A model generated the notes under the pieces. The model saw nothing but the letters and a program-made list of their open reading frames with translations. It did not search any database and was not told the origin of the DNA. Shown piece by piece: positions 1-64,000 of a stretch of 64,000 nucleotides of DNA. Every line of letters starts with the position of its first letter. Positions within the stretch are counted from its first letter, which is position 1. Origin of the DNA: Teichococcus deserti (GTDB lineage Bacteria; Pseudomonadota; Alphaproteobacteria; Acetobacterales; Acetobacteraceae); the NCBI RefSeq assembly GCF_001982615.1, contig NZ_MLCO01000090.1:1-64000 (forward strand). Reading direction: 5' to 3'. The position numbers were made by a program, and so were the translations under genes.

Positions 1-147
1 TCTGTCGGAGTCCTCGCGGGCCTGCTGGCGTGACTGCGTCGGGAGGGTCAGATGTGGATGGGGGCCGGGGCCTAGGGGGGCCGCTGGCGGCGGCTCCGGG
101 GGTGGGGGGGCCAGGGGCCTGCCACTGGCGTCGCAGCCCTGGATGGT

Positions 148-300
148 CAGCAGGCCGCTGTTCCGGCGGGGATCAGCCGGCCGGCGGCCTGGTCGGCCAT
201 GACACTGGCCACGGCCGCCTTCTGAGCCTCGAGCCCGAGGCCGCTGCGGCCCTACTGATCGGTGGAGACGCGATAGGAGGCGACGAAGAGCGACACGGAG
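148..300 (-). pseudogene. N-terminal remnant of a serine recombinase
   Basis: Read on the minus strand from about 297, the translation runs FVASYRVSTDQ, stop, GRSGLGLEAQKAAVAS. This is the N-terminal catalytic stretch of resolvase/invertase-type serine recombinases, with the Ser of the YRVSTD motif. An in-frame TAG interrupts it, and the reading frame ends near base 150 with no C-terminal domain. It is a dead fragment. Two other damaged recombinases of the same family lie near 52.5 and 59.2 kb. Confidence 0.7.
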
Positions 301-413
301 GAAGCCACCCTCGCGCCCGCCCTGAGGCGGGGACGGGGCATTCTAAGCCTGTTTCAACCGCAAACGGTCGTTGCCGCCATTGTCACGTGATCAATCAGAC
401 TTAGCTCCAGTGC

Positions 414-1940
414 TTAGCGGTCGGATGCAAGAAAGCGGTCTGCCGCGCGAAGCGACAGCGCCATGATCGTCAAGGCCGGATTGGCAGCCAGCGCGCTGGG
501 AAAGATTGAATTGTCGCAGATGCGCAGATTAGGAATGTCGAAGCTTCGGTTATCGGCGTCGACCACGGCGTCGTCGCCATTCAAGCCCATGCGGCAGGTG
601 CCGATGGTATGCGCCGAGCGTTGCAGCGCGAAAATATCCTGCGCGCCGGCCGCGGCCCAGATTTCGGTCATCACCTGCCGGGCATGCTGGTCGATCGCCT
701 GCTCGTTGGCATGATAGGCAAAGTCGATGCGCGCTTTGCGATGGCCGAAGGCATCGGTCTCCTCTGCCAGTGTTAGGCAGTTGTCGGGATGCGGCAGGCA
801 CTCGCCATTGATGCCAATCCCCGCCATGCGGTTGTAGTGGCGCAGCGTCGACTGAAGCTGCGCGCCCCACATGCCGGCGCCCCGCGCTAGGCCGGTGGCC
901 AGGTTGACCGGCAGCATGCCCAAGCTCTGCATCAGGTAGCCGCCAACATAGTCGGCAGCCTTGGGACGCATCATCTCCTCGCTGATTAGCGAGGAAGGAT
1001 AGCCACGGTTCATCCGCATCTTGGCGTCAAAGCGGCCCCAGACCTGGGTGGCGACATGCGCCATGAAGTTCCGCCCGACGTGGCCGCTGGAATTGGCGAT
1101 GCCGAGATTCAGCAGTAGCCGCGGCGTCTCGATGCCCCCGGCGCAGAGAAACACGCTTGCGCAACGCTGGCGCTGCTCCCGCCCGTCCTGCCGGTAGACC
1201 GCTGCGGTGATCCGTCTCTGTCCGTTGAACTCGAAGGCGACCACCCGGCAGCCGGCCCGGATGCTGGCGCCATGAGCCGCCGCCAGCGGCAGGAAGGTGG
1301 TGTCCATGCTGGTCTTCGAGCCGTTGCGGCAGCCCTGGTGGCAGGTGCCGCAATTGACGCAGGCCTGGCGCTGCCCCCAATGCGGCTGCTGGTGATCGCG
1401 CGAGACCAGCGCCGCCGGCGCATCGGCCACCGCAATGCCGAGCGCGGCACAGCCACGCGCCATGACCTCCGCCGGCGCGTTGCGGGGAACCGGCGGATAG
1501 GCGAAACGGCGGCCCGGATCCCAGGGATAGTGCGCGGGGCCGGAGACGCCGATGAGGCGCTCGACCTCCTCAACATAGGGCAGCAGCTCGGCATGCGGGA
1601 TCGGCCAGTCCTGGCCCTCGCCGGTCAGTCGCCGCAGTTGCAGGTCGCGCACGTCGGGACGCGGGCAGAAGGCGCCCCAGTGCAGCGTCGAGCCGCCGAG
1701 GCCCATCCCGGAATTGTTGGCGCCGAAGGCGGTGGGGTTGTCGCCGCCGCTGAGCCGCTCCTCCATCCAGTAGAGATCGGCGGCGACCTCGTCGGCGACA
1801 TGCTCCTCGGGGCGGAAGGCGCGCCCGGCCTCCAGCACTACCACCGAGAGCCCGGCCGCGGCCAGCCGGGCCGCCAGCGGCGCGCCGCCGGCGCCGCTGC
1901 CGATGACGACGACGTCCGCGATATCCTGCGCGCCGATCAT
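414..1940 (-). CDS. GMC family FAD-dependent oxidoreductase
   Basis: A 508-residue flavoprotein of the glucose-methanol-choline family, which oxidises alcohol or sugar hydroxyls. The N-terminus has the dinucleotide-binding motif GSGAGGAPLAARLAAAGLSV (residues about 14-33) followed by VVLEAG, and the middle has a Cys-rich stretch (CVNCGTCHQGC, about residue 190) seen in membrane-bound gluconate/sorbitol dehydrogenase-like members. The C-terminus has the catalytic HTIGTCRMG block and the FAD-proximal NPALTIMALSLRAADR motif. It is the last gene of a three-gene operon and its ATG overlaps the stop of the preceding gene (ATGA). The neighbour carries a gluconate-dehydrogenase-subunit-3-like domain, so the two probably form one dehydrogenase. 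The substrate cannot be read from the sequence. Confidence 0.9.
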   Translation of the reverse strand: MIGAQDIADVVVIGSGAGGAPLAARLAAAGLSVVVLEAGRAFRPEEHVADEVAADLYWMEERLSGGDNPTAFGANNSGMGLGGSTLHWGAFCPRPDVRDLQLRRLTGEGQDWPIPHAELLPYVEEVERLIGVSGPAHYPWDPGRRFAYPPVPRNAPAEVMARGCAALGIAVADAPAALVSRDHQQPHWGQRQACVNCGTCHQGCRNGSKTSMDTTFLPLAAAHGASIRAGCRVVAFEFNGQRRITAAVYRQDGREQRQRCASVFLCAGGIETPRLLLNLGIANSSGHVGRNFMAHVATQVWGRFDAKMRMNRGYPSSLISEEMMRPKAADYVGGYLMQSLGMLPVNLATGLARGAGMWGAQLQSTLRHYNRMAGIGINGECLPHPDNCLTLAEETDAFGHRKARIDFAYHANEQAIDQHARQVMTEIWAAAGAQDIFALQRSAHTIGTCRMGLNGDDAVVDADNRSFDIPNLRICDNSIFPSALAANPALTIMALSLRAADRFLASDR

Positions 1941-3352
1941 GCCCCGGTCTCCGCCATCACCTGCCAGGCTTCCGGCTGGTCCGCCCCGGTGAGGGCATAG
2001 CCCTGCTTGCGCCGGCCATCACCGCCAACGGCGAAGCCGTCATAGCCGATCATCGCCATGGTCGCCGGCAGCGACACCCAGAGGCGCGCCATCGTCGCGC
2101 GCACATCCTCGAACCACAGCCGCATCTGCGCCGGCGACAGCGGATCGGCACCCTCGGCGGCGCCGGCCTCGCCCGCCGCGATCCGCTGCAGCCAGGCCGC
2201 CTGGGCGTGGCGGTCGAGCCCGGCGAAGCCGCCGGCCAGCGCGTCCAGCGTGGCGATGCCGCGCCGCCAGGCCTCGCCATCGGGCGGCAACTCGGCGAAG
2301 CGCCAGCCATCGCCGGCGCCCTCGCCGATCTCTCGCTCGAAGCGGCGCAGCAGGTCAGCGTCACCGGCGCAATTGGGCAGCACCTGCGCGAGCAGGGCGG
2401 CGACCACCGCGCGCTGCGGCGGCGTCCATGCCGCTGCGCTGTCCTGCCCCACCGCGGGAACCGGCCGACTGCGCGCCAGCATCGCCGCCCGGGTGCGGCG
2501 GCTGACCCGGTCGGAACCCAGCAGCGCCGCGAAGCCGGCGGGCAGCATCGCGGCGGCCGCTGCCGCGGCGAAGGACGCGATCAGCGCCGCCAGCGGCCCG
2601 GGCTGCTCATAGGGGATCATATGCGCGGCCCCCTCCACCACCCGGACCTCGCCCTGCGGGTAATGCGGCAGGTTCAGCCGGCGCTGTGCGGCCTTGCCCA
2701 GGTCGCCATCCTCGGCGCCGGCCAGGATCAGCGCCGGCATGGCGATGCGGCCGACCGCATCGCGCCAGTCCTCGCGGCTGCCGCGCTCCAGCCAGCCCAG
2801 CCAGGCCTCGCGGCTCGACCGGCGGACATCGCCGATCGCCCGGTCGCGCAGCATCGGCGGCAGGGGCCGGGCCGTGTTGGCATCGACGAAGGCGGCCGCC
2901 TCGGCCGGGGTCGGCGCGCCGCGGGCGAACCAGCCGATCATCTCCGCCCGCCGCGCCTCCTCCATCGGTTCCGGCGCCGGCGGCGAGGCGGCGACCAGGA
3001 CGACGCCGAGAATCCCGGCGAGCCCCGCCTCGCCCGCCGCGGCGCGCGACGCCACGATCGTCGCGATCTTGCCGCCCATGCTGTGTCCGACCAGCAGGCA
3101 GGCGGTCAGCCGGCGGCGCCGGATCTCGTCGGCCAGCCCGTCCGCCAGGATCGCGACATCCGCATGGCCGGCCTCCTTCCGGTCGCCGAAGCCCGGCAGG
3201 TCGAGCGTGATGCAGCTCCATTCCGGCAGCGCCGCGCACACCAGAGACCACTCGCCGGCGCTGGCGCCGAGCGAATGCAGGAAGACCAAGGTGGGCTGCG
3301 CCATGGGGTCTCGCGGGGGCTGGTTGGGGGAAGGCGGCGACAGGCGGTCCAT
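1937..3352 (-). CDS. Alpha/beta-hydrolase fused to a gluconate 2-dehydrogenase subunit 3-like domain
   Basis: A two-part protein of 471 residues. Residues about 17-265 form an alpha/beta-hydrolase with the nucleophile elbow GHSMGG, the acid-region strand ALILAGAEDGD and a late His in EGAAHMIPYEQPG. After an Ala-rich linker, residues about 280-471 resemble the small subunit 3 of membrane gluconate dehydrogenases (WTPPQRAVVAALLAQVLP, later MRLWFEDVRATMARL). The first ATG at 3352 sits in a TGATG overlap with the GH15 stop, which argues for translational coupling. An internal ATG at 3304 is the alternative start and gives the usual hydrolase N-terminus MAQPTLVFLHS. The downstream GMC gene overlaps by 4 bases. 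The fusion is unusual. I infer that the C-terminal half partners the GMC protein, while the role of the hydrolase half is unknown. Confidence 0.82.
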   Translation of the reverse strand: MDRLSPPSPNQPPRDPMAQPTLVFLHSLGASAGEWSLVCAALPEWSCITLDLPGFGDRKEAGHADVAILADGLADEIRRRRLTACLLVGHSMGGKIATIVASRAAAGEAGLAGILGVVLVAASPPAPEPMEEARRAEMIGWFARGAPTPAEAAAFVDANTARPLPPMLRDRAIGDVRRSSREAWLGWLERGSREDWRDAVGRIAMPALILAGAEDGDLGKAAQRRLNLPHYPQGEVRVVEGAAHMIPYEQPGPLAALIASFAAAAAAAMLPAGFAALLGSDRVSRRTRAAMLARSRPVPAVGQDSAAAWTPPQRAVVAALLAQVLPNCAGDADLLRRFEREIGEGAGDGWRFAELPPDGEAWRRGIATLDALAGGFAGLDRHAQAAWLQRIAAGEAGAAEGADPLSPAQMRLWFEDVRATMARLWVSLPATMAMIGYDGFAVGGDGRRKQGYALTGADQPEAWQVMAETGA

Positions 3353-5181
3353 CAGCAGGGGTCCTGCTGCGTCAGCACATGCAGCGCCATGACATGGGCC
3401 AGATGCGACAGGCCCTGCGGCAGATTGCCCAGGAAGGCGCCGCTGGCGGGGTCGGCCATCTCGGTCATGATGCCGACGCCGCGGTCGAGCGCCGCGGTGA
3501 GCGCCGCCAGCGCGGCCTCGGCGCGGTCGCGCTGGCCGAGCAGGGCGCGCGCCTCGATCATCCAGAAGCTGCAGGCAAGGAAGCAGCCTTCCTCCCGCGC
3601 CACGCCGCTGTAGCGGTGATGATAGGGGCCGGCGCCAAGCTCGGCATCGATGGCATCCAGCGTCTTCTCCAGCCGGTCGTGGCCGTCGAAGCCGAAGCGC
3701 ACGGCCAACGCCAGCGAGGCATCGAGCGCCTCACTGCCGGCGTAGAAAGTGAAGGCCTGCTTCCGCTCCGACCAGCAATGCGCCTCGATCCAGGCGGCGA
3801 TGCGGTCGCGCTCGCGCGACCAGCGGTCGCGGCAGGTGGTGGGCAGCTGGCCCTGGTCGGCCAGCTCCACCGCCCGGGCCAGCGCCTGCCAGCAGCTGAT
3901 CTTCGACATGGTGTAGTGCTGTGGCGTCTCCAGCTCCCAGATGCCGGCATCCTTCTTCCGCCAGGCATCCGCGCATTGATCGGCCAGATGCGACAGCAGC
4001 TCGGCGCTGGAGGGATCGAGGATGTTGCCGCAGGCCACGAAGCGCGATGCCGTCTCGAAGATGTCGCCGTAGATGCCGTGCTGGTGCTGCGTGGTGGCCA
4101 GGTTGCCGACATGCACCGGCCCGGAGCGCCGGTAGCCGGGCACGTCGATCACCGTCAGATCGGGCGCCAGCGCGCCGCCCAGCGTGTAGCAGACGCGGGC
4201 GTCATGCTCCCGCAGGCGCTTCAGCAGCCAGGTGAAGGCGGCCTTAGCTTCGGCCCGCGCACCGGCCGTCAGGAAGGCCTTGATGGTATAGCCGGCGTCG
4301 CGCACCCAGGCGTAGCGGTAGTCGTAGTTCTTCCTGCCGCCGATGCCCTCCGGCAGCGAGGTGGTGGCCGCCGCGGCGATCGCGCCGGAGGGCGAGAACA
4401 GCAGCAGCTTCAGCGCCAGGATGCTGCGGATGAAGGCCTCGCGATGGGCGCCGTCATAGGCGACGCGGTCCGACCAGTCGCGCCATTCCTTGTCGGAGAG
4501 GTCGATGCGCTCGTCGATCGTGGCGACCGGATCGACGACCAGCGGCTCGCCCTCGCCGACGATCAGCGCCAGCACCTCACGCTGTCCCTGCGCAACGGTC
4601 AGCCGGCCGCAGACGCCGTCATCGGCCTGTTCACCGGCGAAGCCGTCGGAATGCAGCAGAAGGCCCAGCACCTTGCCGACATGGAAGACGGCGTGCTCGC
4701 CGATCTTCGAGCGATAGGGGCTGGCGCCGTTCGCCCGGCGGCCCGGCCGCATCTCAACCGCGAAGACCACCGTGCCATCGATCCCCTCAACGCGGCGCGC
4801 AAGCTCACCCCAAGGCAGCCGCCCGGCGGTGCCGCTGTTCAGCGATTCGGTCAGCCGCGCGCGTCCCTGCGCCGTGGTGAAAATGGTCTCCAGCACGTTG
4901 CTGCCGGGCCGGTAGCGCCGTTCTACCTCGAAGGGATCGACCGGCGTGAGGCAGAACCGCCCGCCTTCCTCCGGGTCCAGCAAGCGATCGAACAGTGGTG
5001 GCGAATCCAGATTTGGCACGCACCACCAGTCGATCGACCCATCAGCACCTGATAAGGCGACCGAGCGGCCGTCACCTAGCGCGCCATAATCCTCAAGCGC
5101 CAGATACCCGTCGACACGTCTGCCACTGGCGACGACACCAGCAGGCTGATGAAGCCGCTTTAGAAATCCGGCTGTGCTCAC
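3352..5181 (-). CDS. Glycoside hydrolase family 15 protein (glucoamylase/trehalase type)
   Basis: A 609-residue cytosolic GH15 enzyme, with no signal peptide. The N-terminal beta-domain begins LEDYGALGDGRSVALSGADG, and GSIDWWCVPNLDSPPLFDRL is the family signature. The (alpha/alpha)6 barrel has NYDYRYAWVRDAGYT, GIWELETPQHYTMSK (general acid Glu) and EEGCFLACSFWMIEARAL (second Glu). The length fits bacterial GH15 proteins annotated as glucoamylase or trehalase, but family alone does not settle the substrate. It is the first gene of the operon with the hydrolase fusion and the GMC oxidoreductase, so released sugar may be oxidised by the downstream enzymes. Confidence 0.92.
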   Translation of the reverse strand: MSTAGFLKRLHQPAGVVASGRRVDGYLALEDYGALGDGRSVALSGADGSIDWWCVPNLDSPPLFDRLLDPEEGGRFCLTPVDPFEVERRYRPGSNVLETIFTTAQGRARLTESLNSGTAGRLPWGELARRVEGIDGTVVFAVEMRPGRRANGASPYRSKIGEHAVFHVGKVLGLLLHSDGFAGEQADDGVCGRLTVAQGQREVLALIVGEGEPLVVDPVATIDERIDLSDKEWRDWSDRVAYDGAHREAFIRSILALKLLLFSPSGAIAAAATTSLPEGIGGRKNYDYRYAWVRDAGYTIKAFLTAGARAEAKAAFTWLLKRLREHDARVCYTLGGALAPDLTVIDVPGYRRSGPVHVGNLATTQHQHGIYGDIFETASRFVACGNILDPSSAELLSHLADQCADAWRKKDAGIWELETPQHYTMSKISCWQALARAVELADQGQLPTTCRDRWSRERDRIAAWIEAHCWSERKQAFTFYAGSEALDASLALAVRFGFDGHDRLEKTLDAIDAELGAGPYHHRYSGVAREEGCFLACSFWMIEARALLGQRDRAEAALAALTAALDRGVGIMTEMADPASGAFLGNLPQGLSHLAHVMALHVLTQQDPC

Positions 5182-5300
5182 CTGCGATGCGCCAGCACAG
5201 CAGGACTACTGCGCATCGTTCGCGTTGCCGCAGCGGCAAGAGACAAAGCCAAATAAGGAGATCTAGGCGCTCTAAGATTTTGAGGCCATATGCGAGCTGC

Positions 5301-5328
5301 AACGGCTAGTTGCTTCCTATTCGGTTCC
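5301..5328 (-). promoter_or_regulatory. Possible EcfG-type (general stress) promoter upstream of the GH15 operon
   Basis: On the minus strand a GGAAC element (5324-5328) is followed 19 bases later by CGTT (5301-5304), about 120 bases upstream of the GH15 start. Alphaproteobacterial EcfG promoters use GGAAC and GTT elements, but normally with a slightly shorter spacer, so this is weak. The rest of the 370-base gap (5182-5551) is AT-richer than its surroundings and holds no convincing gene. Confidence 0.25.
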
Positions 5329-5551
5329 GCCGCAAATCGCATGTCAGATCATTTCTCCGACACGCACTGAACTTGCGGAATCGCAACGCCCGTGTGTGTC
5401 GGGCTATAAACCGGCACAACATAGGTTGGTTTCTCTATTTCATTGCGCTCCGACGTAATGTGGTACGAATCGAAATTTTTCATTCCAGCCGGGCCACTTA
5501 GTGAACCCTAACGGACGTTCGATGGTTAAACTGGCACCCCTTCACCGGATG

Positions 5552-7456
5552 CTAGGACAACGCAGCGGATCTGTTCTCTCTGGCTTGCACCAATGCCTCG
5601 GTACGGCACAGCGCTACCAGTTCCCGCAGCGAGGTAACGATCGTTTCCCCCGTGCCATCTCTCCGCAGTTCTGCCAGCATCGTACTGTCGGTACCGGCAT
5701 GCCACAGGCCGATCACCACGCGCGCCTTAGGCAACTGCCGTTGCAGCCGACGCGCCAGGTAGCGGATGCCGTCTGCAGTATTGCCTTCTTCTAACACTGA
5801 CAAGCAGCAGAGCCCCGCGTTGGCGGCTATTGCCTCTTCCGGTAGGGCGCCCTCAGCCAAACTGGCAACTCCGAAGCCCTCTTCTCGCATCGCCTGTGAC
5901 GCCATGCCAGCTGCCAAGTCGTCCAGGCTGCCGCGCCCCGCTGCGCAGACAATGCGTGGCGGTGTGTTGGGCGCTGCAGGCTCCAGCGCCAGCAGCAATC
6001 CCTGAATCTGCCCACGCACATCCTCCAGCTGGGAAGGTTCCAATACCTCGCGTGCCCAGTCCTGATCTGCCAGCGACAGGGCGGTGAGGGCCACCGTGTC
6101 ATGGTAACCGGCCAAGGTGCTGCCGCGTCGCAGCGCCTGCTGCGCCTGCTGAAGCAGCCCGCGGGCGTCGCGTTGCAGGCTTCGCTGGTAGAAGCTCTCA
6201 TGCGGCAGCAGGGATGGCCGGTCCCCTAACATCACCTCCAGGAAGGAAAGCTTCGGAACATGCCGTCCCAGTACCACCAGCACCACCGTAAGCGGCGTGG
6301 CCAATAGCAAGCCGATCGGTCCCCACATGAACGTCCAGAAGGTGGCGGCAATAATCACCGCCACAGGGGAGAGCCCCGTGCTATGACCGTAAACGGCAGG
6401 TTCCAGTACCTGCACCATCAGCGGCTCGGCAACCAGGAATAGCGCGAGCACCCAGATGGCCATGGACCAGCCTGGGTCCACTGCCACAGCCAGCAGCAAT
6501 GTTGGGATCAGTGCGACGAAGGTGCCGATAAACGGCACAAAACGCATCAGCCCAGCTAGAATGCCCCAGAGCGCCGGGCTGGGGAGCCCGATCCACCATA
6601 AGGCCAGCCCGATCACCAGTCCCATCGCAGAATTTAGCGCCACCTGCGCGAGAAACAGGCGGGACAGGCGCCGCGCAGCGTCATTCAGCGCCACAGTCGT
6701 GCGGTGCAGATCACGCGAGCCGGCGAGACGGATGACGCGATCGCGTAGGTCCTCCCGGTAGATCAGGATGAAGATCGCGAAGAGCACGACGACCGCGGCA
6801 GTGGCCAGCGGCGCCAGGACGGGCCCGGCGACGCTTTGGATCACCTCCAGCGGCGTGGTGCCGCCGCCGACCGGCGCTGCCGTGGTCTCGCGCAGCGGCA
6901 GCGACGGGGCAGAATAGGCCGCGGTGCGCCCCGACATGCCGTCACCCACCATCTGCCGGAGGTTCTGCAGGGCGGCTTCGGCATCCCGCATCAGCTCGGC
7001 AACATGCAGCGACTGCAGCTTGGTCGTCAGGGTGCGCTGGTAGGCGGCGAGATCCACCACCAGCGTGCCAGCCTGCCGCGCCATCACCATGCCAAGGCCG
7101 AGGATCGCCCCTGCCGCCGTCAGCACCGCCAGCACCACGGCCAGGACCTGCGGCACTCGGAGGCGGCTCAGTGCCACGACGATCGGCGCCAGGACGAAGG
7201 CCAGCAGCACCGCGAGCACCAGCGGGACGATGAGGTCGCGTCCGAGGGCCAGGGCAGCAATGGCCAGGGCCCCCGCCAGCAGACCGAAGATAGCGTTGAG
7301 CACGCCGAGCGCCGAAGGGCCAGCGTGCTCAATCTCCCGGGCGACGCCTTGCAGGCGGTCGGTGGCCTTTTCGCCGCGCAAGGCGATATCCTCCAAAAGC
7401 CCGGGTAACGCCGCAGGAAGCGGAAAGTTAGCCGGTTCAACAACCCTTCGTGACAT
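5552..7456 (-). CDS. AI-2E family transporter with a C-terminal cytosolic domain
   Basis: A 634-residue polytopic membrane protein of the AI-2E/PerM exporter family. The first membrane segments are [20 protein letters not shown] and [19 protein letters not shown]. The family signature follows, with [24 protein letters not shown]-like helices, [20 protein letters not shown] and [20 protein letters not shown]. After the last helix (about residue 415) comes a soluble region of some 200 residues ending in a Rossmann-like block ([20 protein letters not shown], then VVIGLWHAG). The chosen ATG at 7456 leaves a short divergent intergenic region with the kinase gene. An upstream extension would run into that gene. 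Substrate unknown. Confidence 0.85.
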
Positions 7457-7468
7457 CGCGACGTTACC

Positions 7469-7493
7469 GGGCGTCAGCCCTGGAGTGACGCCC
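7469..7493. promoter_or_regulatory. Inverted repeat in the divergent promoter region
   Basis: GGGCGTCA and TGACGCCC form a perfect 8-base inverted repeat with a 9-base spacer. It lies in the 91-base gap between the divergently read AI-2E exporter and histidine kinase genes. Its position suits an operator controlling both, but no matching regulator is obvious. Confidence 0.4.
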
Positions 7494-7547
7494 CTGCTTC
7501 TCCCTTCATCAACCGCGGATGCCCCGGCATCGCGTCGCGTCCGTCTG

Positions 7548-10493
7548 ATGGACAGGCTGCCGCTGCATGCCCGTCCGGTGTTCATCACCGCGCTCCTTCT
7601 GGGGTTCCTGGCCCTTGGCGCCGGGGTCGCGGGCTGGCGGGTGGTGGACCGAGGGCGTGAGGTCATGGCGACCGGCAATGCCCATATGCTGGACGCAGAA
7701 GCCCTGCTTTCAGCTGCCAAGGACCTGGAAACCTCCCAGCGCGGCTTCGTGCTGTCAGGGGATGAAAGCTACCTGCAGCCACGGACGGCGGCCCAGGCGG
7801 TGATCGCCACGGTATTGCCCCGGCTCGAGCGGGATGGCCTCCCCTCCGGCCGTCTGCGGTCCGTGATGGAAGCCAAGGCCGCCTGGACGGAAGCCTCCAT
7901 CGCCCAGCGACGAAGCCAGGGGATGGAAGCATCCCTGCGGGGCATCGCCAGCGGCGAGGGCAAGGCGCTCATGGACGCCATGCGCGCCGAGGTGGCGGCG
8001 GTGCAGCGGGATACCCGCGCCATCATGGCCACGCGGGCAGCGCAGGATGCCCAGACCACGCTCTGGCTGACGGTGCTTGGCCTCGCAGCGCTGCTGATGG
8101 CGATGGCGCTTCTCGCCGGCTATGCCGTGGCGCGGCGACACGCGGAGCAGCGGGCCACGGCGCTGCTCGACGGCGTCATGGACCATGCGCCGGTGGGGCT
8201 TGGCTTCCTCGACCGGCAGTCGCGGGTCCGCTATGCCAACAAGGCCTTCTCCGCCATCGGCGAGGGCCTGCTGGCGGGCGATGGCCGCTGGTCCGAGGAG
8301 GTCCGGCAGCAGGCGGCGCCGGCCATCGACAAGCTGCTGCGCACGGAGCGTGCCGTGACCGATGTGGCGGTGTCCTCCTCCGCCACGGAAGGACGCTCTC
8401 CGCGGCAGCTGCGGATCAGCTTCTTTCCGCTGCCGCGCGAGGGGGATGGGATCGGCATCGCGGTTGTCGACGTCACCGCCCAGCACCGGATCGAGGCGCG
8501 GCTGCGGCGCAGCGAGGCGCGGCTGCGCACCATCGTCGACTCCATCCCGCAGCTCGCCTGGATGACCGACCCGCAGGGCGAGATCCAGTGGTACAACCGC
8601 CGCTGGTACGACTACACCGGCGGCACGGCTGAGAGCATGATGGGCTCCGGCTGGCGGCAGGTGCACCATCCAGACCATGTCGAGGCGGTGGCCGCCCGCT
8701 TCCGCGCCGCGATCGAGGCCGGCGAGGCGTGGGAGGACACCTTCCCCCTGCGCGGCGCCGATGGCCGCTACCGCTGGTTCCTTTCGCGCGCCCAGCCGCT
8801 GCGCGAGCCGGCGGATGCCGAGTTCCCGGAGGGCCGGCTGATCGGCTGGTTCGGCTCCAACACCGACATCACCGAGATGCGGGAGGCCGAGGAGGCGCTG
8901 GCCAGCGCCAAGGCGGCGGCCGAGGACGCCAACATGGCGAAGAGCCAGTTCATCGCCAATATGAGCCACGAGCTGCGCACGCCGCTCTCCGCCGTAATCG
9001 GCTATTCCGAGATGCTGGAGGAGGAGGCGGACGAGCTGGAGGGCGCCGAGAGCTTCCGCGAGGATCTGGCCAAGATCAACAGCAACGCCCGTCACCTGCT
9101 GTCGCTGATCAACGACGTGCTGGACTTGTCAAAGATCGAGGCCGGCAAGATGGAGGTGCAGCCGGAGGATTTCGACACCGCCGCGGTGGTGCAGGAGGTT
9201 GCGGCGACGGTGGAGGCACTGATCGGCAAGAAGAACAACCAGCTGGCGCTGGTGCTCGAGCCCGGCCTGCCGCCGATGCATTCCGATCCCGTCAAGCTGC
9301 GGCAATGCCTGTTCAACCTGATCGGCAACGCCGCCAAGTTCACCGAGAACGGGCGCATCACCCTGACCGTCGCACCGGAGGCGGGGCGGCCGGGCTGGAT
9401 CGGCTTCCGGGTGGCGGATACCGGGATCGGCATGACCCCGGAGCAGCTGGCGCGGCTGTTCGAGCGGTTCAGCCAGGCCGACGCCACCACAACTCGCCGT
9501 TTCGGCGGCACCGGGCTGGGGCTGGCCATCACCAAGGCCTTCGTCGCCATGCTGGGCGGGCGGATCGAGGTGGAGAGCGAGGCGGGCCAGGGCACCGCCT
9601 TCACCATCCGGCTGCCCGCCGACCTGCGCGAGGCGCGCGCCGAGCAGGACGATCCCGCCGTGCTGGCCGGCGAAGCCGCGCTGGACCAGCCCGTTGCCCC
9701 GGCCGAGCGGCAGGCGGGGCTCGTGCTGGTGATCGACGACGATGCCGCGACCCGCGAGCTGCTGACCCGCTTCCTGGAGCGCGAGGGCTTCACCGTGCGC
9801 ACCGCCCCCGAAGGGCGCACCGGGCTGCGCATGGCGCAGGATCTGCAGCCGGACGCCATCCTGCTCGATGTCATGATGCCACGCATGGATGGCTGGGGCG
9901 TGCTGTCGGCGCTGAAGGCGGAGGAGGCGCTGGCCGACATCCCGGTGGTGATGGTGACGGTGGTGCAGGAACGCGGCCTGGCCTTCTCGCTCGGCGCGGC
10001 CGACTACCTGAACAAGCCGGTGGAGTGGAGCCGGCTGAAGCGCGTGCTCGACCGCTACCGGTCGCGGCCGGCGCCTGGCACCGCGCTGGTGATGGAGCAG
10101 GATCCCGGCCAGCGCGCCGAGCTCCGCGCCCTGCTGGAAGCCGAGGGCTGGACGGTGGAGGATGCCACTGACGGCCGCGCCGCCCTGGCCCGCATGTCGC
10201 TGGCGCCGGCGCCGGACATGCTGCTGGTCGAGGTGCAGGGCGGCGATGGCGGCGACGGCTTCTCGCTGATCCGCGACCTGCGCGCCCGGCCGGAATGGTC
10301 GGCGCTGCCGATCATCGCGCTGACCGACGGCGCGGTGGAGGAGGCCGAGATGCACCAGCTTCGCCGCGACGTGCGCCATGTCATGCCGGCTGAGGACGGC
10401 ATCCCCGACGAACTGGTCACGGAGCTGCGCCGCATCGCCGGCGCCCGCTCCGCCAGACCCACAGACGCTGCACAGGAAAGGCCCGCGCCATGA
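7548..10493 (+). CDS. CHASE3-PAS hybrid sensor histidine kinase with two receiver domains
   Basis: A 981-residue membrane sensor kinase. The order is an N-terminal membrane helix ([19 protein letters not shown]), a CHASE3-like sensor ([17 protein letters not shown]), a second helix ([20 protein letters not shown]), two PAS segments, then HisKA with H-box [16 protein letters not shown] (His about 474), N-box [13 protein letters not shown] and G-boxes ADTGIGM and GGTGLGLAI. Two receiver domains follow. The first is intact, with Asp 774 in ILLDVMMP and Lys in LNKPVEW. The second has Glu 895 where the phospho-acceptor Asp should be (LLVEVQ) and no clear Lys. I chose ATG 7548, just before the first membrane helix, because the upstream frame is low-complexity antisense of the exporter. 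It overlaps the downstream response regulator (ATGA). Confidence 0.92.
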
Positions 10494-10870
10494 CCAAGAT
10501 CCTGCTGGTCGAGGATCACGAGGAACTCTGGGACTTCCTGTCCCGCCGCCTGAAGCGACGCGGCTTCGACGTCGTGCTGGCGCATGACGGGCAGCAGGGC
10601 GTCGACATGGCGCAGACGGAGAGGCCTGACGTCATCCTGCTCGACATGAACCTGCCAGTGATGGATGGCTGGACCGCAGCGCGCACGCTGCGCGGCATCC
10701 CGGACACCGCGCGCATCCCGATCATCGCGCTGACCGCGCATGCCATGTCGGGAGATCGGAGCAAGGTGATCGAGGCGGGGTGCGACGACTACCATCCGAA
10801 GCCGGTGGATTTCTCCCGCCTGCTTGGCCAGATCGACGCCGCCCTGCTGCGGCAGGAAGAGCAGGGCTGA
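10490..10870 (+). CDS. CheY-like single-domain response regulator
   Basis: A 126-residue stand-alone receiver. The acidic pair is in LLVEDHEE, the phospho-acceptor is Asp 52 in [13 protein letters not shown], the switch Thr is in IIALTAHAM and the conserved Lys is in HPKPVDF. There is no output domain. The start overlaps the stop of the hybrid kinase by 4 bases, so the two are co-translated and very probably form a phosphorelay pair. Confidence 0.95.
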
Positions 10871-10924
10871 CACCACAGGCCGGCGGGCCCAGGAGCCGGG
10901 CGGGGCGGGGCGGGGGCCAGGATG

Positions 10925-10940
10925 CGGGGCTTCGGCCCCG
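10925..10940. terminator. Hairpin between convergent genes
   Basis: CGGGGC-TTCG-GCCCCG is a 6-base-pair stem with a stable TTCG loop. It lies in the 93-base gap between the convergent response regulator and permease genes. No T-run follows, so termination efficiency is uncertain. Confidence 0.5.
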
Positions 10941-10963
10941 GAGCGCCCCCTTCCCGCCGCCGT

Positions 10964-12724
10964 TCAGCGCCCCGCCAGCGGCCAGACCAGGGCGATCAGC
11001 GGCACGCCCACCAGCAGCACGATCAGCGTCAGCGGCGCGCCGAGCCGGGCATAATCGCCGAAGCGATAGCCGCCCGGCCCCATCACCAGCGTGTTGCACT
11101 GGTGGCCGATCGGGGTGAGGAAGTCGCAGGCGGCGCCCACCGCCACGGCCATCAGGAAGGCATCCGGGCTCAACCCCATGCGGGTGGCCAGGCTGGCGGC
11201 GATGGGGCCCATCATCAGCACCGTCGCGGCGTTGTTGAGGAAGGGCGTCACCGCCATGGCGATCACCATCATCAGCCCCAGCGAGACCAGCGGCGACAGG
11301 TGCCGCACCACCGTCTCCAGCCCGGCGGCGATGAGGTCCGTGCCGCCCGTGGTCTGCACCGCCTCGCTGACCGGGATCAGCGCGCCCAGCAGCACCAGCA
11401 CCGGCCATTCCACTGCGTCGTAGGCCTCGTGCTTGCTCAGCGTGCGCAGCATCAGCAGCAGCACCGCGGCGCCGAAGAAAGCGACTGCCACGGGGACCAC
11501 ATGCAGTGCCACCAGCAGCATAGCGCCCAGCAGCACCAGCAGCGGCACCCAGGACCGGCGGCTGCGTCCCAGGGTGATTGGGCGTTCGGTCAGCGGCAGG
11601 ACCCGCAGCTCGCCCAGCGCGTCGCTGATGGCGGCGGCGCTGCCGCGCAGGATCAGCACGTCGCCCGCCCGCAGGCGCAGCGTGCTGAGCCGCTGCGCAA
11701 TGCGGTGGCCGCTGCGGCTGACCGCCAGCAGGTCCAGCTTGTGCCGCTCGCCGATGCGGGCCTGCGCCACGGTGCGGCCGACCAGCGGGCTGTCGGCGGC
11801 CAGCACGGCTTCCACGACGCCGCTGTCCCTGCCCTCCTGGCCGCCCGGCAGCAGCAGGCCGCTGCGGGCCACCAGCCGCTCGAGCTCCTCCGGATCGCCT
11901 TCCAGCAGCAACGTATCCCCTTCCCGGATCAGCCATTGCGGCGTGGGCAGGAAGCGGCGGAAGCGTTCGCGGATCACGGTGGCAACACTGACCCGCCCCT
12001 CGCCCAGAGCTTCCAGCGCCGCGACCGTCTGCCCGATGACAGGAGAGGCTGCGGGCACGGAGGCCTCGATGGTGTAGTTCTCGATCCCCCCGCCTGCGGC
12101 ATCGGCCGGCGCACGGCGGTTGCGCGGCAGCAGCCGCCAGCCGAAGGACAGGAACAGGATTCCTGCCAGCGCCACGCCGAGCCCCACGGGGGTATAGTCG
12201 AACATCCCGAAGGGCTGGCCGGTCACCTCCGCCCGCACCCGTGCCACGATGATGTTGGGTGAGGTGCCGGTCAGCGTGATCAGCCCGCCGATCAGCGAGG
12301 CAAAGGCCATCGGCATCAGCAGCGCCGAGGCGGAGGTTCCGGTCCTGCGGGTCACCTGCAGGGCCACCGGCATGAAGATGGCCAGCGCACCGATGTTCTT
12401 GGTGAAGATTGAGGCGACCAGCACTGCGCCGGCCAGCACCGGCACCTGCACCGCCGTGGTCCGCAGGTAGGGGAGCACCGGGCGCATGAGGGTCTCCACG
12501 GCGCCGGAGCGTGCCACGGCGGCGCTGACGAGCAGGGCGGCGGCGACAATGATCACCACGTCATCGGCAAAGCCGTCAAAGGCCTTGCTGACAGGAATGA
12601 TGCCAACCAGCACGCCTGCCAGCAGCGCCATGAGCGCCACGAGGTCATAGGCAATGCGCCCCCACAGGAAGAGGCCAACGGTGATCCCCAGGATGCCGAA
12701 GGCCAGGCCCTGGTCGAGCGTCAT
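10964..12724 (-). CDS. SLC13 family permease with two RCK_C (TrkA-C) domains
   Basis: A 586-residue membrane transporter of the divalent anion/Na+ symporter superfamily. N-terminal helices begin MTLDQGLAFGILGITVGLFL. The family motif TGTSPNIIVA occurs near residue 145, and the C-terminal half-repeat ends with SPDAFLMAVAVGAACDFLTP and HQCNTLVMGPGGY. Two TrkA-C-like regulatory domains sit in the cytosolic middle (about 210-290 and 300-375), each with the S-P-[LV]-[IV]-G-[RQ]-T-V motif and a GD-L-L-L strand. ATG 12724 was chosen because the upstream extension is Pro/Arg-rich and lacks transporter character. Likely substrates are dicarboxylates or sulfate; this is not resolvable here. Confidence 0.88.
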   Translation of the reverse strand: MTLDQGLAFGILGITVGLFLWGRIAYDLVALMALLAGVLVGIIPVSKAFDGFADDVVIIVAAALLVSAAVARSGAVETLMRPVLPYLRTTAVQVPVLAGAVLVASIFTKNIGALAIFMPVALQVTRRTGTSASALLMPMAFASLIGGLITLTGTSPNIIVARVRAEVTGQPFGMFDYTPVGLGVALAGILFLSFGWRLLPRNRRAPADAAGGGIENYTIEASVPAASPVIGQTVAALEALGEGRVSVATVIRERFRRFLPTPQWLIREGDTLLLEGDPEELERLVARSGLLLPGGQEGRDSGVVEAVLAADSPLVGRTVAQARIGERHKLDLLAVSRSGHRIAQRLSTLRLRAGDVLILRGSAAAISDALGELRVLPLTERPITLGRSRRSWVPLLVLLGAMLLVALHVVPVAVAFFGAAVLLLMLRTLSKHEAYDAVEWPVLVLLGALIPVSEAVQTTGGTDLIAAGLETVVRHLSPLVSLGLMMVIAMAVTPFLNNAATVLMMGPIAASLATRMGLSPDAFLMAVAVGAACDFLTPIGHQCNTLVMGPGGYRFGDYARLGAPLTLIVLLVGVPLIALVWPLAGR

Positions 12725-12862
12725 GCAGGCCCCCACGAATGGCGACAGGCGGCGAGGGCACGGGACATGCGGGGGATCCTTGGTCGCGTAGGGCGCGACG
12801 GGAAACCGTTGGCGGAGCCAGGGGTTGCTGTCGCTTCCGGCGACGAGAAAGGCCTGCATGCC

Positions 12863-13486
12863 ATGACCACCCTCCCGCGGCGCCTGCTGCGCCTGCTGAC
12901 GGCTGGCGGTCAGCCTGACTCGGCGGCCGCATTGCTAGAGCGTCAAGCGCGGGAAGAGCCGAGTGTCCCGCCGGAGCCGTCTGCGGCGGAAGGCGCTGCG
13001 CGTCGTCGGGTCCTGGCGCAGCCGCCGAAGCAGGTCCTGCAGGACCAGATGGCCGCCAAGCTGCTACATGCCTGGCTGCAGAACCGGCACCAGACGCTGT
13101 TTCCGCTGTCGCTGAACCTGCGCAACCTCCCACCGGCGCAGAGACATCTTCTCATCCACAGCCTGGTTGCGAGTGCCCGCATGACCGGTATCGCCGCCAC
13201 GGCGCTGCCGCCGCTGCTGCCAGCCATCGGCGGGCAGAACGAGGCCGAGACTCTTCAGGCGGCTCTGGGCCACCCCTGCCCTCTGGCCGATCTGCTGGAA
13301 GCGCTGCGCGAACAGGAGCTGGGAGCCTATGCCTATACCCTGGCATTGCTCGTCGGCAGCGCCGGGCGTGGCGGATTGGTCGAGGCGTGGCTGAACTACC
13401 TGGCCTTCTTCTTCGCTCTGCCAGCCGAAGTGCTGGCCGACCTGCGCCGGCGCGGGGGGTGGCGGCGTATCACGCCGTCTCGGTAG
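12863..13486 (+). CDS. TerB/YebE-like (DUF533-type) protein
   Basis: A 207-residue soluble protein. The C-terminal 130 residues form an all-helical region (LLIHSLVASARMTGIAATAL, LREQELGAYAYTLALLVG, GLVEAWLNYLAFFFALPAEV) with the pattern of the TerB_YebE/DUF533 helical bundle, including the late ALPAEVLADL helix. The N-terminus is Pro/Ala/Arg-rich and probably disordered. No membrane segment is evident. The start at 12863 is preceded by a short upstream frame with a second possible ATG at 12767. The 3' end overlaps the convergent CBS gene by 17 bases. Function unknown. The family assignment is by pattern only. Confidence 0.6.
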   Translation: MTTLPRRLLRLLTAGGQPDSAAALLERQAREEPSVPPEPSAAEGAARRRVLAQPPKQVLQDQMAAKLLHAWLQNRHQTLFPLSLNLRNLPPAQRHLLIHSLVASARMTGIAATALPPLLPAIGGQNEAETLQAALGHPCPLADLLEALREQELGAYAYTLALLVGSAGRGGLVEAWLNYLAFFFALPAEVLADLRRRGGWRRITPSR

Positions 13487-13892
13487 CGCTGCGCAGCGCG
13501 TGCTGCAGCGCGTCGCTGTTAACCAGTAGACGACGCGACACGTCAGACAGAGTGACCCACCCCACCACCTGCCCGGTGGTGTCGCATACCGCCAGCCGGC
13601 GGATGTTCTGAGCGGCCATCATGTCCATCGCGGTGCGCAAATCGTCGCCCGGTCGGCAGAACAGGGCAGGTGCGGTCATCACCTCCCTGACCCTAAGAGT
13701 GACTGGGCTCCGGCCGGCGGCAACCACGCGATACAGCAGATCCCGATCCGTGATCACACCCTGGATGTTGCCCGCGACACCGACTGGCAGGCCACCAACA
13801 TCTAGGTCGCCCATCATCTCAGCCGCCTCCTGCGTGGTGGCGTCAGGAGCGATGAACTCGACCTCCGTGGTCATGATGTCGGCGATTTCCAT
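13470..13892 (-). CDS. CBS-domain pair protein
   Basis: A 140-residue protein made almost only of two CBS motifs. The first is IADIMTTEVEFIAPDATTQE to GNIQGVITDRDLLYRVVAAG, and the second is VREVMTAPALFCRPGDDLRT to GQVVGWVTLSDVSRRLL. Such stand-alone Bateman modules bind adenine nucleotides and modulate partner proteins. ATG 13892 has an AAGG Shine-Dalgarno-like element about 6 bases upstream, while the longer frame to 13979 has no family similarity. The partner is unknown. Confidence 0.9.
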   Translation of the reverse strand: MEIADIMTTEVEFIAPDATTQEAAEMMGDLDVGGLPVGVAGNIQGVITDRDLLYRVVAAGRSPVTLRVREVMTAPALFCRPGDDLRTAMDMMAAQNIRRLAVCDTTGQVVGWVTLSDVSRRLLVNSDALQHALRSATETA

Positions 13893-14141
13893 CAAGCCTT
13901 GTCCCGTGTGAGGTCTGTGCAGCAGAAAAACAGCAGCGACCGCGAGGTTTCTCGAATGCCATTTGGCTGACCTTGCCATATGGCCGGTTATGCGTCGCCC
14001 GGTCCGGGCGGCAGCTTGCCATAGTGGCTCTTATGCGTCTGGATAGGCGCGCAGCTACCGCGGAAGACCGGCCACTACAGCCTGCCGCCTTGCTGCCAAA
14101 GCTTGCGTGGCTCATCTTCTGCCGGCCACTGCACTGACAAG

Positions 14142-15077
14142 ATGATGACCACAAAGCCGCCTATCGCCGTCATGTCATTCAACCGGCCGGATTATCTGCG
14201 GCAGGTTCTCGTCTCCCTCGCCGCGCAGGACGATGGTAGCCACGGGCCTATTCATCTATTCCAAGACGGCGCCGTCAGCGCCGTATCAGGGAAAAGAGCT
14301 GCGGATCCTGATGATATAGAGCAGTGTGTGGCAATCTTTTCAGCCATCTTCCCAAACGGCATCGTCCATCAGAGTGACTCGAATATTGGCGTAGCTCAGA
14401 ATTTTCTGAACGCCGAGCGGCTGTTCTTCGAAGAAATGCAGGCTGAGGCTGCATACTTCTTTGAAGATGACATGATCCTGTCGCCCTACTATCTGCGTCT
14501 TCTGGATTTCTTTTATGAGATGTATCGAGGTCCTAAAAAGGTTGGCTACTTTGCTGCTTACGGGCACCTGAAGGCGACCTCTGCCGATCAGATCAAGCGC
14601 CGCACAGAGCTGCGGCGCCTGGCGCACCATTGGGGCTTCGGCCTGTTCCGCCATCATTGGCTGGAGATGCAGCCGTTGATGCAGGTCTTCTACGACGTGA
14701 CTCTGGGGCGCGACTACAAGAGCCGCGATCATGATCTCATCCGCGCCCACTATCGGGGCAACGGCATCATGGTCGGCGTCACGTCGCAGGACGATGTGAA
14801 GAAGGCAGTGTCCTACGCCTTGAAGCGGCCTTCGCTGAACACGTTTGCAACCTACGGCCGCTACATCGGCGCGACTGGCCTTCACATGACACCGGAAGCC
14901 TTCGAGCGGCACGGCTACAAGCTGACCGAATGGCTCGACGGGGTGGATTTCGGGTTCAAGCATCCCACCGACGCCCAGATCGAGAAGATGGTCGCTGACG
15001 AGGTGGCCGGCCGTCGAGCGAACATCGAGAAGCAAGCTGCCGAAGCCGCAGCCAAGGCTGCCCCCAAGCCGGCTTGA
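14142..15077 (+). CDS. GT2/GNT-I-like glycosyltransferase
   Basis: About 311 residues. The N-terminus PPIAVMSFNRPDYLRQVLVS is typical of the GT-A fold (strand, then an arginine/proline loop). SNIGVAQNFLNAE and the acidic AYFFEDDMILSPYYL provide the DxD-like metal-binding motif (EDD). These resemble the GNT-I/family 13-like bacterial glycosyltransferases. The C-terminal tail is Ala/Lys-rich (EKQAAEAAAKAAPKPA) and probably disordered. ATG at 14142 or 14145 is possible. The gene stands alone between the CBS gene and a degenerate receiver gene. Confidence 0.78.
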   Translation: MMTTKPPIAVMSFNRPDYLRQVLVSLAAQDDGSHGPIHLFQDGAVSAVSGKRAADPDDIEQCVAIFSAIFPNGIVHQSDSNIGVAQNFLNAERLFFEEMQAEAAYFFEDDMILSPYYLRLLDFFYEMYRGPKKVGYFAAYGHLKATSADQIKRRTELRRLAHHWGFGLFRHHWLEMQPLMQVFYDVTLGRDYKSRDHDLIRAHYRGNGIMVGVTSQDDVKKAVSYALKRPSLNTFATYGRYIGATGLHMTPEAFERHGYKLTEWLDGVDFGFKHPTDAQIEKMVADEVAGRRANIEKQAAEAAAKAAPKPA

Positions 15078-15187
15078 AAATTTTCATTCCGAACCGAGAA
15101 TATACTTGAGGCGCGGTTAACCTCTTGCTTACATGTATCACGGGATCGGCATGACCGGTTCCTGATTATTGTAGTCGGGAGGTCGCC

Positions 15188-15586
15188 GTGGGCATGATCC
15201 ATGCTGCGCTGTTCCGCCGCCGAATCCTGGTGGTTGAGGACAGCTTTTTCCTCGCGAGCTATGCTGCCGATATTTTGGAAGAGGCAGGGGCGCAGGTTGT
15301 TGGGCCGGTGCCTTCCATTGGCCAAGCGCTTGAGCTTGCCGCATCGATGCCTCTCGATGCGGCAGTCTACAATTGCTTCCTGCGCTCTATCCGCGCGGAC
15401 AGGCTCGCCGAAACTCTGGATCGCCATGGCGTGCCATCTGTCGTGCTGAGCCTGATTGGCAAGGACAACAGTGATCCGCTGCTGCGAGATCATGACGTGA
15501 TTCAGTGGCCGTTCAATCCTCAGCACCTGCTGGAGACCCTATCGGCCGCCATCGTTCGTCATCGGCAAACGTCTTCAACGCACTAA
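15188..15586 (+). CDS. Degenerate receiver (pseudo-receiver) protein A
   Basis: A 132-residue single receiver fold. It has the acidic pair in ILVVEDSFFLA and the typical EEAGAQVVGPVPSIGQALEL of stand-alone alphaproteobacterial receivers. The phospho-acceptor position is Asn 62 (DAAVYNCFL) instead of Asp, and the conserved Lys is Trp 107 (VIQWPFNP). It therefore should not be phosphorylated in the usual way. A second protein with the same Asp-to-Asn change lies at 16931-17323. The function is probably protein-protein signalling, by inference. Confidence 0.8.
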   Translation: MGMIHAALFRRRILVVEDSFFLASYAADILEEAGAQVVGPVPSIGQALELAASMPLDAAVYNCFLRSIRADRLAETLDRHGVPSVVLSLIGKDNSDPLLRDHDVIQWPFNPQHLLETLSAAIVRHRQTSSTH

Positions 15587-15711
15587 TATTTTGTCTTGTT
15601 TCTCATCATGGCCCGAGCCATATCGCACATTTTTGTTACGTATGGTTATCGCTATTTTTTGTGCCGCAAGATTCTTTGTGGGCTGAAATGTTCCACAAAG
15701 AGGAACAAGCC

Positions 15712-16137
15712 ATGCTGGATGCAGTCGAGAACAGCTTGCGGGACATGTTCGACAAAGCCTCTGCTCGCGCCTTAAACGTTCCGGTCCATCTTGCTCATCT
15801 TGTCGGTGAGGCAGCTGCTGAAGAATGGCATGCGAGCTGCCTCCCTAAGGCTGCCGCAGACCGAGCTTTATGGCTTCGCGGCGCAGAGGCAGTGATGCCT
15901 CTCATCCCTTCGAGACCTTTGAACCGAGCGCAGCATAGCCAGGCCAGCTTTCGGGCCATTGAGGGCGCCCGAAACATCGTTAGGATCATGGCAAAGCAAG
16001 CGCGCGATAGCGACGACAGATCCGCTGAGCATGTTGATCTCAGCCGGGTGTCGCCGCAGTTGAACCCTCTACCTAGTAGCCCTGCTGCGCCTCACGGCAT
16101 CCATCAGCGCACACCAGAGCGCTGCTCGCATCGATGA
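15712..16137 (+). CDS. Hypothetical protein
   Basis: A 141-residue protein of no family I recognise. The start at 15712 is supported by an AGAGGAA element 6-7 bases upstream. The N-terminal 100 residues are helical and amphipathic (MLDAVENSLRDMFDKASARA, later GARNIVRIMAKQARD), and the last 35 residues are Ser/Pro-rich. No membrane segment, signal peptide or metal motif is visible. It lies between two receiver-domain genes and could belong to the same signalling set, but nothing else ties them together. Confidence 0.5.
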   Translation: MLDAVENSLRDMFDKASARALNVPVHLAHLVGEAAAEEWHASCLPKAAADRALWLRGAEAVMPLIPSRPLNRAQHSQASFRAIEGARNIVRIMAKQARDSDDRSAEHVDLSRVSPQLNPLPSSPAAPHGIHQRTPERCSHR

Positions 16138-16178
16138 AAGCGCCGGCTGCCGCAGCCATGCCGCCTCGAGGCCATAGT

Positions 16179-16231
16179 CCGCCAGCTGATACTGGCGGCC
16201 CCTGGCAGGCTGCCGCCGCATTGAGGGCGGC
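16179..16231. terminator. Two adjacent hairpins between convergent genes
   Basis: CCGCCAG-CTGATA-CTGGCGG (16179-16198) and GCCGCC with GGCGGC (16212-16231) form two stems. They lie in the 146-base gap between the convergent hypothetical gene and the response regulator. This is a plausible bidirectional terminator, although U-tracts are absent. Confidence 0.5.
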
Positions 16232-16283
16232 GCATTGCACTATAGCCTCTCCACATTATGGCTCGAGGATAGCTGGGCCTTGT

Positions 16284-16703
16284 TCATGGTGAGGAAGCAA
16301 CCGGCTTCTGTTTCAGCTGCATCGGCATCTCTTCTTCAGGCAGCATCTCCTTCAGCACACTGTGTACGAGCTGCGCGCTGAAGGGCTTGTTGATGAACCT
16401 GGCCTGATCAGGCAGGTCACCGGCCTTGGGCTTCATGTTGCCGGAGGCAACAACGATGCGGATGTGAGACCAGCTTTGTGCGACCTTGAGCGCAAGCTGA
16501 AAGCCATTCATCGAGCCAGCGGCCATCTGCACATCGGTGAAGAGGACATGGATCTGGCCCTCCCGCTCGGCGATCAGCGCTAGGGCGGCATCGGCGTCCC
16601 GGGCCTGCAGCGCCTTGAAGCCGGCGTCTTCGAGGATCTGCGCGGCATCGAGCCGAATGATCATGTCGTCTTCAGCAACGACGGCGTGCAGCTTGTCCAT
16701 CAT
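16284..16703 (-). CDS. Single-domain response regulator
   Basis: A 139-residue receiver with intact active site: acidic pair in VVAEDDMIIR, phospho-acceptor Asp 57 in HVLFTDVQM, Ser in VVASGNM and Lys in FINKPFSA. There is no output domain. The ATG at 16703 has an AAGGAG Shine-Dalgarno sequence 4 bases upstream, and a second ATG follows immediately. It lies in a neighbourhood of receiver proteins, two of which are degenerate, so it may be the phosphorylated member of that set. Confidence 0.9.
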   Translation of the reverse strand: MMDKLHAVVAEDDMIIRLDAAQILEDAGFKALQARDADAALALIAEREGQIHVLFTDVQMAAGSMNGFQLALKVAQSWSHIRIVVASGNMKPKAGDLPDQARFINKPFSAQLVHSVLKEMLPEEEMPMQLKQKPVASSP

Positions 16704-16930
16704 GGATCTCCTTCGCCGCTGAAACGGGAAGAGAAGGGCCATGGTTTGCCGCTGGTGAGAACCAATCTCAAAAAGTGTGGTGAGCAGCGTCACGCCGGCG
16801 AGTTGCGCGCGATAAACCTCGTTCATCGGACGCCACTCCGAAAATCTTTGGCATTCTCAATATGGATTGCCTCCGTACTCATTGTTCGGCGCGTTATGAG
16901 GTTCGACCCCTCTGTCTTCGCACCTTTGCG

Positions 16931-17323
16931 ATGACGAGACGCTCTTTCATCGCGGATGCCACGCCTATGCTGACTGGCTGCAGAATTCTGGTGGCGGAAA
17001 CGGACTACGTCGCAGCGACAGAGATGGCTACCTCGTTGCAGGAAGCAGGGGCCACCATCCTTGGACCAGTGCCCACCGAAGACATGGCTATCGACATCCT
17101 GCTGCCTGGCGACGTCGACCTGGTAATCTTCAATGCTCTGCTTCGCGAGCGGCGTGTCGCCCTGCTGCCTGCGTGCCTTGCTCGGCAGGAGGTGGTCTCG
17201 ATGATGGTCAATGACCTTGAGCTGCGGAGCGATGATCCTCTCTGCCAGGGCCGCAAACAGCTGCTGCATCCCTTGCACTACCCACACTTCAAGCAGGTCG
17301 TCGCGGAGCTTCTGGCCCGTTAA
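16931..17323 (+). CDS. Degenerate receiver (pseudo-receiver) protein B
   Basis: About 130 residues with a receiver fold (CRILVAETDYVAATEMATSL, EAGATILGPVPTEDMAIDIL). The phospho-acceptor position is Asn 68 (LVIFNALL), and the Lys position is His 113 (LLHPLHYP). It shares these changes and the GPVP turn with the protein at 15188-15586, so the two look like paralogues that lost phosphorylation together. ATG 16967 is an alternative start that removes a 12-residue leader. Confidence 0.72.
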   Translation: MTRRSFIADATPMLTGCRILVAETDYVAATEMATSLQEAGATILGPVPTEDMAIDILLPGDVDLVIFNALLRERRVALLPACLARQEVVSMMVNDLELRSDDPLCQGRKQLLHPLHYPHFKQVVAELLAR

Positions 17324-17361
17324 GCGCCACCCCTGCAGGCATCCGGCGGCACCCACTTCTA

Positions 17362-17385
17362 CACGATAACTCCTGAATATCGGTG
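17362..17385. repeat. Dispersed palindrome-like repeat, copy 1
   Basis: CACGATAACTCCTGA followed by ATATCGGTG. It nearly matches the perfect palindrome at 60360-60384 and has one imperfect arm here. The copies are 43 kb apart, each in a non-coding gap. It could be a REP-like element, an IS end or a binding site. The surrounding gap 17324-17542 holds nothing else I can identify. Confidence 0.5.
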
Positions 17386-17542
17386 CCGGCCCCGGATGAG
17401 GCGGACATGCCCTTTTCCAGGCAGCAAAAAAATCTGCGATTCTTTGCAACCCGACGAAAATCGCATGGTTTGAGCTCGACAATAATCTCACGGTGCTGCG
17501 GGTGGCAGTTGAGTGAGAGGCTAACCCTGTCGAGCGATCTCC

Positions 17543-17812
17543 ATGGCTTTGAAGCTCTGCCCTCCCTCCCCTGTGCCCTCCTCGCCACAGGAAATTCTTG
17601 CCCATATCCGAGAATGGGACAGTGCCGTTCAACGGGCGATGAAGGGATATGCGGCTGCCAAGCTGGCCTTGGACAAGGCCCGCGAGCCCCATGCCGCCAC
17701 TCTGCGCTTCAAGAAAAAAGCGGAGGAGCTTCATCAGGCTTTGGCTAACCGGCACCATTATCAAACGATTGCCGATCAGATGAGGAAGCCGCCGTTCATG
17801 CTGCGAGCTTAA
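17543..17812 (+). CDS. Small hypothetical protein
   Basis: An 89-residue protein, mostly helical and charged (ILAHIREWDSAVQRAMKGYA, LDKAREPHAATLRFKKKAEE), probably a short coiled coil. No domain is recognised. The start is at the first ATG of the frame, and there is no strong Shine-Dalgarno. It is followed by IS debris on the other strand. Confidence 0.45.
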   Translation: MALKLCPPSPVPSSPQEILAHIREWDSAVQRAMKGYAAAKLALDKAREPHAATLRFKKKAEELHQALANRHHYQTIADQMRKPPFMLRA

Positions 17813-17844
17813 CTTCTCACGCCTAGCTGTACGCGGATAATGCC

Positions 17845-18306
17845 CGTTTATCGAGGCGTGACGTGCAGGGTCATCACATGGTCTAGCGCGTCTATCGTCG
17901 GGTGCAGCTTGGGGCCCTTATTCCGCTTAGCTCCGGATAGTCGCCGGTCGTCACTCTCAGGTTATTGAACGCGACGTGCGGCTGTCCAGGATCGTAGCGA
18001 GAGGCTAGGAGGTGCGGCCCGCTGCCGGACGCAGAACCGTCTGCAGACCCTCGGCTAATGTCTCGAAGTATCCTGCTGCCAACCGGTGCTGCGCCTGCTG
18101 GTAGAATCGCGGCCCCATAACGGCAGATCATTCTCTATTCAGCGCCATGGTGAGCCGGTCTTGATGACGTAGCGCAGGCCGTTGAATACCTTGCGCAGCG
18201 AGTGCTCCCACTGGACAACCTCCTCGGGCAGCAATGTCAGATAGGGCGCAACCAATGCCCATTCTTCATCGGAAATATCAGGCGGGTATGGTTTGCGGAC
18301 ACTCAC
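17845..18306 (-). pseudogene. Decayed IS5-family transposase
   Basis: From GTG 18306 the minus strand reads VSVRKPYPPDISDEEWALVA and then VFNGLRYVIKTGSPWR before a stop. This is the N-terminus of an IS5-family (DUF4096-type) transposase. Similarity continues in other frames: YQQAQHRLAAGYFETLAEGL, then LATILDSRTSRS, then GPKLHPTIDALDHVMTLHVT. At least three frame changes are therefore present and the catalytic C-terminal half is absent. It occupies most of the otherwise geneless stretch 17813-18444. Confidence 0.8.
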
Positions 18307-18444
18307 GTCCTGCAGCCTGATCGTTACCTAACCGCAGGTCCATAACATCCTCTAGCTAAGATGTTACATATCCGCCTCTTAAGCGAAATCTCCCGCACAA
18401 CGTAAACTTGTGTCGCTCTGATGCTTCATTGGGGAGGAACGCAT

Positions 18445-19854
18445 ATGCAGCGAACACTATTGGTCTTTATGCTCGCCTTGATACCGGGCGTCGCAGGTGC
18501 CCACGTTAAGTGGTTCGAAGCCTATGAGGTCGCCGCGGCTCCGGTCCCCATCAGCACGACTTTGTCTTTGCCGTATTTCTGGATCGGGCTCGGCTTGGTA
18601 CTCAGTTTTTTCCTTGTCACGACCCTGCTGGAGAGACAGCCGCTAGGCCAAGTCGTGACGAAAGGACTGAACACGATTGCAGCCCCGCTGCGGCACCGCG
18701 CCGATGCCTTTCTGCTCGCCGTACTCTTCGCCTTCTTTGTCGCGCTCTTTGCCGTTGGCGGTACCTATCTCACGCCTGATCTAAAGACTGAGGCGGGTTG
18801 GGTACCTTGGGCCCAGTTGGTCATTGCACTGCTGGTTCCTGCACGTCGTACGCGGCCAGTGGCAGCCGCCGCCATTGTGCTGCTTTGGTTCGTCACGCTG
18901 CGCGATTACGACCTGTTCCATCTCTTCGACTATCTGGCACTGGGTCTCGGGCTCGCTGGCTATCTGCTGCTCTCAGGTTTTCCAGAGGGAGCTTGGCAAG
19001 AACGCCGCTTTGCAGTGCTCCGCTGGGGCATCGCACTAGCGCTCATGTGGTCGAGCCTTGAGAAATTTATGTACCCGCAGTGGTTCCTGCCCCTGCTGGA
19101 AGAGCGCCCCTACCTTGCCTTTGGCATTCCCTTCGGGCCCTACACGACGATGGCCGGCGTCGCTGAGTTCACCCTTGGCTTCGGGCTGCTTTGGACACCA
19201 CTGGTCCGCCGTCTCTCCGCCCTCGCCCTGTTCGCGCTAATGTTCGCCGCCGTTTATCCTTTTGGCCGCGTGGACATGATCGGGCATGCCTCCATTCTGG
19301 CCGCGCTACTGGTGGTCATAGCGGATCCGGGCGGCAGCACGGCGCTGGAAGTGGCGCCGCGGACCCGCTGGGCCACCCCCCTCGTGCCGGTGGGACTGGC
19401 CGTGGCACTCGCTCTCTCCATGGGTTCGTACTTCACGCTGCACCAAGCGATCTATGCACCCGACCGTGCATCGCTGGCCATCCTGCGGGCCGGCACCGAG
19501 CGAATAGCGCAGGGCGGCGCGGCGCCTGGCGGCTTCTGGCGCGGCGCCGAGCATTACCACGGCTCTGGCCATGGCAGCGCCGCTCCTCAGGCTGCCTCCA
19601 GCGCAGCCATGCAGGACGCCATGGAGCAGATGCACGGTGCCATGAACCGTATCCGCGTCACTGGCGACCTGGATCGTGACTTCGTGGCCCTGATGGTACC
19701 CCACCATGAAGGGGCGCTAGCCATGGCGCGGCTCTATCTGGAAAGCGGCAAGGATCCGCAACTCCGCCAGTTGGCAGAGCAGATCGTCCATGGACAAGAG
19801 AGCGAAGTTGATACGATGCGAAGCTGGAACATGGGCGGATCTCAACAACGCTAA
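18445..19854 (+). CDS. DoxX-like polytopic membrane protein with C-terminal DUF305 domain
   Basis: About 469 residues. There is an N-terminal signal-like segment (LLVFMLALIPGVAGAHVKWF), then eight or more membrane helices, including YFWIGLGLVLSFFLVTTLL, ADAFLLAVLFAFFVALFAVG and LVPVGLAVALALSMGSYF. These resemble DoxX-like membrane proteins, with SSLEKFMYPQWF as a typical motif. The last 80 residues form a DUF305-like segment (FVALMVPHHEGALAMARLYL, LRQLAEQIVHGQESEVDTMR), a helical module that carries His residues and is often found in copper or metal-handling proteins. The region between is His/Gly-rich (HYHGSGHGS). ATG 18445 has GGGGAGGA upstream. A role in metal homeostasis is inferred. Confidence 0.75.
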   Translation: MQRTLLVFMLALIPGVAGAHVKWFEAYEVAAAPVPISTTLSLPYFWIGLGLVLSFFLVTTLLERQPLGQVVTKGLNTIAAPLRHRADAFLLAVLFAFFVALFAVGGTYLTPDLKTEAGWVPWAQLVIALLVPARRTRPVAAAAIVLLWFVTLRDYDLFHLFDYLALGLGLAGYLLLSGFPEGAWQERRFAVLRWGIALALMWSSLEKFMYPQWFLPLLEERPYLAFGIPFGPYTTMAGVAEFTLGFGLLWTPLVRRLSALALFALMFAAVYPFGRVDMIGHASILAALLVVIADPGGSTALEVAPRTRWATPLVPVGLAVALALSMGSYFTLHQAIYAPDRASLAILRAGTERIAQGGAAPGGFWRGAEHYHGSGHGSAAPQAASSAAMQDAMEQMHGAMNRIRVTGDLDRDFVALMVPHHEGALAMARLYLESGKDPQLRQLAEQIVHGQESEVDTMRSWNMGGSQQR

Positions 19855-19926
19855 GTAGGATCTTCGGTATCGGAAGGGGAGCCGGTTCAGGCGGGATGCT
19901 TAAGAGCACTCCGCCTAACAGCGTTG

Positions 19927-19961
19927 GAAGGTGCTGCGAGCGAAACCTGCGCAGCACCTTC
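19927..19961. terminator. Strong inverted repeat between convergent genes
   Basis: GAAGGTGCTGCG (19927-19938) pairs perfectly with CGCAGCACCTTC (19950-19961) across an 11-base loop. The 12-base-pair stem lies between the convergent DUF305-fusion and BrnA genes and probably terminates transcription from both sides. Confidence 0.7.
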
Positions 19962-20058
19962 TCTGACTAAATTGAAAATGCCCGTTTATCAGTCTAGCCG
20001 TTGTCGGCCGCGTGGTTGCCACGATCGCAACCCCCTGCCCTGCTGCCACGGGCCTGGC

Positions 20059-20334
20059 TCAGCCAGCCTTACGCTTCGGCGCGGCCTTCCGCAGAGCCGC
20101 GTTCACCTTGCTCTGCCAGCCGGGTCCGGTTTCCCGGAATGCCTGCAGCACGTCCTGGTCGATGCGCAGGCTGACGAGTTGCTTGGTGACCGCCAGCTTT
20201 GGCCGGCCGCGCCGCACCACCTTATCGCCCTCGCGGATCTCTGCGCGCGCCATCCACTCGGCGGTTAGCTCCGGCGCATCATCAGGGTCCATCCAGGTAG
20301 ATGCGCCAGCCACGGACTTCTTTGTCATGGGCAT
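20059..20334 (-). CDS. brnA: BrnA family antitoxin
   Basis: A 91-residue antitoxin of the BrnT/BrnA type II toxin-antitoxin system. It has DAPELTAEWMARAEIREGDK and a C-terminal ribbon-helix-helix (KQLVSLRIDQDVLQAFRETG, then GWQSKVNAALRKA), which binds DNA and autoregulates the operon. Its start lies within the end of the toxin gene (53-base overlap), the usual order for this family. Met at 20334 or 20328 is possible. Confidence 0.92.
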   Translation of the reverse strand: MPMTKKSVAGASTWMDPDDAPELTAEWMARAEIREGDKVVRRGRPKLAVTKQLVSLRIDQDVLQAFRETGPGWQSKVNAALRKAAPKRKAG

Positions 20335-20563
20335 GCCTCATGGAAATGATGCGGCGGGCCACGCCGCGTGGTGTCCAGACGATGACGACCAGGCGCTCGC
20401 CCAACATGCCGGCGCTGATGAAGCGCGGCTCTCCATAGTCCTTGCGGTCATCTGGCAGGGTGGCATGCCGGCCTGCGAAGACCTCCTTGGCATCGGCGAA
20501 ATCCAGACCCCGCTCGCGCAGGGTCATATCTCGCTTTTCGCGGTTGAAGGTGATCCTCATCAA
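20282..20563 (-). CDS. brnT: BrnT family toxin
   Basis: A 93-residue BrnT-like toxin, which in the characterised family is an RNase fold. Motifs include ERGLDFADAKEVFAG, DDRKDYGEPRFISAGMLGER, LVVIVWTPRGVARRIISMRHA and the final EVRGWRIYLD. It is the first gene of the pair and overlaps the antitoxin gene. The pair is complete and looks functional. Confidence 0.92.
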   Translation of the reverse strand: MMRITFNREKRDMTLRERGLDFADAKEVFAGRHATLPDDRKDYGEPRFISAGMLGERLVVIVWTPRGVARRIISMRHAHDKEVRGWRIYLDGP

Positions 20564-20571
20564 AATTTATC

Positions 20572-20610
20572 GTAGCTACATTTAATGCCCTATGCAATCG
20601 CGCATAGGGC
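20572..20610. promoter_or_regulatory. Palindromes upstream of brnT
   Basis: GTAGCTAC (20572-20579) is an 8-base palindrome 9 bases before the brnT start. GCCCTATGC (20587-20595) pairs with GCATAGGGC (20602-20610). Either could be the operator bound by the BrnA ribbon-helix-helix. The remaining gap to 20803 shows nothing further. Confidence 0.45.
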
Positions 20611-20803
20611 TGCCTGCGCGCATGACCTCCCGCTTATTGCTTCTCTTTATCGGTTTCAGACTCAAGAAGGCTGCTAAGCGCTATGATTAAGCAGGTCGGC
20701 GGCCGGAGCTCGTTTCCTTGTTCAGCGATGCCATGGCCCGTCAGCATCGGGTCGGCAGACGCCGTGGGGTGACAAAAGCCTTAACCGTCCCATCTGCCAG
20801 GAC

Positions 20804-21178
20804 ATGTCACAGCTTCAGGTCTGGTACGACGGGGCCTGCCCCCTATGCCAGCGTGAGATCGCGTTGATGCGGCGGCTCGACCGCCGCGCCGCGATCACCT
20901 TCATCGACGTTGCTTCGCCGGAGGCCACCTGCCCGCTGGACCGGGCTGACCTGTTGGCGCGCTTCCATGCCCGGGAGAACGGTCAGATGCTGTCAGGGGC
21001 CGCGGCCTTCGCGGCGATGTGGCGGGCTATTCCTGCGCTGCGGCCGCTCGGCCTAGCAGCCCGTAATCCTGGGGTGCTGTGGCTGCTGGAGCGGGTCTAC
21101 CGGGCCTTCCTGCGCGGCCGCCCTGCCCTGCAACGCTGGGTCCGGCGGTATCTCCCTTCCCCCGGAGTATCGCGATGA
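20804..21178 (+). CDS. DCC family (DUF393) thiol-disulfide oxidoreductase-like protein
   Basis: A 124-residue protein of the DCC family. The N-terminal motif WYDGACPLCQREIALMRRLD contains the family CxxC, followed by ITFIDVASPEA and the helical LSGAAAFAAMWRAIPALRPL. Its electron partner and substrate are unknown. Its stop overlaps the start of the DUF427 gene (ATGA), so the pair is an operon. Confidence 0.88.
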   Translation: MSQLQVWYDGACPLCQREIALMRRLDRRAAITFIDVASPEATCPLDRADLLARFHARENGQMLSGAAAFAAMWRAIPALRPLGLAARNPGVLWLLERVYRAFLRGRPALQRWVRRYLPSPGVSR

Positions 21179-21669
21179 CCGTGGTGCCCGATCCGCCCCT
21201 CCCCGGCCAGGAGAGCGTCTGGTCCTTTCCACGCCCCGCCGTGGCCGAAGCCTGCACGCGGCGCATCCGCATCCAACATGCGGGCGTCATCATCGCAGAC
21301 AGCCGGCGCAGCATCCGCACACTGGAAACCAGCCACCCGCCTAGTTACTACCTGCCGCCAGAGGACGTGGCGATGACGCGGTTACGCCCCTCCCCGCGCC
21401 GGTCCCTGTGCGAGTGGAAGGGCCAGGCGGTGTACTTCGACCTGGTACTGGGCGACACCGTGCTGCCGGATATTGCCTGGAGCTACCTTCGGCCGACCGC
21501 CGCCTTTCAGACCCTTGCAGGCTATCTGGCGTTCTATGCGGCGCCGCTGGACCTTTGCGAGGTCGACGGTGAACGGGTGATACCGCAGCCCGGCGGTTTT
21601 TACGGCGGCTGGATCACCTCGCATGTGGCGGGCCCCTTCAAAGGGGGGCCGGGTAGTCGAGGCTGGTAG
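21175..21669 (+). CDS. DUF427 domain protein
   Basis: A 164-residue protein with a clear DUF427 core. It has IRIQHAGVIIADSRRSIRTL, ETSHPPSYYLPPEDV, RRSLCEWKGQAVYFDL, AWSYLRPTAAF and LAGYLAFYA, the typical order in this beta-rich family. There is no enzymatic assignment. Translationally coupled to the DCC gene. The C-terminus after FYGGWITSHVAGPF is short. Confidence 0.88.
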   Translation: MTVVPDPPLPGQESVWSFPRPAVAEACTRRIRIQHAGVIIADSRRSIRTLETSHPPSYYLPPEDVAMTRLRPSPRRSLCEWKGQAVYFDLVLGDTVLPDIAWSYLRPTAAFQTLAGYLAFYAAPLDLCEVDGERVIPQPGGFYGGWITSHVAGPFKGGPGSRGW

Positions 21670-21723
21670 CAAGCCCGGTTCACCACTGCGAGGGGCGCCG
21701 ACGCTGCCACTGCCCTTCCCTGC

Positions 21724-22317
21724 CTATGCAGTCACCTCCAGCAGGCCCAGCCGCGCCGCTGCCGCGCGCAGCCAGGCTGGATCAGGCGGTTCAGTCGGCG
21801 CCGGCAGCGCCGCTCTCTGCCATTCTTCCTCCTGGATCTTATCTTCAGAAGCTGAGGCTGACCGGAAGCCGGTATCGCTCGGCGGCGCCCAGTGCGCCGG
21901 CGCCCGGAACAGGTAGGCGCTGGTCACCTGGCACCACCGGCGCCCCACCACCAGGCCTCGGCGGATCCGCAGCAGAATGCCGGCGGCCTCGAGGCGGTCG
22001 AGCGCCTCCTGCACCGTGGAGCGCGCCAAGGCGGCCGCCTCCGCGATCTGGGTAATGGCAGGGTCGCAGGCGCCGGCGCGCCCCCAGCCGCGGTAGAGCA
22101 GCGCCCAGAGCACGCGCAGGCCGGTCTGCCGCAGTTCGCCGCCGTGACGGCCGCTGCCCGGCTGCCGTGTCATACGCTCGCGCCGCCGCGCGGCGTCCAT
22201 GAGCCGCACGCGGTCAGCATGGCCGAGCCGCTGCCGCTGCCAGCTCGCGACAGCGACCGAGCCCCGCCGCGCAGGCGCAAAGATTCGGATGGGCATGGCG
22301 ATCTGCCAGCCCAGCAC
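21724..22317 (-). CDS. Helix-turn-helix protein, replication-initiator-like
   Basis: About 190 residues with one clear winged helix-turn-helix (ITQIAEAAALARSTVQEALD then RLEAAGILLRIRRGLV). The N-terminus is Arg-rich and the tail acidic. Proteins of this look are common next to ParA genes on plasmids of acetic acid bacteria and are often called replication proteins, but that role is inferred. It lies upstream of and divergent from parA. The start could be at 22317 or 22296. Confidence 0.6.
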   Translation of the reverse strand: MLGWQIAMPIRIFAPARRGSVAVASWQRQRLGHADRVRLMDAARRRERMTRQPGSGRHGGELRQTGLRVLWALLYRGWGRAGACDPAITQIAEAAALARSTVQEALDRLEAAGILLRIRRGLVVGRRWCQVTSAYLFRAPAHWAPPSDTGFRSASASEDKIQEEEWQRAALPAPTEPPDPAWLRAAAARLGLLEVTA

Positions 22318-22564
22318 CAGGATTTTGGACGCAGATACCCCTCACCGCGCGCTTGCGGTTTTCCGAAGAGGGTCGTAGCCTGGGGTCACCACACGCCCGG
22401 GCTACGGTTCGGTTTTGAGGGGGTCGGTGTCTGGTAGCTCTGCTGCTGGCCCGGCCCTTTCTGTTTCTGGGCGAATCTCGGCCACGCGGAATACGCGGCG
22501 GCGTGATCATCACCACACAGCAGGCCTGTGACAATACCCTTGTTTTTCAGGGGCATGCCGACGC

Positions 22565-22656
22565 GTCGACATGTAGCCATGTTGGTGTGTAGACACGCTA
22601 TTGACGCCTGAGGCAACATGTCTTCATGTATGAGTGTCGACATGTTGGAGTGAAGA
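22565..22656. repeat. Partition-site repeats, cluster 1 (upstream of parA)
   Basis: Copies and variants of a GACATGT core: GTCGACATGT at 22565, GTGTAGACAC at 22587, AACATGTCTTC at 22615, GTGTCGACATGTT at 22634. They occupy the parA promoter and ribosome-binding region. The same core recurs at 23271, 23579, 23910 and 24331, framing the parA/parB-like pair. They are probably centromere sites and autoregulatory operators for the ribbon-helix-helix protein. Confidence 0.65.
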
Positions 22657-22657
22657 C

Positions 22658-23308
22658 ATGCATGTGATGGCAATCATGAGCCAGAAGGGCGGCGCCGGAA
22701 AATCTACTTTGGCGGTCCACCTAGCAACCGAGGCAACGACGCGCGGCCTGAAGACGCTGCTGCTGGATCTCGACCCACAAGGCAACCTGACCAGCTGGGC
22801 CCAGCGCCGCGGCGACGCGGCGCCGGATGTCGAGGCTATCCACGCCTCGAACCTGGGCAAGACGCTGAAGGAAGCGCGGGCGGAGGGCTACGACCTCGCC
22901 CTGATTGACACGGCCCCGAATGCTGATCGCACTACCATGCTGGTGGCCCAAGCGGCCGACCTGGTGGTCAGCCCTTGCCAGCCGGCGCAGTTCGATCTCG
23001 ACGCGCTGAACGCAACCGTTGACCTATGCTTGGGCTTGAAGCGCCCGGTTGTGGTGGTGATCAACGCCGCCCCGCCCAGAGAAAATTCGAGCGTCGTGGC
23101 TGATGCCGTGGCGGTGGTGCGGGAGACCGGGGCGGACGTCTCCAGCGCCGTTATCGCCTACCGCGTTGCCCTGCGACACTGCCTAGCCGAAGGCAAAACG
23201 GCAGCCGAGTACGAGCCTGGCGGCAAGGCCGCGCAGGAAATCAGCAGGCTTTATGACGACATGTTGGCGCGTCTACATGTCGACACGTCGACCAAGGGTG
23301 TCATGTAA
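22658..23308 (+). CDS. parA: ParA family partition ATPase
   Basis: A 216-residue Walker-type ATPase for plasmid segregation. The deviant Walker A is QKGGAGKSTLAVHLA near the N-terminus, then LLLDLDPQGNLTSW, then the Walker B region YDLALIDTAPNAD. There is no N-terminal helix-turn-helix, so it is the short type Ib form that works with a small non-canonical ParB. ATG 22658 has GGAG upstream. Its stop overlaps the next ATG (TAATG). The 3' end itself contains repeat copies. Confidence 0.93.
   Translation: MHVMAIMSQKGGAGKSTLAVHLATEATTRGLKTLLLDLDPQGNLTSWAQRRGDAAPDVEAIHASNLGKTLKEARAEGYDLALIDTAPNADRTTMLVAQAADLVVSPCQPAQFDLDALNATVDLCLGLKRPVVVVINAAPPRENSSVVADAVAVVRETGADVSSAVIAYRVALRHCLAEGKTAAEYEPGGKAAQEISRLYDDMLARLHVDTSTKGVM
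23271..23293. repeat. Partition-site repeats, cluster 2 (within the 3' end of parA)
   Basis: GTCTACATGTCGACACGTCGACC reads as two or three overlapping half-sites of the same core as the other clusters. It is embedded in codons for the last residues of ParA, just before the small partner gene. Confidence 0.5.
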
Positions 23309-23574
23309 TGGCGCTTCGCACCCGCCCTAAGCTCAACTCTTTGCCCCGCCGGCCTGCCGGAGACGACCAGCCCGAGGCCGTAGCGAAGTCGGCCGTGCCT
23401 GCTTCACGGTTGGGCAAGAAGCAGGTCGCCTTTTTCGTGGACGGTGATACCAAGCGGCAGCTGGACCGTCTCGCTTTCGATGAGGAGAAGTCACTGCAGC
23501 AGGTGATGAATGAGGCGCTGAACCTGCTTTTCCAGTCTCGAGGGATGGCGCGAGTAGCTGATCAGCAGGACTGA
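23308..23574 (+). CDS. Ribbon-helix-helix plasmid partition protein (ParB-like)
   Basis: An 88-residue basic protein directly coupled to parA. The C-terminal ribbon-helix-helix is KKQVAFFVDGDTKRQLDRLA then SLQQVMNEALNLLF, and the N-terminus is disordered and basic (LRTRPKLNSLPRR). In type Ib systems such proteins bind centromere repeats next to the operon and contact ParA. The GACATGT repeats around it fit that role. Confidence 0.82.
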   Translation: MALRTRPKLNSLPRRPAGDDQPEAVAKSAVPASRLGKKQVAFFVDGDTKRQLDRLAFDEEKSLQQVMNEALNLLFQSRGMARVADQQD

Positions 23575-23578
23575 CTTC

Positions 23579-23614
23579 ATGTCGACACGCCGACATGACG
23601 ACATGTCGGCGTGT
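23579..23614. repeat. Perfect 13-base inverted repeat after the partition pair
   Basis: ACACGCCGACATG (23585-23597) pairs with CATGTCGGCGTGT (23602-23614) across a 4-base loop, and is preceded by CATGTCGAC. Its arms contain the partition core motif. It may serve as a ParB-like binding site, a terminator, or both. Confidence 0.65.
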
Positions 23615-24573
23615 TAGATCTCTTCTCGCTCGCGTCGCAGGTCAGCAAAGTAAGCCGCCATATAGGCTGCCCTATGGTCGACGGCATCCCGCCAATCCTG
23701 TCCAGTGCAGGAAGCTGGCATAGTTGCGCTCCAGGTATAGGACACCGTGCCCTTAACGCGGCAGCGGCCCGGCGCAGCAGATAGCCAAGTAGACGCGCCC
23801 GTTTAGGGACAGCAATGCTGCTAGTTCGATGAGGCCCCGTCAGCGAAGGATCAGGTTTAGCCCAGTGGGCAGAGAGGCTTGTTTCACCGGGCTGCGCACT
23901 AACACTCATACATGTCGACATATAGACATGTCGGCATTTTAGCTCATGGTAAATTGGTTGCCAAACGGCGCCACGGCCGACAGTGGCACGCTGATGCCTC
24001 AGTGCCTCAGTGCCTCAGGGCCGCTTGGATCTGCTCTAGGCAGATCGACCATTCTTCGGGGATATCGAAGCGAGCGCGATTTTCCAGCAGGTCGCGCGGC
24101 AACCCCTGAAGATCGCTTGTCTGCGGAGCGCTACAGAGACGTCGGTTTGTCAGCTTCGTCTTCCATATAGCACCGCCTCCGTTATGCATCACGGGCCAGG
24201 TTTGCTTCTGTTAGCGCCGTTCGCCACGGCCGGGACGATCTGCCAGCAACATGGGCTCTGCGTCCACGACCTTCACCAAGTTGCCGCAAGCAGCCTCGTT
24301 CTCCTTGGCATCTTCATCGAAAGCATTAGCCGACACGTCGACACTGCCACACGTCGACCTACCAACATGTAGACATGTTATCATGTAGACATGTTGGGCG
24401 GCTTGGGGGGCAGCGGCGATGGAGGCGCGGGCTGCAGGTCATTGGCATTCTCGAGGATCAGCCTAGCTGGGGCGATCAAGTCTACGATCGAAGCCGCAGT
24501 ATTCATCGCGATGTAGCCAGTCGCCTCGGCGTTCGGCATGTGCCAGAGTCTGAATGGATGATTTATCTCCGGT
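23615..24573. other. Gene-poor stretch with further partition repeats
   Basis: No convincing complete gene. On the minus strand a frame ending near 23613 encodes a plausible 50-residue tail (VSYTWSATMPASCTGQDWRD then HRAAYMAAYFADLRREREEI) without a clear start. It may be a gene remnant. Two repeat clusters lie here. One is ACATGTCGAC-ATATAGACATGTCGGCA at 23910-23936. The other is ACACGTCGAC copies at 24332 and 24349 followed by CCAACATGT and ACATGTTGG arms at 24362-24397, which contain two direct copies of CATGTAGACATGTT 16 bases apart. Confidence 0.55.
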
Positions 24574-25353
24574 TCAATACTCAGGACGGTAGCTGCCAAC
24601 CACCAGTGCGGTGATTGCCAGATCGGCTTCTCCGGAGGCGTGACTGTAGTCTTCCTCTCCGCAGTCGATGGTCTGATCGACATCTTCGGCATCGTCCATG
24701 GCGACGCTCGGCGCAGAAAGAATGATCGGGTCCTGAAAGGCCGGATGAGCGCTGCGCGGCCAAAGCAGATGCCGCCCACGCTCGTCGACCTGGTACTCCT
24801 TCAGGGTGGCTTCAAAGCCAGCAGCGCCCCGGCGCTGCACCACCACGCGTTCGCCCGGCCGGGGCAGCCGCCCCAGATCGGTGTAGCGGATCACCACCAC
24901 CATGCTGCCGTTCGGGTAGACCTTGTCCATGGAATCGCCGCGCACCAGCAGGCCGTATTTCGGGATCCCAGGATAGCGGGGGTCTGCTGGCACGGTGATC
25001 GGGAACCACTCTTCTGACTGCCATTCCATGGCCTCACGCCAGACGCCGGCCTGCACATGGCTGCGAACCTGCACGGGCTCCATCGTCACGGGCCCAAGGC
25101 TGACCTCGGCCGGGGCAGGGGTGTCCGAGACGGCTGCTTCCAGGAAGTAGGCGGGCGGGACACCCAGCACGTCCGCCAGCCGCTTCAGGTTCTCGGGCTT
25201 GGGCGCGTGCTCCCGCGGCGGCTTCATGTGGCGGATGGTGTTCTCGCCCACGCCCGCCATCAGGCAGGCCTTCCGCTCGCTGAGCGGCCGGGTGGGCGTG
25301 CCCATGGCACGGAGGCGCTCATCGATCCGGGAAAGAAGCAGCTCGTATTTCAT
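24574..25353 (-). CDS. LexA/CI-like S24 family repressor-protease
   Basis: About 259 residues. The N-terminal helix-turn-helix (SERKACLMAGVGENTIRHMK and LKRLADVLGVPPAYFLEA) is followed by an S24 self-cleavage domain. That domain has the catalytic Ser in LLVRGDSMDKVYPNGSMVVV and a candidate catalytic Lys in FEATLKEYQVD. The cleavage-site region is likely in VRSHVQAGVWREA. Such proteins repress phage or plasmid genes and cleave themselves with RecA during DNA damage. It reads away from genes that carry GTTC-N7-GTTC SOS boxes. ATG 25353 (MKYELLLSR) is favoured over 25371. Confidence 0.88.
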   Translation of the reverse strand: MKYELLLSRIDERLRAMGTPTRPLSERKACLMAGVGENTIRHMKPPREHAPKPENLKRLADVLGVPPAYFLEAAVSDTPAPAEVSLGPVTMEPVQVRSHVQAGVWREAMEWQSEEWFPITVPADPRYPGIPKYGLLVRGDSMDKVYPNGSMVVVIRYTDLGRLPRPGERVVVQRRGAAGFEATLKEYQVDERGRHLLWPRSAHPAFQDPIILSAPSVAMDDAEDVDQTIDCGEEDYSHASGEADLAITALVVGSYRPEY

Positions 25354-25528
25354 GATAGTTGTAAAAATCACCTTGCCGGTATTCCGCGCTACTCCTATCG
25401 TCGCAGAGAAGGCAAGTCCAGCAGGAGCGGAGCAGCTCCAAGGTTCGAGGCTGGCGTTCCTTCATCCTCCGTGCAGCAGCCTCTGGAGCTCTTCTAACCA
25501 TGCCCCCTTCCTGTTGCGCCAGAGGTTT

Positions 25529-25543
25529 GTTCTCTATACGTTC
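25529..25543. promoter_or_regulatory. Alphaproteobacterial LexA (SOS) box
   Basis: GTTC-TCTATAC-GTTC matches the known alphaproteobacterial LexA box GTTC-N7-GTTC exactly. It lies 55 bases upstream of the plus-strand gene at 25598, in the divergent gap with the S24 repressor, so either gene could be controlled by it. Confidence 0.7.
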
Positions 25544-25597
25544 GGTTGAGGCTGTCCTCCTGGCGCCGCATCGGCCGGATGGAGAAGGCCGCCTTCC

Positions 25598-25972
25598 ATG
25601 ATGCTGCTGCAACGCTGCGGAACCGAGCCGCGGATGGAGAGCATCGGCTCTCCGAACGATCTCGCCTTGCTAACCGAACTCGCCCGGGGCGCTGGCTATC
25701 TGCTGGTGCCGGTGCAGCAGGGTAGGGCAGGGGATCTCCATGCCTGCCTGGCAGCCTGGTCGCAGGAGATCGATCAGACCAAGGCTCTGGCCTCAGAGGT
25801 GTTCGGCACCGGCAGGATCAGCGCCATGGATGCCGGTCACCTCGAGGCGCAGGTCAGAAGCCTGACCGAGAGCGGCAGGTCGCTGGCCGCCAGCCTCAGA
25901 ACCCAGCTGCAGTATGCCGGCTGGCGGGTGCGTCCCCCACGCAATGGCTGTCGGCCTGCCGCCGCGCTCTGA
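25598..25972 (+). CDS. Hypothetical protein behind an SOS box
   Basis: About 124 residues, or about 112 from a second ATG at 25634. No family is recognised. It is mainly helical (PNDLALLTELARGAGYLLVP, HLEAQVRSLTESGRSLAASL) with a Pro/Arg-rich end. It is the first plus-strand gene after the SOS box and sits in tandem with the next gene. Likely a plasmid or phage accessory protein. Confidence 0.5.
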   Translation: MMLLQRCGTEPRMESIGSPNDLALLTELARGAGYLLVPVQQGRAGDLHACLAAWSQEIDQTKALASEVFGTGRISAMDAGHLEAQVRSLTESGRSLAASLRTQLQYAGWRVRPPRNGCRPAAAL

Positions 25973-26017
25973 CCCCACCACCCCCCCCCGCTTGCTACCC
26001 AGGATCTGCTGAAAGCC

Positions 26018-27022
26018 ATGCCACGCCGCCCGACAGACCTGATCCAGGTCGCCATGTCCGATCCCCGCTTTCGCCTGCTCTCCTTCGCCGAGGTCGGCTT
26101 CTGGGTGCACCTGATGAACATGCTGCTGTCGGCGCCGGTGCGAGGTCAGCTGCAGTTCCCGGGTACGGCTTCGGTTCCCGCTTTGGTTTCCCGTTTGGTT
26201 TCCACGGCGGAACCCATGTCGGAAACCGAAGCGGAAACCCAACTGCAAACCTTCTGCGAGCTCGGGCTGATCGAGCTGGACGAAGCCAGCCGGACCATCT
26301 TCCTGGCCGGCGCGCGGGACACGTCGCGCCGCGCCGAAGCCGCCAGGATCAACGGCTTGAAGGGCGGCCGGCCGCGCAAAGGCGAGACGCTCGAGGAGCG
26401 GCGGGAACGCCGCCAGGGCTCCTTTATGCTGCCGATCCGGGGAGGGCTGGCGGAACCTCAGGAAACCGAAGCGGAACCGAACGGGGAAAGCTCGCGCGCG
26501 GTACTAACTACTACTACTAAACTTACTGGTAGTAGTAGCGCGCGCGAGGAAACCGAAGCGGCCGCGCTGGTGCAGGAGCTGACCGGGCTGGCGGGCTTCA
26601 GGCCGCGGATGCAGGGCAGGGAGCTGGAGATCGTCGCAGGCTGGCAGGCCGCCGGCGTCTCGGCCGAGGGCATGCGGGCGGTCGTGCAGGAGGTCGCCAA
26701 CCGCGCGAGCTACGACCCTGGCGTTGTGAAGACCCTGGGCTACTTCACGCCCGCCATGCACGAGGCCGCGGGGTTGGGCGCGCAGAGCCGCCAGGCCTCG
26801 GCAGCACCCCTGGTCTATAACCCGCCGCGTCCGCCGGCGGCCCAGCGGGATGCGCAGGGCTTTACCGCCGATGAGCGCAGCCGGATGGATGAGCTTCGGG
26901 CCATGGTCCGCGATGGTCTCCCCCGCGACAATCAGCGCCGCATCAACGCCGAGGGCATCATGCGGCACCTGTACCCGCACCTCTGGGACATCATGGCGGC
27001 GGAACTGGACCTGGCAGCCTGA
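26018..27022 (+). CDS. Plasmid/phage replication-like protein with internal repeats
   Basis: A 334-residue protein. The N-terminus (RRPTDLIQVAMSDPRFRLLS, FAEVGFWVHLMNMLLSAPVR) and the basic ARINGLKGGRPRKGETLEER resemble DnaT-like or replication-module proteins that read growth or gene state, but I cannot name it. The middle is disordered and built from ETEAE-like repeats. The C-terminus (QELTGLAGFRPRMQG, VQEVANRASYDPGVVKTLGY) is helical. Function unproven. The DNA encoding the middle contains three copies of a 14-base repeat and a 58-base stem-loop, which may be a replication or binding site inside the gene. Confidence 0.6.
   Translation: MPRRPTDLIQVAMSDPRFRLLSFAEVGFWVHLMNMLLSAPVRGQLQFPGTASVPALVSRLVSTAEPMSETEAETQLQTFCELGLIELDEASRTIFLAGARDTSRRAEAARINGLKGGRPRKGETLEERRERRQGSFMLPIRGGLAEPQETEAEPNGESSRAVLTTTTKLTGSSSAREETEAAALVQELTGLAGFRPRMQGRELEIVAGWQAAGVSAEGMRAVVQEVANRASYDPGVVKTLGYFTPAMHEAAGLGAQSRQASAAPLVYNPPRPPAAQRDAQGFTADERSRMDELRAMVRDGLPRDNQRRINAEGIMRHLYPHLWDIMAAELDLAA
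26168..26561. repeat. Gene-internal iterons and long stem-loop
   Basis: GGAAACCGAAGCGG occurs at 26221, 26461 and 26548 in the same orientation. A near-inverted copy, GCTTCGGTTCC, lies at 26168, and further GGTTTCC boxes are at 26185 and 26197. Between the second and third copies, CTCGCGCGCG (26491-26500) pairs with CGCGCGCGAG (26539-26548). Inner (CTA)3 and (TAG)3 arms make a long hairpin. The coding frame is kept open throughout. Possible plasmid origin or regulatory site. Confidence 0.55.
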
Positions 27023-27072
27023 CCTACATGCGACCGGAATAAATCCCGCATTAGTCCTCAAACAGCAAAATT

Positions 27073-27087
27073 GTTCTTTATTTGTTC
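27073..27087. promoter_or_regulatory. Alphaproteobacterial LexA (SOS) box
   Basis: GTTC-TTTATTT-GTTC matches the GTTC-N7-GTTC consensus exactly and has an AT-rich spacer. It sits 49 bases before the ATG at 27136, almost the same distance as in the box upstream of 25598. The gene has GGAGGGGAAGGAGG before its start. Confidence 0.75.
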
Positions 27088-27135
27088 CAGAAAGAGGCTA
27101 GATCCTGACCCTGATAGCTCAGGAGGGGAAGGAGG

Positions 27136-27903
27136 ATGGCCGCGCAAAGGAAAGTCGTTCAGAGGCGTGCTGAAGGAACTCTCGCCCAGGCACGTGCGGC
27201 GGGAGGCCAGCTGGTCCGGCTGACACGGACGCCGGTCTTTCCGCCGGCAAAGATCACGCACCGTCGGCCAGTCGAGCCAGATCCTGCCCCGCCGGATCCA
27301 GGGCGTATGGAACGGCTGGAGCAGCGGGCAGGATTGCTGATCCGCCAGGAGATCGCCCACGACCGCGCCGAGCGGCAGGCGCAGCAGCTGCAGCGCGCCC
27401 AGCAGCTCAGCAGGGGGGACCAGGCCGCAGGCATGTGCCGTAGAGCGGCTCAGGAGGGTCTGGAGGCGGTTCGGGACCGCGGGGCGGAGGGCAGGGCCAT
27501 GCTGGCGCGTCCTGCGGCCGTAGTGACCCTTCCAGGCGAAGCGGAAGACGTTCGCCGCATGCTCGACAGCAATCCGCTGACGGTGCTGGACCTCACGGCC
27601 CGACAGATGGAGGCAGCAGAGGTGCTGGCCAGCACCTATCGCGACGCCAGGCCGGCGATGGAGATGCCGAGGGGCTATGGCAACGGACATCGTGGTGGGC
27701 TGCGGCACCTCAGCCATGACGAGTATCTGGCGGCCCAGCGTGCCTGGCAGGACTACCGCAACTGGCTCGAGGTCGTCGTGAAGCGGCTCGGGCCGCAGCA
27801 TGCTGCATCGGTGCGAGATGCTGTGGTACTTCAGGAGCCAGCGCCGGCCTGGCGAGCACGGCAGGCGCTGGACACACTGGCCGCGTACTGGAAACTCCCA
27901 TAG
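27136..27903 (+). CDS. Hypothetical protein behind an SOS box
   Basis: 255 residues. The N-terminal half is basic and helical (QRKVVQRRAEGTLAQARAAG, then AERQAQQLQRAQQLSR). The C-terminal half (VLDLTARQMEAAEVLASTYR, GQ-free DYRNWLEVVVKRLG, and the final ALDTLAAYWKL) loosely follows DUF6456-like helical domains, which occur in alphaproteobacterial regulators and phage proteins. This is a pattern-level guess. A perfect Shine-Dalgarno (GGAGG) precedes the start. Likely induced by DNA damage. Confidence 0.6.
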   Translation: MAAQRKVVQRRAEGTLAQARAAGGQLVRLTRTPVFPPAKITHRRPVEPDPAPPDPGRMERLEQRAGLLIRQEIAHDRAERQAQQLQRAQQLSRGDQAAGMCRRAAQEGLEAVRDRGAEGRAMLARPAAVVTLPGEAEDVRRMLDSNPLTVLDLTARQMEAAEVLASTYRDARPAMEMPRGYGNGHRGGLRHLSHDEYLAAQRAWQDYRNWLEVVVKRLGPQHAASVRDAVVLQEPAPAWRARQALDTLAAYWKLP

Positions 27904-27937
27904 TGAACGTGCCTGATGCTTCGCCCCAATCTTCAAT

Positions 27938-27952
27938 GTTCAGCTTGTGTAC
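27938..27952. promoter_or_regulatory. Degenerate LexA box
   Basis: GTTC-AGCTTGT-GTAC differs from the GTTC-N7-GTTC consensus by one base. It is 29 bases before the ATG at 27982. Weaker than the two perfect boxes upstream, but in the same arrangement. Confidence 0.4.
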
Positions 27953-27981
27953 AGCTAACTTCGATTAAGGAGCCTCCATTG

Positions 27982-28368
27982 ATGGAGCTCGCATCTTTCC
28001 CTCGGGTCCCGCTTGTCGACCTGCGCCACGCTCCCGATGAGGAAAGTGGCTCGAAGCGGCCGCAGCCCTGCATGCCAGTCCTCATCGAGGAGCTGATTGC
28101 AAGCAGCGGCAAGCCCTACATTTCGGCCCAACTGCTCTCATCGCCGGATCTCTGCAGCCTTCTCGAGGACATGCGGATCGTGCCGCCGCGCACCCGAGCG
28201 CTGAAAGGCGTTCTGGAGGTCCTGGGATTTCGCCTGTTGGGTCGCGTCACCGTTGAGGGAACCCCACGCCGCTACTGGAGCCGCCAACCCGCCCTCTTTA
28301 TCCGGCCCAGTGGGCTGCCCGATATGAAGGCGATCCGACACTGGCATCTGACTGGACGTCAAGCCTAG
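27982..28368 (+). CDS. Hypothetical protein
   Basis: A 128-residue protein. The C-terminal part looks like a small winged-helix or DNA-binding-like fold (TRALKGVLEVLGFRLLGRVT then EGTPRRYWSRQPALF). The N-terminus is uncharacteristic (ELASFPRVPLVDLRHAPDEE). No family is recognised. TAAGGAG lies 9 bases before the ATG. Probably part of the accessory set controlled by the SOS boxes. Confidence 0.55.
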   Translation: MELASFPRVPLVDLRHAPDEESGSKRPQPCMPVLIEELIASSGKPYISAQLLSSPDLCSLLEDMRIVPPRTRALKGVLEVLGFRLLGRVTVEGTPRRYWSRQPALFIRPSGLPDMKAIRHWHLTGRQA

Positions 28369-28600
28369 CTCCGGCCGAATAACCCCAAACCCGGCGCGTT
28401 GCCATGCAGACAGTCAGCCAATGAGCTGATGGTGGAGAGTTATCGGGCGCTTGGTCCTGCTCGGCGCAGGTGCTTCAATCGCGCCCGACAAGCAGTTGCT
28501 GCTTGTTTACCCCGAGCAGATGCTCTGAAGCGCAGGATATTGCCGAAGAGAACGCCAATTGCTTAGAAGTTGACAATCGTACCGAGACAGGAATGCTCGC

Positions 28601-28644
28601 AAGGCAAGGCAAGGCAAGGCAAGGCAAGGCAAGGCAAGGCAAGG
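28601..28644. repeat. Pentanucleotide microsatellite (AAGGC)8
   Basis: Eight uninterrupted copies of AAGGC followed by AAGG. The array runs into AAGGAG (28641-28646), which is a good Shine-Dalgarno sequence for the ATG at 28656. Tract-length changes would alter spacing or frame of anything starting upstream. It is the only microsatellite of this size I see in the window. Confidence 0.85.
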
Positions 28645-28655
28645 AGCAGGGCAGC

Positions 28656-29301
28656 ATGTTGGAGAAGCTGAGCGATCCAGCGAATATTTATACATCGAAG
28701 CCGAACCAGCATGCGCTGAAGCTGATCGAAAGCCTGCTGCAGCATGAAGCTCATGCCAGTGCTCTGTGAGGTCGGCATCGGGGCAACCACGAGCGAGATC
28801 TGTCGCCTGCTCGCCAGCCGCCTCAACGATCTAAAGCCCGAGCTCGACGGCCTGGGCTTCAACAATGTCGTCTATCATGGCAATACCCAACGCAAGCCCG
28901 ACAGCTGTAACTGGGCGTTGGCGCAGATGCTGCTGACACGTCGTGCCGCTGGCGGAGAGGTACCACTATTTGATTTTGTCTTCCTCGACGGGGCCCATGC
29001 CTTCCACCACGGTGCGCCTGCGACCCTGATCCTGAAGGAGCTGCTGAAGCCCGGCGGCGTCATCCTCTTCGATGACTACGATTGGTCCTTCGCTATCTCG
29101 CCAACCATGAACCCTGCGGTCTTCCCCGCCATCCTGGAGGCCTATAGCGAGGAGCAGATCAAGACGCCGCATGTTCGGCTGATCTGCGACCTCTTCATGG
29201 ATGGCGACCCGGAGTACCGCAAACTGGATATCGGCTACGGCCCGCGCGAGCATCGCCGCGCCTACCGCAAGCGCGCCCCGGGCGATGCCGCTGCGGCATG
29301 A
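28656..29301 (+). pseudogene. Class I SAM methyltransferase, frameshifted
   Basis: From ATG 28656 the frame reads LEKLSDPANIYTSKPNQHAL and ends with a TGA near 28769. A second frame from 28744 carries on with VLCEVGIGATTSEICRLLAS (the glycine-rich SAM loop) and then FDFVFLDGAHAFHHGAPATL and LKPGGVILFDDYDWSFAIS. The two parts together look like one glycan-cluster methyltransferase with a frame change at about 28760. Relative to the family, the segment between LLAS and LNDLKPEL seems shortened and lacks the usual acidic ribose-binding strand end, so the gene may be inactive. It overlaps the next gene (ATGA) and lies behind the microsatellite. Confidence 0.6.
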
Positions 29302-30908
29302 TGGCCCTGACGCCGCCCCGACCTGCTGCCGCGCTGTTCGGCACCTTTGACGTCGCCAATTACGGCGATCTGCTGTTCCCGCATGTCGCGGCACGGCTGC
29401 TCGGCCTCGGCCCCGGCGAACTGCGCTGCTACTCGCCCCGCGGGGGCGCGCCGGGCTGGGCGGATTGCTGGCCAGCCAGCGCCGTCAGCGCATTCGCCGA
29501 CGATCCTGCGCCCGTGCTCTGCCTGATCGGCGGCGGCAATATCATCCATGCCAGCCCGACGCCGCTGCCGGACTATGCCGGGGCCTTCGCGCGCTCGGAC
29601 TTCACCTACGCCTCGCTCTGGCTGGGCGCCTCAATTCTGGCGGCGCAAGCCGGCACGCGGCTGGCCTGGAACGCGCCGGGCGTGCCGTTTCCTGTTGAGG
29701 GCGGCTGGGCGCGGCGCCTGCGCGACCTTGCCGTGCCGGCGGCGGACCACGTCGCGCTGCGCGACGAGGCCAGCCGGGTCTTCCTCGGCGCCCCTGCAGG
29801 CCCCGTGGAGGTGGTGCCGGACACCGCGCTGACGCTCAGCGCGGTGTGGCCGCCAGCGACGCTGCTGGATTCGGCGCAAGCGGCTTTCGACTCGCGCGGG
29901 ATAGCCCAGCCTGCGCGGTGGATCGCGGTGCATCTGAACGATCGCTACATCGGCGGCGACCTGCGGGTCGCCTGCATGGCTGTCAACCGCATCGCGGCGC
30001 GGTTGCAGGCGGTTCCGGTGCTGCTAGCGATAGGGCCCTGCCATGGCGACGACGCGCTCGCCCGCCAGGCACTCAGCTTCATCGACAGGCCAGCGCTGCT
30101 GGTCGACCAGCCGCAGGGCCTTCGGGAGATCGCCGGGCTTATCGCCCATGCCGAGGCCTATATCGGATCCTCGCTGCACGGGCTGATTACGGCGCTGTCC
30201 TACCGGCGGCCGGGCATCGCCGTCGCGCGGACGCGGATGGTCAAGTTCCTGGGCTTCCTCGAGCCGCTGGGCGAGGCGGCTCGACTGCAGGAAAGCTGGG
30301 AGGATGCGGCAGCCTTGTCCACCGACCTGCTGCGCCCGCTGTCGCCCGACGCCTGCGCCCGGCTCGACCAGGCTGCGGCGCGGATCGAGGCGCATGGCGC
30401 GACGCTGCGCCGGCTGCTGGCCGCGGTCTCGCCGCCGGCGGTGGTGGCGGCGCGGGTGGCGCTGCTGCGCGCCGTCTCGGCCGAGCCCGCTGCCTTCCCC
30501 GCCTGGTCGCAGCTGCGGCAGGCGGTCTCCGGCGCGCCGCGGCCGCCAGAGACCGCCGAAGATCAGGCGGCTATCCTGGCGCTCGCACTGCGCGGCCCGG
30601 CCGACGAGGCCTTGCGCGCCCGCATCGCCGCGGCGCGGGCGCGCTGGCCGCAACATCTGCGCCTGGCGCTGCTGGAAGCCGAATGGCTGCAGCGGGCCGG
30701 CCAGGTGGCGGCGGCGCGGCAGCGTTTGGTTGCGCTCTGCGAGCAGCATGCCGGCAATCCCTGGCCGGCGGTGCGGCTGGTGCGGCTGCTGGCCGCAGAG
30801 AGCGAGGCGGAGGCGGCGCGCGCGTTGCACCGGCAGCGCTTGGCTGGTGCCGTCCTGCCCGTGGCGGTGCAGCAGGAGCTGGCCGCGCTGCTGCGCGATC
30901 CAGGCTGA
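29298..30908 (+). CDS. Polysaccharide pyruvyl transferase family protein 1 with helical C-terminal extension
   Basis: 536 residues. The N-terminal 330 residues match the polysaccharide pyruvyl transferase family: FGTFDVANYGDLLFPHVAAR at the start, the substrate-loop LIGGGNIIHASPTP, WLGASILAA, ALRDEASRVFLG, VPDTALTL, and the signature GSSLHGLITALSYRRPGIA. The last 170 residues are Ala-rich, helical and TPR-like (LRARIAAARARWPQHLRLAL, LLEAEWLQRAGQVAAARQRL), an unusual addition. Enzymes of this family place a pyruvate ketal on sugars of surface glycans, from PEP. Coupled to the broken methyltransferase gene by ATGA. Confidence 0.85.
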   Translation: MMALTPPRPAAALFGTFDVANYGDLLFPHVAARLLGLGPGELRCYSPRGGAPGWADCWPASAVSAFADDPAPVLCLIGGGNIIHASPTPLPDYAGAFARSDFTYASLWLGASILAAQAGTRLAWNAPGVPFPVEGGWARRLRDLAVPAADHVALRDEASRVFLGAPAGPVEVVPDTALTLSAVWPPATLLDSAQAAFDSRGIAQPARWIAVHLNDRYIGGDLRVACMAVNRIAARLQAVPVLLAIGPCHGDDALARQALSFIDRPALLVDQPQGLREIAGLIAHAEAYIGSSLHGLITALSYRRPGIAVARTRMVKFLGFLEPLGEAARLQESWEDAAALSTDLLRPLSPDACARLDQAAARIEAHGATLRRLLAAVSPPAVVAARVALLRAVSAEPAAFPAWSQLRQAVSGAPRPPETAEDQAAILALALRGPADEALRARIAAARARWPQHLRLALLEAEWLQRAGQVAAARQRLVALCEQHAGNPWPAVRLVRLLAAESEAEAARALHRQRLAGAVLPVAVQQELAALLRDPG

Positions 30909-30912
30909 GGCC

Positions 30913-33900
30913 TCAGCCCAGCAGCGCCTGGCGGCACAATCCGACCATGTCGGCGACCCGCCGTGGCCAGGAAATCGGCCAGAGCTCCTCGGCAGCGGGC
31001 GGCCGGCTGGGCCCGACGAAGCCGCGCCGGGCAATGGCGGCGTCGAGCTGATGCAGGAAGTCCGCACGGTCGCCAGCCACCGCAATGCGGCCGCGCAGCT
31101 CGTCGATATTGGCGACGTCGCTGCTGACCACCGGGATGCCGAGCGCGACATAGACGTAGAGCTTCAGCGGGTTCATCCGGTCGCTCACCGCGTTGCGCAA
31201 ATGTGGCATGATAGCGACGTCGAAGCGGCGCATATAGGTCAGCGCCTCCTCGTAAACTTTAGGCCCCAGCAGCAACAGGTTGGGATGGCGGCGCAGCCGC
31301 AGGATCTCGGTGGTGTTGTGCGCCGAGCCGATCAGCACGAATGTCCAGCCCGGCCGCTGCGCGAGGATGCTGTCCAGCAGCTCAATGTCGATGCGGGCGC
31401 GCAGATTGCCGACATAGCCGATCACCGGCCCCTCAATGCCCTCAAGCTCGCGCGGCCGGCCCCCGGCCTCGGCGTAGAACTCGCAGGCATTGGGCACCAC
31501 ATGGATCGGCGCCGGGCTGACGGCGGCGAAGGCCTCGGCGACCGCGGCGCAATTGGCAAAGGCCAGGTCGGCGCTGGCCAACCCCGCCGCATAGGCCTGC
31601 TCCGCCTCCGCCGCCCGCACCGCGTCGCGCGCCATGCTGCGCTGGTCGTCAATCAGGTCGGCCACTACCAGGTCGAAGCCAAGGCTTTCGGCGACCTGCG
31701 GGAATAGAGGCGCGATCGGCCAGGACCAGCCGACGACCGGGCCGCGGCAATGCCGCGCGACCACCTCGGCGACATAGGCCGGGTAGTCGTCGCGCCTCGG
31801 CAGGCTGCGGCCGAGGAAGCTGGTGCCGCGGTCGCGCGCATGGACGAAGGTGCGCCGCACCATGCCGGGCTCGTCGTCGAGCTCGAGGAAGCGGCGCGCG
31901 GTCGCGTCGTGGATCAGCTTGCCGTGCTCCAGCGGCCGGTCCGCGCCCGCCGCCTGCTCGTGCAGCTGGTCGACGCGGATCGGCGCGTCGAACTGGACGA
32001 TGCTGCCGACCTGCTCGTTCTGCCGCAGATATTTCAGCAGCATGTCGTGGCGACGGCCGTAGATGCCGGTGTCGTTTTGCTTCCAGAAGCAGACCAGATC
32101 GAGCGGCCGGCGGCGGCGCACCACCGGCGCGGCACGTGGGCTGCGCGCCGCCCAGGCCGGCGGCGCCTCCGGCAGCGCCGCGCCGAAGCGGCGGTTGAGG
32201 TGGCGGAACAGCTGGGTCCATTCCGGCGCCCATTCGACAGGCGCCTCCAGTGCGCGGGCTAGGCCGCGCTCCAGCCGCGCACCGTTCACCGCATAGCTCA
32301 GCTCGGCCTCGAACCAGTCGCGCCGGCGGCCCGCGGCGGCGCTGTCCTCGCCCGCCGTCGCGATCGCCAGCAGCCAGGCGCGCAGCGCCGCCTCGTCAGG
32401 GATCAGCGTGACCAGCCCCTGCGCCGCGAGCTCCATCGCGGCGGGGACCGGCGTCATCGCCAGCGGAATGCCCATGGACAGCGCGTCGGACAGCTTGGCC
32501 GGCGTCTGAAAGGCCGAGATCGGCGAGGCCTGGTCCTGCAGCAGGCAGACGCCGTCGGCCATGCGCAGCAGCGCCGGCAGCCGGGCAAAGGGCGCGTCGG
32601 GCAGGAAGCGGATCCGCAGCTTCTCCACCGCGGCCAGCTCGCGCTGGTAGCCACGGTCATGCACGGTGCCGACGACCACCAGCAGCAGCCGCGGATCGTC
32701 GATCGCCGCCAGCGCCGCGATCAGCCGGTCGAGTCCCTTGTGCCGGCGCGGTGTGCCGGCGAAGAGGATGACGCGGTCGGTCTCCGCCAGGCCGAGCTCG
32801 GCGCGGATGGCGTCGCGCGCGACGGGATCCGGGCGGAACCGCGCCTCGTCGCGGGCATGGCGCACCAGCAGCCCGCTGAAGCGCACGGCGAGCGCCGCGC
32901 TGGCGACGCTACGATGCGCGAAGCTGCCGACCAGCGTCTCCGCCAGGCTGGTCCAGAAGCGGCCTTGCGGCTTCATCAACTCGGCCACCGGCGCCGGCGT
33001 GGCGGGCGCCTCCAGCGCCTCGAAGCCGCAGGGCGTGGCCTCGGGGCCGAAGAAGGCCAGCTCGTGGTCGTCGAGGTCGAGGATGACCGGGCAGCCCAGG
33101 CGATGCGCGATCAGCAGCGCCAGCAGCATCCCTGGCAGCCGCGGCTTCGACAGATAGACGATGTCGCAGCTGACCGTGCTAGCGAAGGCGATGGCGGCGG
33201 CGAGGAATTCCGGCATGCTGCCGCCGGGGAAGCTACGCAGCGGCAGCGGGCTGTCCTGCAGCGGCGCCCAGGCGCCGGCCCCGGGCCGGGCGAATTCGCT
33301 GCCCAGCAGCTCGACGCCGTGGTGGCGGCCGATCATGTCCGCCAGGATATGCGCGCGGCCCAGCGGGTTGTCGCTGACATCCCAGCTCAGCACTGCGACC
33401 TGCAGCGGCAGCGTGGCGGAGCGCGTCGGGCTGCCAAACGCCGGCCAGGCCGGGCGGGGCGCCGCGACCGGGCGCTCGGGCTGCAGCGCGAGGTCGAGGG
33501 TGATCGCCGCCAGGGCGACCGGCAGGACCGTGGGGCGGAGGCGCAGCTCGATGGCATGTCGCCCGTCCTGGAATGGCCAGGCTAAGCCGGCGCTCAGCCG
33601 CAATTCCTCGGTCGCGTCGTCGAGAAACAGGTCGCCGCCCCAGCTCGCCAGCGGGATGCGCCGCTCGCGCCGGCCGAGCCGCAGCAGGGCGATGCTGTCG
33701 AGGGCGCCGCGCAGCGCCCGGCGATCGGCGGCCCGCAAGGTGACCGCCAGCTGCAGCCCGGCTTGCCGGGCCTCGAGCGGCACGGCGATCTCAGCAAATA
33801 GGCTCACCACCTCAGCCTCGGCCGCCGAGGTGAGGCTGAGCCCTGTGGCAGAGAGCGACAGCCGCAGCTCCGCCGACGAGCGCTTCGCCGTGACCTGCCA

Positions 33901-33978
33901 GGGGCCGAGCCGCGCGTCACCGGGCTGGATCGCGACCTCGGCACCTGCCGCGACGAAGGCCGTGCTCAGCACGGCCAT
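30913..33978 (-). CDS. Double-domain glycosyltransferase (two GT4-like domains)
   Basis: A 1021-residue protein. Residues about 1-160 form a beta-rich, carbohydrate-binding-like module of unknown type. A first GT-B unit follows: LQVAVLSWDVSDNPLGRAHI, with donor-site stretch VILFAGTPRRHKGLDRLIAA. The second unit begins near residue 650: LDLVCFWKQNDTGIYGRRHD and later GPVIGYVGNLRARIDIELLD and NPLKLYVYVALGIPVVSSDV. Each unit has the Rossmann pair and the E/H-containing donor loop of GT4-type enzymes. Such double enzymes can add two sugars in succession. It converges on the pyruvyl transferase (4-base gap) and is the second gene after the methyltransferase on the minus strand. Confidence 0.8.
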   Translation of the reverse strand: MAVLSTAFVAAGAEVAIQPGDARLGPWQVTAKRSSAELRLSLSATGLSLTSAAEAEVVSLFAEIAVPLEARQAGLQLAVTLRAADRRALRGALDSIALLRLGRRERRIPLASWGGDLFLDDATEELRLSAGLAWPFQDGRHAIELRLRPTVLPVALAAITLDLALQPERPVAAPRPAWPAFGSPTRSATLPLQVAVLSWDVSDNPLGRAHILADMIGRHHGVELLGSEFARPGAGAWAPLQDSPLPLRSFPGGSMPEFLAAAIAFASTVSCDIVYLSKPRLPGMLLALLIAHRLGCPVILDLDDHELAFFGPEATPCGFEALEAPATPAPVAELMKPQGRFWTSLAETLVGSFAHRSVASAALAVRFSGLLVRHARDEARFRPDPVARDAIRAELGLAETDRVILFAGTPRRHKGLDRLIAALAAIDDPRLLLVVVGTVHDRGYQRELAAVEKLRIRFLPDAPFARLPALLRMADGVCLLQDQASPISAFQTPAKLSDALSMGIPLAMTPVPAAMELAAQGLVTLIPDEAALRAWLLAIATAGEDSAAAGRRRDWFEAELSYAVNGARLERGLARALEAPVEWAPEWTQLFRHLNRRFGAALPEAPPAWAARSPRAAPVVRRRRPLDLVCFWKQNDTGIYGRRHDMLLKYLRQNEQVGSIVQFDAPIRVDQLHEQAAGADRPLEHGKLIHDATARRFLELDDEPGMVRRTFVHARDRGTSFLGRSLPRRDDYPAYVAEVVARHCRGPVVGWSWPIAPLFPQVAESLGFDLVVADLIDDQRSMARDAVRAAEAEQAYAAGLASADLAFANCAAVAEAFAAVSPAPIHVVPNACEFYAEAGGRPRELEGIEGPVIGYVGNLRARIDIELLDSILAQRPGWTFVLIGSAHNTTEILRLRRHPNLLLLGPKVYEEALTYMRRFDVAIMPHLRNAVSDRMNPLKLYVYVALGIPVVSSDVANIDELRGRIAVAGDRADFLHQLDAAIARRGFVGPSRPPAAEELWPISWPRRVADMVGLCRQALLG

Positions 33979-34026
33979 TAGGACAGAAAGCTTTGCGGCG
34001 CTGCAGGCGGGGCGCCGGGTGCTGCG

Positions 34027-34746
34027 TCAGCCATGCAGCAGGTACCAGCGGCGCGAGCCGAAGGCGGAGGAATAGCCGGGATCGACTTGCGTCACCCGGG
34101 TACGGCCCTGGTCACGGAAGAAGGCCAGGATGCTGGCCTCGTCGAACCAGAAGCTGCGATGCGGACCGACGGCGGAATAGACATTCTGCTTTTCCGCGAC
34201 GAGCGCGCCGCCATAGCGGCCTTCGCTGCGGCAGGCCTCGAAGCGGTCGGCGCGCCCAGGGAGGATCCGCGCGGCGTCGTAGAGCTCGGTATCGACGATC
34301 ACCGGCCGTCCGGCGGCGCGCCGCAGCAGGCGGGCTTGGTCGTCGAGCGGCAGGTGGTAGAGCAGCCCGATGCAGCCGATAACGTCGTGCTCGTCGAAGT
34401 TGCGGATGTCGCGGATATCGGCCTGGAGGCGGCGGAACTCGGCGCGCGGCGCCCAGCGGGGCGTCGCCAGCCCACCGGCATCGGGCTGGTCCAGCGCCTC
34501 GGCCAGGGCCCAGGCCGGGCGGGCGTCGAGCGCGGTGACGGCGAAGCCGTGGCGCGCGGCAACGCGGGAGAAGTGGCCGGGGCCGGCGCCAACATCCAGG
34601 AAGTGGAGGTTTTTCGCATCGGGCCAGACCGTCTGCAGCAGCCAGCGAAAGGTCCGCAGCCGCAGCAACAGAACGTCGAGGGTCCCGGTAGCAGTCGCCA
34701 ACCTGCTGCCAATAGCTTCTGGCAGCGCTAGACTTTCAGGCAGCAT
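34027..34746 (-). CDS. Class I SAM-dependent methyltransferase
   Basis: About 239 residues. Motif I is HFLDVGAGPGHFSRVAARHG, motif II is ALDARPAW, and the post-motif strand is DVIGCIGLLYHLPLDD with the downstream IVDTELYDAA. It is a complete Rossmann methyltransferase. Substrate unknown; a glycan hydroxyl or a carrier intermediate is likely from context. ATG 34746 is favoured over the longer frame at 34788 because the extension is Cys/Arg-rich. Divergent from the asparagine-synthetase-like gene and in tandem with the double glycosyltransferase. Confidence 0.8.
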   Translation of the reverse strand: MLPESLALPEAIGSRLATATGTLDVLLLRLRTFRWLLQTVWPDAKNLHFLDVGAGPGHFSRVAARHGFAVTALDARPAWALAEALDQPDAGGLATPRWAPRAEFRRLQADIRDIRNFDEHDVIGCIGLLYHLPLDDQARLLRRAAGRPVIVDTELYDAARILPGRADRFEACRSEGRYGGALVAEKQNVYSAVGPHRSFWFDEASILAFFRDQGRTRVTQVDPGYSSAFGSRRWYLLHG

Positions 34747-34895
34747 GGCGTGTTGTTCCCGGCAAGCTCCGGATAAAATCAAAATCATCCCGCCCCGTCA
34801 ACGCGGCGAGGAGGAAACATCATAGGTTGTGTTGTGAGAAACGAAGTCGATCGGACGGGCGACTCGTCGTTCAAAAAAAGCGATTTTGCTGATTT

Positions 34896-34928
34896 AATAC
34901 GATATCGGTCGTATTCCCTTCTATCGGT
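34896..34928. promoter_or_regulatory. Divergent promoter region with inverted and direct repeats
   Basis: The 266-base gap 34747-35012 is markedly AT-rich. AATACGA (34896-34902) pairs with TCGTATT (34909-34915). TATCGGT occurs at 34903 and again at 34922, followed each time by a TAT run. The elements are suited to a dimeric regulator controlling both the methyltransferase and the nine-gene operon. Confidence 0.5.
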
Positions 34929-35012
34929 ATTATCGTATAGCTTGACGGGCCAGCCTTCGTCACGGAAGAAGCTGATTCAGGTGATGCCCGACGAGAGACG
35001 AGGAACCTGGCG

Positions 35013-36998
35013 ATGGACTTCCTGATTGCCCGGGGCTTCTCCATGGCGGCGCATCTGGCCGAGCTCAAGACCGCCTGCGTGGGCTATGCTGGCGGGTGTT
35101 TTCGCCATTGCAGGATCGGCAGGCTGGAGATTTTCGCCTCCGATCCCTTCGGCCTGAATGACGGGCTGGCGCCGGATGCGCCCGCCGCCTTCCGGCTGTT
35201 CGACGGCCAGGCCTCGGTCGGCCGCGAATTCCACCATTCCCTCGCCGCCTCCGCCGGGATGGCGCGGATGATTGACGCCGCCGTTGAGGGGCGCCTGACG
35301 CCCGAGGCTGTCAATGCCGGCGTCTTCGTCCTCGGACGGATCGATGCGCAGGGCCTGCGCCTGGTCACCGATCCCCTCAGCCAGTACCCGGTCTACCTGG
35401 TCCGGCGCGGCGCCGGCTTCATGATCTCCAACGTGCTGGCCGCGATCGTCGCGCTGCTGCGGCGGCACGGACTGCCGGCGACGCCCAGCCTGCTGCCCTG
35501 CCTGGAAGGCATGGTGATGGGCGGCAGCCTGGGTGAGGGCACGCCGGTCGAGGAGATCGAGCGGCTGTCCTTCGGCTGCGACATCGAGGCCGGCGACACC
35601 CTGCGCCTGACGCCCAGGCCGGCGCTCGACATGCCGCTGGACTACGAGGCCACGATCCGCGCGGCGCGCGCGGCGCTCGCCGCGCATGTCGACGCCGTGG
35701 CCGCCGCCGTGGCGACGCCGCGGCTGGTCGTGGCCGATGTCAGCGGCGGGGTTGATTCACGCTGCGTCCTATCGCTGCTGCTGGAATCCCCGCTGCGCGA
35801 CGAGCTGGCCGGGCGCTGCTTCACCCGCTTCCCCAATCCGGACGCCAATGTAGCCGGCGCCATCATGGAACGCTTCGGCCTGCCGGTGGCGCGCCTGCCG
35901 ACGGGCATCGACATCGGCCGGCTGATGCAGCCCGAGCCAGCGGTGCCAGGCGCAGTGCTGAGCAACGCCGCCTTCAGCGGCGGCGCCCGCGTCGTCGAGG
36001 CGGCGCCGCCAGCCATCGCCTTCCCGCACCTGGTGCATTTTACCGGCGCCTTCGGCGAGCTCGGCGGCGGCAGCAGCAGCGCCGACTTCGTCGCCCTGGC
36101 CGGCGCCGGGTCGGATCCCGGCGGCTATTCGGCCGAGCGTGCGGTGGACATCATCCTGGACCGCCGCCGCAAGGTCGGCGCGACGGGCCTGCTGCATCCC
36201 GACGCGCTGGCGCAGGTGCGGCGCAACGCCATTGCCTGCCTGGCCGCGCTGGAGGCGACGGGGGTGCCGCGCGACCAGCTCTCGGCCGAGCTCTATCTGC
36301 GGGTGCGCTGCCGCGATCATTTTGGCTTGGCCAGCCGCGTCGGCAGCATCGGCCGGGTGCGCCCCGATCCGCTGGCCAGCGCCTGGCTGGTGCGAGCGCG
36401 GCGCCTGCTGCCCTCGGCGCTGCACCGGCGCAACAAGGTCATCCTCGACCTGATGCTAGCCGGCGGCGAGACCTCGCGCAGCCTGGCCATGATGCCACTG
36501 GCTGGCAAGCGCTGGGAGGCGCCGGTGCTGCCTGCCGGGCTGGTTCCCGACGCGGCGGACATCGAGCCGGTCGGGCCGGACACGCCGGCGCTCAGCCGGC
36601 TGACCGGCGCGCTAATGGCGGGCGAGATGATCCCGACCCAGGGCTCGCGCGGCCTGCTGCACGAGCATGCGGTGCGGCTGAAGGTCAAGGAGGCGTTGCA
36701 GCGCAGCCGCGAGGCGCCGCCGCCGGGCAATGTCCGCTTCGGCAACGAGGCGGCCATCCAGGGCCATCAGGCGCTGATGCGCGGGCTGGTCGAGCGGCTG
36801 CCGGCCGGTCACACCGCCTGGCAGGCCTTCGACCGGGCCGCCGTGCTGCGCTGCGCCACGCAGCCGCTGCAGGACTTCCGCAGCACGATCGACAGCGGCG
36901 CGCTGTCGCATGCCGTGGCCGGGCTGACCTGGCTGCTCGACCAGCCGGGCGTCGAGGCCCCGGCGGAGCTCCTGCACCACCCCGCGCCAGCCGCCTGA
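35013..36998 (+). CDS. Asparagine-synthetase-like (PP-loop) enzyme without glutaminase Cys
   Basis: A 661-residue protein and the first gene of the nine-gene operon. The core has the pyrophosphate-binding loop SGGVDS at residues 244-249 (VVADVSGGVDSRCVLSLLLE), which defines asparagine-synthetase-family enzymes that activate a carboxylate as acyl-adenylate and form an amide. The N-terminal half resembles an amidotransferase-like lobe, but the catalytic Cys at position 2 of class II glutaminases is missing (MDFLIARG). This suggests it uses ammonia or an amine directly, or only adenylates. A family relative, beta-lactam synthetase, also lacks the Cys. An amide-forming or ligase step in the pathway is inferred. 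Confidence 0.72.
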   Translation: MDFLIARGFSMAAHLAELKTACVGYAGGCFRHCRIGRLEIFASDPFGLNDGLAPDAPAAFRLFDGQASVGREFHHSLAASAGMARMIDAAVEGRLTPEAVNAGVFVLGRIDAQGLRLVTDPLSQYPVYLVRRGAGFMISNVLAAIVALLRRHGLPATPSLLPCLEGMVMGGSLGEGTPVEEIERLSFGCDIEAGDTLRLTPRPALDMPLDYEATIRAARAALAAHVDAVAAAVATPRLVVADVSGGVDSRCVLSLLLESPLRDELAGRCFTRFPNPDANVAGAIMERFGLPVARLPTGIDIGRLMQPEPAVPGAVLSNAAFSGGARVVEAAPPAIAFPHLVHFTGAFGELGGGSSSADFVALAGAGSDPGGYSAERAVDIILDRRRKVGATGLLHPDALAQVRRNAIACLAALEATGVPRDQLSAELYLRVRCRDHFGLASRVGSIGRVRPDPLASAWLVRARRLLPSALHRRNKVILDLMLAGGETSRSLAMMPLAGKRWEAPVLPAGLVPDAADIEPVGPDTPALSRLTGALMAGEMIPTQGSRGLLHEHAVRLKVKEALQRSREAPPPGNVRFGNEAAIQGHQALMRGLVERLPAGHTAWQAFDRAAVLRCATQPLQDFRSTIDSGALSHAVAGLTWLLDQPGVEAPAELLHHPAPAA

Positions 36999-37008
36999 GC
37001 CGCGGCCC

Positions 37009-38691
37009 GTGCAGGAACCCGCGCCCTCCGCCGCCGCGATCCGTGAGCTCATCCGCGCCGGCGAGCTCGAGGCGGCGCAGCGCCTGCTGGCGGCGGCCGA
37101 GGCGCGCACGCCGCTGCCGGCCGCGCTGCTGCTGCTGCGCGGTGACCTGCTGGCCAGGACCGGCGACGTGGCGGGGGCAGAGGCGCTGCTACGCGGGGTG
37201 CTGCGCCAGGCGCCGGGCGACCAGGGCGCGGCGCAGCGCCTGGTGCGGCTGCTGCGCGAGGCGGGCCGGCTGGTCGAGGCGCGCGACATCTTCCGCGCGC
37301 TGGTCTGGCGCGGCCCGGCGGCGGCCGAGGTGCAGGACCGGCTGGTCAACCAGCTGAGTTCGGGCGCCGATTGCGAGCCCGCGGCCACCCTGGCCTTCCT
37401 GGCCGCGCTGCTCGAGGGCGGTGAGCCCCGCCCGGTGGTCCTGCTGCGCCAAGCAGTCTTCCTGGCGCGGCAGCAGCAGCCCGGCCCGGCGCTGCAGGCG
37501 ATGGACCGCGCTCGCGCGGCGGGGCCGCTGCCGGTCTATGCAGCCGGCATCCATGTCGACCTGCTGCTGGCCGCCGGCCGCGACCATGACGCCCTGGCGG
37601 AGGCGCAGGCGCTGCAGGCCCGCGCGCCGGAGGATCCACGCCTGGCCGAGAAGCTGGTGATCGCCGCCGCCGCCGCAGGCGAGCCGGGGCTGGCGGGCGA
37701 GGCCATGGAGGCAGCGGTGGCGCGCCACCCGACCGACTGGTGGCTGCTGTTCCGCTTCGGCCGATTGCCGCTGCGGCGCGAAGCGGTGACGCGGATCTTC
37801 GCGCAGATCGAGGCCAATGCGCGCCAGCACACGCTGCAGCCGCGCGCGCTGTTCCAATACGCCCTGGCCTGCCTGGAGCAGCAGGCGCTGGCGCCGGCCG
37901 CGGCGGCGCTGGAGACGCCCGGCATGGACGACCCGGCGGTCGCGCCGATGGTCGCGGCGCTCGCCCCGGCGCTGCGCCGGCTGCGCCAGGGCGGCCTGCC
38001 GCCGGCCCGCTTCGCCGAGGACCGGCTGCGCGAGGTCGAGGTGGTGCCGCAGCCCGGCGCCGCGACGGTGCTGCTGGTCTTCGGCGGCGTCATGGGCCGC
38101 TTCAGCTACCTGCCGCTGGCGCTGTTCGACCGCTGGCTGCAGCGCTACGACTGTCATGCGGTGCATCTGCGCGACCCGCTGGGCGCCGCCTTCCTGCAGG
38201 GCCTGCCGAGCCTGGGCGCGGACGAGGCAGCGATGGCCGAGGCGCTGGCGGCGATCTGCCGCGACCTGGGCGCCCGCCGCATCGTCACGCTCGGCGCCTC
38301 GGTCGGCGGCTTCGCGGCGGCGCGGCTGGGCAGCCGCCTCGGCGCGACGGCGGCGCTGTCGCTGGCCGGGCCGACGCTGCTCGACCCGGCGGTCGACTTG
38401 GCGGCGCGGCCGCAGCATGTGCGCAACGCCTTCGAGCGGCTGAAGGCGCGGGTCGACCTGCGCGATGACTTGGCCCGCCGCCCGTCGATGCGCTTCCTCT
38501 ACGCCTACAGCGCCGAGCGGCCGCGGCATGCGGCGCAGATGCAGCTGCTCGACGGCATCCCCAATGTCATGCCCTGGCCGTTTCCTGGCGAGGACACCTC
38601 CTTCACCGCGCTGCGCGCCTTCGCCGATGGCAGCCTCGATGCCATGTTGGAGCAGGGGCTGGGCCTGCGCCGGTGCGGGGCGGCGGCATGA
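37009..38691 (+). CDS. TPR-repeat protein with alpha/beta-hydrolase-like C-terminus
   Basis: A 560-residue protein starting at GTG 37009, 11 bases after the previous stop. The N-terminal 340 residues are Ala/Leu-rich TPR-like helices (LELAAQRLLAAAEAR type; LLRGDLLARTGDVAGAEALL; QAPGDQGAAQRLVRLL). The C-terminal 210 residues have an alpha/beta-hydrolase pattern with the nucleophile-elbow-like GASVGGFAAARLG and the preceding RRIVTLGASVGG, plus ATVLLVFGGVMGRFSYLPLA. The catalytic acid and His are not obvious. Possible acyl- or pyruvyl-group handling enzyme. The stop overlaps the next gene. Confidence 0.7.
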   Translation: MQEPAPSAAAIRELIRAGELEAAQRLLAAAEARTPLPAALLLLRGDLLARTGDVAGAEALLRGVLRQAPGDQGAAQRLVRLLREAGRLVEARDIFRALVWRGPAAAEVQDRLVNQLSSGADCEPAATLAFLAALLEGGEPRPVVLLRQAVFLARQQQPGPALQAMDRARAAGPLPVYAAGIHVDLLLAAGRDHDALAEAQALQARAPEDPRLAEKLVIAAAAAGEPGLAGEAMEAAVARHPTDWWLLFRFGRLPLRREAVTRIFAQIEANARQHTLQPRALFQYALACLEQQALAPAAAALETPGMDDPAVAPMVAALAPALRRLRQGGLPPARFAEDRLREVEVVPQPGAATVLLVFGGVMGRFSYLPLALFDRWLQRYDCHAVHLRDPLGAAFLQGLPSLGADEAAMAEALAAICRDLGARRIVTLGASVGGFAAARLGSRLGATAALSLAGPTLLDPAVDLAARPQHVRNAFERLKARVDLRDDLARRPSMRFLYAYSAERPRHAAQMQLLDGIPNVMPWPFPGEDTSFTALRAFADGSLDAMLEQGLGLRRCGAAA

Positions 38692-39938
38692 GCGGCGCCC
38701 GCGACGACGCCAGGCCGCGCCGCGTCGCCGTCGCCGCCGTCTGCGACATCGCCAATTACGGCGACCAGCTGTTCCCGCTGATCGCCGCGCACCGGCTGGC
38801 GCCGCTCGGCATCGCGGTCGAGGCGGTGGCGCCGGGCGCCGCCCATCGGCTGCGGCCGGGGGCGCTGACGCCGCGCAGCCTGGACTGGCTGCTGGCCGGC
38901 GGGGAAATGCTGGACGGCGTGCTGATCGGCGGCGGCAACATCGTCTACAACCTGCGTGCCGACTACCTGGCGCGGTCCGGCGCGCGCGACAGCTGGCTGG
39001 GGCAGGGGCTGCACACTGGCCTCTGGCTCGGCGCCGCCCTCGCTGCCGCGATCCGCGACATTCCCTTCGGCTTCAACGCGCCAGGCTTGCCCTATCCGTT
39101 TTCCGGGGCCACGGCACGCGACGTGCTGCGGCCGGTGCTGCAGGCGGCCGATTGCTGCGCCTTCCGCGACGCCGCCAGCGCGCGGCTGGCCGAGGCCGCC
39201 GGCGTCGCGGTGCAGCAGGTGCCCGACACCGCTATCGAGATCGCCCGGATGTGGCCGCGCGACGGACTGGCGCCGGCGGCCGAGGCGGAGGGCCAGCCCT
39301 ATGCCGCGCTGCATCTGCGGCTAGCCGGCGAGCCCGAGGCGCATCTGGCCGCGGTCGCCGCGCTGCTGGACGGCTTCTGCACCGGCCAGGGGCTGCGGCC
39401 CCTGCTGATCGCCATCGGCGACGATCTCGGCGACGGCGCGGCGGCGCGGCGGCTGGCGGCTGCGATGACCGTGCCGGCGCGCGTGCTGGGCGGCGACCGG
39501 TCGCTGCAGGCGGTCGCCGCCGCCATCGCCGGCGCCCGGATCTATCTCGGCGGCTCGCTGCATGGCTATGTCACCGCCGCCGCCTATGGCGTGCCCGGCC
39601 TCGTGGTGACCGCGCAGCCGCTGCGCAAATTCGCTGGCTTCCTCGACTGGATGGAGCGTCCAGCGGATCTGGCCACCGACTGGGCGGCCGCCTGCGCGCG
39701 GGCTGTCCCGCTGCTGGCCGGCGGGCGGGTTGTGGTGCCCGACCGGATCTGGCAGGCGCTCGACGCGCATTGGGCCGCGGTCGCCGCCATGCTGGAGGCG
39801 CCGCAGCGCCGCCGCGCCGAGCGCGCCGCGATGCTGCGCGCCCTCACGCTGCGCGCCGTATCGCGGCAGGGCGGCGGCGGGCTGGAATGGCTGATGGCCG
39901 GCTGGCACCCGCCCTCCGCCCGGGCGCGGACGGCATGA
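38688..39938 (+). CDS. Polysaccharide pyruvyl transferase family protein 2
   Basis: A 416-residue homologue of the pyruvyl transferase family: AAVCDIANYGDQLFPLIAAH, then GVLIGGGNIVYNLRADY, GLWLGAALAA, FRDAASARLAE and QVPDTAIEIARMWPRD, and the signature GGSLHGYVTAAAYGVPGLVV. ATGA overlaps join it to both neighbours. It lacks the helical extension of protein 1. The substrate is not determined. Confidence 0.85.
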   Translation: MSGARDDARPRRVAVAAVCDIANYGDQLFPLIAAHRLAPLGIAVEAVAPGAAHRLRPGALTPRSLDWLLAGGEMLDGVLIGGGNIVYNLRADYLARSGARDSWLGQGLHTGLWLGAALAAAIRDIPFGFNAPGLPYPFSGATARDVLRPVLQAADCCAFRDAASARLAEAAGVAVQQVPDTAIEIARMWPRDGLAPAAEAEGQPYAALHLRLAGEPEAHLAAVAALLDGFCTGQGLRPLLIAIGDDLGDGAAARRLAAAMTVPARVLGGDRSLQAVAAAIAGARIYLGGSLHGYVTAAAYGVPGLVVTAQPLRKFAGFLDWMERPADLATDWAAACARAVPLLAGGRVVVPDRIWQALDAHWAAVAAMLEAPQRRRAERAAMLRALTLRAVSRQGGGGLEWLMAGWHPPSARARTA

Positions 39939-41626
39939 GCGTTGCCTCCAGCATCGCCGACCTGCTGCACCGCCATGCGCAGCGGCAGCCGCAGGCGCCG
40001 GCGCTGCTCTTCCTGGAGCGCGGCGAGCGGCCCGGGGCATCCGACAGCTATGCCTCGCTCGACCTGCGGGCGCGTCAGGCGGCGGCGCATCTGCTGGCGG
40101 CTGGGCTGCGTGGCCGCCCGGTGCTGCTAGCCTGCGAGGCCGGGCTGTCCTTCATCCATGCCTTCCTCGGTTGCCTCTATGCCGGGGTGCTGCCCGTGCC
40201 GGTGCCGGCGACGCTGCGCCGGCAGCAGGGCGCGCGGCAGCGGCTGGTGGCGCGCGACGCCTGCCCCGCCGCGGTCATCGCTGATGACCCTGCCGTGGTC
40301 GCGGAGCTGGCCGACGGCGCGCCGCTGCCCTGCCTGCTGCCGCAGGAGCTGCAGTGCCCCGACCGCCCGCCGCTGAAAGCGCCGCTGCCGGCGGCGGCAG
40401 GCGACATCGCCTTCATCCAGTACACCTCCGGCTCGACCAGCGCGCCGAAGGGCGTCGTCGTCACCCACGGCAACATCATGGCCAACCAGGCGATGATCCA
40501 GGCCGCCTTCGGCCATGGTCCGGAGACCGTGGTGCTCAGCTGGCTACCGCTGCACCACGACATGGGGCTGATCGGCTCAATCCTGCAGCCGCTCTATCTC
40601 GGCGGCCGCTGCGTGCTGATGTCGCCGCTGAGTTTCCTGCAGCGGCCGGCGCGTTGGCTGCGGGCGATCGCCGCGCACCGCGCGACCACCAGCGGCGCGC
40701 CCAACTTCGCCTATGAGCTTTGCCTGCGCCATGTCACCGACGCGCAGCTGGAAGGTCTCGATCTGTCCAGCTGGCGCCTGGCCTTCTGCGGCGCCGAGCC
40801 GGTGCGGATGCGCAGCATGCGGCGCTTCGCCGACCGCTTCGCCGCCGCGGGCTTCGACGCGGGCGCGCTCTACCCCTGCTACGGCATGGCGGAGGCGACG
40901 CTGTTCATCGCCGGCGGGCGGGCCGGCCAGGGCGCGCGCGGCCGCGACTTCGAGCGCCGCCGCTTCGCCGAGGTCGCGACCGACGGCGCCGCGCGGCAAT
41001 CCATCGCCAGCTGCGGCGCCGCCTGGGCGCCCGGGCGCCTGGCCGTCGCCGGTCCCGGCGCCGTGGCGCTGCCGCCGGGCGAGCTCGGCGAGATCTGCGT
41101 CGCCGGCCCGCATGTCAGCCCCGGCACCTGGGCCCCGGCGGTGCCGGGCGGCATCGCGCCCTATGCCGGGCGGCTGGTGACGCTGGACGGCGTCGCGCAT
41201 CTGCGCTCCGGCGACGCCGGCATCCTGGTGGAGGGCGAGCTGCATGTGCTCGGGCGGCTGAAGGACATGATCATCATCCGCGGCGCCAACCTCTATGCCG
41301 AGGATCTGGAGATGACGCTGCTGGAGCAGCCGGAGGCGGCCGAGATCGAGGCCGCCGCCGCCATTGCCGTCGAGCGCGACGCGGCCGAGGTGCTGGTGCT
41401 GCTCTGCGAGGCCTCGGCCCGCGGCCGGCGCGAGGGCGTGCCGGCCGCGCTGGCGGCGGCGCTGGCGCGGCGCCTGGCCGAGGCGCATGGCCTGGCGCCG
41501 GCCGAGATGGTGCTGGTGCCGCCGCGCGGCCTGCCGCGCACCACCAGCGGCAAGGTGCAGCGTGGCGCCGCCCGCGCCGCCTGGCTGGAGCGGCGGCTGC
41601 CGCTGCTGGAATGGGGCGCCGCGTGA
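39935..41626 (+). CDS. Fatty-acyl-AMP ligase (FAAL-like adenylating enzyme)
   Basis: A 563-residue ANL-superfamily enzyme. The ATP motif is IQYTSGSTSAPKGVVVTHGN (Tyr 163), then LSWLPLHHDMGLIGSIL (typical of FAALs), APNFAYELCLRH, and CYGMAEATLFIAGG. The C-terminal hinge region is LKDMIIIRGANLYAEDLEMT, and the Lys is in TTSGKVQRG. FAALs activate long fatty acids as acyl-AMP and load them onto acyl carrier proteins rather than CoA. That fits an acyl carrier protein gene two places downstream. The ATG at 39935 overlaps the upstream stop. Confidence 0.9.
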   Translation: MSVASSIADLLHRHAQRQPQAPALLFLERGERPGASDSYASLDLRARQAAAHLLAAGLRGRPVLLACEAGLSFIHAFLGCLYAGVLPVPVPATLRRQQGARQRLVARDACPAAVIADDPAVVAELADGAPLPCLLPQELQCPDRPPLKAPLPAAAGDIAFIQYTSGSTSAPKGVVVTHGNIMANQAMIQAAFGHGPETVVLSWLPLHHDMGLIGSILQPLYLGGRCVLMSPLSFLQRPARWLRAIAAHRATTSGAPNFAYELCLRHVTDAQLEGLDLSSWRLAFCGAEPVRMRSMRRFADRFAAAGFDAGALYPCYGMAEATLFIAGGRAGQGARGRDFERRRFAEVATDGAARQSIASCGAAWAPGRLAVAGPGAVALPPGELGEICVAGPHVSPGTWAPAVPGGIAPYAGRLVTLDGVAHLRSGDAGILVEGELHVLGRLKDMIIIRGANLYAEDLEMTLLEQPEAAEIEAAAAIAVERDAAEVLVLLCEASARGRREGVPAALAAALARRLAEAHGLAPAEMVLVPPRGLPRTTSGKVQRGAARAAWLERRLPLLEWGAA

Positions 41627-42864
41627 CCCGCCCCAGCATGCACCGCCCCGGCATCGACCGCCCCGGGGGCATGCCGCCGCGGCTGGACGCCGGCCCGGCG
41701 CGCTGGTGCGACCGGGACCGGATCTGGCTGCTGACCCGCCACGCCGATGTCGCCCAGTTACTGCGCCAGCCGGCGGTGGAGGCGGTGGAGTTCTACGCCG
41801 GCATCGCGGCGATCGGCCGCCGCGCCGGGCGCGACTATGGCAGCCTGGTGCGGCTGCTCGCCGGCATCCTGATGTTCCGCAACCCGCCGGAGCATGGCGC
41901 GGCGCGTGACTGGCTGCGGCGCGGCCTGGCGACGCTGGCCGGCGGCTTCTCGGCGGCGGCGGTCGGCGCCTGCGTCGAGGTCGCGCTGGCGCCGCTGCGG
42001 CATGGCCGGCCGGTCGAGCTGGTGGCAGCGCTGGCCGACCGGCTGCCGGTGCTGGTGATGGCGCGCGCGCTGGGCTTCGCCGAGGCGACGGTGGCGACGC
42101 TGCTCGCCGAAGGCCGCGGCATCGTCAATGCCTGGGAACGCGGCCTGCCCCTGCGCGCTTATGACGCGCTGCAGCGCCAGGCGGCGGCGATCGAGGCGGC
42201 GCTGCTGGCCGAGCTCGACCGCGCCGCGCGTGACGGCGGGCCGCTGCAGCCGCTGCTGGCACTGAACCAGCAAGGGTCACGGCTGTCGCAGGCCGAGGTG
42301 GCCGGCGCGCTGTTCAACCTGGTCATGGCCGGGATCGAGACCACGGCAGGGCTGTTGTCGAGCGCCATGCTGCTGGCCTTCGGCGCGCCGGGGCGGGCCG
42401 CGGCGCTGCGCGACGGCGCCATCCCGCTGCGCGGCTTCCTCGACGAGGTGCTGCGCTGCGCGCCGCCGCTGCGGCGGCTGCCCGGCCGTCGGCTGCTGGC
42501 GCCAGCCCGTTTCGGTGAGATCGAGATCGAGGCCGGTGCCATCGTCATCGCCGATGTCGAGGCGGCGCAGCACGACCCGGCGGTGCATCCCGAGCCCGAC
42601 CTGTTCGATCCGGCCCGGCGCCGTGCGCCGCCGCTGGCCTTCGGCGGCGGCGCGCATGCCTGCCTCGGCATCCCCCTCGCGATGCTGGAGGCGCAGCTGC
42701 TGCTGGCCGCCCTGCTCGAGGCCGGGCTGCGGCTGGAGGCCGCGCCGCCGCCGCGCTGGGAGGCGCATCCCTCCTTCCGGCGGCTGCAGCAGCTGCAGGG
42801 CCGGCTCGATCCTTCCTCCCCTATCCCCGTGCCCATCGCAGGAACAGAACACCATGTCGGATGA
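41623..42864 (+). CDS. Cytochrome P450
   Basis: A 413-residue P450 with all core motifs: I-helix LVMAGIETTAGLL, K-helix ExxR in FLDEVLRCAPPLRR, and the heme loop AFGGGAHACLGIPLAMLEAQ with thiolate Cys 347. It is soluble and of the bacterial class I type. No reductase gene is near. The start is GTG 41623, overlapping the FAAL stop by GTGA. In similar fatty-acid systems (P450 BioI type) such enzymes hydroxylate or cleave carrier-bound acyl chains. That role here is inferred. Confidence 0.9.
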   Translation: MTRPSMHRPGIDRPGGMPPRLDAGPARWCDRDRIWLLTRHADVAQLLRQPAVEAVEFYAGIAAIGRRAGRDYGSLVRLLAGILMFRNPPEHGAARDWLRRGLATLAGGFSAAAVGACVEVALAPLRHGRPVELVAALADRLPVLVMARALGFAEATVATLLAEGRGIVNAWERGLPLRAYDALQRQAAAIEAALLAELDRAARDGGPLQPLLALNQQGSRLSQAEVAGALFNLVMAGIETTAGLLSSAMLLAFGAPGRAAALRDGAIPLRGFLDEVLRCAPPLRRLPGRRLLAPARFGEIEIEAGAIVIADVEAAQHDPAVHPEPDLFDPARRRAPPLAFGGGAHACLGIPLAMLEAQLLLAALLEAGLRLEAAPPPRWEAHPSFRRLQQLQGRLDPSSPIPVPIAGTEHHVG

Positions 42865-43120
42865 CATCGCCGCCAGCCGCCGGATCGTGCAGGACTGGGT
42901 GGTGCGCTACATCGCCGCCGTCATCGACTTGGCGCCGGAGGCGGTGCCGCTCGACACCGAGTTCCGCGAGATCGGCGTCGATTCCGCCGAGGTCGTCATC
43001 ATGACCGGGGTGATGGAGGAGGAATTTGGCTTTGAGATCGATGCCGAGCTGCCCTTCCGCCGCGCCACCATCGCAGGCCTGCTGGACGCGCTGCAAGAAG
43101 CCGGCCTAGTCGCCGCATGA
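42854..43120 (+). CDS. Acyl carrier protein
   Basis: An 88-residue acidic protein with the phosphopantetheine attachment motif EIGVDSAEVVIMTGVMEEEF (Ser 44) and the four-helix pattern of acyl carrier proteins. The start overlaps the P450 stop by 11 bases. It is the expected partner of the FAAL two genes upstream, and the P450 and other enzymes may act on its bound chain. Confidence 0.9.
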   Translation: MSDDIAASRRIVQDWVVRYIAAVIDLAPEAVPLDTEFREIGVDSAEVVIMTGVMEEEFGFEIDAELPFRRATIAGLLDALQEAGLVAA

Positions 43121-44025
43121 CGCCGCCGGCGCTGAGCCTGGTGGTGCTGGCGCATGACATGGCCCGCGCGCTGCCGCGCACGTTGCGCTCGCTGGCGCCG
43201 GACTACCAGGCCACGGCGCCGGTGCCGCCGGCCGAGATCGGCGGCTGGGAGATCATCGTGGTCGACAACGGCTCGGCCTGTCCGGTGCAGGCGGCAGAGG
43301 TCGCGCCGCCGGATGTCGCGCTGCGCGTCATCCGCCGCGGCCCGGAGGCGGCGGCCGCGGTGGCGGAGGCGCTGAACCAGGGGCTGCAGAACGCCACGGG
43401 TGAATTCGTCGGCGTCTGGATCGATGGCGCGCGGCTGGCCTCGCCCGGGTTGCTCGGCGCCTGCGCCCGCGCTTTGCGCCTGCATCCGCGCGCGGTGGTG
43501 GCGACGCGCAACTACCATCTCGGCCCGGCGCTGCAGCATGCCGCCGCGATGTCCGGCTTCGACGCCGCCGCCGAGGACCGTCTATTGAACAGCATCGACT
43601 GGCCACGCGGCGCCGCGCGCCTGGCCGAGATCGCGACGCCGGAGCAGCCCGATCCCACCGGGCCGCTGCTCGAATCCAACGCGCTGTTCATGCGGCGCGC
43701 GCAGTGGCAGGCGCTCGGCGGCTTCGACCCGCGCTTCGGCGGCGCCGGCGGCGGCGCAGTCAATATCGACATGCTGCTGCGCGCCTGCGCTGCGCCGGGC
43801 AGCCAGCTGATCCGCATCCTCGGCGAGGGCACCTTCCACCAGCTGCATGGCGGGGTGACGACCGGCGCTGGGCCGCGCCGGGCGGCGGCGCTGCTGAAGC
43901 TCGGCAGCAAGCAGTATTTCCGCCTGCGCGGCCGGCCGATGCGGGCGTTGCGCCAGCGTGGCTGGCTCTACGACGCGGCGCTCGGCGCGCTGCGCCCGGA
44001 CAGCCCGGAGCGCGCGCATGGCTGA
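43117..44025 (+). CDS. GT2-type glycosyltransferase 1 (tandem paralogue)
   Basis: 302 residues. GT-A fold: LSLVVLAHDMARALPRTLRS, then IIVVDNGSACPV, ALNQGLQNATGEFVGVWIDG with a single Asp where a DxD motif is expected, then LLESNALFMRRAQWQALGGF and a GEGTFHQLHGG near the end. The closely similar gene downstream is clearly its paralogue. The ATGA overlap with the acyl carrier protein gene shows co-translation. Confidence 0.82.
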   Translation: MTPPALSLVVLAHDMARALPRTLRSLAPDYQATAPVPPAEIGGWEIIVVDNGSACPVQAAEVAPPDVALRVIRRGPEAAAAVAEALNQGLQNATGEFVGVWIDGARLASPGLLGACARALRLHPRAVVATRNYHLGPALQHAAAMSGFDAAAEDRLLNSIDWPRGAARLAEIATPEQPDPTGPLLESNALFMRRAQWQALGGFDPRFGGAGGGAVNIDMLLRACAAPGSQLIRILGEGTFHQLHGGVTTGAGPRRAAALLKLGSKQYFRLRGRPMRALRQRGWLYDAALGALRPDSPERAHG

Positions 44026-44899
44026 GCCGGAGATCTCCGTCGTCGTCATCAGCCACGACATGGCGCGCGAGCTGCCGCGCACCGTGCTGTCGCTGTCGCC
44101 GGGCTACCAGGTGGACTGTCCGCCCGGACGCTGCGAGGTGATCGTGGTCGACAACGGCTCGGCCGTGTCGCCACAACAGGAGGATCTGGCAGCGCCGGGC
44201 CTGACGCTCAGCCTGCACCACCAGCCCCAGGCCGGACCCTCGCCGGTGGCCGCGATCAATCTCGGCCTGTCGCTGGCACGCGGCGCGCTGGTCGGCGTCT
44301 GTATCGACGGCGCGCGGCTGGCCTCGCCCGGGCTGCTCGCCGCCTGCGCGCGGGCGGCGCGGCTGCATCCGCGGCCGGTGCTGGCGACCGTGAACTACCA
44401 CCTGGGCCCGGCCGAGCAGTATCTCAGCATGCTGGACGGCTATGACCAGGCGGAGGAGGACCGACTGCTGGCCAGCATCGACTGGCCGCGGGGTGCCGCA
44501 CGGCTGCGCGAGATCGCGACCGAGGTCTGGCATGGCGGCCGCGACGGCCCGATGCTGGAGAGCAACGCGCTGTTCATGCCGCGCGCGCTTTGGGACGAGC
44601 TAGGCGGCTATGATGCACGCTTCGTCGGCCCCGGCGGCGGCGGCGCCAATATCGACATGCTGCATCGCGCCTGCGCCGCGCCCGGCACGCAGCTGATCCG
44701 CATCGCCGATGAAGGCACCTTCCACCAGTTGCATGGCGGCGCGCTGAGCAATGCGCCGAATCGCGGCATGGAGGCGGGCAAGCGGCTGTCGGCGGAATAC
44801 TACCGCATCACCGGCCGGCCAATCCGCCCGATCAAGGATCGCGGCCTGTTGTTCGAGGCGGGCTCGGGGAAGCTGCGGCAAGAGTCCGGACATGGCTGA
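44018..44899 (+). CDS. GT2-type glycosyltransferase 2 (tandem paralogue)
   Basis: 293 residues, about half identical by eye to the preceding protein: ISVVVISHDMARELPRTVLS, IVVDNGSAVSPQQE, LVGVCIDGARLASPGLLAAC, GPMLESNALFMPRALWDELG and IADEGTFHQLHGGALSN. Its start overlaps the previous stop by 8 bases, suggesting a tandem duplication. The two may add two different sugars or form a heteromer. Confidence 0.82.
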   Translation: MAEPEISVVVISHDMARELPRTVLSLSPGYQVDCPPGRCEVIVVDNGSAVSPQQEDLAAPGLTLSLHHQPQAGPSPVAAINLGLSLARGALVGVCIDGARLASPGLLAACARAARLHPRPVLATVNYHLGPAEQYLSMLDGYDQAEEDRLLASIDWPRGAARLREIATEVWHGGRDGPMLESNALFMPRALWDELGGYDARFVGPGGGGANIDMLHRACAAPGTQLIRIADEGTFHQLHGGALSNAPNRGMEAGKRLSAEYYRITGRPIRPIKDRGLLFEAGSGKLRQESGHG

Positions 44900-46151
44900 G
44901 CCATACGCTGCCGCAGCCGGGCGCCGTGTCTTCCTTGCCGGCACCTTCGATGTTGCCAATTACGGCGATCTGCTGTTCCCGCTGGTCGCCGCGGCGCGGC
45001 TGGCCGAGGCCGGCATCGCGGTCATCCCCGTCTCGCCGACCGCAACGAAGCCCGCCTATGCCGATGCCATGCAGCCTGTCGCGGCCACGCAGATGCTGGC
45101 CGATCCGGCCTTCGAGGTCTGCGGCATCCTGGTCGGCGGCGGCTATATCCTGATCAGCCAGGCCGCGACGGGCCTGCCAAGCTATGAGGCGGCGGGTATC
45201 GCCGGGCTCGCCTATCCGTCGCTCTGGATCGGCGCGGCGCTGGCCGCGGCGCTGCGCGACGTGCCGCTGCTGTTCAATGCGCCGGGCGCGCCCTTCCCTT
45301 TTTCCTCCCGCCGCCTGCAGGAGGCGATCCTGCCGGCGCTGCGCGCCGCCGATTATCTGAGCTTCCGCGACGCGGCGAGCGCAAGCCTGTTCCCGGCGCC
45401 CGACCTGGCGCCGCGCATCCTGCCCGACAGCGTGCTCGAACTGCCCCGGGTCTGGCCGCGCGCGGCGCTGCTGCAGGAGCATCAGGCGCTGCTGCGCCGC
45501 CACGGCATCCCGCCCGAGCGGCGCTGCCTGGCCCTACATGTGCGGGCGCGCGCGATGGGCGATGTCGAGGCGCTGGCGGCGCGGCTCAGCGACTTCGCCG
45601 AAGCCCATGACCTGCTGCCGGTCTTGCTGGTGCTGGGGCCGGAGTTGGGCGACCGCGAGACCGCCGCCGCCCTGGCGCCGCGGATGCGCACGGCGACGCT
45701 GCTGCTCAACGAGGCCGGCAGCCTGAAGACGCTGGCTGCCGCCATCGCCGGTGCTCACCTCTATGTCGGCGGATCTTTGCACGGCTACATCACCGCCGCC
45801 GCCTATGGCGTGCCGGGTGTGATGCTTGCGCTGCCCGCCCATGGAAAGTTCAGGGGCCTCCTGAAACAGCTTGGACGACCGGCTGACATGGCACGCGACT
45901 GGGATGGCGCCTTACAGCGCGGCAGCAGCCATTTGGCCTCGCCAGCGCCGGCTGCGCTGCCCGCTGCGGTGCCCGCGGCGCTCGATGCGCATTGGCGGCA
46001 GATCGTTGCCGGGCTAGGTGACCGCGCGGCAGGCAGCGGCCGCCGAGCCATCTATCTGCGACATCATCTTGCGACCAATTGTGGGCTCTTAGGCACTAGC
46101 TGGTTATTAGGACCGCAACTCAGCGGTAGTAGAGGCTCCATCAAGGTGTAA
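44892..46151 (+). CDS. Polysaccharide pyruvyl transferase family protein 3
   Basis: A 419-residue homologue: LAGTFDVANYGDLLFPLVAA, then GILVGGGYILISQAATG, WIGAALAAALRDVPLLFNAP, FRDAASASLFP, LPDSVLELPRVWPRAA and GGSLHGYITAAAYGVPGVML. Its start overlaps the previous stop by 8 bases. The C-terminal tail after residue 380 is unlike the others and may have been altered by the IS-rich region downstream. It is the last gene of the operon. Confidence 0.83.
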   Translation: MAEPYAAAAGRRVFLAGTFDVANYGDLLFPLVAAARLAEAGIAVIPVSPTATKPAYADAMQPVAATQMLADPAFEVCGILVGGGYILISQAATGLPSYEAAGIAGLAYPSLWIGAALAAALRDVPLLFNAPGAPFPFSSRRLQEAILPALRAADYLSFRDAASASLFPAPDLAPRILPDSVLELPRVWPRAALLQEHQALLRRHGIPPERRCLALHVRARAMGDVEALAARLSDFAEAHDLLPVLLVLGPELGDRETAAALAPRMRTATLLLNEAGSLKTLAAAIAGAHLYVGGSLHGYITAAAYGVPGVMLALPAHGKFRGLLKQLGRPADMARDWDGALQRGSSHLASPAPAALPAAVPAALDAHWRQIVAGLGDRAAGSGRRAIYLRHHLATNCGLLGTSWLLGPQLSGSRGSIKV

Positions 46152-46955
46152 CCCAAGTTCACCACCTAGGTGCTGCAAACGTGGCATGCTCTCCGATGAT
46201 TGGGCTGCCTTCAGTAAGCTCATCAGGAGCTACTGCTTACGTCTGCCAAATCATCAACGCTTGCGTCAGATAATCCGCTGTAGGGACAGGATATTAGGCC
46301 GTTGAATTTTCGATTCTAATATAGAGTTAAGCGTTGAAATATATAGTCAATTAATCAAAGCGTCGAAATCAAAGAAATCAAAGCCCGGGATTTAATCTGC
46401 AAATGTGCCCCCCTTACGGTGGGGCACCCCCTCGCCGGGTAGGGATTGGACCCCCCCACCCCTCTCCTGTCCACGTTGCAGGCTCCTCAGGCGCCGCCAG
46501 AGGCCGCACAGCGGCACGACAGCCATACCCCTAGCGCGAGACACCATGACGCCCCTGTGGCGCCTCCTACGGCGCCCGTTGGTGCAAGTCAGATCTTCCC
46601 TTCGAGTTCTGCCAGTGAGGGCCTTTTGGGAGGGATCTGTATGGGCTCCGAGCACACGCCATAGGGGCCGCTTCAGCCAGGCAAGGTTGGCAGGCCAAAC
46701 GACGACCTTGCGGTGCCAAGACGGTCCTGAGCAGCCTTTGAGCGCCGTTTACGGGCAAACCTCACAGACAGACGCCGGTGGCCAGCCTTTACGTTTCCAA
46801 ACGGTGGTTTGACGAAACGTAAAGGTCACCAGCCGCTAACCGGAGGGGGTGTTTCAAACTCAAACGTCCAGTTGACGGTCGGTGGAGCGCCCCCACATTT
46901 CGGCCGGACAGGTGGCGTAACTCGAGGGTTTAGGCTGAAGCCTAGGCGTGCGCCT
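46152..46955. other. Non-coding, partly AT-rich stretch with inverted repeats
   Basis: No convincing gene. The part at 46300-46390 is AT-rich (TAATATAG, TTAATCAAAG-type runs). GTGCCCC (46405-46411) pairs with GGGGCAC (46421-46427), possibly a terminator of the operon. CCTTTACGTTT (46786-46796) pairs with AAACGTAAAGG (46815-46825), possibly an IS terminus or a regulatory site. The remainder looks like IS border debris before the IS3 fragment. Confidence 0.5.
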
Positions 46956-47592
46956 ATGTCCAATCCAATTGAGAGCGTCGAGATCATCGCCAGCCGCGGG
47001 CGCCGCAGGCGCTACAGTGCCGCCGAGAAGGTCCGGCTGGTGGAGGAGACGATCCAGCCTGGCATGACGGTCTCCAGCCGTCGCCCGGCTCCCCAGCATC
47101 TCCCCCAACATGCTTTTCGGGTGGAAGCGTCGCATGGCCGAGGGTAGTCTGGAGGCGTCCAGGGCGGACGGCGATATGGTCACCGCCAGCCGTGTTCAAG
47201 AGCTGGAGGCCAAGGTCCAAGACCTGGAGCGCCTGCTTGGCCGCAAGACCATGGAGGCCGAGATCCTGCTGGAGGCACTGGGACGCCGCGGGAGGAAAGC
47301 CCGGCCTACGGCTGCCGTCGCAGCCTCCGGCCGATCCCCGGTGATGGCGGTGGCTGACACCCTGGGCCTCGCCGGCTCCGACTTGGTCGAGCAGTTGAAG
47401 TGTTCAGGATATCGCCGCGGCCCCTATCAGCGCGATGGGGATGACGCGCCCCTGGCCGAGATCCGCGCCGTCACCGACGCCCGCCCTACCTACGGCTACC
47501 GGCCCGTTGCGACCCTGCTGAACCGGGACCAGCGGTCCGTTGGAGACCCGCTGGCCAACCGCAAGCGCGCGTTGCGCCTCACGCGCCTTTAG
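46956..47592 (+). pseudogene. Broken IS3-family transposase
   Basis: MSNPIESVEIIASRGRRRRY and YSAAEKVRLVEETIQPGMTV match the OrfA helix-turn-helix of IS3-type transposases. A frame change follows, and MLFGWKRRMAEGSL leads into the leucine-zipper-like ELEAKVQDLERLLGRKTMEA. RSPVMAVADTLGLAGSDLVE and AEIRAVTDARPTYGYRPVAT are the beginning of OrfB. The catalytic DDE half is missing (stop at 47592). Non-functional. Confidence 0.78.
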
Positions 47593-47779
47593 ATGCGGGT
47601 GTCTGAGGAGGCAAAGTCCGACGAGGACACGCTTCGGAACCGAACTTCCCCAGCAGGAACTAGGTCGCGCTCCCGGCGGCCTTAAAAACAATTTTCGCAC
47701 ATCATTTCCATTGCGCAACCTTGGCGAAGGGAGTTTAGCTCTGAACTTCAGCGCAACTCAGCTGGGGGAGGAAGAGGCT

Positions 47780-50647
47780 ATGGACCATGGCGAGCCAATG
47801 CTGAGCCAGATCCCTACCAGCGAGGTTAAGCGCATATTAACCGATCGATTTTCGCGAGATGTAGCTGCCGCAGCAGGACAAAGAATATGGCGAGGTCTTA
47901 CAATATTCGGCCTACCTGGACTCGTTCTTGCAGGAACTTTGGTGTGGGGGACCATTGAGCAAGCTGTTGAGCGTAAAGTGCGGGACGCTGTACAGCCAGC
48001 GGTGGACAGAGCCGCCCAACCTCAAAGAGAAATGCTTCGGCTTGAATTAAGAGATTTTGTCACGCAGTCTTTTATAGGCCAACAAGGCGCCGCCCTTCAA
48101 AACGCGCTTGCGGCAGCAACAAAGGAAGCTGAATTCACCGGAAGATTGGCTGAAACTGTGAATCGCGAAATGAACTCTGCTTGGTCCAATCAAAGTGAAG
48201 CACTGAGGACCAAATTCCTGGAACAAATTAAAGAAAATAGAGTATTCCGCGAACAATTCGCTCGGGATGTAGAAAAAGTTCTGACCGAAGGAGGCGGTGT
48301 TAGTCGAATTATTACCGACGCACTAAGTGCATCCGTCCGTCAAGCATCCCCAAACGAGAGCAGCCACGAAGTGGCTCTCGCATTACTTGCAGCCGTGAAC
48401 CAAAATCGGGCAAATGAGGTCGTTCGGGACATTCTTCGCGGTAGCCGAGAGCAACGGGGGCGGGACATCGCACTTCAAGCGCTAAGCGCTGTAAGCTTTT
48501 CGGGCTCCATAAAATCGGAGATTTCAATGGAGCTTCTCACCTTAGCTCTCTCCGTATGGCGAGAACACTGTGCAATCGTCCGCTGTACACCTGAGCGAAC
48601 TGCCACACGAGCTATGGCAGCCTTTCTGGGACAGGGCCGTGAACTGGATGCAATAGCATCATCAAGCTGGGTCACGTCGTTATATCGCTGGCATGAAGAA
48701 GTTCTAGCGAATGATGCACCTTATCGCTCAGCCTCTATCGACCTGATTCCTACCGCTCTAGTCCGTATAGGCACGCCAGATGCAGTGGGTGCACTGACAC
48801 ATTGGCTGACGATGGGGAATGCAGAGCTCTCCCGCTCTGCGGCTCGTGCTGTTGCAGTGCTTCCCGATACTGCGCTAGCGACCGGAGAACGGCTTCATCT
48901 ATTTCGCACGATTTGGGCTCGCTTGATGGCTCCTGGAGCGGAGCTCCGCTCACTTTCAGAGGCTGGAACTATGGCTTTAGGTGTTGTCTCACGCGGTCGG
49001 GCTGAACCGAGCAATGCATTCGGGATTGAGGCCGAGCTAATCCGCAGTCTGTTACCTCACCAGCAACTTCGAGGTCAGATTCAGCAATGGGCCTCTCGTT
49101 CGCGTCGACCATCGCAGGCCATCCGATCTGATGCAGTAACCCGCTTACCAGACTCGCCCTGCGTGGCGGTCGCAAACGTCGCATTAGAAGAGGACGTTGA
49201 CCACATCACTCAGATTAGAACTGATATTTGTGCTCTTGCTGCCTTGATGCGACCAGAAGATGGAGAGCGAGAGTGGAACACATTGCGAGCAGTCACGCGA
49301 TGGCAAGGAGAGGGCCTCGCGACCCTAGGTCTCATTTGGGCTATAGCAGCTTCTCGCATGACCGATGATCTGGGCGTTGAAGCTAAACAACTACTTGCGC
49401 CAACCGCAGATCTCCTCATGTCGCGCTCACCGACTCCAGCTGTGATGCAGCTTGCAGCAATGACGATCCTTCGTACCGCACCATCACGCGTTGCATGGGA
49501 AGCACTTGAGGATATGGGGACAGGATTGGCCAACCCCCGTGTTTTCTTAGCTGCCTCAAGCCGCCTGTTCTCGTCTGTAAGCCGCGAGGAGCTCGGATGG
49601 ATAGCACAGCGCATTCAGACCATGCCGGACAGCTTGCGGAACTCGGTATTTAAAAACATCGCTGATGGATTAATAAATTTTTCGAGTGCAGAGACAACGC
49701 GCGAGACTACAAATATCGACAGTGCGTTAGCTAGAATGGTGACAGCGCTAGCTACCACCTCACCGCCGGTCTCGGCGTTGAATGGCCTCAGGCTGAGTTT
49801 TCTCATCGATCCAAATGCAGTACTTAACGCTGTAGAGCGACGTAACGGCCTTACAATTCTCAATCGGCTCGCCACAGGTCCCGCGCGGCTCGGCGGCGTA
49901 CGCCCAGCTGATGCCTCAACCCTCCTTGATGACCTACTTGCACAGGCCGGCTGGCCCAACGCAAACCGGCAAGAGTTGACGATCTTCACATTGGGACAAG
50001 CGTCGTTGCAATTAGGCCTTGCGCAAAATGGTCAATTTGGCCGACTTCAGATCGATCCTTTGGAGACAGTTTTTGTAGATTTTCTGGATGCTGCTGCCAA
50101 AGATGAGGTTACATTCTATAATCCTTCTAATCATCAAGTTCGGGTTCTCAAGCCAGGTGAGCCCTGGTTTGCCCGTAGCCAGCAAGAGGAAGATGAAGAG
50201 ATATGGCTAGTCCGCACGTCTTCTCAAAGCGGCAATCTTAGACTGAAAGCTTTGGAGAAAGTTTCACTTTCGCCTGCACGAGCTTCCGAGGTTACCATCT
50301 CTCCCACGGTAGAGTCTGGTCGTGTGTATGTGGTAGATGGTCTCCCGAGTGGTCAAGACGGGGCTCTGTCTCGAAGATTTCAGGGCTGGATCCGTATTGA
50401 CGGATTAAGACGTGGGCAAGCACTTCATCTGACGACATTCGGGCTCGGAAAAGACGTAGACACAATCATTGCAGTTGAGCGCGATGGGCACACGCTTGAC
50501 GACGATGATGATGGCGGCGACGAGAGATTAAGTTCTAGTCTTCGTTGGACGGCAGATAGAGATGGCTCAGTTTATGTCAGGCTTGAGAATATAGGTGATC
50601 AGGGGCAATTCCGTTTTATGGTCCAGATTCGTGACCCAAGGGGATAA
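47780..50647 (+). CDS. Membrane-anchored helical-repeat protein with PPC-like C-terminal domain
   Basis: A 955-residue protein with no family name I know. The one membrane segment (WRGLTIFGLPGLVLAGTLVW, about residues 31-50) is followed by a long helical region (coiled-coil-like RFSRDVAAAAGQR before it; EFTGRLAETVNREMNSAWSN after it). About 600 residues of HEAT-like helical repeats follow (VALALLAAVNQNRANEVVRD, ALSAVSFSG, LVRIGTPDAVGALTHWL). The last 110 residues look like a bacterial pre-peptidase C-terminal (PPC) beta-sandwich with TLDDDDDGGDERLSSSLRW. The base composition is clearly lower in GC than the neighbours, and IS fragments flank it on both sides. ATG 47780 has GGGGGAGGAAGAGG just upstream. 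Function unknown; a conflict or surface role is a guess. Confidence 0.6.
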   Translation: MDHGEPMLSQIPTSEVKRILTDRFSRDVAAAAGQRIWRGLTIFGLPGLVLAGTLVWGTIEQAVERKVRDAVQPAVDRAAQPQREMLRLELRDFVTQSFIGQQGAALQNALAAATKEAEFTGRLAETVNREMNSAWSNQSEALRTKFLEQIKENRVFREQFARDVEKVLTEGGGVSRIITDALSASVRQASPNESSHEVALALLAAVNQNRANEVVRDILRGSREQRGRDIALQALSAVSFSGSIKSEISMELLTLALSVWREHCAIVRCTPERTATRAMAAFLGQGRELDAIASSSWVTSLYRWHEEVLANDAPYRSASIDLIPTALVRIGTPDAVGALTHWLTMGNAELSRSAARAVAVLPDTALATGERLHLFRTIWARLMAPGAELRSLSEAGTMALGVVSRGRAEPSNAFGIEAELIRSLLPHQQLRGQIQQWASRSRRPSQAIRSDAVTRLPDSPCVAVANVALEEDVDHITQIRTDICALAALMRPEDGEREWNTLRAVTRWQGEGLATLGLIWAIAASRMTDDLGVEAKQLLAPTADLLMSRSPTPAVMQLAAMTILRTAPSRVAWEALEDMGTGLANPRVFLAASSRLFSSVSREELGWIAQRIQTMPDSLRNSVFKNIADGLINFSSAETTRETTNIDSALARMVTALATTSPPVSALNGLRLSFLIDPNAVLNAVERRNGLTILNRLATGPARLGGVRPADASTLLDDLLAQAGWPNANRQELTIFTLGQASLQLGLAQNGQFGRLQIDPLETVFVDFLDAAAKDEVTFYNPSNHQVRVLKPGEPWFARSQQEEDEEIWLVRTSSQSGNLRLKALEKVSLSPARASEVTISPTVESGRVYVVDGLPSGQDGALSRRFQGWIRIDGLRRGQALHLTTFGLGKDVDTIIAVERDGHTLDDDDDGGDERLSSSLRWTADRDGSVYVRLENIGDQGQFRFMVQIRDPRG

Positions 50648-51450
50648 CGTGCGTCACCGGTTAAGATCCAGAAGGTGAGTGGGCCAAAGCGCCGCTTCCT
50701 TACAGGCAGTCTAGGTTCAGGACTCATTAATCCAGAAGAAACGGTGGTGGCGAGGCAGACGGCGGAGAAGAAGGTGTGGGCGCAGCGGTCATAGCTCATG
50801 GCGACGCGACGCCAGTCCTTGATACGGCCGAACATGTTTTCGACGCGATGGCGCTGGCGGTAGAGTACCTTGTCGTAAGGGATCGGGATCTTCCGACTGC
50901 GCGTTGAGGGAATGCAGGGGATGATGCCGCGGGCGAAGAAGGCTTCGCGGAAGCGGCGGCTGTCGTAGCCCTTGTCGCCCAGCAGCTCCTTTGCTTGCGG
51001 CAGGTGGGGCAGCATCAAAGCCGCACCCTTGTGGTCGCTCATTTGGCCTTCGGTGAGCAACAGCATGACGGGGCGGCCCTGGCCGTCGCAGGCGGCATGC
51101 AGCTTGGAATTCAGCCCGCCCTCCGTCCGGCCGATACATCGGGGTAGAGCCCCTTTTTGAGCAGGCTGGCGGCCGTGCGGTGGGCTTTCAGATGGGTCGC
51201 GTCGATCATCAGCCGATCGGGCTGGCCTCGGCGGCCCGCGAAGATCCGGTTGAATACGCTCATCCGGCTCCAGCGGATGAAGCGGTTGTAGAGCGTCTTG
51301 TGCGGGCCGTACTCGGTGGGCGCGTCGCACCAACGCAGGCCATTGCGGATGACGTGGATGATCCCGCTGACGACCCGCTGGTCGTCCACCCGCGGCACGC
51401 CGTGCGACAGCGGGAAGAAAAGGCGAGATCTGTGCGGCCTACGTAAGCGT
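50599..51450 (-). mobile_element. IS5-family (IS427-type) transposase, two frames
   Basis: Reading on the minus strand, FFPLSHGVPRVDDQRVVSGI and GLRWCDAPTEYGPHKTLYNR, then FIRWSRMSVFNRIFAGRRGQ and the first catalytic-region IDATHLKAHRTAASLLKK, give the first frame. The second frame carries GGLNSKLHAACDGQGRPVML and SDHKGAALMLPHLPQAKELL, then YRQRHRVENMFGRIKDWRRV. The frames meet at an AAAAAGGGG tract (about 51150), where a programmed -1 shift is usual in this group. An extra T-run and a TAG in the N-terminal region (about 51440) indicate damage. The second frame runs into the 3' end of the 955-residue gene. Confidence 0.75.
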
Positions 51451-51618
51451 CCTCCTTCGACTGCCTTGCGGCGCATCCAGCTGACCGTCAGACCTGCTGG
51501 GTGGTCTGGAAGTCCGCTACCGCCGTTAGAGCAGTTTCCGGGCTGTCTGAATCGCTTGTGATCTTGGGCTGGGCTCGGAGCTGATTCACTGGCCATTGTG
51601 ACGGCAACGCTGGTCAGG

Positions 51619-52214
51619 ATGTCGAAGGCGCTCTCGGTTGATCTGCGCGGCCGCGTGGTGGCGGCAGTGGCGGGCTCATCCTGCCGGGCGGCGGCGGCGA
51701 GCTTCGGGGTGAGCCCCTCAAGCGCGATCCGGTGGTGCGCCCTGGTCCGGCAAGTTGGTTCAGTCGCCCCTGGCCCGTTGGGCGGAGACCGCCGGTCGGG
51801 GCGGATCGAGGCACATGCCGGGCTGATCCTGGATCTGGTCGACAAGCAGCCGGACATCACGCTGAAGGAGATCCAAGGCGCATTGGCGGAAGCCAGCGTG
51901 CCGGTCGGCATCGGCAGCCTGTGGCGGTTCTTCCAGCGGCACGGGATCACGCGCAAAAAAAGTCGGCGCATGCGGCCGAGCAGGACCGCCCCGACGTCCT
52001 GAGCCAGCGCTGGGCCTGGTTCGACAGTCAGCTCGATCTTGATCCCGATCGGCTGGTCTTCATCGATGAAACCTGGGCTTCGACGAAGATGGCGCGGATG
52101 CATGGCCGGGCGCCACGCGGCCAGCGACTGCGGGCGCCGATCCCGCATGGCCACTGGAAAACGACGACCTTCGTCGCCGGGCTGCGCAACAACGGCTTCC
52201 GCTTCAGGAACAGT
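51619..52214 (+). pseudogene. IS630-family transposase, truncated
   Basis: MSKALSVDLRGRVVAAVAGS and AAASFGVSPSSAIRWCALVR give the OrfA helix-turn-helix of an IS630-type transposase, and VPVGIGSLWRFFQRHGITRK continues it. At a run of seven A's (51955-51961) the frame moves -1 to AAEQDRPDVLSQRWAWFDSQ and LVFIDETWASTKMARMHGRA (first catalytic Asp/Glu), ending at HWKTTTFVAGLR. The C-terminal catalytic part is missing. IS630 members normally use this A-run for frameshifting; here the protein is cut short. Confidence 0.78.
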
Positions 52215-52314
52215 TCCGCCACCCAAGCCCAGCCTGAAAGGAAACCACAGCCAACCTGACGAGATCTGAAAACCCCACATCCACAACCCGGGTCAGCTCT
52301 CAGTGGCAATCAAC

Positions 52315-52705
52315 AAGCGGCGTCGAGTTCGTCGCCGCCGACATGCCCGTGGTGAATCGCCTCACTGTGCACATTCTCGCCGCCGTTGCCGAGGAGGAGG
52401 CGCGGTTGATCTCGACCCGCACGAAGGCGGCGCTCGCCACGGCGAAGGCGCGTGGCGTGCATCTCGGTAACCCGCGCCTGCTCGCGCGTGATCCTGCCAC
52501 TTCCACCAAGGGCAACCTGGTGCAGATCGAGAACGCCCAGCGGTATGCTGCGGCCGTGCTGCCCACCATCAAGCGCGTGCGCCGTGCGGGTGCCGTCACG
52601 TTGGCAGAGATCGCGGAGGCTCTCATGGCCTGCGGCGTGCCCGCCCCGCGCGGCGGTCGACAGTGGGCACCGGCCCAAGTACGGCGGATACTACTTTCAG
52701 CTTGA
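52315..52705 (+). pseudogene. C-terminal remnant of a serine recombinase
   Basis: Begins in the middle of the catalytic domain, GVEFVAADMPVVNRLTVHIL, followed by AAVAEEEARLISTRTKAALA and LATAKARGVHLGNPRLLARD. The tail is helical (AVLPTIKRVRRAGAVTLAEI), ending in GGRQWAPAQVRRILLS. The N-terminal half with the catalytic Ser is absent, cut off near the IS630 fragment. It can be compared with the near-complete copy at 58.9-59.5 kb. Confidence 0.8.
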
Positions 52706-52794
52706 GCGCAGGACCACACGTCGCCTGCAAAAGACGTTCCAACGCAGCAACTTGCTCAAATGGTACGAAAGCGCAATCACGCTGGGAAGTGATG

Positions 52795-53763
52795 TCACCG
52801 ATCCAAGCGACGAACTTGCCCGTCCGCCACGGGCGCCGGTGCCGACGGGTTGGCCGGGCGCCCTGGATCTGGGCAGCCCCAGGTTGGTACATTCACCACA
52901 GCTGGGATCGGACGTCCTGTTACAGGTTCGATGGTAGTTCTTCCGTAATCCAACTCCCGGTTCAGAACAGTGTGACAGACAATCCGCACGATGGCATCTG
53001 CAACGGTGGCAAGATGCTCTAAACGTTGGTCCGACGGCGTCTCGGGCTTGTCAGGGGTTCGCCCTCCCGTGTTTCCGCCCGCACCTACGTCAGCCGTCCC
53101 CCGAGGCGGAGACGCCCCCGCCTGTGTAAGAACATTGATGGTTGCAGGCGTGGCAGATGCGTTAACAGGCTGTCCTGGCTGCGCGCCAGCTTGGCTTCCT
53201 ACCCCGACAACGACGGGTGGGGCAGGCATCGCTCCAGTCAGGCCATCAATGGCATGCATGCCAAGTATCACGTTGTCAGTAGACGCCAGGACCCGCCGAT
53301 AGTCATCCCTGCTAAAGATACCATTAGAATAGCCGAGGCAGGCCTGGAAAGCGAGATCGCGAAGAGCCTGGATGGTCGCGGTCCGATACCCAATATAGGC
53401 GACCTGCTGCGCAGTCGCGTAAGCGAAGGCAGCCTCAACAGTTCCAGCGGCGGCTGGTGTTCCGACGGAGACGGGCACTCGGCCCTGCGCTCCCCCGGAG
53501 CGCGCTTGAGAACTAATCGCGTCGGGGCTGGGTTCGGCGCACACGATGCGGTCGGGCGGCTCGTAGCCTGCGCTGATCGCACGGGAAAGCCGTTCCGGGT
53601 CGCGCTCCGTTACTGGCCGCGACACCAAGAGGCGGGATTGCGCCTCGGTTCGGATTGTCTGGCCAGGGTAAGAGCCGAACATCCGGACATCTGAACAACC
53701 GGAGGTCACCAGCAGCACTGCAAATGCGCAGACTGAACGAAGCAAAGTGACACCTCCACCCAA
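52795..53763 (-). CDS. Putative lipoprotein
   Basis: A 322-residue secreted protein. The N-terminus has a hydrophobic signal (SVCAFAVLLVTSGCSDVRMF) with a lipobox ending in GC at residue 23, so it is probably lipid-anchored in an envelope membrane. The body is Pro/Gly/Thr-rich with a short helical region (AFAYATAQQVAYIGYRTATI, QACLGYSNGIFSRDDYRRVL). No family is recognised. It lies near the recombinase remnant and reads towards it. Context links it loosely to the downstream cassette on the same strand. Confidence 0.6.
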   Translation of the reverse strand: MGGGVTLLRSVCAFAVLLVTSGCSDVRMFGSYPGQTIRTEAQSRLLVSRPVTERDPERLSRAISAGYEPPDRIVCAEPSPDAISSQARSGGAQGRVPVSVGTPAAAGTVEAAFAYATAQQVAYIGYRTATIQALRDLAFQACLGYSNGIFSRDDYRRVLASTDNVILGMHAIDGLTGAMPAPPVVVGVGSQAGAQPGQPVNASATPATINVLTQAGASPPRGTADVGAGGNTGGRTPDKPETPSDQRLEHLATVADAIVRIVCHTVLNRELDYGRTTIEPVTGRPIPAVVNVPTWGCPDPGRPANPSAPAPVADGQVRRLDR

Positions 53764-53957
53764 AAATGACAGTGTTTAGCCATCGCCTCATGTTTCAAGG
53801 CCGACACGCTGACTGTCTGCGAACAGCCAAGCCTCTCTAATTTCTATGTTACGACTCCGGAATGTCAAGAGTCATGTGTCATGACCACTCCGAAAAGCCG
53901 CGGACTTCATCGGGCGGCTCGCCGAAACACTGTCGGGCGTTGGCTGTCGCACGAACG

Positions 53958-55232
53958 TCAGGGCGACACCATGCCGAGCAGGTGAATGAAGTGAGGTTTG
54001 CCTGCCTCAACGACCCGGACCTCCCGGCCGCCGCTGGGAATCCCACGCTCCGCAAAGAGCGCCACGATGGATTGGCGGCCCGTGTCCCAGTCGGAAGACA
54101 CAGGCTTCTTAGCGCCCTTCTTCTGCCGAGCCTCCTCCTTAGCCCGCGCCTTCTCCCAGTCCTCGCGGCGGCGACTATCGATCCCGGCGATCGGGTAGGT
54201 GAAGTGCAGGGTGAAGGGCGCGCCGTCGTCGCGCGCGTCCAACAGCATCTCCACCGTCTCGCGCTCCGGGTTTCCATGCTCGCCGTCGCCAGAGAACACG
54301 TAGTGATCGGCAGTGATTCGGCGAAAGAAATCCTCCTCCATATTGCGCGAGCTGCCATGGTGGGGAATTTTCAGCAGATCCAGGTGGAGGGTGCCACCGT
54401 CCCTGGGAAGGAGGCCCGCCAGCCTCAACCCCCTCAGGATCGTATCACCGCGGGCGTCGCCGGTCAGCAGTGCGCGCCGACCGCCCATCTCTGCCAGCAG
54501 AACGATGCTGGACAGGTTGGTCACGGACTCATCGAGGTAAGCGGCAAGTGCCGCAGCGGGCCTCGCTTCCCCATCGTGCTTGCGGAGCCATGCCTCGTGC
54601 TCCCTCCACAAAGCCTCCAGCTCGCTTCGCAGTGGGCCGATAACGGTAAGACGCAAGTCGTCGGCCAGAGTCGCCTGTACAGGACCCTCCTTGGCCAAGA
54701 TGAGCCCGTCCTCAAACCCCTGGTTCACTTGCCAGCCGAGAAACCGCGCGTCGTCCTCCAGCTTGCGGCCCTGCGGAATGCTCGCCAGCACCATTGCTGC
54801 GGTATCGTCCATGCACTCCGGCAACTCGACCTCGCCCAGCAGTGCGGCCGCACCAAAACTGGCATGGGAATCAAGCTGGGCAGGCCTCCCGCCTAGGAGC
54901 TGCTCAAGGCCATTGTGCCACAGGCGGCTCACGCGCACCGGCAGGGGACGCTGCTGCTGCTTGGCCTCCCTCAGATCCTTTGTCAGGTCCAGGATGCCAC
55001 GGATGTGGTCATCGTCAATGTGGCTGACGAGCAGCGCGTCCAACTGCAGAGCCTCGTTGGGGACGAGGCCCCGCGCCGCCCGCAGCGCCTCCAGCCGCGG
55101 CTTGAGATGGCTGCCGTACACGCCTGACGGACCACCATCCACCAAGACGAGACGCGTCGGCGCCATCTTGCCGAAGTGCAGTAGCAGGCAGTCGCCCTTG
55201 CGCGCGGGCAGGACCTCAAGGCTGAGGAACAT
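53958..55232 (-). CDS. Metallo-beta-lactamase-fold hydrolase (ComEC/Rec2-like MBL)
   Basis: A 424-residue protein with an MBL fold and no membrane helices. LVLVDGGPSGVYGSHLKPRL is followed by the metal-site HIDDDH (His 71, Asp 73, Asp 75, His 76), which is the HxDxDH variant seen in ComEC-type MBLs. SIVLLAEMGGRRALLTGDAR (metal ligand Asp) and LLKIPHHGSSRNMEEDFF (His) follow, with YVFSGDGEHGNPERETVEML (His) near the end. ATG 55232 begins MFLSLEVLPARKGDCLLLHF. It is the last gene of a three-gene minus-strand cassette, 14 bases after the protease. The likely substrate is a nucleotide or nucleic acid; inferred. Confidence 0.8.
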   Translation of the reverse strand: MFLSLEVLPARKGDCLLLHFGKMAPTRLVLVDGGPSGVYGSHLKPRLEALRAARGLVPNEALQLDALLVSHIDDDHIRGILDLTKDLREAKQQQRPLPVRVSRLWHNGLEQLLGGRPAQLDSHASFGAAALLGEVELPECMDDTAAMVLASIPQGRKLEDDARFLGWQVNQGFEDGLILAKEGPVQATLADDLRLTVIGPLRSELEALWREHEAWLRKHDGEARPAAALAAYLDESVTNLSSIVLLAEMGGRRALLTGDARGDTILRGLRLAGLLPRDGGTLHLDLLKIPHHGSSRNMEEDFFRRITADHYVFSGDGEHGNPERETVEMLLDARDDGAPFTLHFTYPIAGIDSRRREDWEKARAKEEARQKKGAKKPVSSDWDTGRQSIVALFAERGIPSGGREVRVVEAGKPHFIHLLGMVSP

Positions 55233-55246
55233 GCGCGGTGCCCTCC

Positions 55247-57163
55247 TCACACGCTCTGAAAGGCGCGGAGCACGTCCAGCAGCCCGCGGCCCTGAAAACT
55301 GCGCTCCCGCCCGAGGTCGGTAGCGCTGTCGCAAAGGATCTGCTTGATGCGCCGCGGCCGTCCAATTAGTTCGGGATAGCGCGCCATCAGCATCGCGGCG
55401 CCGCCGCTGACGTGCGGCGTGGCCATGCTGGTGCCGTCGAGTTCGCCCCATTTGTTATCAAGGATCGGTGCGGTGATCCGCTCGCCTGGCGCGACGAGGT
55501 CCGGTTTCACCCGGCCGTCGCCGGTGGGACCGCGGCTGGAGAAGAAGCTCACGCCGTAGGTGTGGGGCCAGTTGCGGTGGGTCGCGCCGACGGTGATTGC
55601 ATCCTCAGCGTTGCCGGGATCTGTGACGCTGAAGGCGGCATAGCTACCGAACAACCCCTCCTTGGTCTCGAAGCTCTGGTAGCCGCGGTTTCCGGCGGCA
55701 GCGACCACCACCACGCCGTTGTCCACGAGCCGTGCGCACTCGTCGCAAACCGGCGTGCGGCCACAGGCGAAGTTGCGCACGTCGTGGAGGATGGACAGGC
55801 TGAGGTTCACCCCGTGGACCGCCATAAAACCGCTACGGCCGTTCAGGTGACGGATGTATTGCAGCGCGGCGATGACGGCGAACTCGGTATCGGCGTCGGA
55901 CCGCGACAGGATGCGGAAGTCGTAGAGGTTGATGTCGGGGCACATCCCGGCCGGGCCAGGTCTGGCCGCTTCTCCCGGCTCCACCGCGCGGCCGCCGAGG
56001 ATGCCTGCGACGTGGGTGCCGTGCGCTAGGGCGGGCGGTACCTCCTGCGGCCGGATCGCGACGAAGGGCTCGACGAGCTCCCAATGGATCGGCCGGCCCT
56101 CTTCCGCATCGCGACCCAGGACCATGAGGTCTCTTTTCAGTTCGGCAATCGTCCTTATCCGCATCGCCTCGACAGGGTCACGCAGCAACGCCCTGACCCG
56201 CTCCTCCGAAGGCTCCTGGTCGGCGTTGTCGAGGCTGATCACCTCGCGGATATGGCGGAAGTCAAAGGCTTTCGTGACGCGGCAGGTGCCGCCTGCCCGG
56301 TCCAAGAACGCAGGGTGGCGGCCGTCGATGCCGGAGTCCAGGACGGCCCAAGTGATCTCGCGGCAACTCACGTTGAACAGACCACGGGCGGCGTCCGCCT
56401 TAACGGTCGGAACGGATTTTTCGAGTGCCGCCCAGGCACGCCGGTTCAGGGAGACCTGCCAAACCAGCGGCCCGTCCACTTGGGCGTGTATCCCGTCCAC
56501 GTGGGCCTGCTCAAGGACGCTCTGGAACAGGTTATGGACCCGCTGAGCAATTGCGGCGCGATCACCGGGTGCCAGGCGCTCGAGGTCGCGACCATCGCCG
56601 TGCAGACGCAAGTCGGCGGGGGGATCGTCGACCGCCCAAAGCATCAGCCCCGCCAGCGCGACGTAGCGCTCGGCGGAGTCGAGCGGCGTCCGGGGTCGAT
56701 CGCTGAGGCCCTCGTTACCCTCGGTTGGCGGGCGTAGGCCCCGCTCAATGATATCCGTGAACTCTTCGAGGTCTATTCCGTCGGCGAAGCGCGGCTCAGT
56801 CATCTTTGAGTGCCACCAAGTCGTGATTGGAAGCACGACCTTGAGCATATCAACGAAGCTCATTCGGGCTGCTACCACACCTTGGAGATAGGCGATGTTG
56901 GCGGCGTCCCCCTGCCAAGCCCCGCTGGCCGCAAGCAGGGCTCTCCTTCGTTTCGCGACGACGCGGGCGACCCGGCCCGCCGGTTGGGACTTATAGGGCG
57001 TGATCAGGAGGTCCTGTGGCTGTCCGGGCTTGGCGGCAAACTCGATCCACACGTCGCCGAGGATGGGGGTGTCCTGCAGCAGGCGCCGGTCGTCGATGGG
57101 ACCAAGCAGGACGTACTCGACGAGGCTCCGGGGGATTGCCAACGATTTGTGCTCCTCCGCCAT
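55247..57163 (-). CDS. Subtilisin-like (S8) serine protease
   Basis: A 638-residue protein without a signal peptide, so probably cytosolic. The catalytic triad is complete: Asp 276 in WAVLDSGIDGRHP, His 384 in AHGTHVAGILGGRAV, Ser about 579 in ELDGTSMATPHVSGGAAMLM. The oxyanion Asn is in VVVVAAAGNRGYQSF. About 250 residues of extra N-terminal sequence (RMSFVDMLKVVLPITTWWHS, a helical part) precede the protease and may sense or regulate. The gene sits 3 bases after the patatin gene, so the two are co-translated. Confidence 0.88.
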   Translation of the reverse strand: MAEEHKSLAIPRSLVEYVLLGPIDDRRLLQDTPILGDVWIEFAAKPGQPQDLLITPYKSQPAGRVARVVAKRRRALLAASGAWQGDAANIAYLQGVVAARMSFVDMLKVVLPITTWWHSKMTEPRFADGIDLEEFTDIIERGLRPPTEGNEGLSDRPRTPLDSAERYVALAGLMLWAVDDPPADLRLHGDGRDLERLAPGDRAAIAQRVHNLFQSVLEQAHVDGIHAQVDGPLVWQVSLNRRAWAALEKSVPTVKADAARGLFNVSCREITWAVLDSGIDGRHPAFLDRAGGTCRVTKAFDFRHIREVISLDNADQEPSEERVRALLRDPVEAMRIRTIAELKRDLMVLGRDAEEGRPIHWELVEPFVAIRPQEVPPALAHGTHVAGILGGRAVEPGEAARPGPAGMCPDINLYDFRILSRSDADTEFAVIAALQYIRHLNGRSGFMAVHGVNLSLSILHDVRNFACGRTPVCDECARLVDNGVVVVAAAGNRGYQSFETKEGLFGSYAAFSVTDPGNAEDAITVGATHRNWPHTYGVSFFSSRGPTGDGRVKPDLVAPGERITAPILDNKWGELDGTSMATPHVSGGAAMLMARYPELIGRPRRIKQILCDSATDLGRERSFQGRGLLDVLRAFQSV

Positions 57164-57166
57164 TCC

Positions 57167-58324
57167 TCAAACTTTCGCGTTTGGGTAAGGAAAGGCGCGC
57201 TGAGGCAAGAGCTCGGGGCCTGTCACGTGCGCCCGCAATGCGGCGTCGCACACCGCGTAACCCCAATTGACCAGCCGCTCCTGCACAGCGTCGTCCAGGC
57301 GCTTAAGCCGCGTCGGCGTCTCTGCTAGCGCCATCGTTCGTTCGTGTGGGCAATCGAGCGCATCGGCGAGCCCATAGCCGGCGATGTCGGTGCGGATGCC
57401 CCAGTACGCGCCCTTACGGTGCGCCGCGTCTCCCTCCGGAGCCCGGAAGGAGGCAATTACCTGACGCTTGCGCAGTGCCCGCACCTGGTTGTCGACCAAG
57501 TTGAGCACCCGATATGAGTGCTGCGCCCAGTCGCCCTTCGGTTCTTCCTCGGGCGCGATAAGGCCGCCCGCGTCGCTCACAAGGATGGTGTCGTAGCGCT
57601 TCCATGCCGTCTCCAGCCCCAAATTGTCGTAGACCCCACCGTCGCTGAGGATGACCCGGCTTGTGAAGGGGCGACGCTGCAGGTCGTGGCCCGACCCGGG
57701 GGTGAAGGACGCCGGGTCGAGCCGCAGCTCGAAGGGCGACAGCACCGGCGGGAAGGCTGAGGAGGCGGCCACGGCCTGCGCCAGGGGCAAGGTAGGATTG
57801 CGGACCTCGCCCACGCGCCAGTCGCGCATGTACGGCTTCGCGAAGCGCCAGATGGCCCCCGACTGCACATTCGTGGCGTTGATGACAAAGCGCGGCGCGT
57901 CCGGCAGATCCTGCAAGGTGGCGCCGTGGAACAGGTGGCGGTCGTAGGCGTCGGCGACACGGTCACTGATCCTGCCGGGCAGCAGAACGCCAAGCACAAT
58001 AGCCTCCGCGTCGAGCGTCTCTCCAGCTAAGTCGCGAACCGGCAACACCACCTCCTGCTCGAATGTCTCGCGCGGCGACCCGGCGCCAGCGATCAGGGCG
58101 TTCCAGCGAAGGGCGAGCACGCCAGCGGTGATAGATCCTCCCGAGACGCTCGAAACGCGCTTAAGGCGGAGCAGTAGCCCGGCTTCATACAGCCGCCACA
58201 GCACCCCAAGATGGAACACCATGGCGCGGTAGCCGCCCCCCGAAAGGCACAGTGCCATTCCGGGCTCAGGATTCTCCGTCTCCTCATCAGTCGGCAGCGG
58301 CCGGATAGGCGAGATCGTCGGCAT
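57167..58324 (-). CDS. Patatin-like phospholipase
   Basis: A 385-residue patatin-fold protein. The oxyanion loop is MALCLSGGGYRAMVFHLGVL, the nucleophile region is KRVSSVSGGSITAGVLALRW (Ser 61 in SVSGG instead of the canonical GxSxG), and the catalytic Asp is in VILSDGGVYDNLGLE. It is complete. Proteins of this fold serve as lipid-degrading effectors in several anti-phage systems, and here the gene opens the patatin-protease-MBL cassette. Confidence 0.87.
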   Translation of the reverse strand: MPTISPIRPLPTDEETENPEPGMALCLSGGGYRAMVFHLGVLWRLYEAGLLLRLKRVSSVSGGSITAGVLALRWNALIAGAGSPRETFEQEVVLPVRDLAGETLDAEAIVLGVLLPGRISDRVADAYDRHLFHGATLQDLPDAPRFVINATNVQSGAIWRFAKPYMRDWRVGEVRNPTLPLAQAVAASSAFPPVLSPFELRLDPASFTPGSGHDLQRRPFTSRVILSDGGVYDNLGLETAWKRYDTILVSDAGGLIAPEEEPKGDWAQHSYRVLNLVDNQVRALRKRQVIASFRAPEGDAAHRKGAYWGIRTDIAGYGLADALDCPHERTMALAETPTRLKRLDDAVQERLVNWGYAVCDAALRAHVTGPELLPQRAFPYPNAKV

Positions 58325-58890
58325 GAATTACCCCCCTTCCTTCGGTTCAGCGGGCCCTCAGCAGCGCCGCCCCGAACAGCCAGCTGCAGATGTGCCAATT
58401 CATCACTGCAAAGCGTGGGCGAAGCACGCCAAGCACCAAGCTGCACGAGACCCGGCGTCTGATAGTGCCGACGCAATCGAAGCCGTCGACGGCAGCTTGT
58501 TCTGTGACGCGGACTGCAGTGGACCGCTCCCGAAGAAGAGGCAATAGTATTGAAATCGGAACGATATGGCAAGAAGCCACTTACTTGTCTGGGCAACGCT
58601 GATTTCAGCAGACCCTGCGGTGGCGTGGCGGCCGCTCGAAGCCTCGCCAAGGTGCGCAAAGCTCTGCCGCAGCACGACCGCCGTTAATAAGGCGCTCCCA
58701 CCCAGATCGCACGTTTTCGTGGTCCTATATCCCACGCCCACTGCTGGGCGTCCCAGGGCCTCGGAGGCCACTGTAAGCTTGGAAAGTCGACTATCCTCCT
58801 TCGCAGACAAATGGACCTTTCAGATTGTGATATCGGCGCACCATGGGCAGGATTGGGGCACATGACCGACCGACCCGCCCCTAAGGGCCG
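58325..58890. other. Intergenic stretch upstream of the patatin gene
   Basis: A 566-base gap with no recognisable gene. Short frames occur on both strands but none has a family or a convincing start. The patatin promoter should lie here on the minus strand, and the recombinase pseudogene begins at the right edge. Confidence 0.5.
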
Positions 58891-59504
58891 CGCTTCGTGG
58901 CCTACTATTGCGTCTCTACCGACAAGCAGGGCCGCTCCGGCCTTGGACTCGACGCCCAGTACGAGGCCAAGGCCGACACGCCGCCGGGTGCGGCGGATCC
59001 GTAACCGTGGCCTTTGAGGAGGTCGAGAGTGGCAGGAAGGGCAACCGTCCCCAGCTTGCCCTTGCCATGGCTGAGTGCCGCCTCCGCCACTGTACCCTCC
59101 TCATTGCCAAGCTCGACCGCCTGGCGCGCGACGCCCACTTCCTGCTCGGCCTGGAGAAGGCCGGCATTGAATTCATTGCGGCCGACATGCCCTACGCCAA
59201 CCGCCTCACGATTGGGGTGATGGCGTTGGTGGCGGAGGAGGCGCGCGCCACCTCGGCGCGGACGAACGCGGCACTGGCAGCGGCAAGGATGAAAGGGGTA
59301 CGGCTTGGCAATTCGCGCTTTCGGCCAGGGGACAGTACAACGGCAGCTGAGGCGCGCGCAGTGTGGTTGGCGACGGCAAGACGGCGTGCGGCTGAGGTAC
59401 TGCCCTACGTCGAGGCGGCGAGGAGAGCAGGAGCGATTACCCTCCAGCAGCTTGCGCATGCGCTCACTGCACGAGGGGTACGCACACCAAGCACACTACC
59501 ATGA
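58891..59504 (+). pseudogene. Serine recombinase with internal frame change
   Basis: The first frame reads RFVAYYCVSTDKQGRSGLGL and DAQYEAKADTPPGAADP before a stop. A second frame continues with EEVESGRKGNRPQLALAMAE, IAKLDRLARDAHFLLGLEKA, then GIEFIAADMPYANRLTIGVM and NAALAAARMKGVRLGNSRFR. Together they cover most of a serine recombinase, with a shift and small loss at about 58970-59000. There is no ATG in the first frame, only a possible GTG at 58897. Probably inactive. It shares the family with the fragments at 0.2 and 52.5 kb. Confidence 0.75.
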
Positions 59505-59602
59505 CGGTCAGGTTCGCAGAGCTGTTTACCGAGTTGCCACTAGCCGGGGACGGAGGGAGGGGCGACGAGGCCGCCCGGCTGAAGGAGTTCCTGCAAAACT
59601 GA
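59501..59602 (+). CDS. Small protein coupled to the recombinase
   Basis: A 33-residue frame starting with an ATG that overlaps the recombinase stop (ATGA). It reads MTVRFAELFTELPLAGDGGR then EAARLKEFLQN. The tight overlap argues for translation, but it has no recognisable domain. Confidence 0.35.
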   Translation: MTVRFAELFTELPLAGDGGRGDEAARLKEFLQN

Positions 59603-59979
59603 GACCCGCCGGCGCGGCGCTCCTCACTCCGGCAGCCGGCCCGCGATGCGGAGCTGTCGCACGATCCCGTCGGTTCCGGTCCTGCAGCGCTGCGCGCGTG
59701 ATCGCGTCGGAGTTGTGGAATGCAACGCCGTGACTGAGCACACGACGGAGGTCCTGGCTGGCGTGCGACGGGTCGCCGGCTGAAAGTTGAGCAAAGCGCG
59801 TTGGACACTGATGGTAAGCCGAGCGTGTTACCGAGGTATCGATCAGCATGGAATCCGCTCCTCCGACCTGAGATGCACGATAATTCTCGGCTGGCGCGCT
59901 CATAGCGAGGGCTCCTGCCAGTTGCCGCATTGCCTATGTCCCCCATACGTTTGGCAGACGGGGAATAAGTTTGCGTCCC
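59603..59979. other. No clear gene
   Basis: A minus-strand frame of about 134 residues covers this part (59526-59930). Its N-terminus (MRQLAGALAMSAPAENYRAS) looks slightly protein-like, but the rest is low-complexity Arg/Pro-rich and has no family. I cannot support it as a gene. Confidence 0.4.
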
Positions 59980-60273
59980 TCAGTGACGGCCTTCCGCATC
60001 GGCTGTTGCGGCTCTGCCTCCGCCGAAGGCTGGACCGGCCGCCTCTTGGTAGCTGACGTGTGCGCTCGCTGCTCGTTCCAGCCAGATAACCTGATCCTGA
60101 GCCTGCTGCAGAAGCTCGTTGTATTGCTGAAGAAGGTCCTCGGCGATCGCCGCAATTTCGAGAAAAGGGCTGTTTTGAAGGTGAGCGACAATCACGGCCT
60201 GATCTGCCACACGGACTTCTCCCTCTCTGACACGCCGACGCGCCGTCTGGAGAGGTATTTTGAGCCCAGGCAT
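59980..60273 (-). CDS. Small hypothetical protein
   Basis: A 97-residue protein. The start at 60273 has AAGGAAG 6 bases upstream. It is helical and charged in the centre (PFLEIAAIAEDLLQQYNELL, QQAQDQVIWLERAASAHVSY), with a basic N-terminus (MPGLKIPLQTARRRVREGEV). No family known. Its promoter would lie near the 60360 palindrome. Confidence 0.55.
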   Translation of the reverse strand: MPGLKIPLQTARRRVREGEVRVADQAVIVAHLQNSPFLEIAAIAEDLLQQYNELLQQAQDQVIWLERAASAHVSYQEAAGPAFGGGRAATADAEGRH

Positions 60274-60359
60274 AGCTTGCTTCCTTGCTTTCCATTGGTT
60301 GTATACGACGGAAATATGTAACCCTGGGTAGCAATATTCTTCTCAGCACAACTTCTTTA

Positions 60360-60384
60360 GCACGATAACTCCTGATTATCGTGC
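60360..60384. repeat. Dispersed palindrome, copy 2 (perfect)
   Basis: GCACGATAA (60360-60368) and TTATCGTGC (60376-60384) pair perfectly across CTCCTGA. The same sequence with a few changes occurs at 17362-17385. Both lie in non-coding gaps. Confidence 0.65.
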
Positions 60385-60677
60385 ACCATGGCGTGCCGGC
60401 GCCCCCTCACGTCCGGAAGGACACTGCCGCCGGCGGCCCCCGCAGCGCTGTCACCGCCTCGCCGAGTTCATCACCGGCGAAGGGGTTGACCAGCTGGAGC
60501 CGACATGGCGCAGCGGCTGCGCCTGTGTCAGGAGAAGGGCGCCAGCATCCGCAAGGGGATGCGCCAGACCGTCAACCTGGACGCCAGCACTGCCGGTATG
60601 GCGCCGTTGAAGGTGGGGGCTGATGCAGCCCAGATCTGGCAAGCATCCAGCGGCCGGATCAATCCGCTCCGGCACGA
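60385..60677. other. No supported gene
   Basis: GC-rich stretch between the palindrome and the LysR gene end. Several short frames exist; none has a family, a good start or a sensible composition. Confidence 0.4.
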
Positions 60678-61595
60678 TCAGCCATCTCCATTCCTCTGCT
60701 GCTGTCTCACCATGTCCAGGAAGCGCGCCAGCGGTGCCGATCCCGATGTCCGGCGCGTGGCGAGACGCAGCGGCGCCGACAGGCCGAAGCATTCTGCCAG
60801 CGCGCGGAACGTCACCACGCGCGGCGCCTGGTCGCGCAGGGAGGCGGGCACCAGGGAGACGCCGAAGCCCGCCGCCACGAGGCTGAGCGTCGACGGCAGT
60901 TGCGGCGCCTCCTGCACCACATGCGGGTCGAACGCCGCCGCGCGGCAGGCGGTGATGATGGGCTCGTAGAGGCCTGGCCGGGGTGGGCGATGGTAAAGGA
61001 CGAAGGCTTCCGGGGCGAGCCGCGCCAGCGGCAGGGGCTGGCTCTCCTCCCGCGCCAGCGGGTGCCCGGGCGGCAGCGCCGCCAGCATCGGCTCGTCGAG
61101 GATGCTCTCCACCCGCACCTCCGGCATGCCGATGATGTCGGAGCGCACGAAGGCCGCGTCGACCCGCTCCTGCAGCAGCGCTTCCACCAGTTCCTGGGTC
61201 GCGGCCTCCTCCAGGGTCAGGGAGACGGCCGGAAAGGCCGTGCGGAACTGCCGCAGCGTCCTGGGCACGAGGGGGTGCAGCGCGGCAGAGCCGGTGAAGC
61301 CGATGGCGAGGTGTCCCTGCTCCCCCCGGGCCGCCCGGTCCACCGCGCCCCGCAGGCCCTCGACCTTCGCGAGCACCTGGCGTGCTTCGGTCAGCAGCGC
61401 GGTCCCTGCCTCCGTGGGCCGCACCCCGCGCGGCAGCCGCTCCATCAGCAGGGTGCCGAACTTGGCCTCCATGCCGCGCAGGAGGCGCGTGAGCTGGGGC
61501 TGCTGCATGCCCAGCCGCTCGGCGCCCCGCGTGACGCTGCCTTCCTCGGCAAGGGTGACAAAGGCCCGCAGGCGTCGAAGATCCATCCGTGCCAT
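60678..61595 (-). CDS. LysR family transcriptional regulator
   Basis: About 305 residues. The N-terminal winged helix is LRRLRAFVTLAEEGSVTRGA with RLGMQQPQLTRLLRGMEAKF. The effector domain starts near residue 90 (GHLAIGFTGSAALHPLVPRT) and has the typical second half (LPLARLAPEAFVLYHRPPRP, LVAAGFGVSLVPASLRDQAP). ATG 61595 or 61586 is likely. It is divergent from the MFS exporter, the classical arrangement for control of that gene. Confidence 0.92.
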   Translation of the reverse strand: MARMDLRRLRAFVTLAEEGSVTRGAERLGMQQPQLTRLLRGMEAKFGTLLMERLPRGVRPTEAGTALLTEARQVLAKVEGLRGAVDRAARGEQGHLAIGFTGSAALHPLVPRTLRQFRTAFPAVSLTLEEAATQELVEALLQERVDAAFVRSDIIGMPEVRVESILDEPMLAALPPGHPLAREESQPLPLARLAPEAFVLYHRPPRPGLYEPIITACRAAAFDPHVVQEAPQLPSTLSLVAAGFGVSLVPASLRDQAPRVVTFRALAECFGLSAPLRLATRRTSGSAPLARFLDMVRQQQRNGDG

Positions 61596-61702
61596 GCCTC
61601 TGGCGTTATGGGAGAGCGCATCCAGCGGCATTAGAAATCATGGAGCCGCGGCCGTATCAATGGTGCCGCCCGCTCACCGGCTGCCTGGGAGGAAACATCA
61701 CC

Positions 61703-62929
61703 ATGCCGGACAGCTCGCGCCACTGGCGGCGCAACATGTACGTCTGCCTCTTCGGCTCCTTCACCAACGTCACGGCGATGACGCTGCTGCTGCCCTTCCT
61801 GCCGCTCTACGTGGAGCAGCTCGGCGTCCAGGGGCATGCCGCCATCGTCCAGTGGTCCGGCATCGCCTATGGCATCACCTTCCTGGGCGCCGGCCTCATG
61901 GCGCCGGTCTGGGGCAAGGTGGCCGACCTCTACGGCCGCAAGCTGATCCTGATCCGGGCCTGCCTGGCCATGGCGGTTTGCATGTCGCTGATCGGCGTGG
62001 CGGAGAACATCTACCAGCTGGTGGGCCTGCGCCTGTTGGCGGGCGTGCTGGGCGGCTACGCCTCGGGCGCCGTGGTGCTGGTGGCGACCCAGACGCCGAA
62101 GGAGCAGGCGGGCTGGGCGCTCGGCACCCTCTCCATCGGCACCATGGCGGGCACGCTGCTCGGGCCGCTGGTCGGCGGCGTGCTGCCAGGCCTCATCGGG
62201 CTGCGCGGCACCTTCTTCCTGGCAGGCGGCGTGATCTTCCTGGCCTTCCTGGCCACCGTCTTCCTGATCCGCGAGGACCGGCAGGCCGGGCCGAAAGGGG
62301 CGGCCCGCGTCACCGGCAGCGCCTGGTCGATGATCCCGGACCGGCGCCCCGTCATCGCCATGCTCGGGACCGCGATGCTGCTGATGCTGGCGAACATGTC
62401 CATCGAGCCGATCATCACGGTCTATGTCGCGCAGCTCGTGCCGCCGGGCGGGGATGTCGTGTTCACGGCCGGGCTGGTCATGGCGGCCTCCGCCATCGGC
62501 AGCATCCTCGCCGCCTCCCGGCTTGGCCGCCTGGCGGACCGCATCGGGTCGTGGAACCTGATCACCATCTGCCTGCTGGCCTGCGGCTTGCTGCTCATCC
62601 CCCAGGCCTTCGTCACGGAAAGCTGGCAGCTCATCGGCCTGCGCTTCCTGATGGGGCTTTCGCTCGCCGGGCTGCTTCCCGCCATCGCGGCCACCATCCG
62701 GCACAAGGTGCCGCAGGGCGCGGCGGGCACGATCCTGGGCTACAACACCTCGGCGCAATATGCGGGGCAGGTGCTGGGGCCGCTGGCCGGGGGCTTCGTC
62801 GGCGGCCATGTCGGCATGCAGGCCGTGTTCCTGGCGACGGCCCTGATCATGTTCGCCGGTGCCGCATGCAACTGGATAGTCAGCAGGCAGGCCAGCGCAC
62901 GGGCACCGGCGGGGCTTCAGAAGCCTTGA
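61703..62929 (+). CDS. MFS transporter (DHA1-type exporter)
   Basis: A 408-residue membrane protein with twelve predicted helices. The conserved loop after helix 2 is PVWGKVADLYGRKLILIRAC. The second-half loop is RLGRLADRIGSWNLITICLL. It resembles drug or metabolite exporters of the DHA1 group. ATG 61703 has GGGAGG upstream. Expected to be controlled by the divergent LysR regulator, with the ligand unknown. Confidence 0.9.
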   Translation: MPDSSRHWRRNMYVCLFGSFTNVTAMTLLLPFLPLYVEQLGVQGHAAIVQWSGIAYGITFLGAGLMAPVWGKVADLYGRKLILIRACLAMAVCMSLIGVAENIYQLVGLRLLAGVLGGYASGAVVLVATQTPKEQAGWALGTLSIGTMAGTLLGPLVGGVLPGLIGLRGTFFLAGGVIFLAFLATVFLIREDRQAGPKGAARVTGSAWSMIPDRRPVIAMLGTAMLLMLANMSIEPIITVYVAQLVPPGGDVVFTAGLVMAASAIGSILAASRLGRLADRIGSWNLITICLLACGLLLIPQAFVTESWQLIGLRFLMGLSLAGLLPAIAATIRHKVPQGAAGTILGYNTSAQYAGQVLGPLAGGFVGGHVGMQAVFLATALIMFAGAACNWIVSRQASARAPAGLQKP

Positions 62930-63097
62930 CTCCAACCGGCGCCGAGGACGCAGACGGCCATATGGCGCGGCGTCCAGCTGGCGTGCGGGGCGCTGCCGGC
63001 CGATGCTGGTGCTCCCGACCGTGACTGTGGCAAATCTGCTGCAGCTGGCCAAAGGGCGAGCGGCGGGAAAGCATGCTCCTGCCATAGCAGGGCGCTG

Positions 63098-63577
63098 TCA
63101 GGGCTGCGGCACCGAAGTCGCAGAAGGATCCGCCATGGTCTGGCGGGCAAGCGGCACCGCATGAATGGCTGCGCGGCCGCCACAGCTCCTGTCGATGATA
63201 CGCAGCAGCTGGCTTCCCTCGAGTTGGATCTTGGCTGGCGCTTGGTCTTCCAAACGGTAGCCGATCCCTCTTGCAGGCCGGATCCGCAGCACGATGGCAT
63301 GAGCTTCCAACTTGCGGCGCAGCCGTGCCAGGCGGCTGTCGATGCTCCGGTCGAAGGCCTCGCCGTCGCGCGCTGGAGCAAGACGCAACAATGTCTCCCG
63401 CGCCAGGATCTGACCCACATGGCTGACCAAACCGGCGACAAGATCCATCTCGGTCCCGGTGAGGGGGATCGGAGCGCCATCCCGATCGAGCAGGCGCCAT
63501 TGCTGGAGCTCGACGACTCCGCTGCCGAGAGGCTGCATCCGCTCCCGCAGCGCAAGCCGCCGCAGCAGCACCGCGGC
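63098..63577 (-). CDS. OmpR/PhoB-type DNA-binding domain, receiver missing
   Basis: About 157 residues containing an OmpR-family winged helix: WRLLDRDGAPIPLTGTEMDL, LVSHVGQILARETLLRLAPA, FDRSIDSRLARLRRKLEAHA and IRPARGIGYRLE. The upstream in-frame sequence carries only the linker (ELKARIAAVLLRRLALRERM) and no receiver, so this is a truncated response regulator or a remnant. It may still bind DNA. Start could be GTG 63577 or ATG 63571. Confidence 0.6.
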   Translation of the reverse strand, partial: AAVLLRRLALRERMQPLGSGVVELQQWRLLDRDGAPIPLTGTEMDLVAGLVSHVGQILARETLLRLAPARDGEAFDRSIDSRLARLRRKLEAHAIVLRIRPARGIGYRLEDQAPAKIQLEGSQLLRIIDRSCGGRAAIHAVPLARQTMADPSATSVPQP

Positions 63578-64000
63578 GATGCGCGCTTTCAGCTCGGCCG
63601 GGCTGGATCCGGACGCATCGCGGCGGCGGCTATGCCTCCGACCCGGATGCGACCGGCGGCTGAACCTTCGTCGCGGCTTCAGAGGATCAAGTCGCTGGCG
63701 GTCAGGTGACGGATGCCAGTCAGCTCAATTTCGCTGCCGATCAGCGCACGGCCATGGCTGCCATGGCCCTTGGTGCCGAAGATCGGCTTGGGACCAAAGT
63801 CGAAGCGGGGCGCGGGCATGGTCGGGGTCCTTCCACGAGCTTGGCCACGTCATCGCGGCCGCAGCGAGCTTCTAGGCAGGGCCGGTTTCAGGACGTTGTC
63901 GTGAGGCGGCGGCTTTGTTGCGAGCCGGCCGTGCAGCAGTGAGAAGAAGCTGTAGCTTGGCCCGAAAAGTCGAGATGAGCAGAGGAGTTGGCTGCCAGCA
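63578..64000. other. Window edge without a clear gene
   Basis: A minus-strand frame near 63820-63700 codes for FDFGPKPIFGTKGHGSHGRA then LIGSEIELTGIRHLTASDLI and ends in a stop. The ending resembles the C-terminal tails of haemolysin-type proteins, but the frame upstream is closed. It may be a remnant. Nothing else is convincing. Confidence 0.35.

Follow-up and report, generated by a model that had tools for sequence, protein, structure and literature searches.

A general scheme of LexA control over phage genes has been described with PSOSP (PMC12527982), and in Caulobacter the LexA consensus is GTTCN7GTTC, with a single box per promoter in about 97% of the promoters (PMC12700426). Among mobile elements, the early (replication) genes of the temperate phage GIL01 are described as directly repressed by host LexA (PMC6182141), the phage-plasmid N15 carries a LexA-regulated gene (PMC11652158), and an alphaproteobacterial phage-plasmid of the Roseobacter Tritonibacter is reported to possess a C1-type repressor, parAB, and a toxin-antitoxin system (PMC10090143). 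The locus described here belongs to a Roseomonas-like bacterium represented by a draft genome (6.25 Mb, 597 contigs); the analyzed stretch of 64,000 nucleotides, termed the window, comes from contig C588 (86,611 bases). It contains a cassette that, judged by its predicted genes, resembles a phage or phage-plasmid early region (Table 1) and that includes two exact copies of the motif. We assign a probability of about 0.7 to the reading that both copies are operators at which the chromosomal LexA acts, in the early region of a module that derives from a phage-plasmid.

Table 1. Predicted features of the cassette and its surroundings (positions within the window)
Feature	Position	Strand	Basis or remark
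BrnT-BrnA toxin-antitoxin pair	20059..20563	-	PF04365 and PF14384 above cut-off
Putative second winged-helix O-like initiator	21724..22317	-	phrog_391 replication initiation O-like, 2.9e-6 (weak)
ParA-type partition ATPase	22634..23308	+	Pfam AAA_31 and CbiA above cut-off
Ribbon-helix-helix protein, downstream of ParA	23308..23574	+	PF20605 45.8, cut-off 27.2
S24 (CI/LexA-type) repressor, 259 aa	24574..25353	-	PF00717; phrog_4 transcriptional repressor
Candidate LexA box 1, GTTCTCTATACGTTC	25529..25543	+	Exact GTTC-N7-GTTC; upstream of CII-REP genes
CII-like protein	25598..25972	+	phrog_101 CII-like, 5.4e-6
REP, probable phage-type replication initiator (replisome organizer), 334 aa	26018..27022	+	Predicted fold, viral-model matches
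Candidate origin within REP	26185..26569	+	GGAAACC repeats and long inverted repeat at about 26490-26550
Candidate LexA box 2, GTTCTTTATTTGTTC	27073..27087	+	Exact GTTC-N7-GTTC; upstream of 27136 gene
255-aa protein of prophage family (27136 protein)	27136..27903	+	Homologues in G007 and G014
One-mismatch site	27938..27952	+	Probably chance
128-aa protein, fast evolving	27982..28368	+	75% DNA identity in C24

The motif was compared with the lexA and recA loci in the genus of the host. Of its 17 genomes, all yielded recA, and all but G015 (71% complete) yielded lexA; every one of these loci (lexA, 16/16; recA, 17/17) carried exactly one exact GTTC-N7-GTTC box. In the genome studied here, the boxes read GTTCTACGAAAGTTC at lexA (contig C321) and GTTCGCTATATGTTC at recA (contig C94), and box 1 differs by a single base from the recA box of genome G006. 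The first-pass annotation of this DNA had taken the motif for the LexA box of Alphaproteobacteria, an identification that agrees with these loci as well as with the Caulobacter consensus (PMC12700426). By sequence comparison, GTTC-N7-GTTC is the LexA box of the host.

Both exact boxes named in that annotation were indeed present on the forward strand, and their distance to the next ATG, given there as about 50 bases, amounted to 54 intervening bases for box 1 (ATG at 25598) and 48 for box 2 (ATG at 27136); an ATG in another frame (25579) lies closer to box 1. A scan of the whole window, proposed in the annotation as a measure of chance frequency, yielded 3 exact sites (the third at 52926) versus 0.69 expected, and none of 100 shuffles reached at least 3. 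Genome-wide, 65 exact sites were found versus 43 for the reversed control pattern, so that many single sites must be chance occurrences and an exact match by itself is weak evidence. The two intergenic regions holding the boxes, 357 bases in total, contain 2 sites versus approximately 0.0025 predicted from the control rate, a figure that is our own arithmetic and refers to intergenic bases picked post hoc. A one-mismatch copy at 27938 had been counted as a further box. The copy exists; as a box it was rejected, because sites with at most one mismatch do not exceed the chance level in the window (34 in total, 31 of them with one mismatch; shuffle mean 25.7, standard deviation 5.3; 34 reached by 7/100 shuffles) and because the other copy of the cassette, on contig C24, lacks it.

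The surroundings of all 65 exact sites were read with a rough GC3-based gene caller, according to which 32 are intergenic. Spacers with at least five A/T bases occur at 19 of the 65 sites, and 15 of these 19 are intergenic, compared to 17 of the other 46; the spacer of box 2 is A/T at 7/7 positions. The roughness of the caller is evident from two rows that were left in the count: box 2 was put inside an opposite-strand ORF overlapping the 27136 gene, and a site at 6404 of contig C8 was scored as intergenic though it lies within an XRE gene. Neither sigma-70-like promoters nor terminators were found in 24000-28700.

Contig C24 carries a counterpart of window positions 24572-28384 with 91.9% DNA identity. 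In this copy, box 2 is identical at 15/15 bases, and box 1 retains both GTTC halves with one change in the spacer. As the intergenic regions are approximately 89% identical overall, this retention has low power and counts as support rather than proof. Between C588 and C24, dN/dS was low for the S24 repressor (0.05), REP (0.09), and the 27136 protein (0.10); the 128-aa protein reached 0.20 and the CII-like gene 0.52. The CII-like protein also lacks an N-terminal part that is present in its C8 homologue, which matches Pfam Phage_CP76 (35.5, cut-off 26); truncated and relaxed, the gene is perhaps decaying.

The S24 repressor that the first-pass annotation had placed next to the boxes was recovered with a PF00717 score of 33.7 bits (cut-off 23.3). 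Its residues A102-G103, S141, and K185 are invariant across nine aligned sequences, with the protein itself and its C24 copy counted; the roles of the Ala-Gly site, the Ser, and the Lys in cleavage are settled knowledge for the S24 family. At its N terminus, HTH_3 scored 17.4 bits, below the cut-off of 23, and phmmer returned one HTH-domain chain (E 0.0018). A relative with 39% identity over half its length is encoded on the Agrobacterium plasmid pAtCFBP5507b, which carries terminase, portal, and ParA genes. The search for an operator of the S24 repressor gave several short inverted repeats, none of them convincing, and near relatives of the S24 protein and REP were not confirmed among viral contigs.

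The predicted structure of REP features a winged helix (residues 5-113) and a helical part (173-250) (six sequences), with a mean pLDDT of 68 and a pTM of 0.37. A Pfam scan gave no match, and neither did Foldseek against the PDB at E <= 0.001; the PDB comparison returned generic winged helices with varied functions (Z 7.4-8.9), among which two plasmid-initiator-type entries ranked level with unrelated ones. When REP was compared to viral models, the best three matches (E about 5e-5) were unnamed or uncharacterised, and replisome organizer names appeared from E 0.0031 on, with TM-scores of only 0.2-0.3. tblastn detected no match in phages, while matches, many of them partial, were present in 39/397 genomes of the family (own genome counted). 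In Neoroseomonas alba and at two other loci, a DnaB-like ORF (named by eye; L198, L205, L207) precedes the REP-type gene. From the predicted fold and these matches, REP is probably a replication initiator.

Lambda O provides a precedent for an origin situated within an initiator gene, and REP contains a candidate of this kind. Its inverted repeat was present in all six REP genes folded (those of the window and C24 and four at 39-45% protein identity), being irregular in L192 and reduced to the outer stem in N. alba; it was sought in the C8 REP-type gene and not found there. In an alignment of five sequences excluding C24, codons for the same residue were identical in 148/180 cases within the candidate-origin stretch, which was selected after the repeats had been seen, versus 784/1331 overall, and the best segment was reached by 13/2000 column shuffles. 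We infer that the inverted-repeat stretch inside REP may act as an origin.

For the 27136 protein, relatives were found in 4/145 genomes (own genome counted). At three loci in G007 and G014, the homologue lies upstream of a terminase-like ORF, and at two of these loci it also precedes an HNH-like ORF (both types named by eye; L029-L031); by gene position only, a late regulator is suggested. The protein gave nothing above cut-off in Pfam, no PHROG or NCBIfam match, and no match on plasmids by tblastn. A presumed resemblance to DUF6456 was dropped after Pfam scans of the protein and its relatives gave none, and the structural model (mean pLDDT 46) was poor and left unused. The 128-aa protein had no Pfam, PHROG, or NCBIfam match.

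The suggestion of plasmid- or phage-type genes in the first-pass annotation is supported. Partition and replication-type genes are both present beside the block, the match of the O-like protein being weak. Specifically, the ParA-type protein reached 160.2 bits for NF041546, under the cut-off of 180, and the O-like protein had no Pfam match passing the cut-off; the latter's gene also occurs on C24 and C8 and perhaps serves stable maintenance. Contig C8 (33 kb) combines ParA-type, CII, REP-type, and 27136-type genes with a tail tape measure gene, a UmuD-like ORF (weak LexA-family match), and a UmuC-like ORF (named by eye), and on contig C17 of G011 a terminase small subunit gene and a primase gene accompany a 27136 relative that is partial and contains one internal TAG. 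A topoisomerase on C102 was likewise named by eye. In view of the related genes on C24, C8, and G011:C17, the block appears to be part of a family of phage-plasmid-like elements.

Related cassettes were inspected at 14 of the 44 REP places listed outside the own genome and at its own three. Within the genus, CII and REP matches occur together in five cassettes (C588, C24, C8, G007:C59, and G007:C106), and each of the five has an exact box in the interval from the initial 60 bases of the repressor gene to CII. C8 and the two G007 cassettes encode a short XRE repressor that lacks an S24 domain; their boxes are located within the repressor gene, 11-60 bases in and at differing positions, about 530 (C8), 1230 (G007:C59), and 410 (G007:C106) bases before CII. 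Because of these differing positions, the 5/5 count denotes a shared interval and does not by itself indicate homologous siting. The C8 27136-type gene has no exact box close by, the nearest being 594 bases upstream, within REP. Two further REP loci of the genus have no CII match: that of G004 has three boxes, one of them before a small ORF and a DnaE2-like ORF (ImuA-like and DnaE2-like ORFs were named by eye at L032 and L193), and that of G014 has none. Outside the genus, none of three loci with CII and REP (G449, G402, G262) has an exact box in the repressor-CII interval; in G449, one exact box lies on the far side of the repressor gene. Among 13 loci of S24 homologues, read from 19 listed outside the own genome, six have at least one exact box.

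The GTTC direct repeats might instead be bound by the module's own S24 repressor, whose gene adjoins box 1 and is divergent from it. Phage repressors usually occupy their own divergent promoters, and at L069 in G085 an exact box is located 59 bases upstream of an S24 homologue. We nevertheless regard this as quite improbable, given that the motif equals the lexA and recA boxes, that boxes also occur in the three XRE-only cassettes, and that 7/13 S24-homologue loci lack any exact box; from these comparisons, the chromosomal LexA would be the likelier ligand. It is also quite unlikely that the boxes are chance sites or functionless relics in a decaying phage remnant. The abundance of chance sites genome-wide, the dN/dS of the CII-like gene, and the loss of the third site in C24 fit such a remnant, as does the fact that no virion gene was noticed when the window's ORF list was read (the list was not scanned whole); the presence of two sites within 357 intergenic bases, both retained in C24, and the low dN/dS of S24, REP, and 27136 argue against it.

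A rather unlikely arrangement, to which we give somewhat more weight, is that LexA acts at box 2, with 27136 as a stand-alone SOS gene, while REP is expressed mainly from an S24-controlled promoter and replication stays outside LexA control. Box 2 is the fully conserved one and has the spacer richer in A/T, and what box 1 precedes is the degenerate CII gene; against this, box 1 is conserved in its two halves and differs from a recA box by one base. We retain chromosomal LexA at both boxes as the preferred reading. Besides the motif at lexA and recA and the retention in C24, the A/T-rich spacers, the boxes of the five genus cassettes, the S24 residues, the REP model, and the phage genes on related contigs speak for it; against it stand the negative promoter search, the three box-free intervals outside the genus, the differing box positions, the C8 27136-type gene with no exact box nearby, and the seemingly decayed CII gene.

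Under chromosomal LexA control at both boxes, the CII-REP genes would be repressed via box 1 and the 27136 gene via box 2 in the undamaged cell, and the S24 repressor would be expected on separate operators of its own within the module. Upon DNA damage, RecA filaments would stimulate self-cleavage of LexA and probably trigger that of the S24 repressor too, the response of the latter to the same signal being probable because of its conserved active site. Derepression would allow REP and the 27136 protein to be made, and REP would start replication, perhaps from the origin within its own gene. LexA binding, repression, S24 cleavage, and damage induction are all predicted here from DNA and protein comparisons; on these grounds, damage would probably switch on a replication-starting gene in this bacterium. 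More tentatively, and with the odds against it, the cassette could represent a two-lock SOS switch, in which LexA on the initiator genes and a co-encoded self-cleaving S24 repressor must both be cleared by RecA activation before replication is released, in which the origin resides in the initiator gene, and whose relatives in the genus keep SOS control via host LexA boxes whatever their repressor type.

The preferred reading links the host SOS response to a probable replication initiator that a Roseomonas-like bacterium carries on its accessory DNA, in a module that has one second close copy and several diverged forms within the genus. If it is true, DNA damage would increase the copy number of such elements or mobilise them, and the recurring boxes in the genus offer a concrete, testable case of a host damage sensor borrowed by mobile elements. 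The literature searched contained no paper on this cassette, which does not prove that none exists.

At the rstA promoter of the CTX phage, LexA and the phage repressor jointly control a replication gene, which is a likeness; CTX differs in being a filamentous phage of a gammaproteobacterial host. With the Caulobacter regulon, as described in PMC12700426, the cassette has the GTTCN7GTTC motif and one box per promoter in common, whereas the boxes here sit on a phage-derived replication cassette. The direct repression of early genes by host LexA proposed here has its counterpart in GIL01, which is described as having no dedicated phage repressor and using gp7, in contrast to the S24 repressor of the cassette (PMC6182141). 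In N15, the LexA-regulated gene predicted here also has a parallel on a phage-plasmid, but control is reported for an antirepressor, while the box here precedes a probable initiator (PMC11652158). The gene set of the Tritonibacter phage-plasmid is similar to that found here, but neither LexA nor SOS comes up in the main text of PMC10090143. Phage and phage-plasmid genes under LexA control are already known, and by its predicted genes and boxes the cassette would be a believable further example of this strategy rather than a new one.

Exact LexA boxes (GTTC-N7-GTTC without mismatch) were found upstream of four related small ORFs of the Teichococcus deserti genome, at a distance of 55 to 67 bases in each case. 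Three of the four ORFs are cysteine-rich, and a Pfam scan of two of them was without match. These ORFs may represent an as yet unnamed family of SOS small proteins in this genome.

Related small ORFs of T. deserti with an upstream exact LexA box
Locus	Coordinates	Strand
L010	1631-1951	-
L008	1604-1957	-
L013	2143-2430	+
L003	2108-2401	+

On C8, the phage-plasmid-like contig of the same genome (read as L002), an exact box is followed by a small ORF, a UmuD-like ORF, and a UmuC-like ORF (L002 10088-12184); a small ORF resembling the one in this array is present on contig C591 and has its own box. Exact boxes also occur within genes for probable replication initiators: the REP-type gene of C8 contains two, which overlap with an offset of 11 bases (L002 4810-4835), and the REP gene of locus L193 contains one at 4895.

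Further exact boxes of the T. deserti genome are located at or near genes for a D12-class DNA adenine methylase (L171, 1566), a radical SAM protein (L009, 2049 and 2102), an AAA/M41 peptidase (L015, 2005), and an XRE-S24 protein (L004, 2050), the last one lying at the start of the gene. The third exact box of the window, at 52926 (GTTCGATGGTAGTTC), precedes a doubtful ORF beginning 86 bases beyond it; the site has no support. Directly past the phage-derived block, the window carries a short tandem run of AAGGC units (28596-28645).

Two loci of the genus that resemble prophages, L029 (4127) and L031 (2622), each have an exact box starting exactly 38 bases 5' of the start of an ORF; the two ORFs, of 102 and 92 amino acids, are similar to each other and were without match in a Pfam scan. 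A 46-kb plasmid of Methylobacterium currus with an S24 relative (L076) carries type I-E CRISPR-associated genes at 137-6323. At the S24-homologue locus of genome G047 (L070), GTTC elements spaced by 11 bases are clustered at 11571-11698, approximately 3.7 kb away from the S24 gene; together they make up six exact boxes, which overlap one another and occupy both strands.
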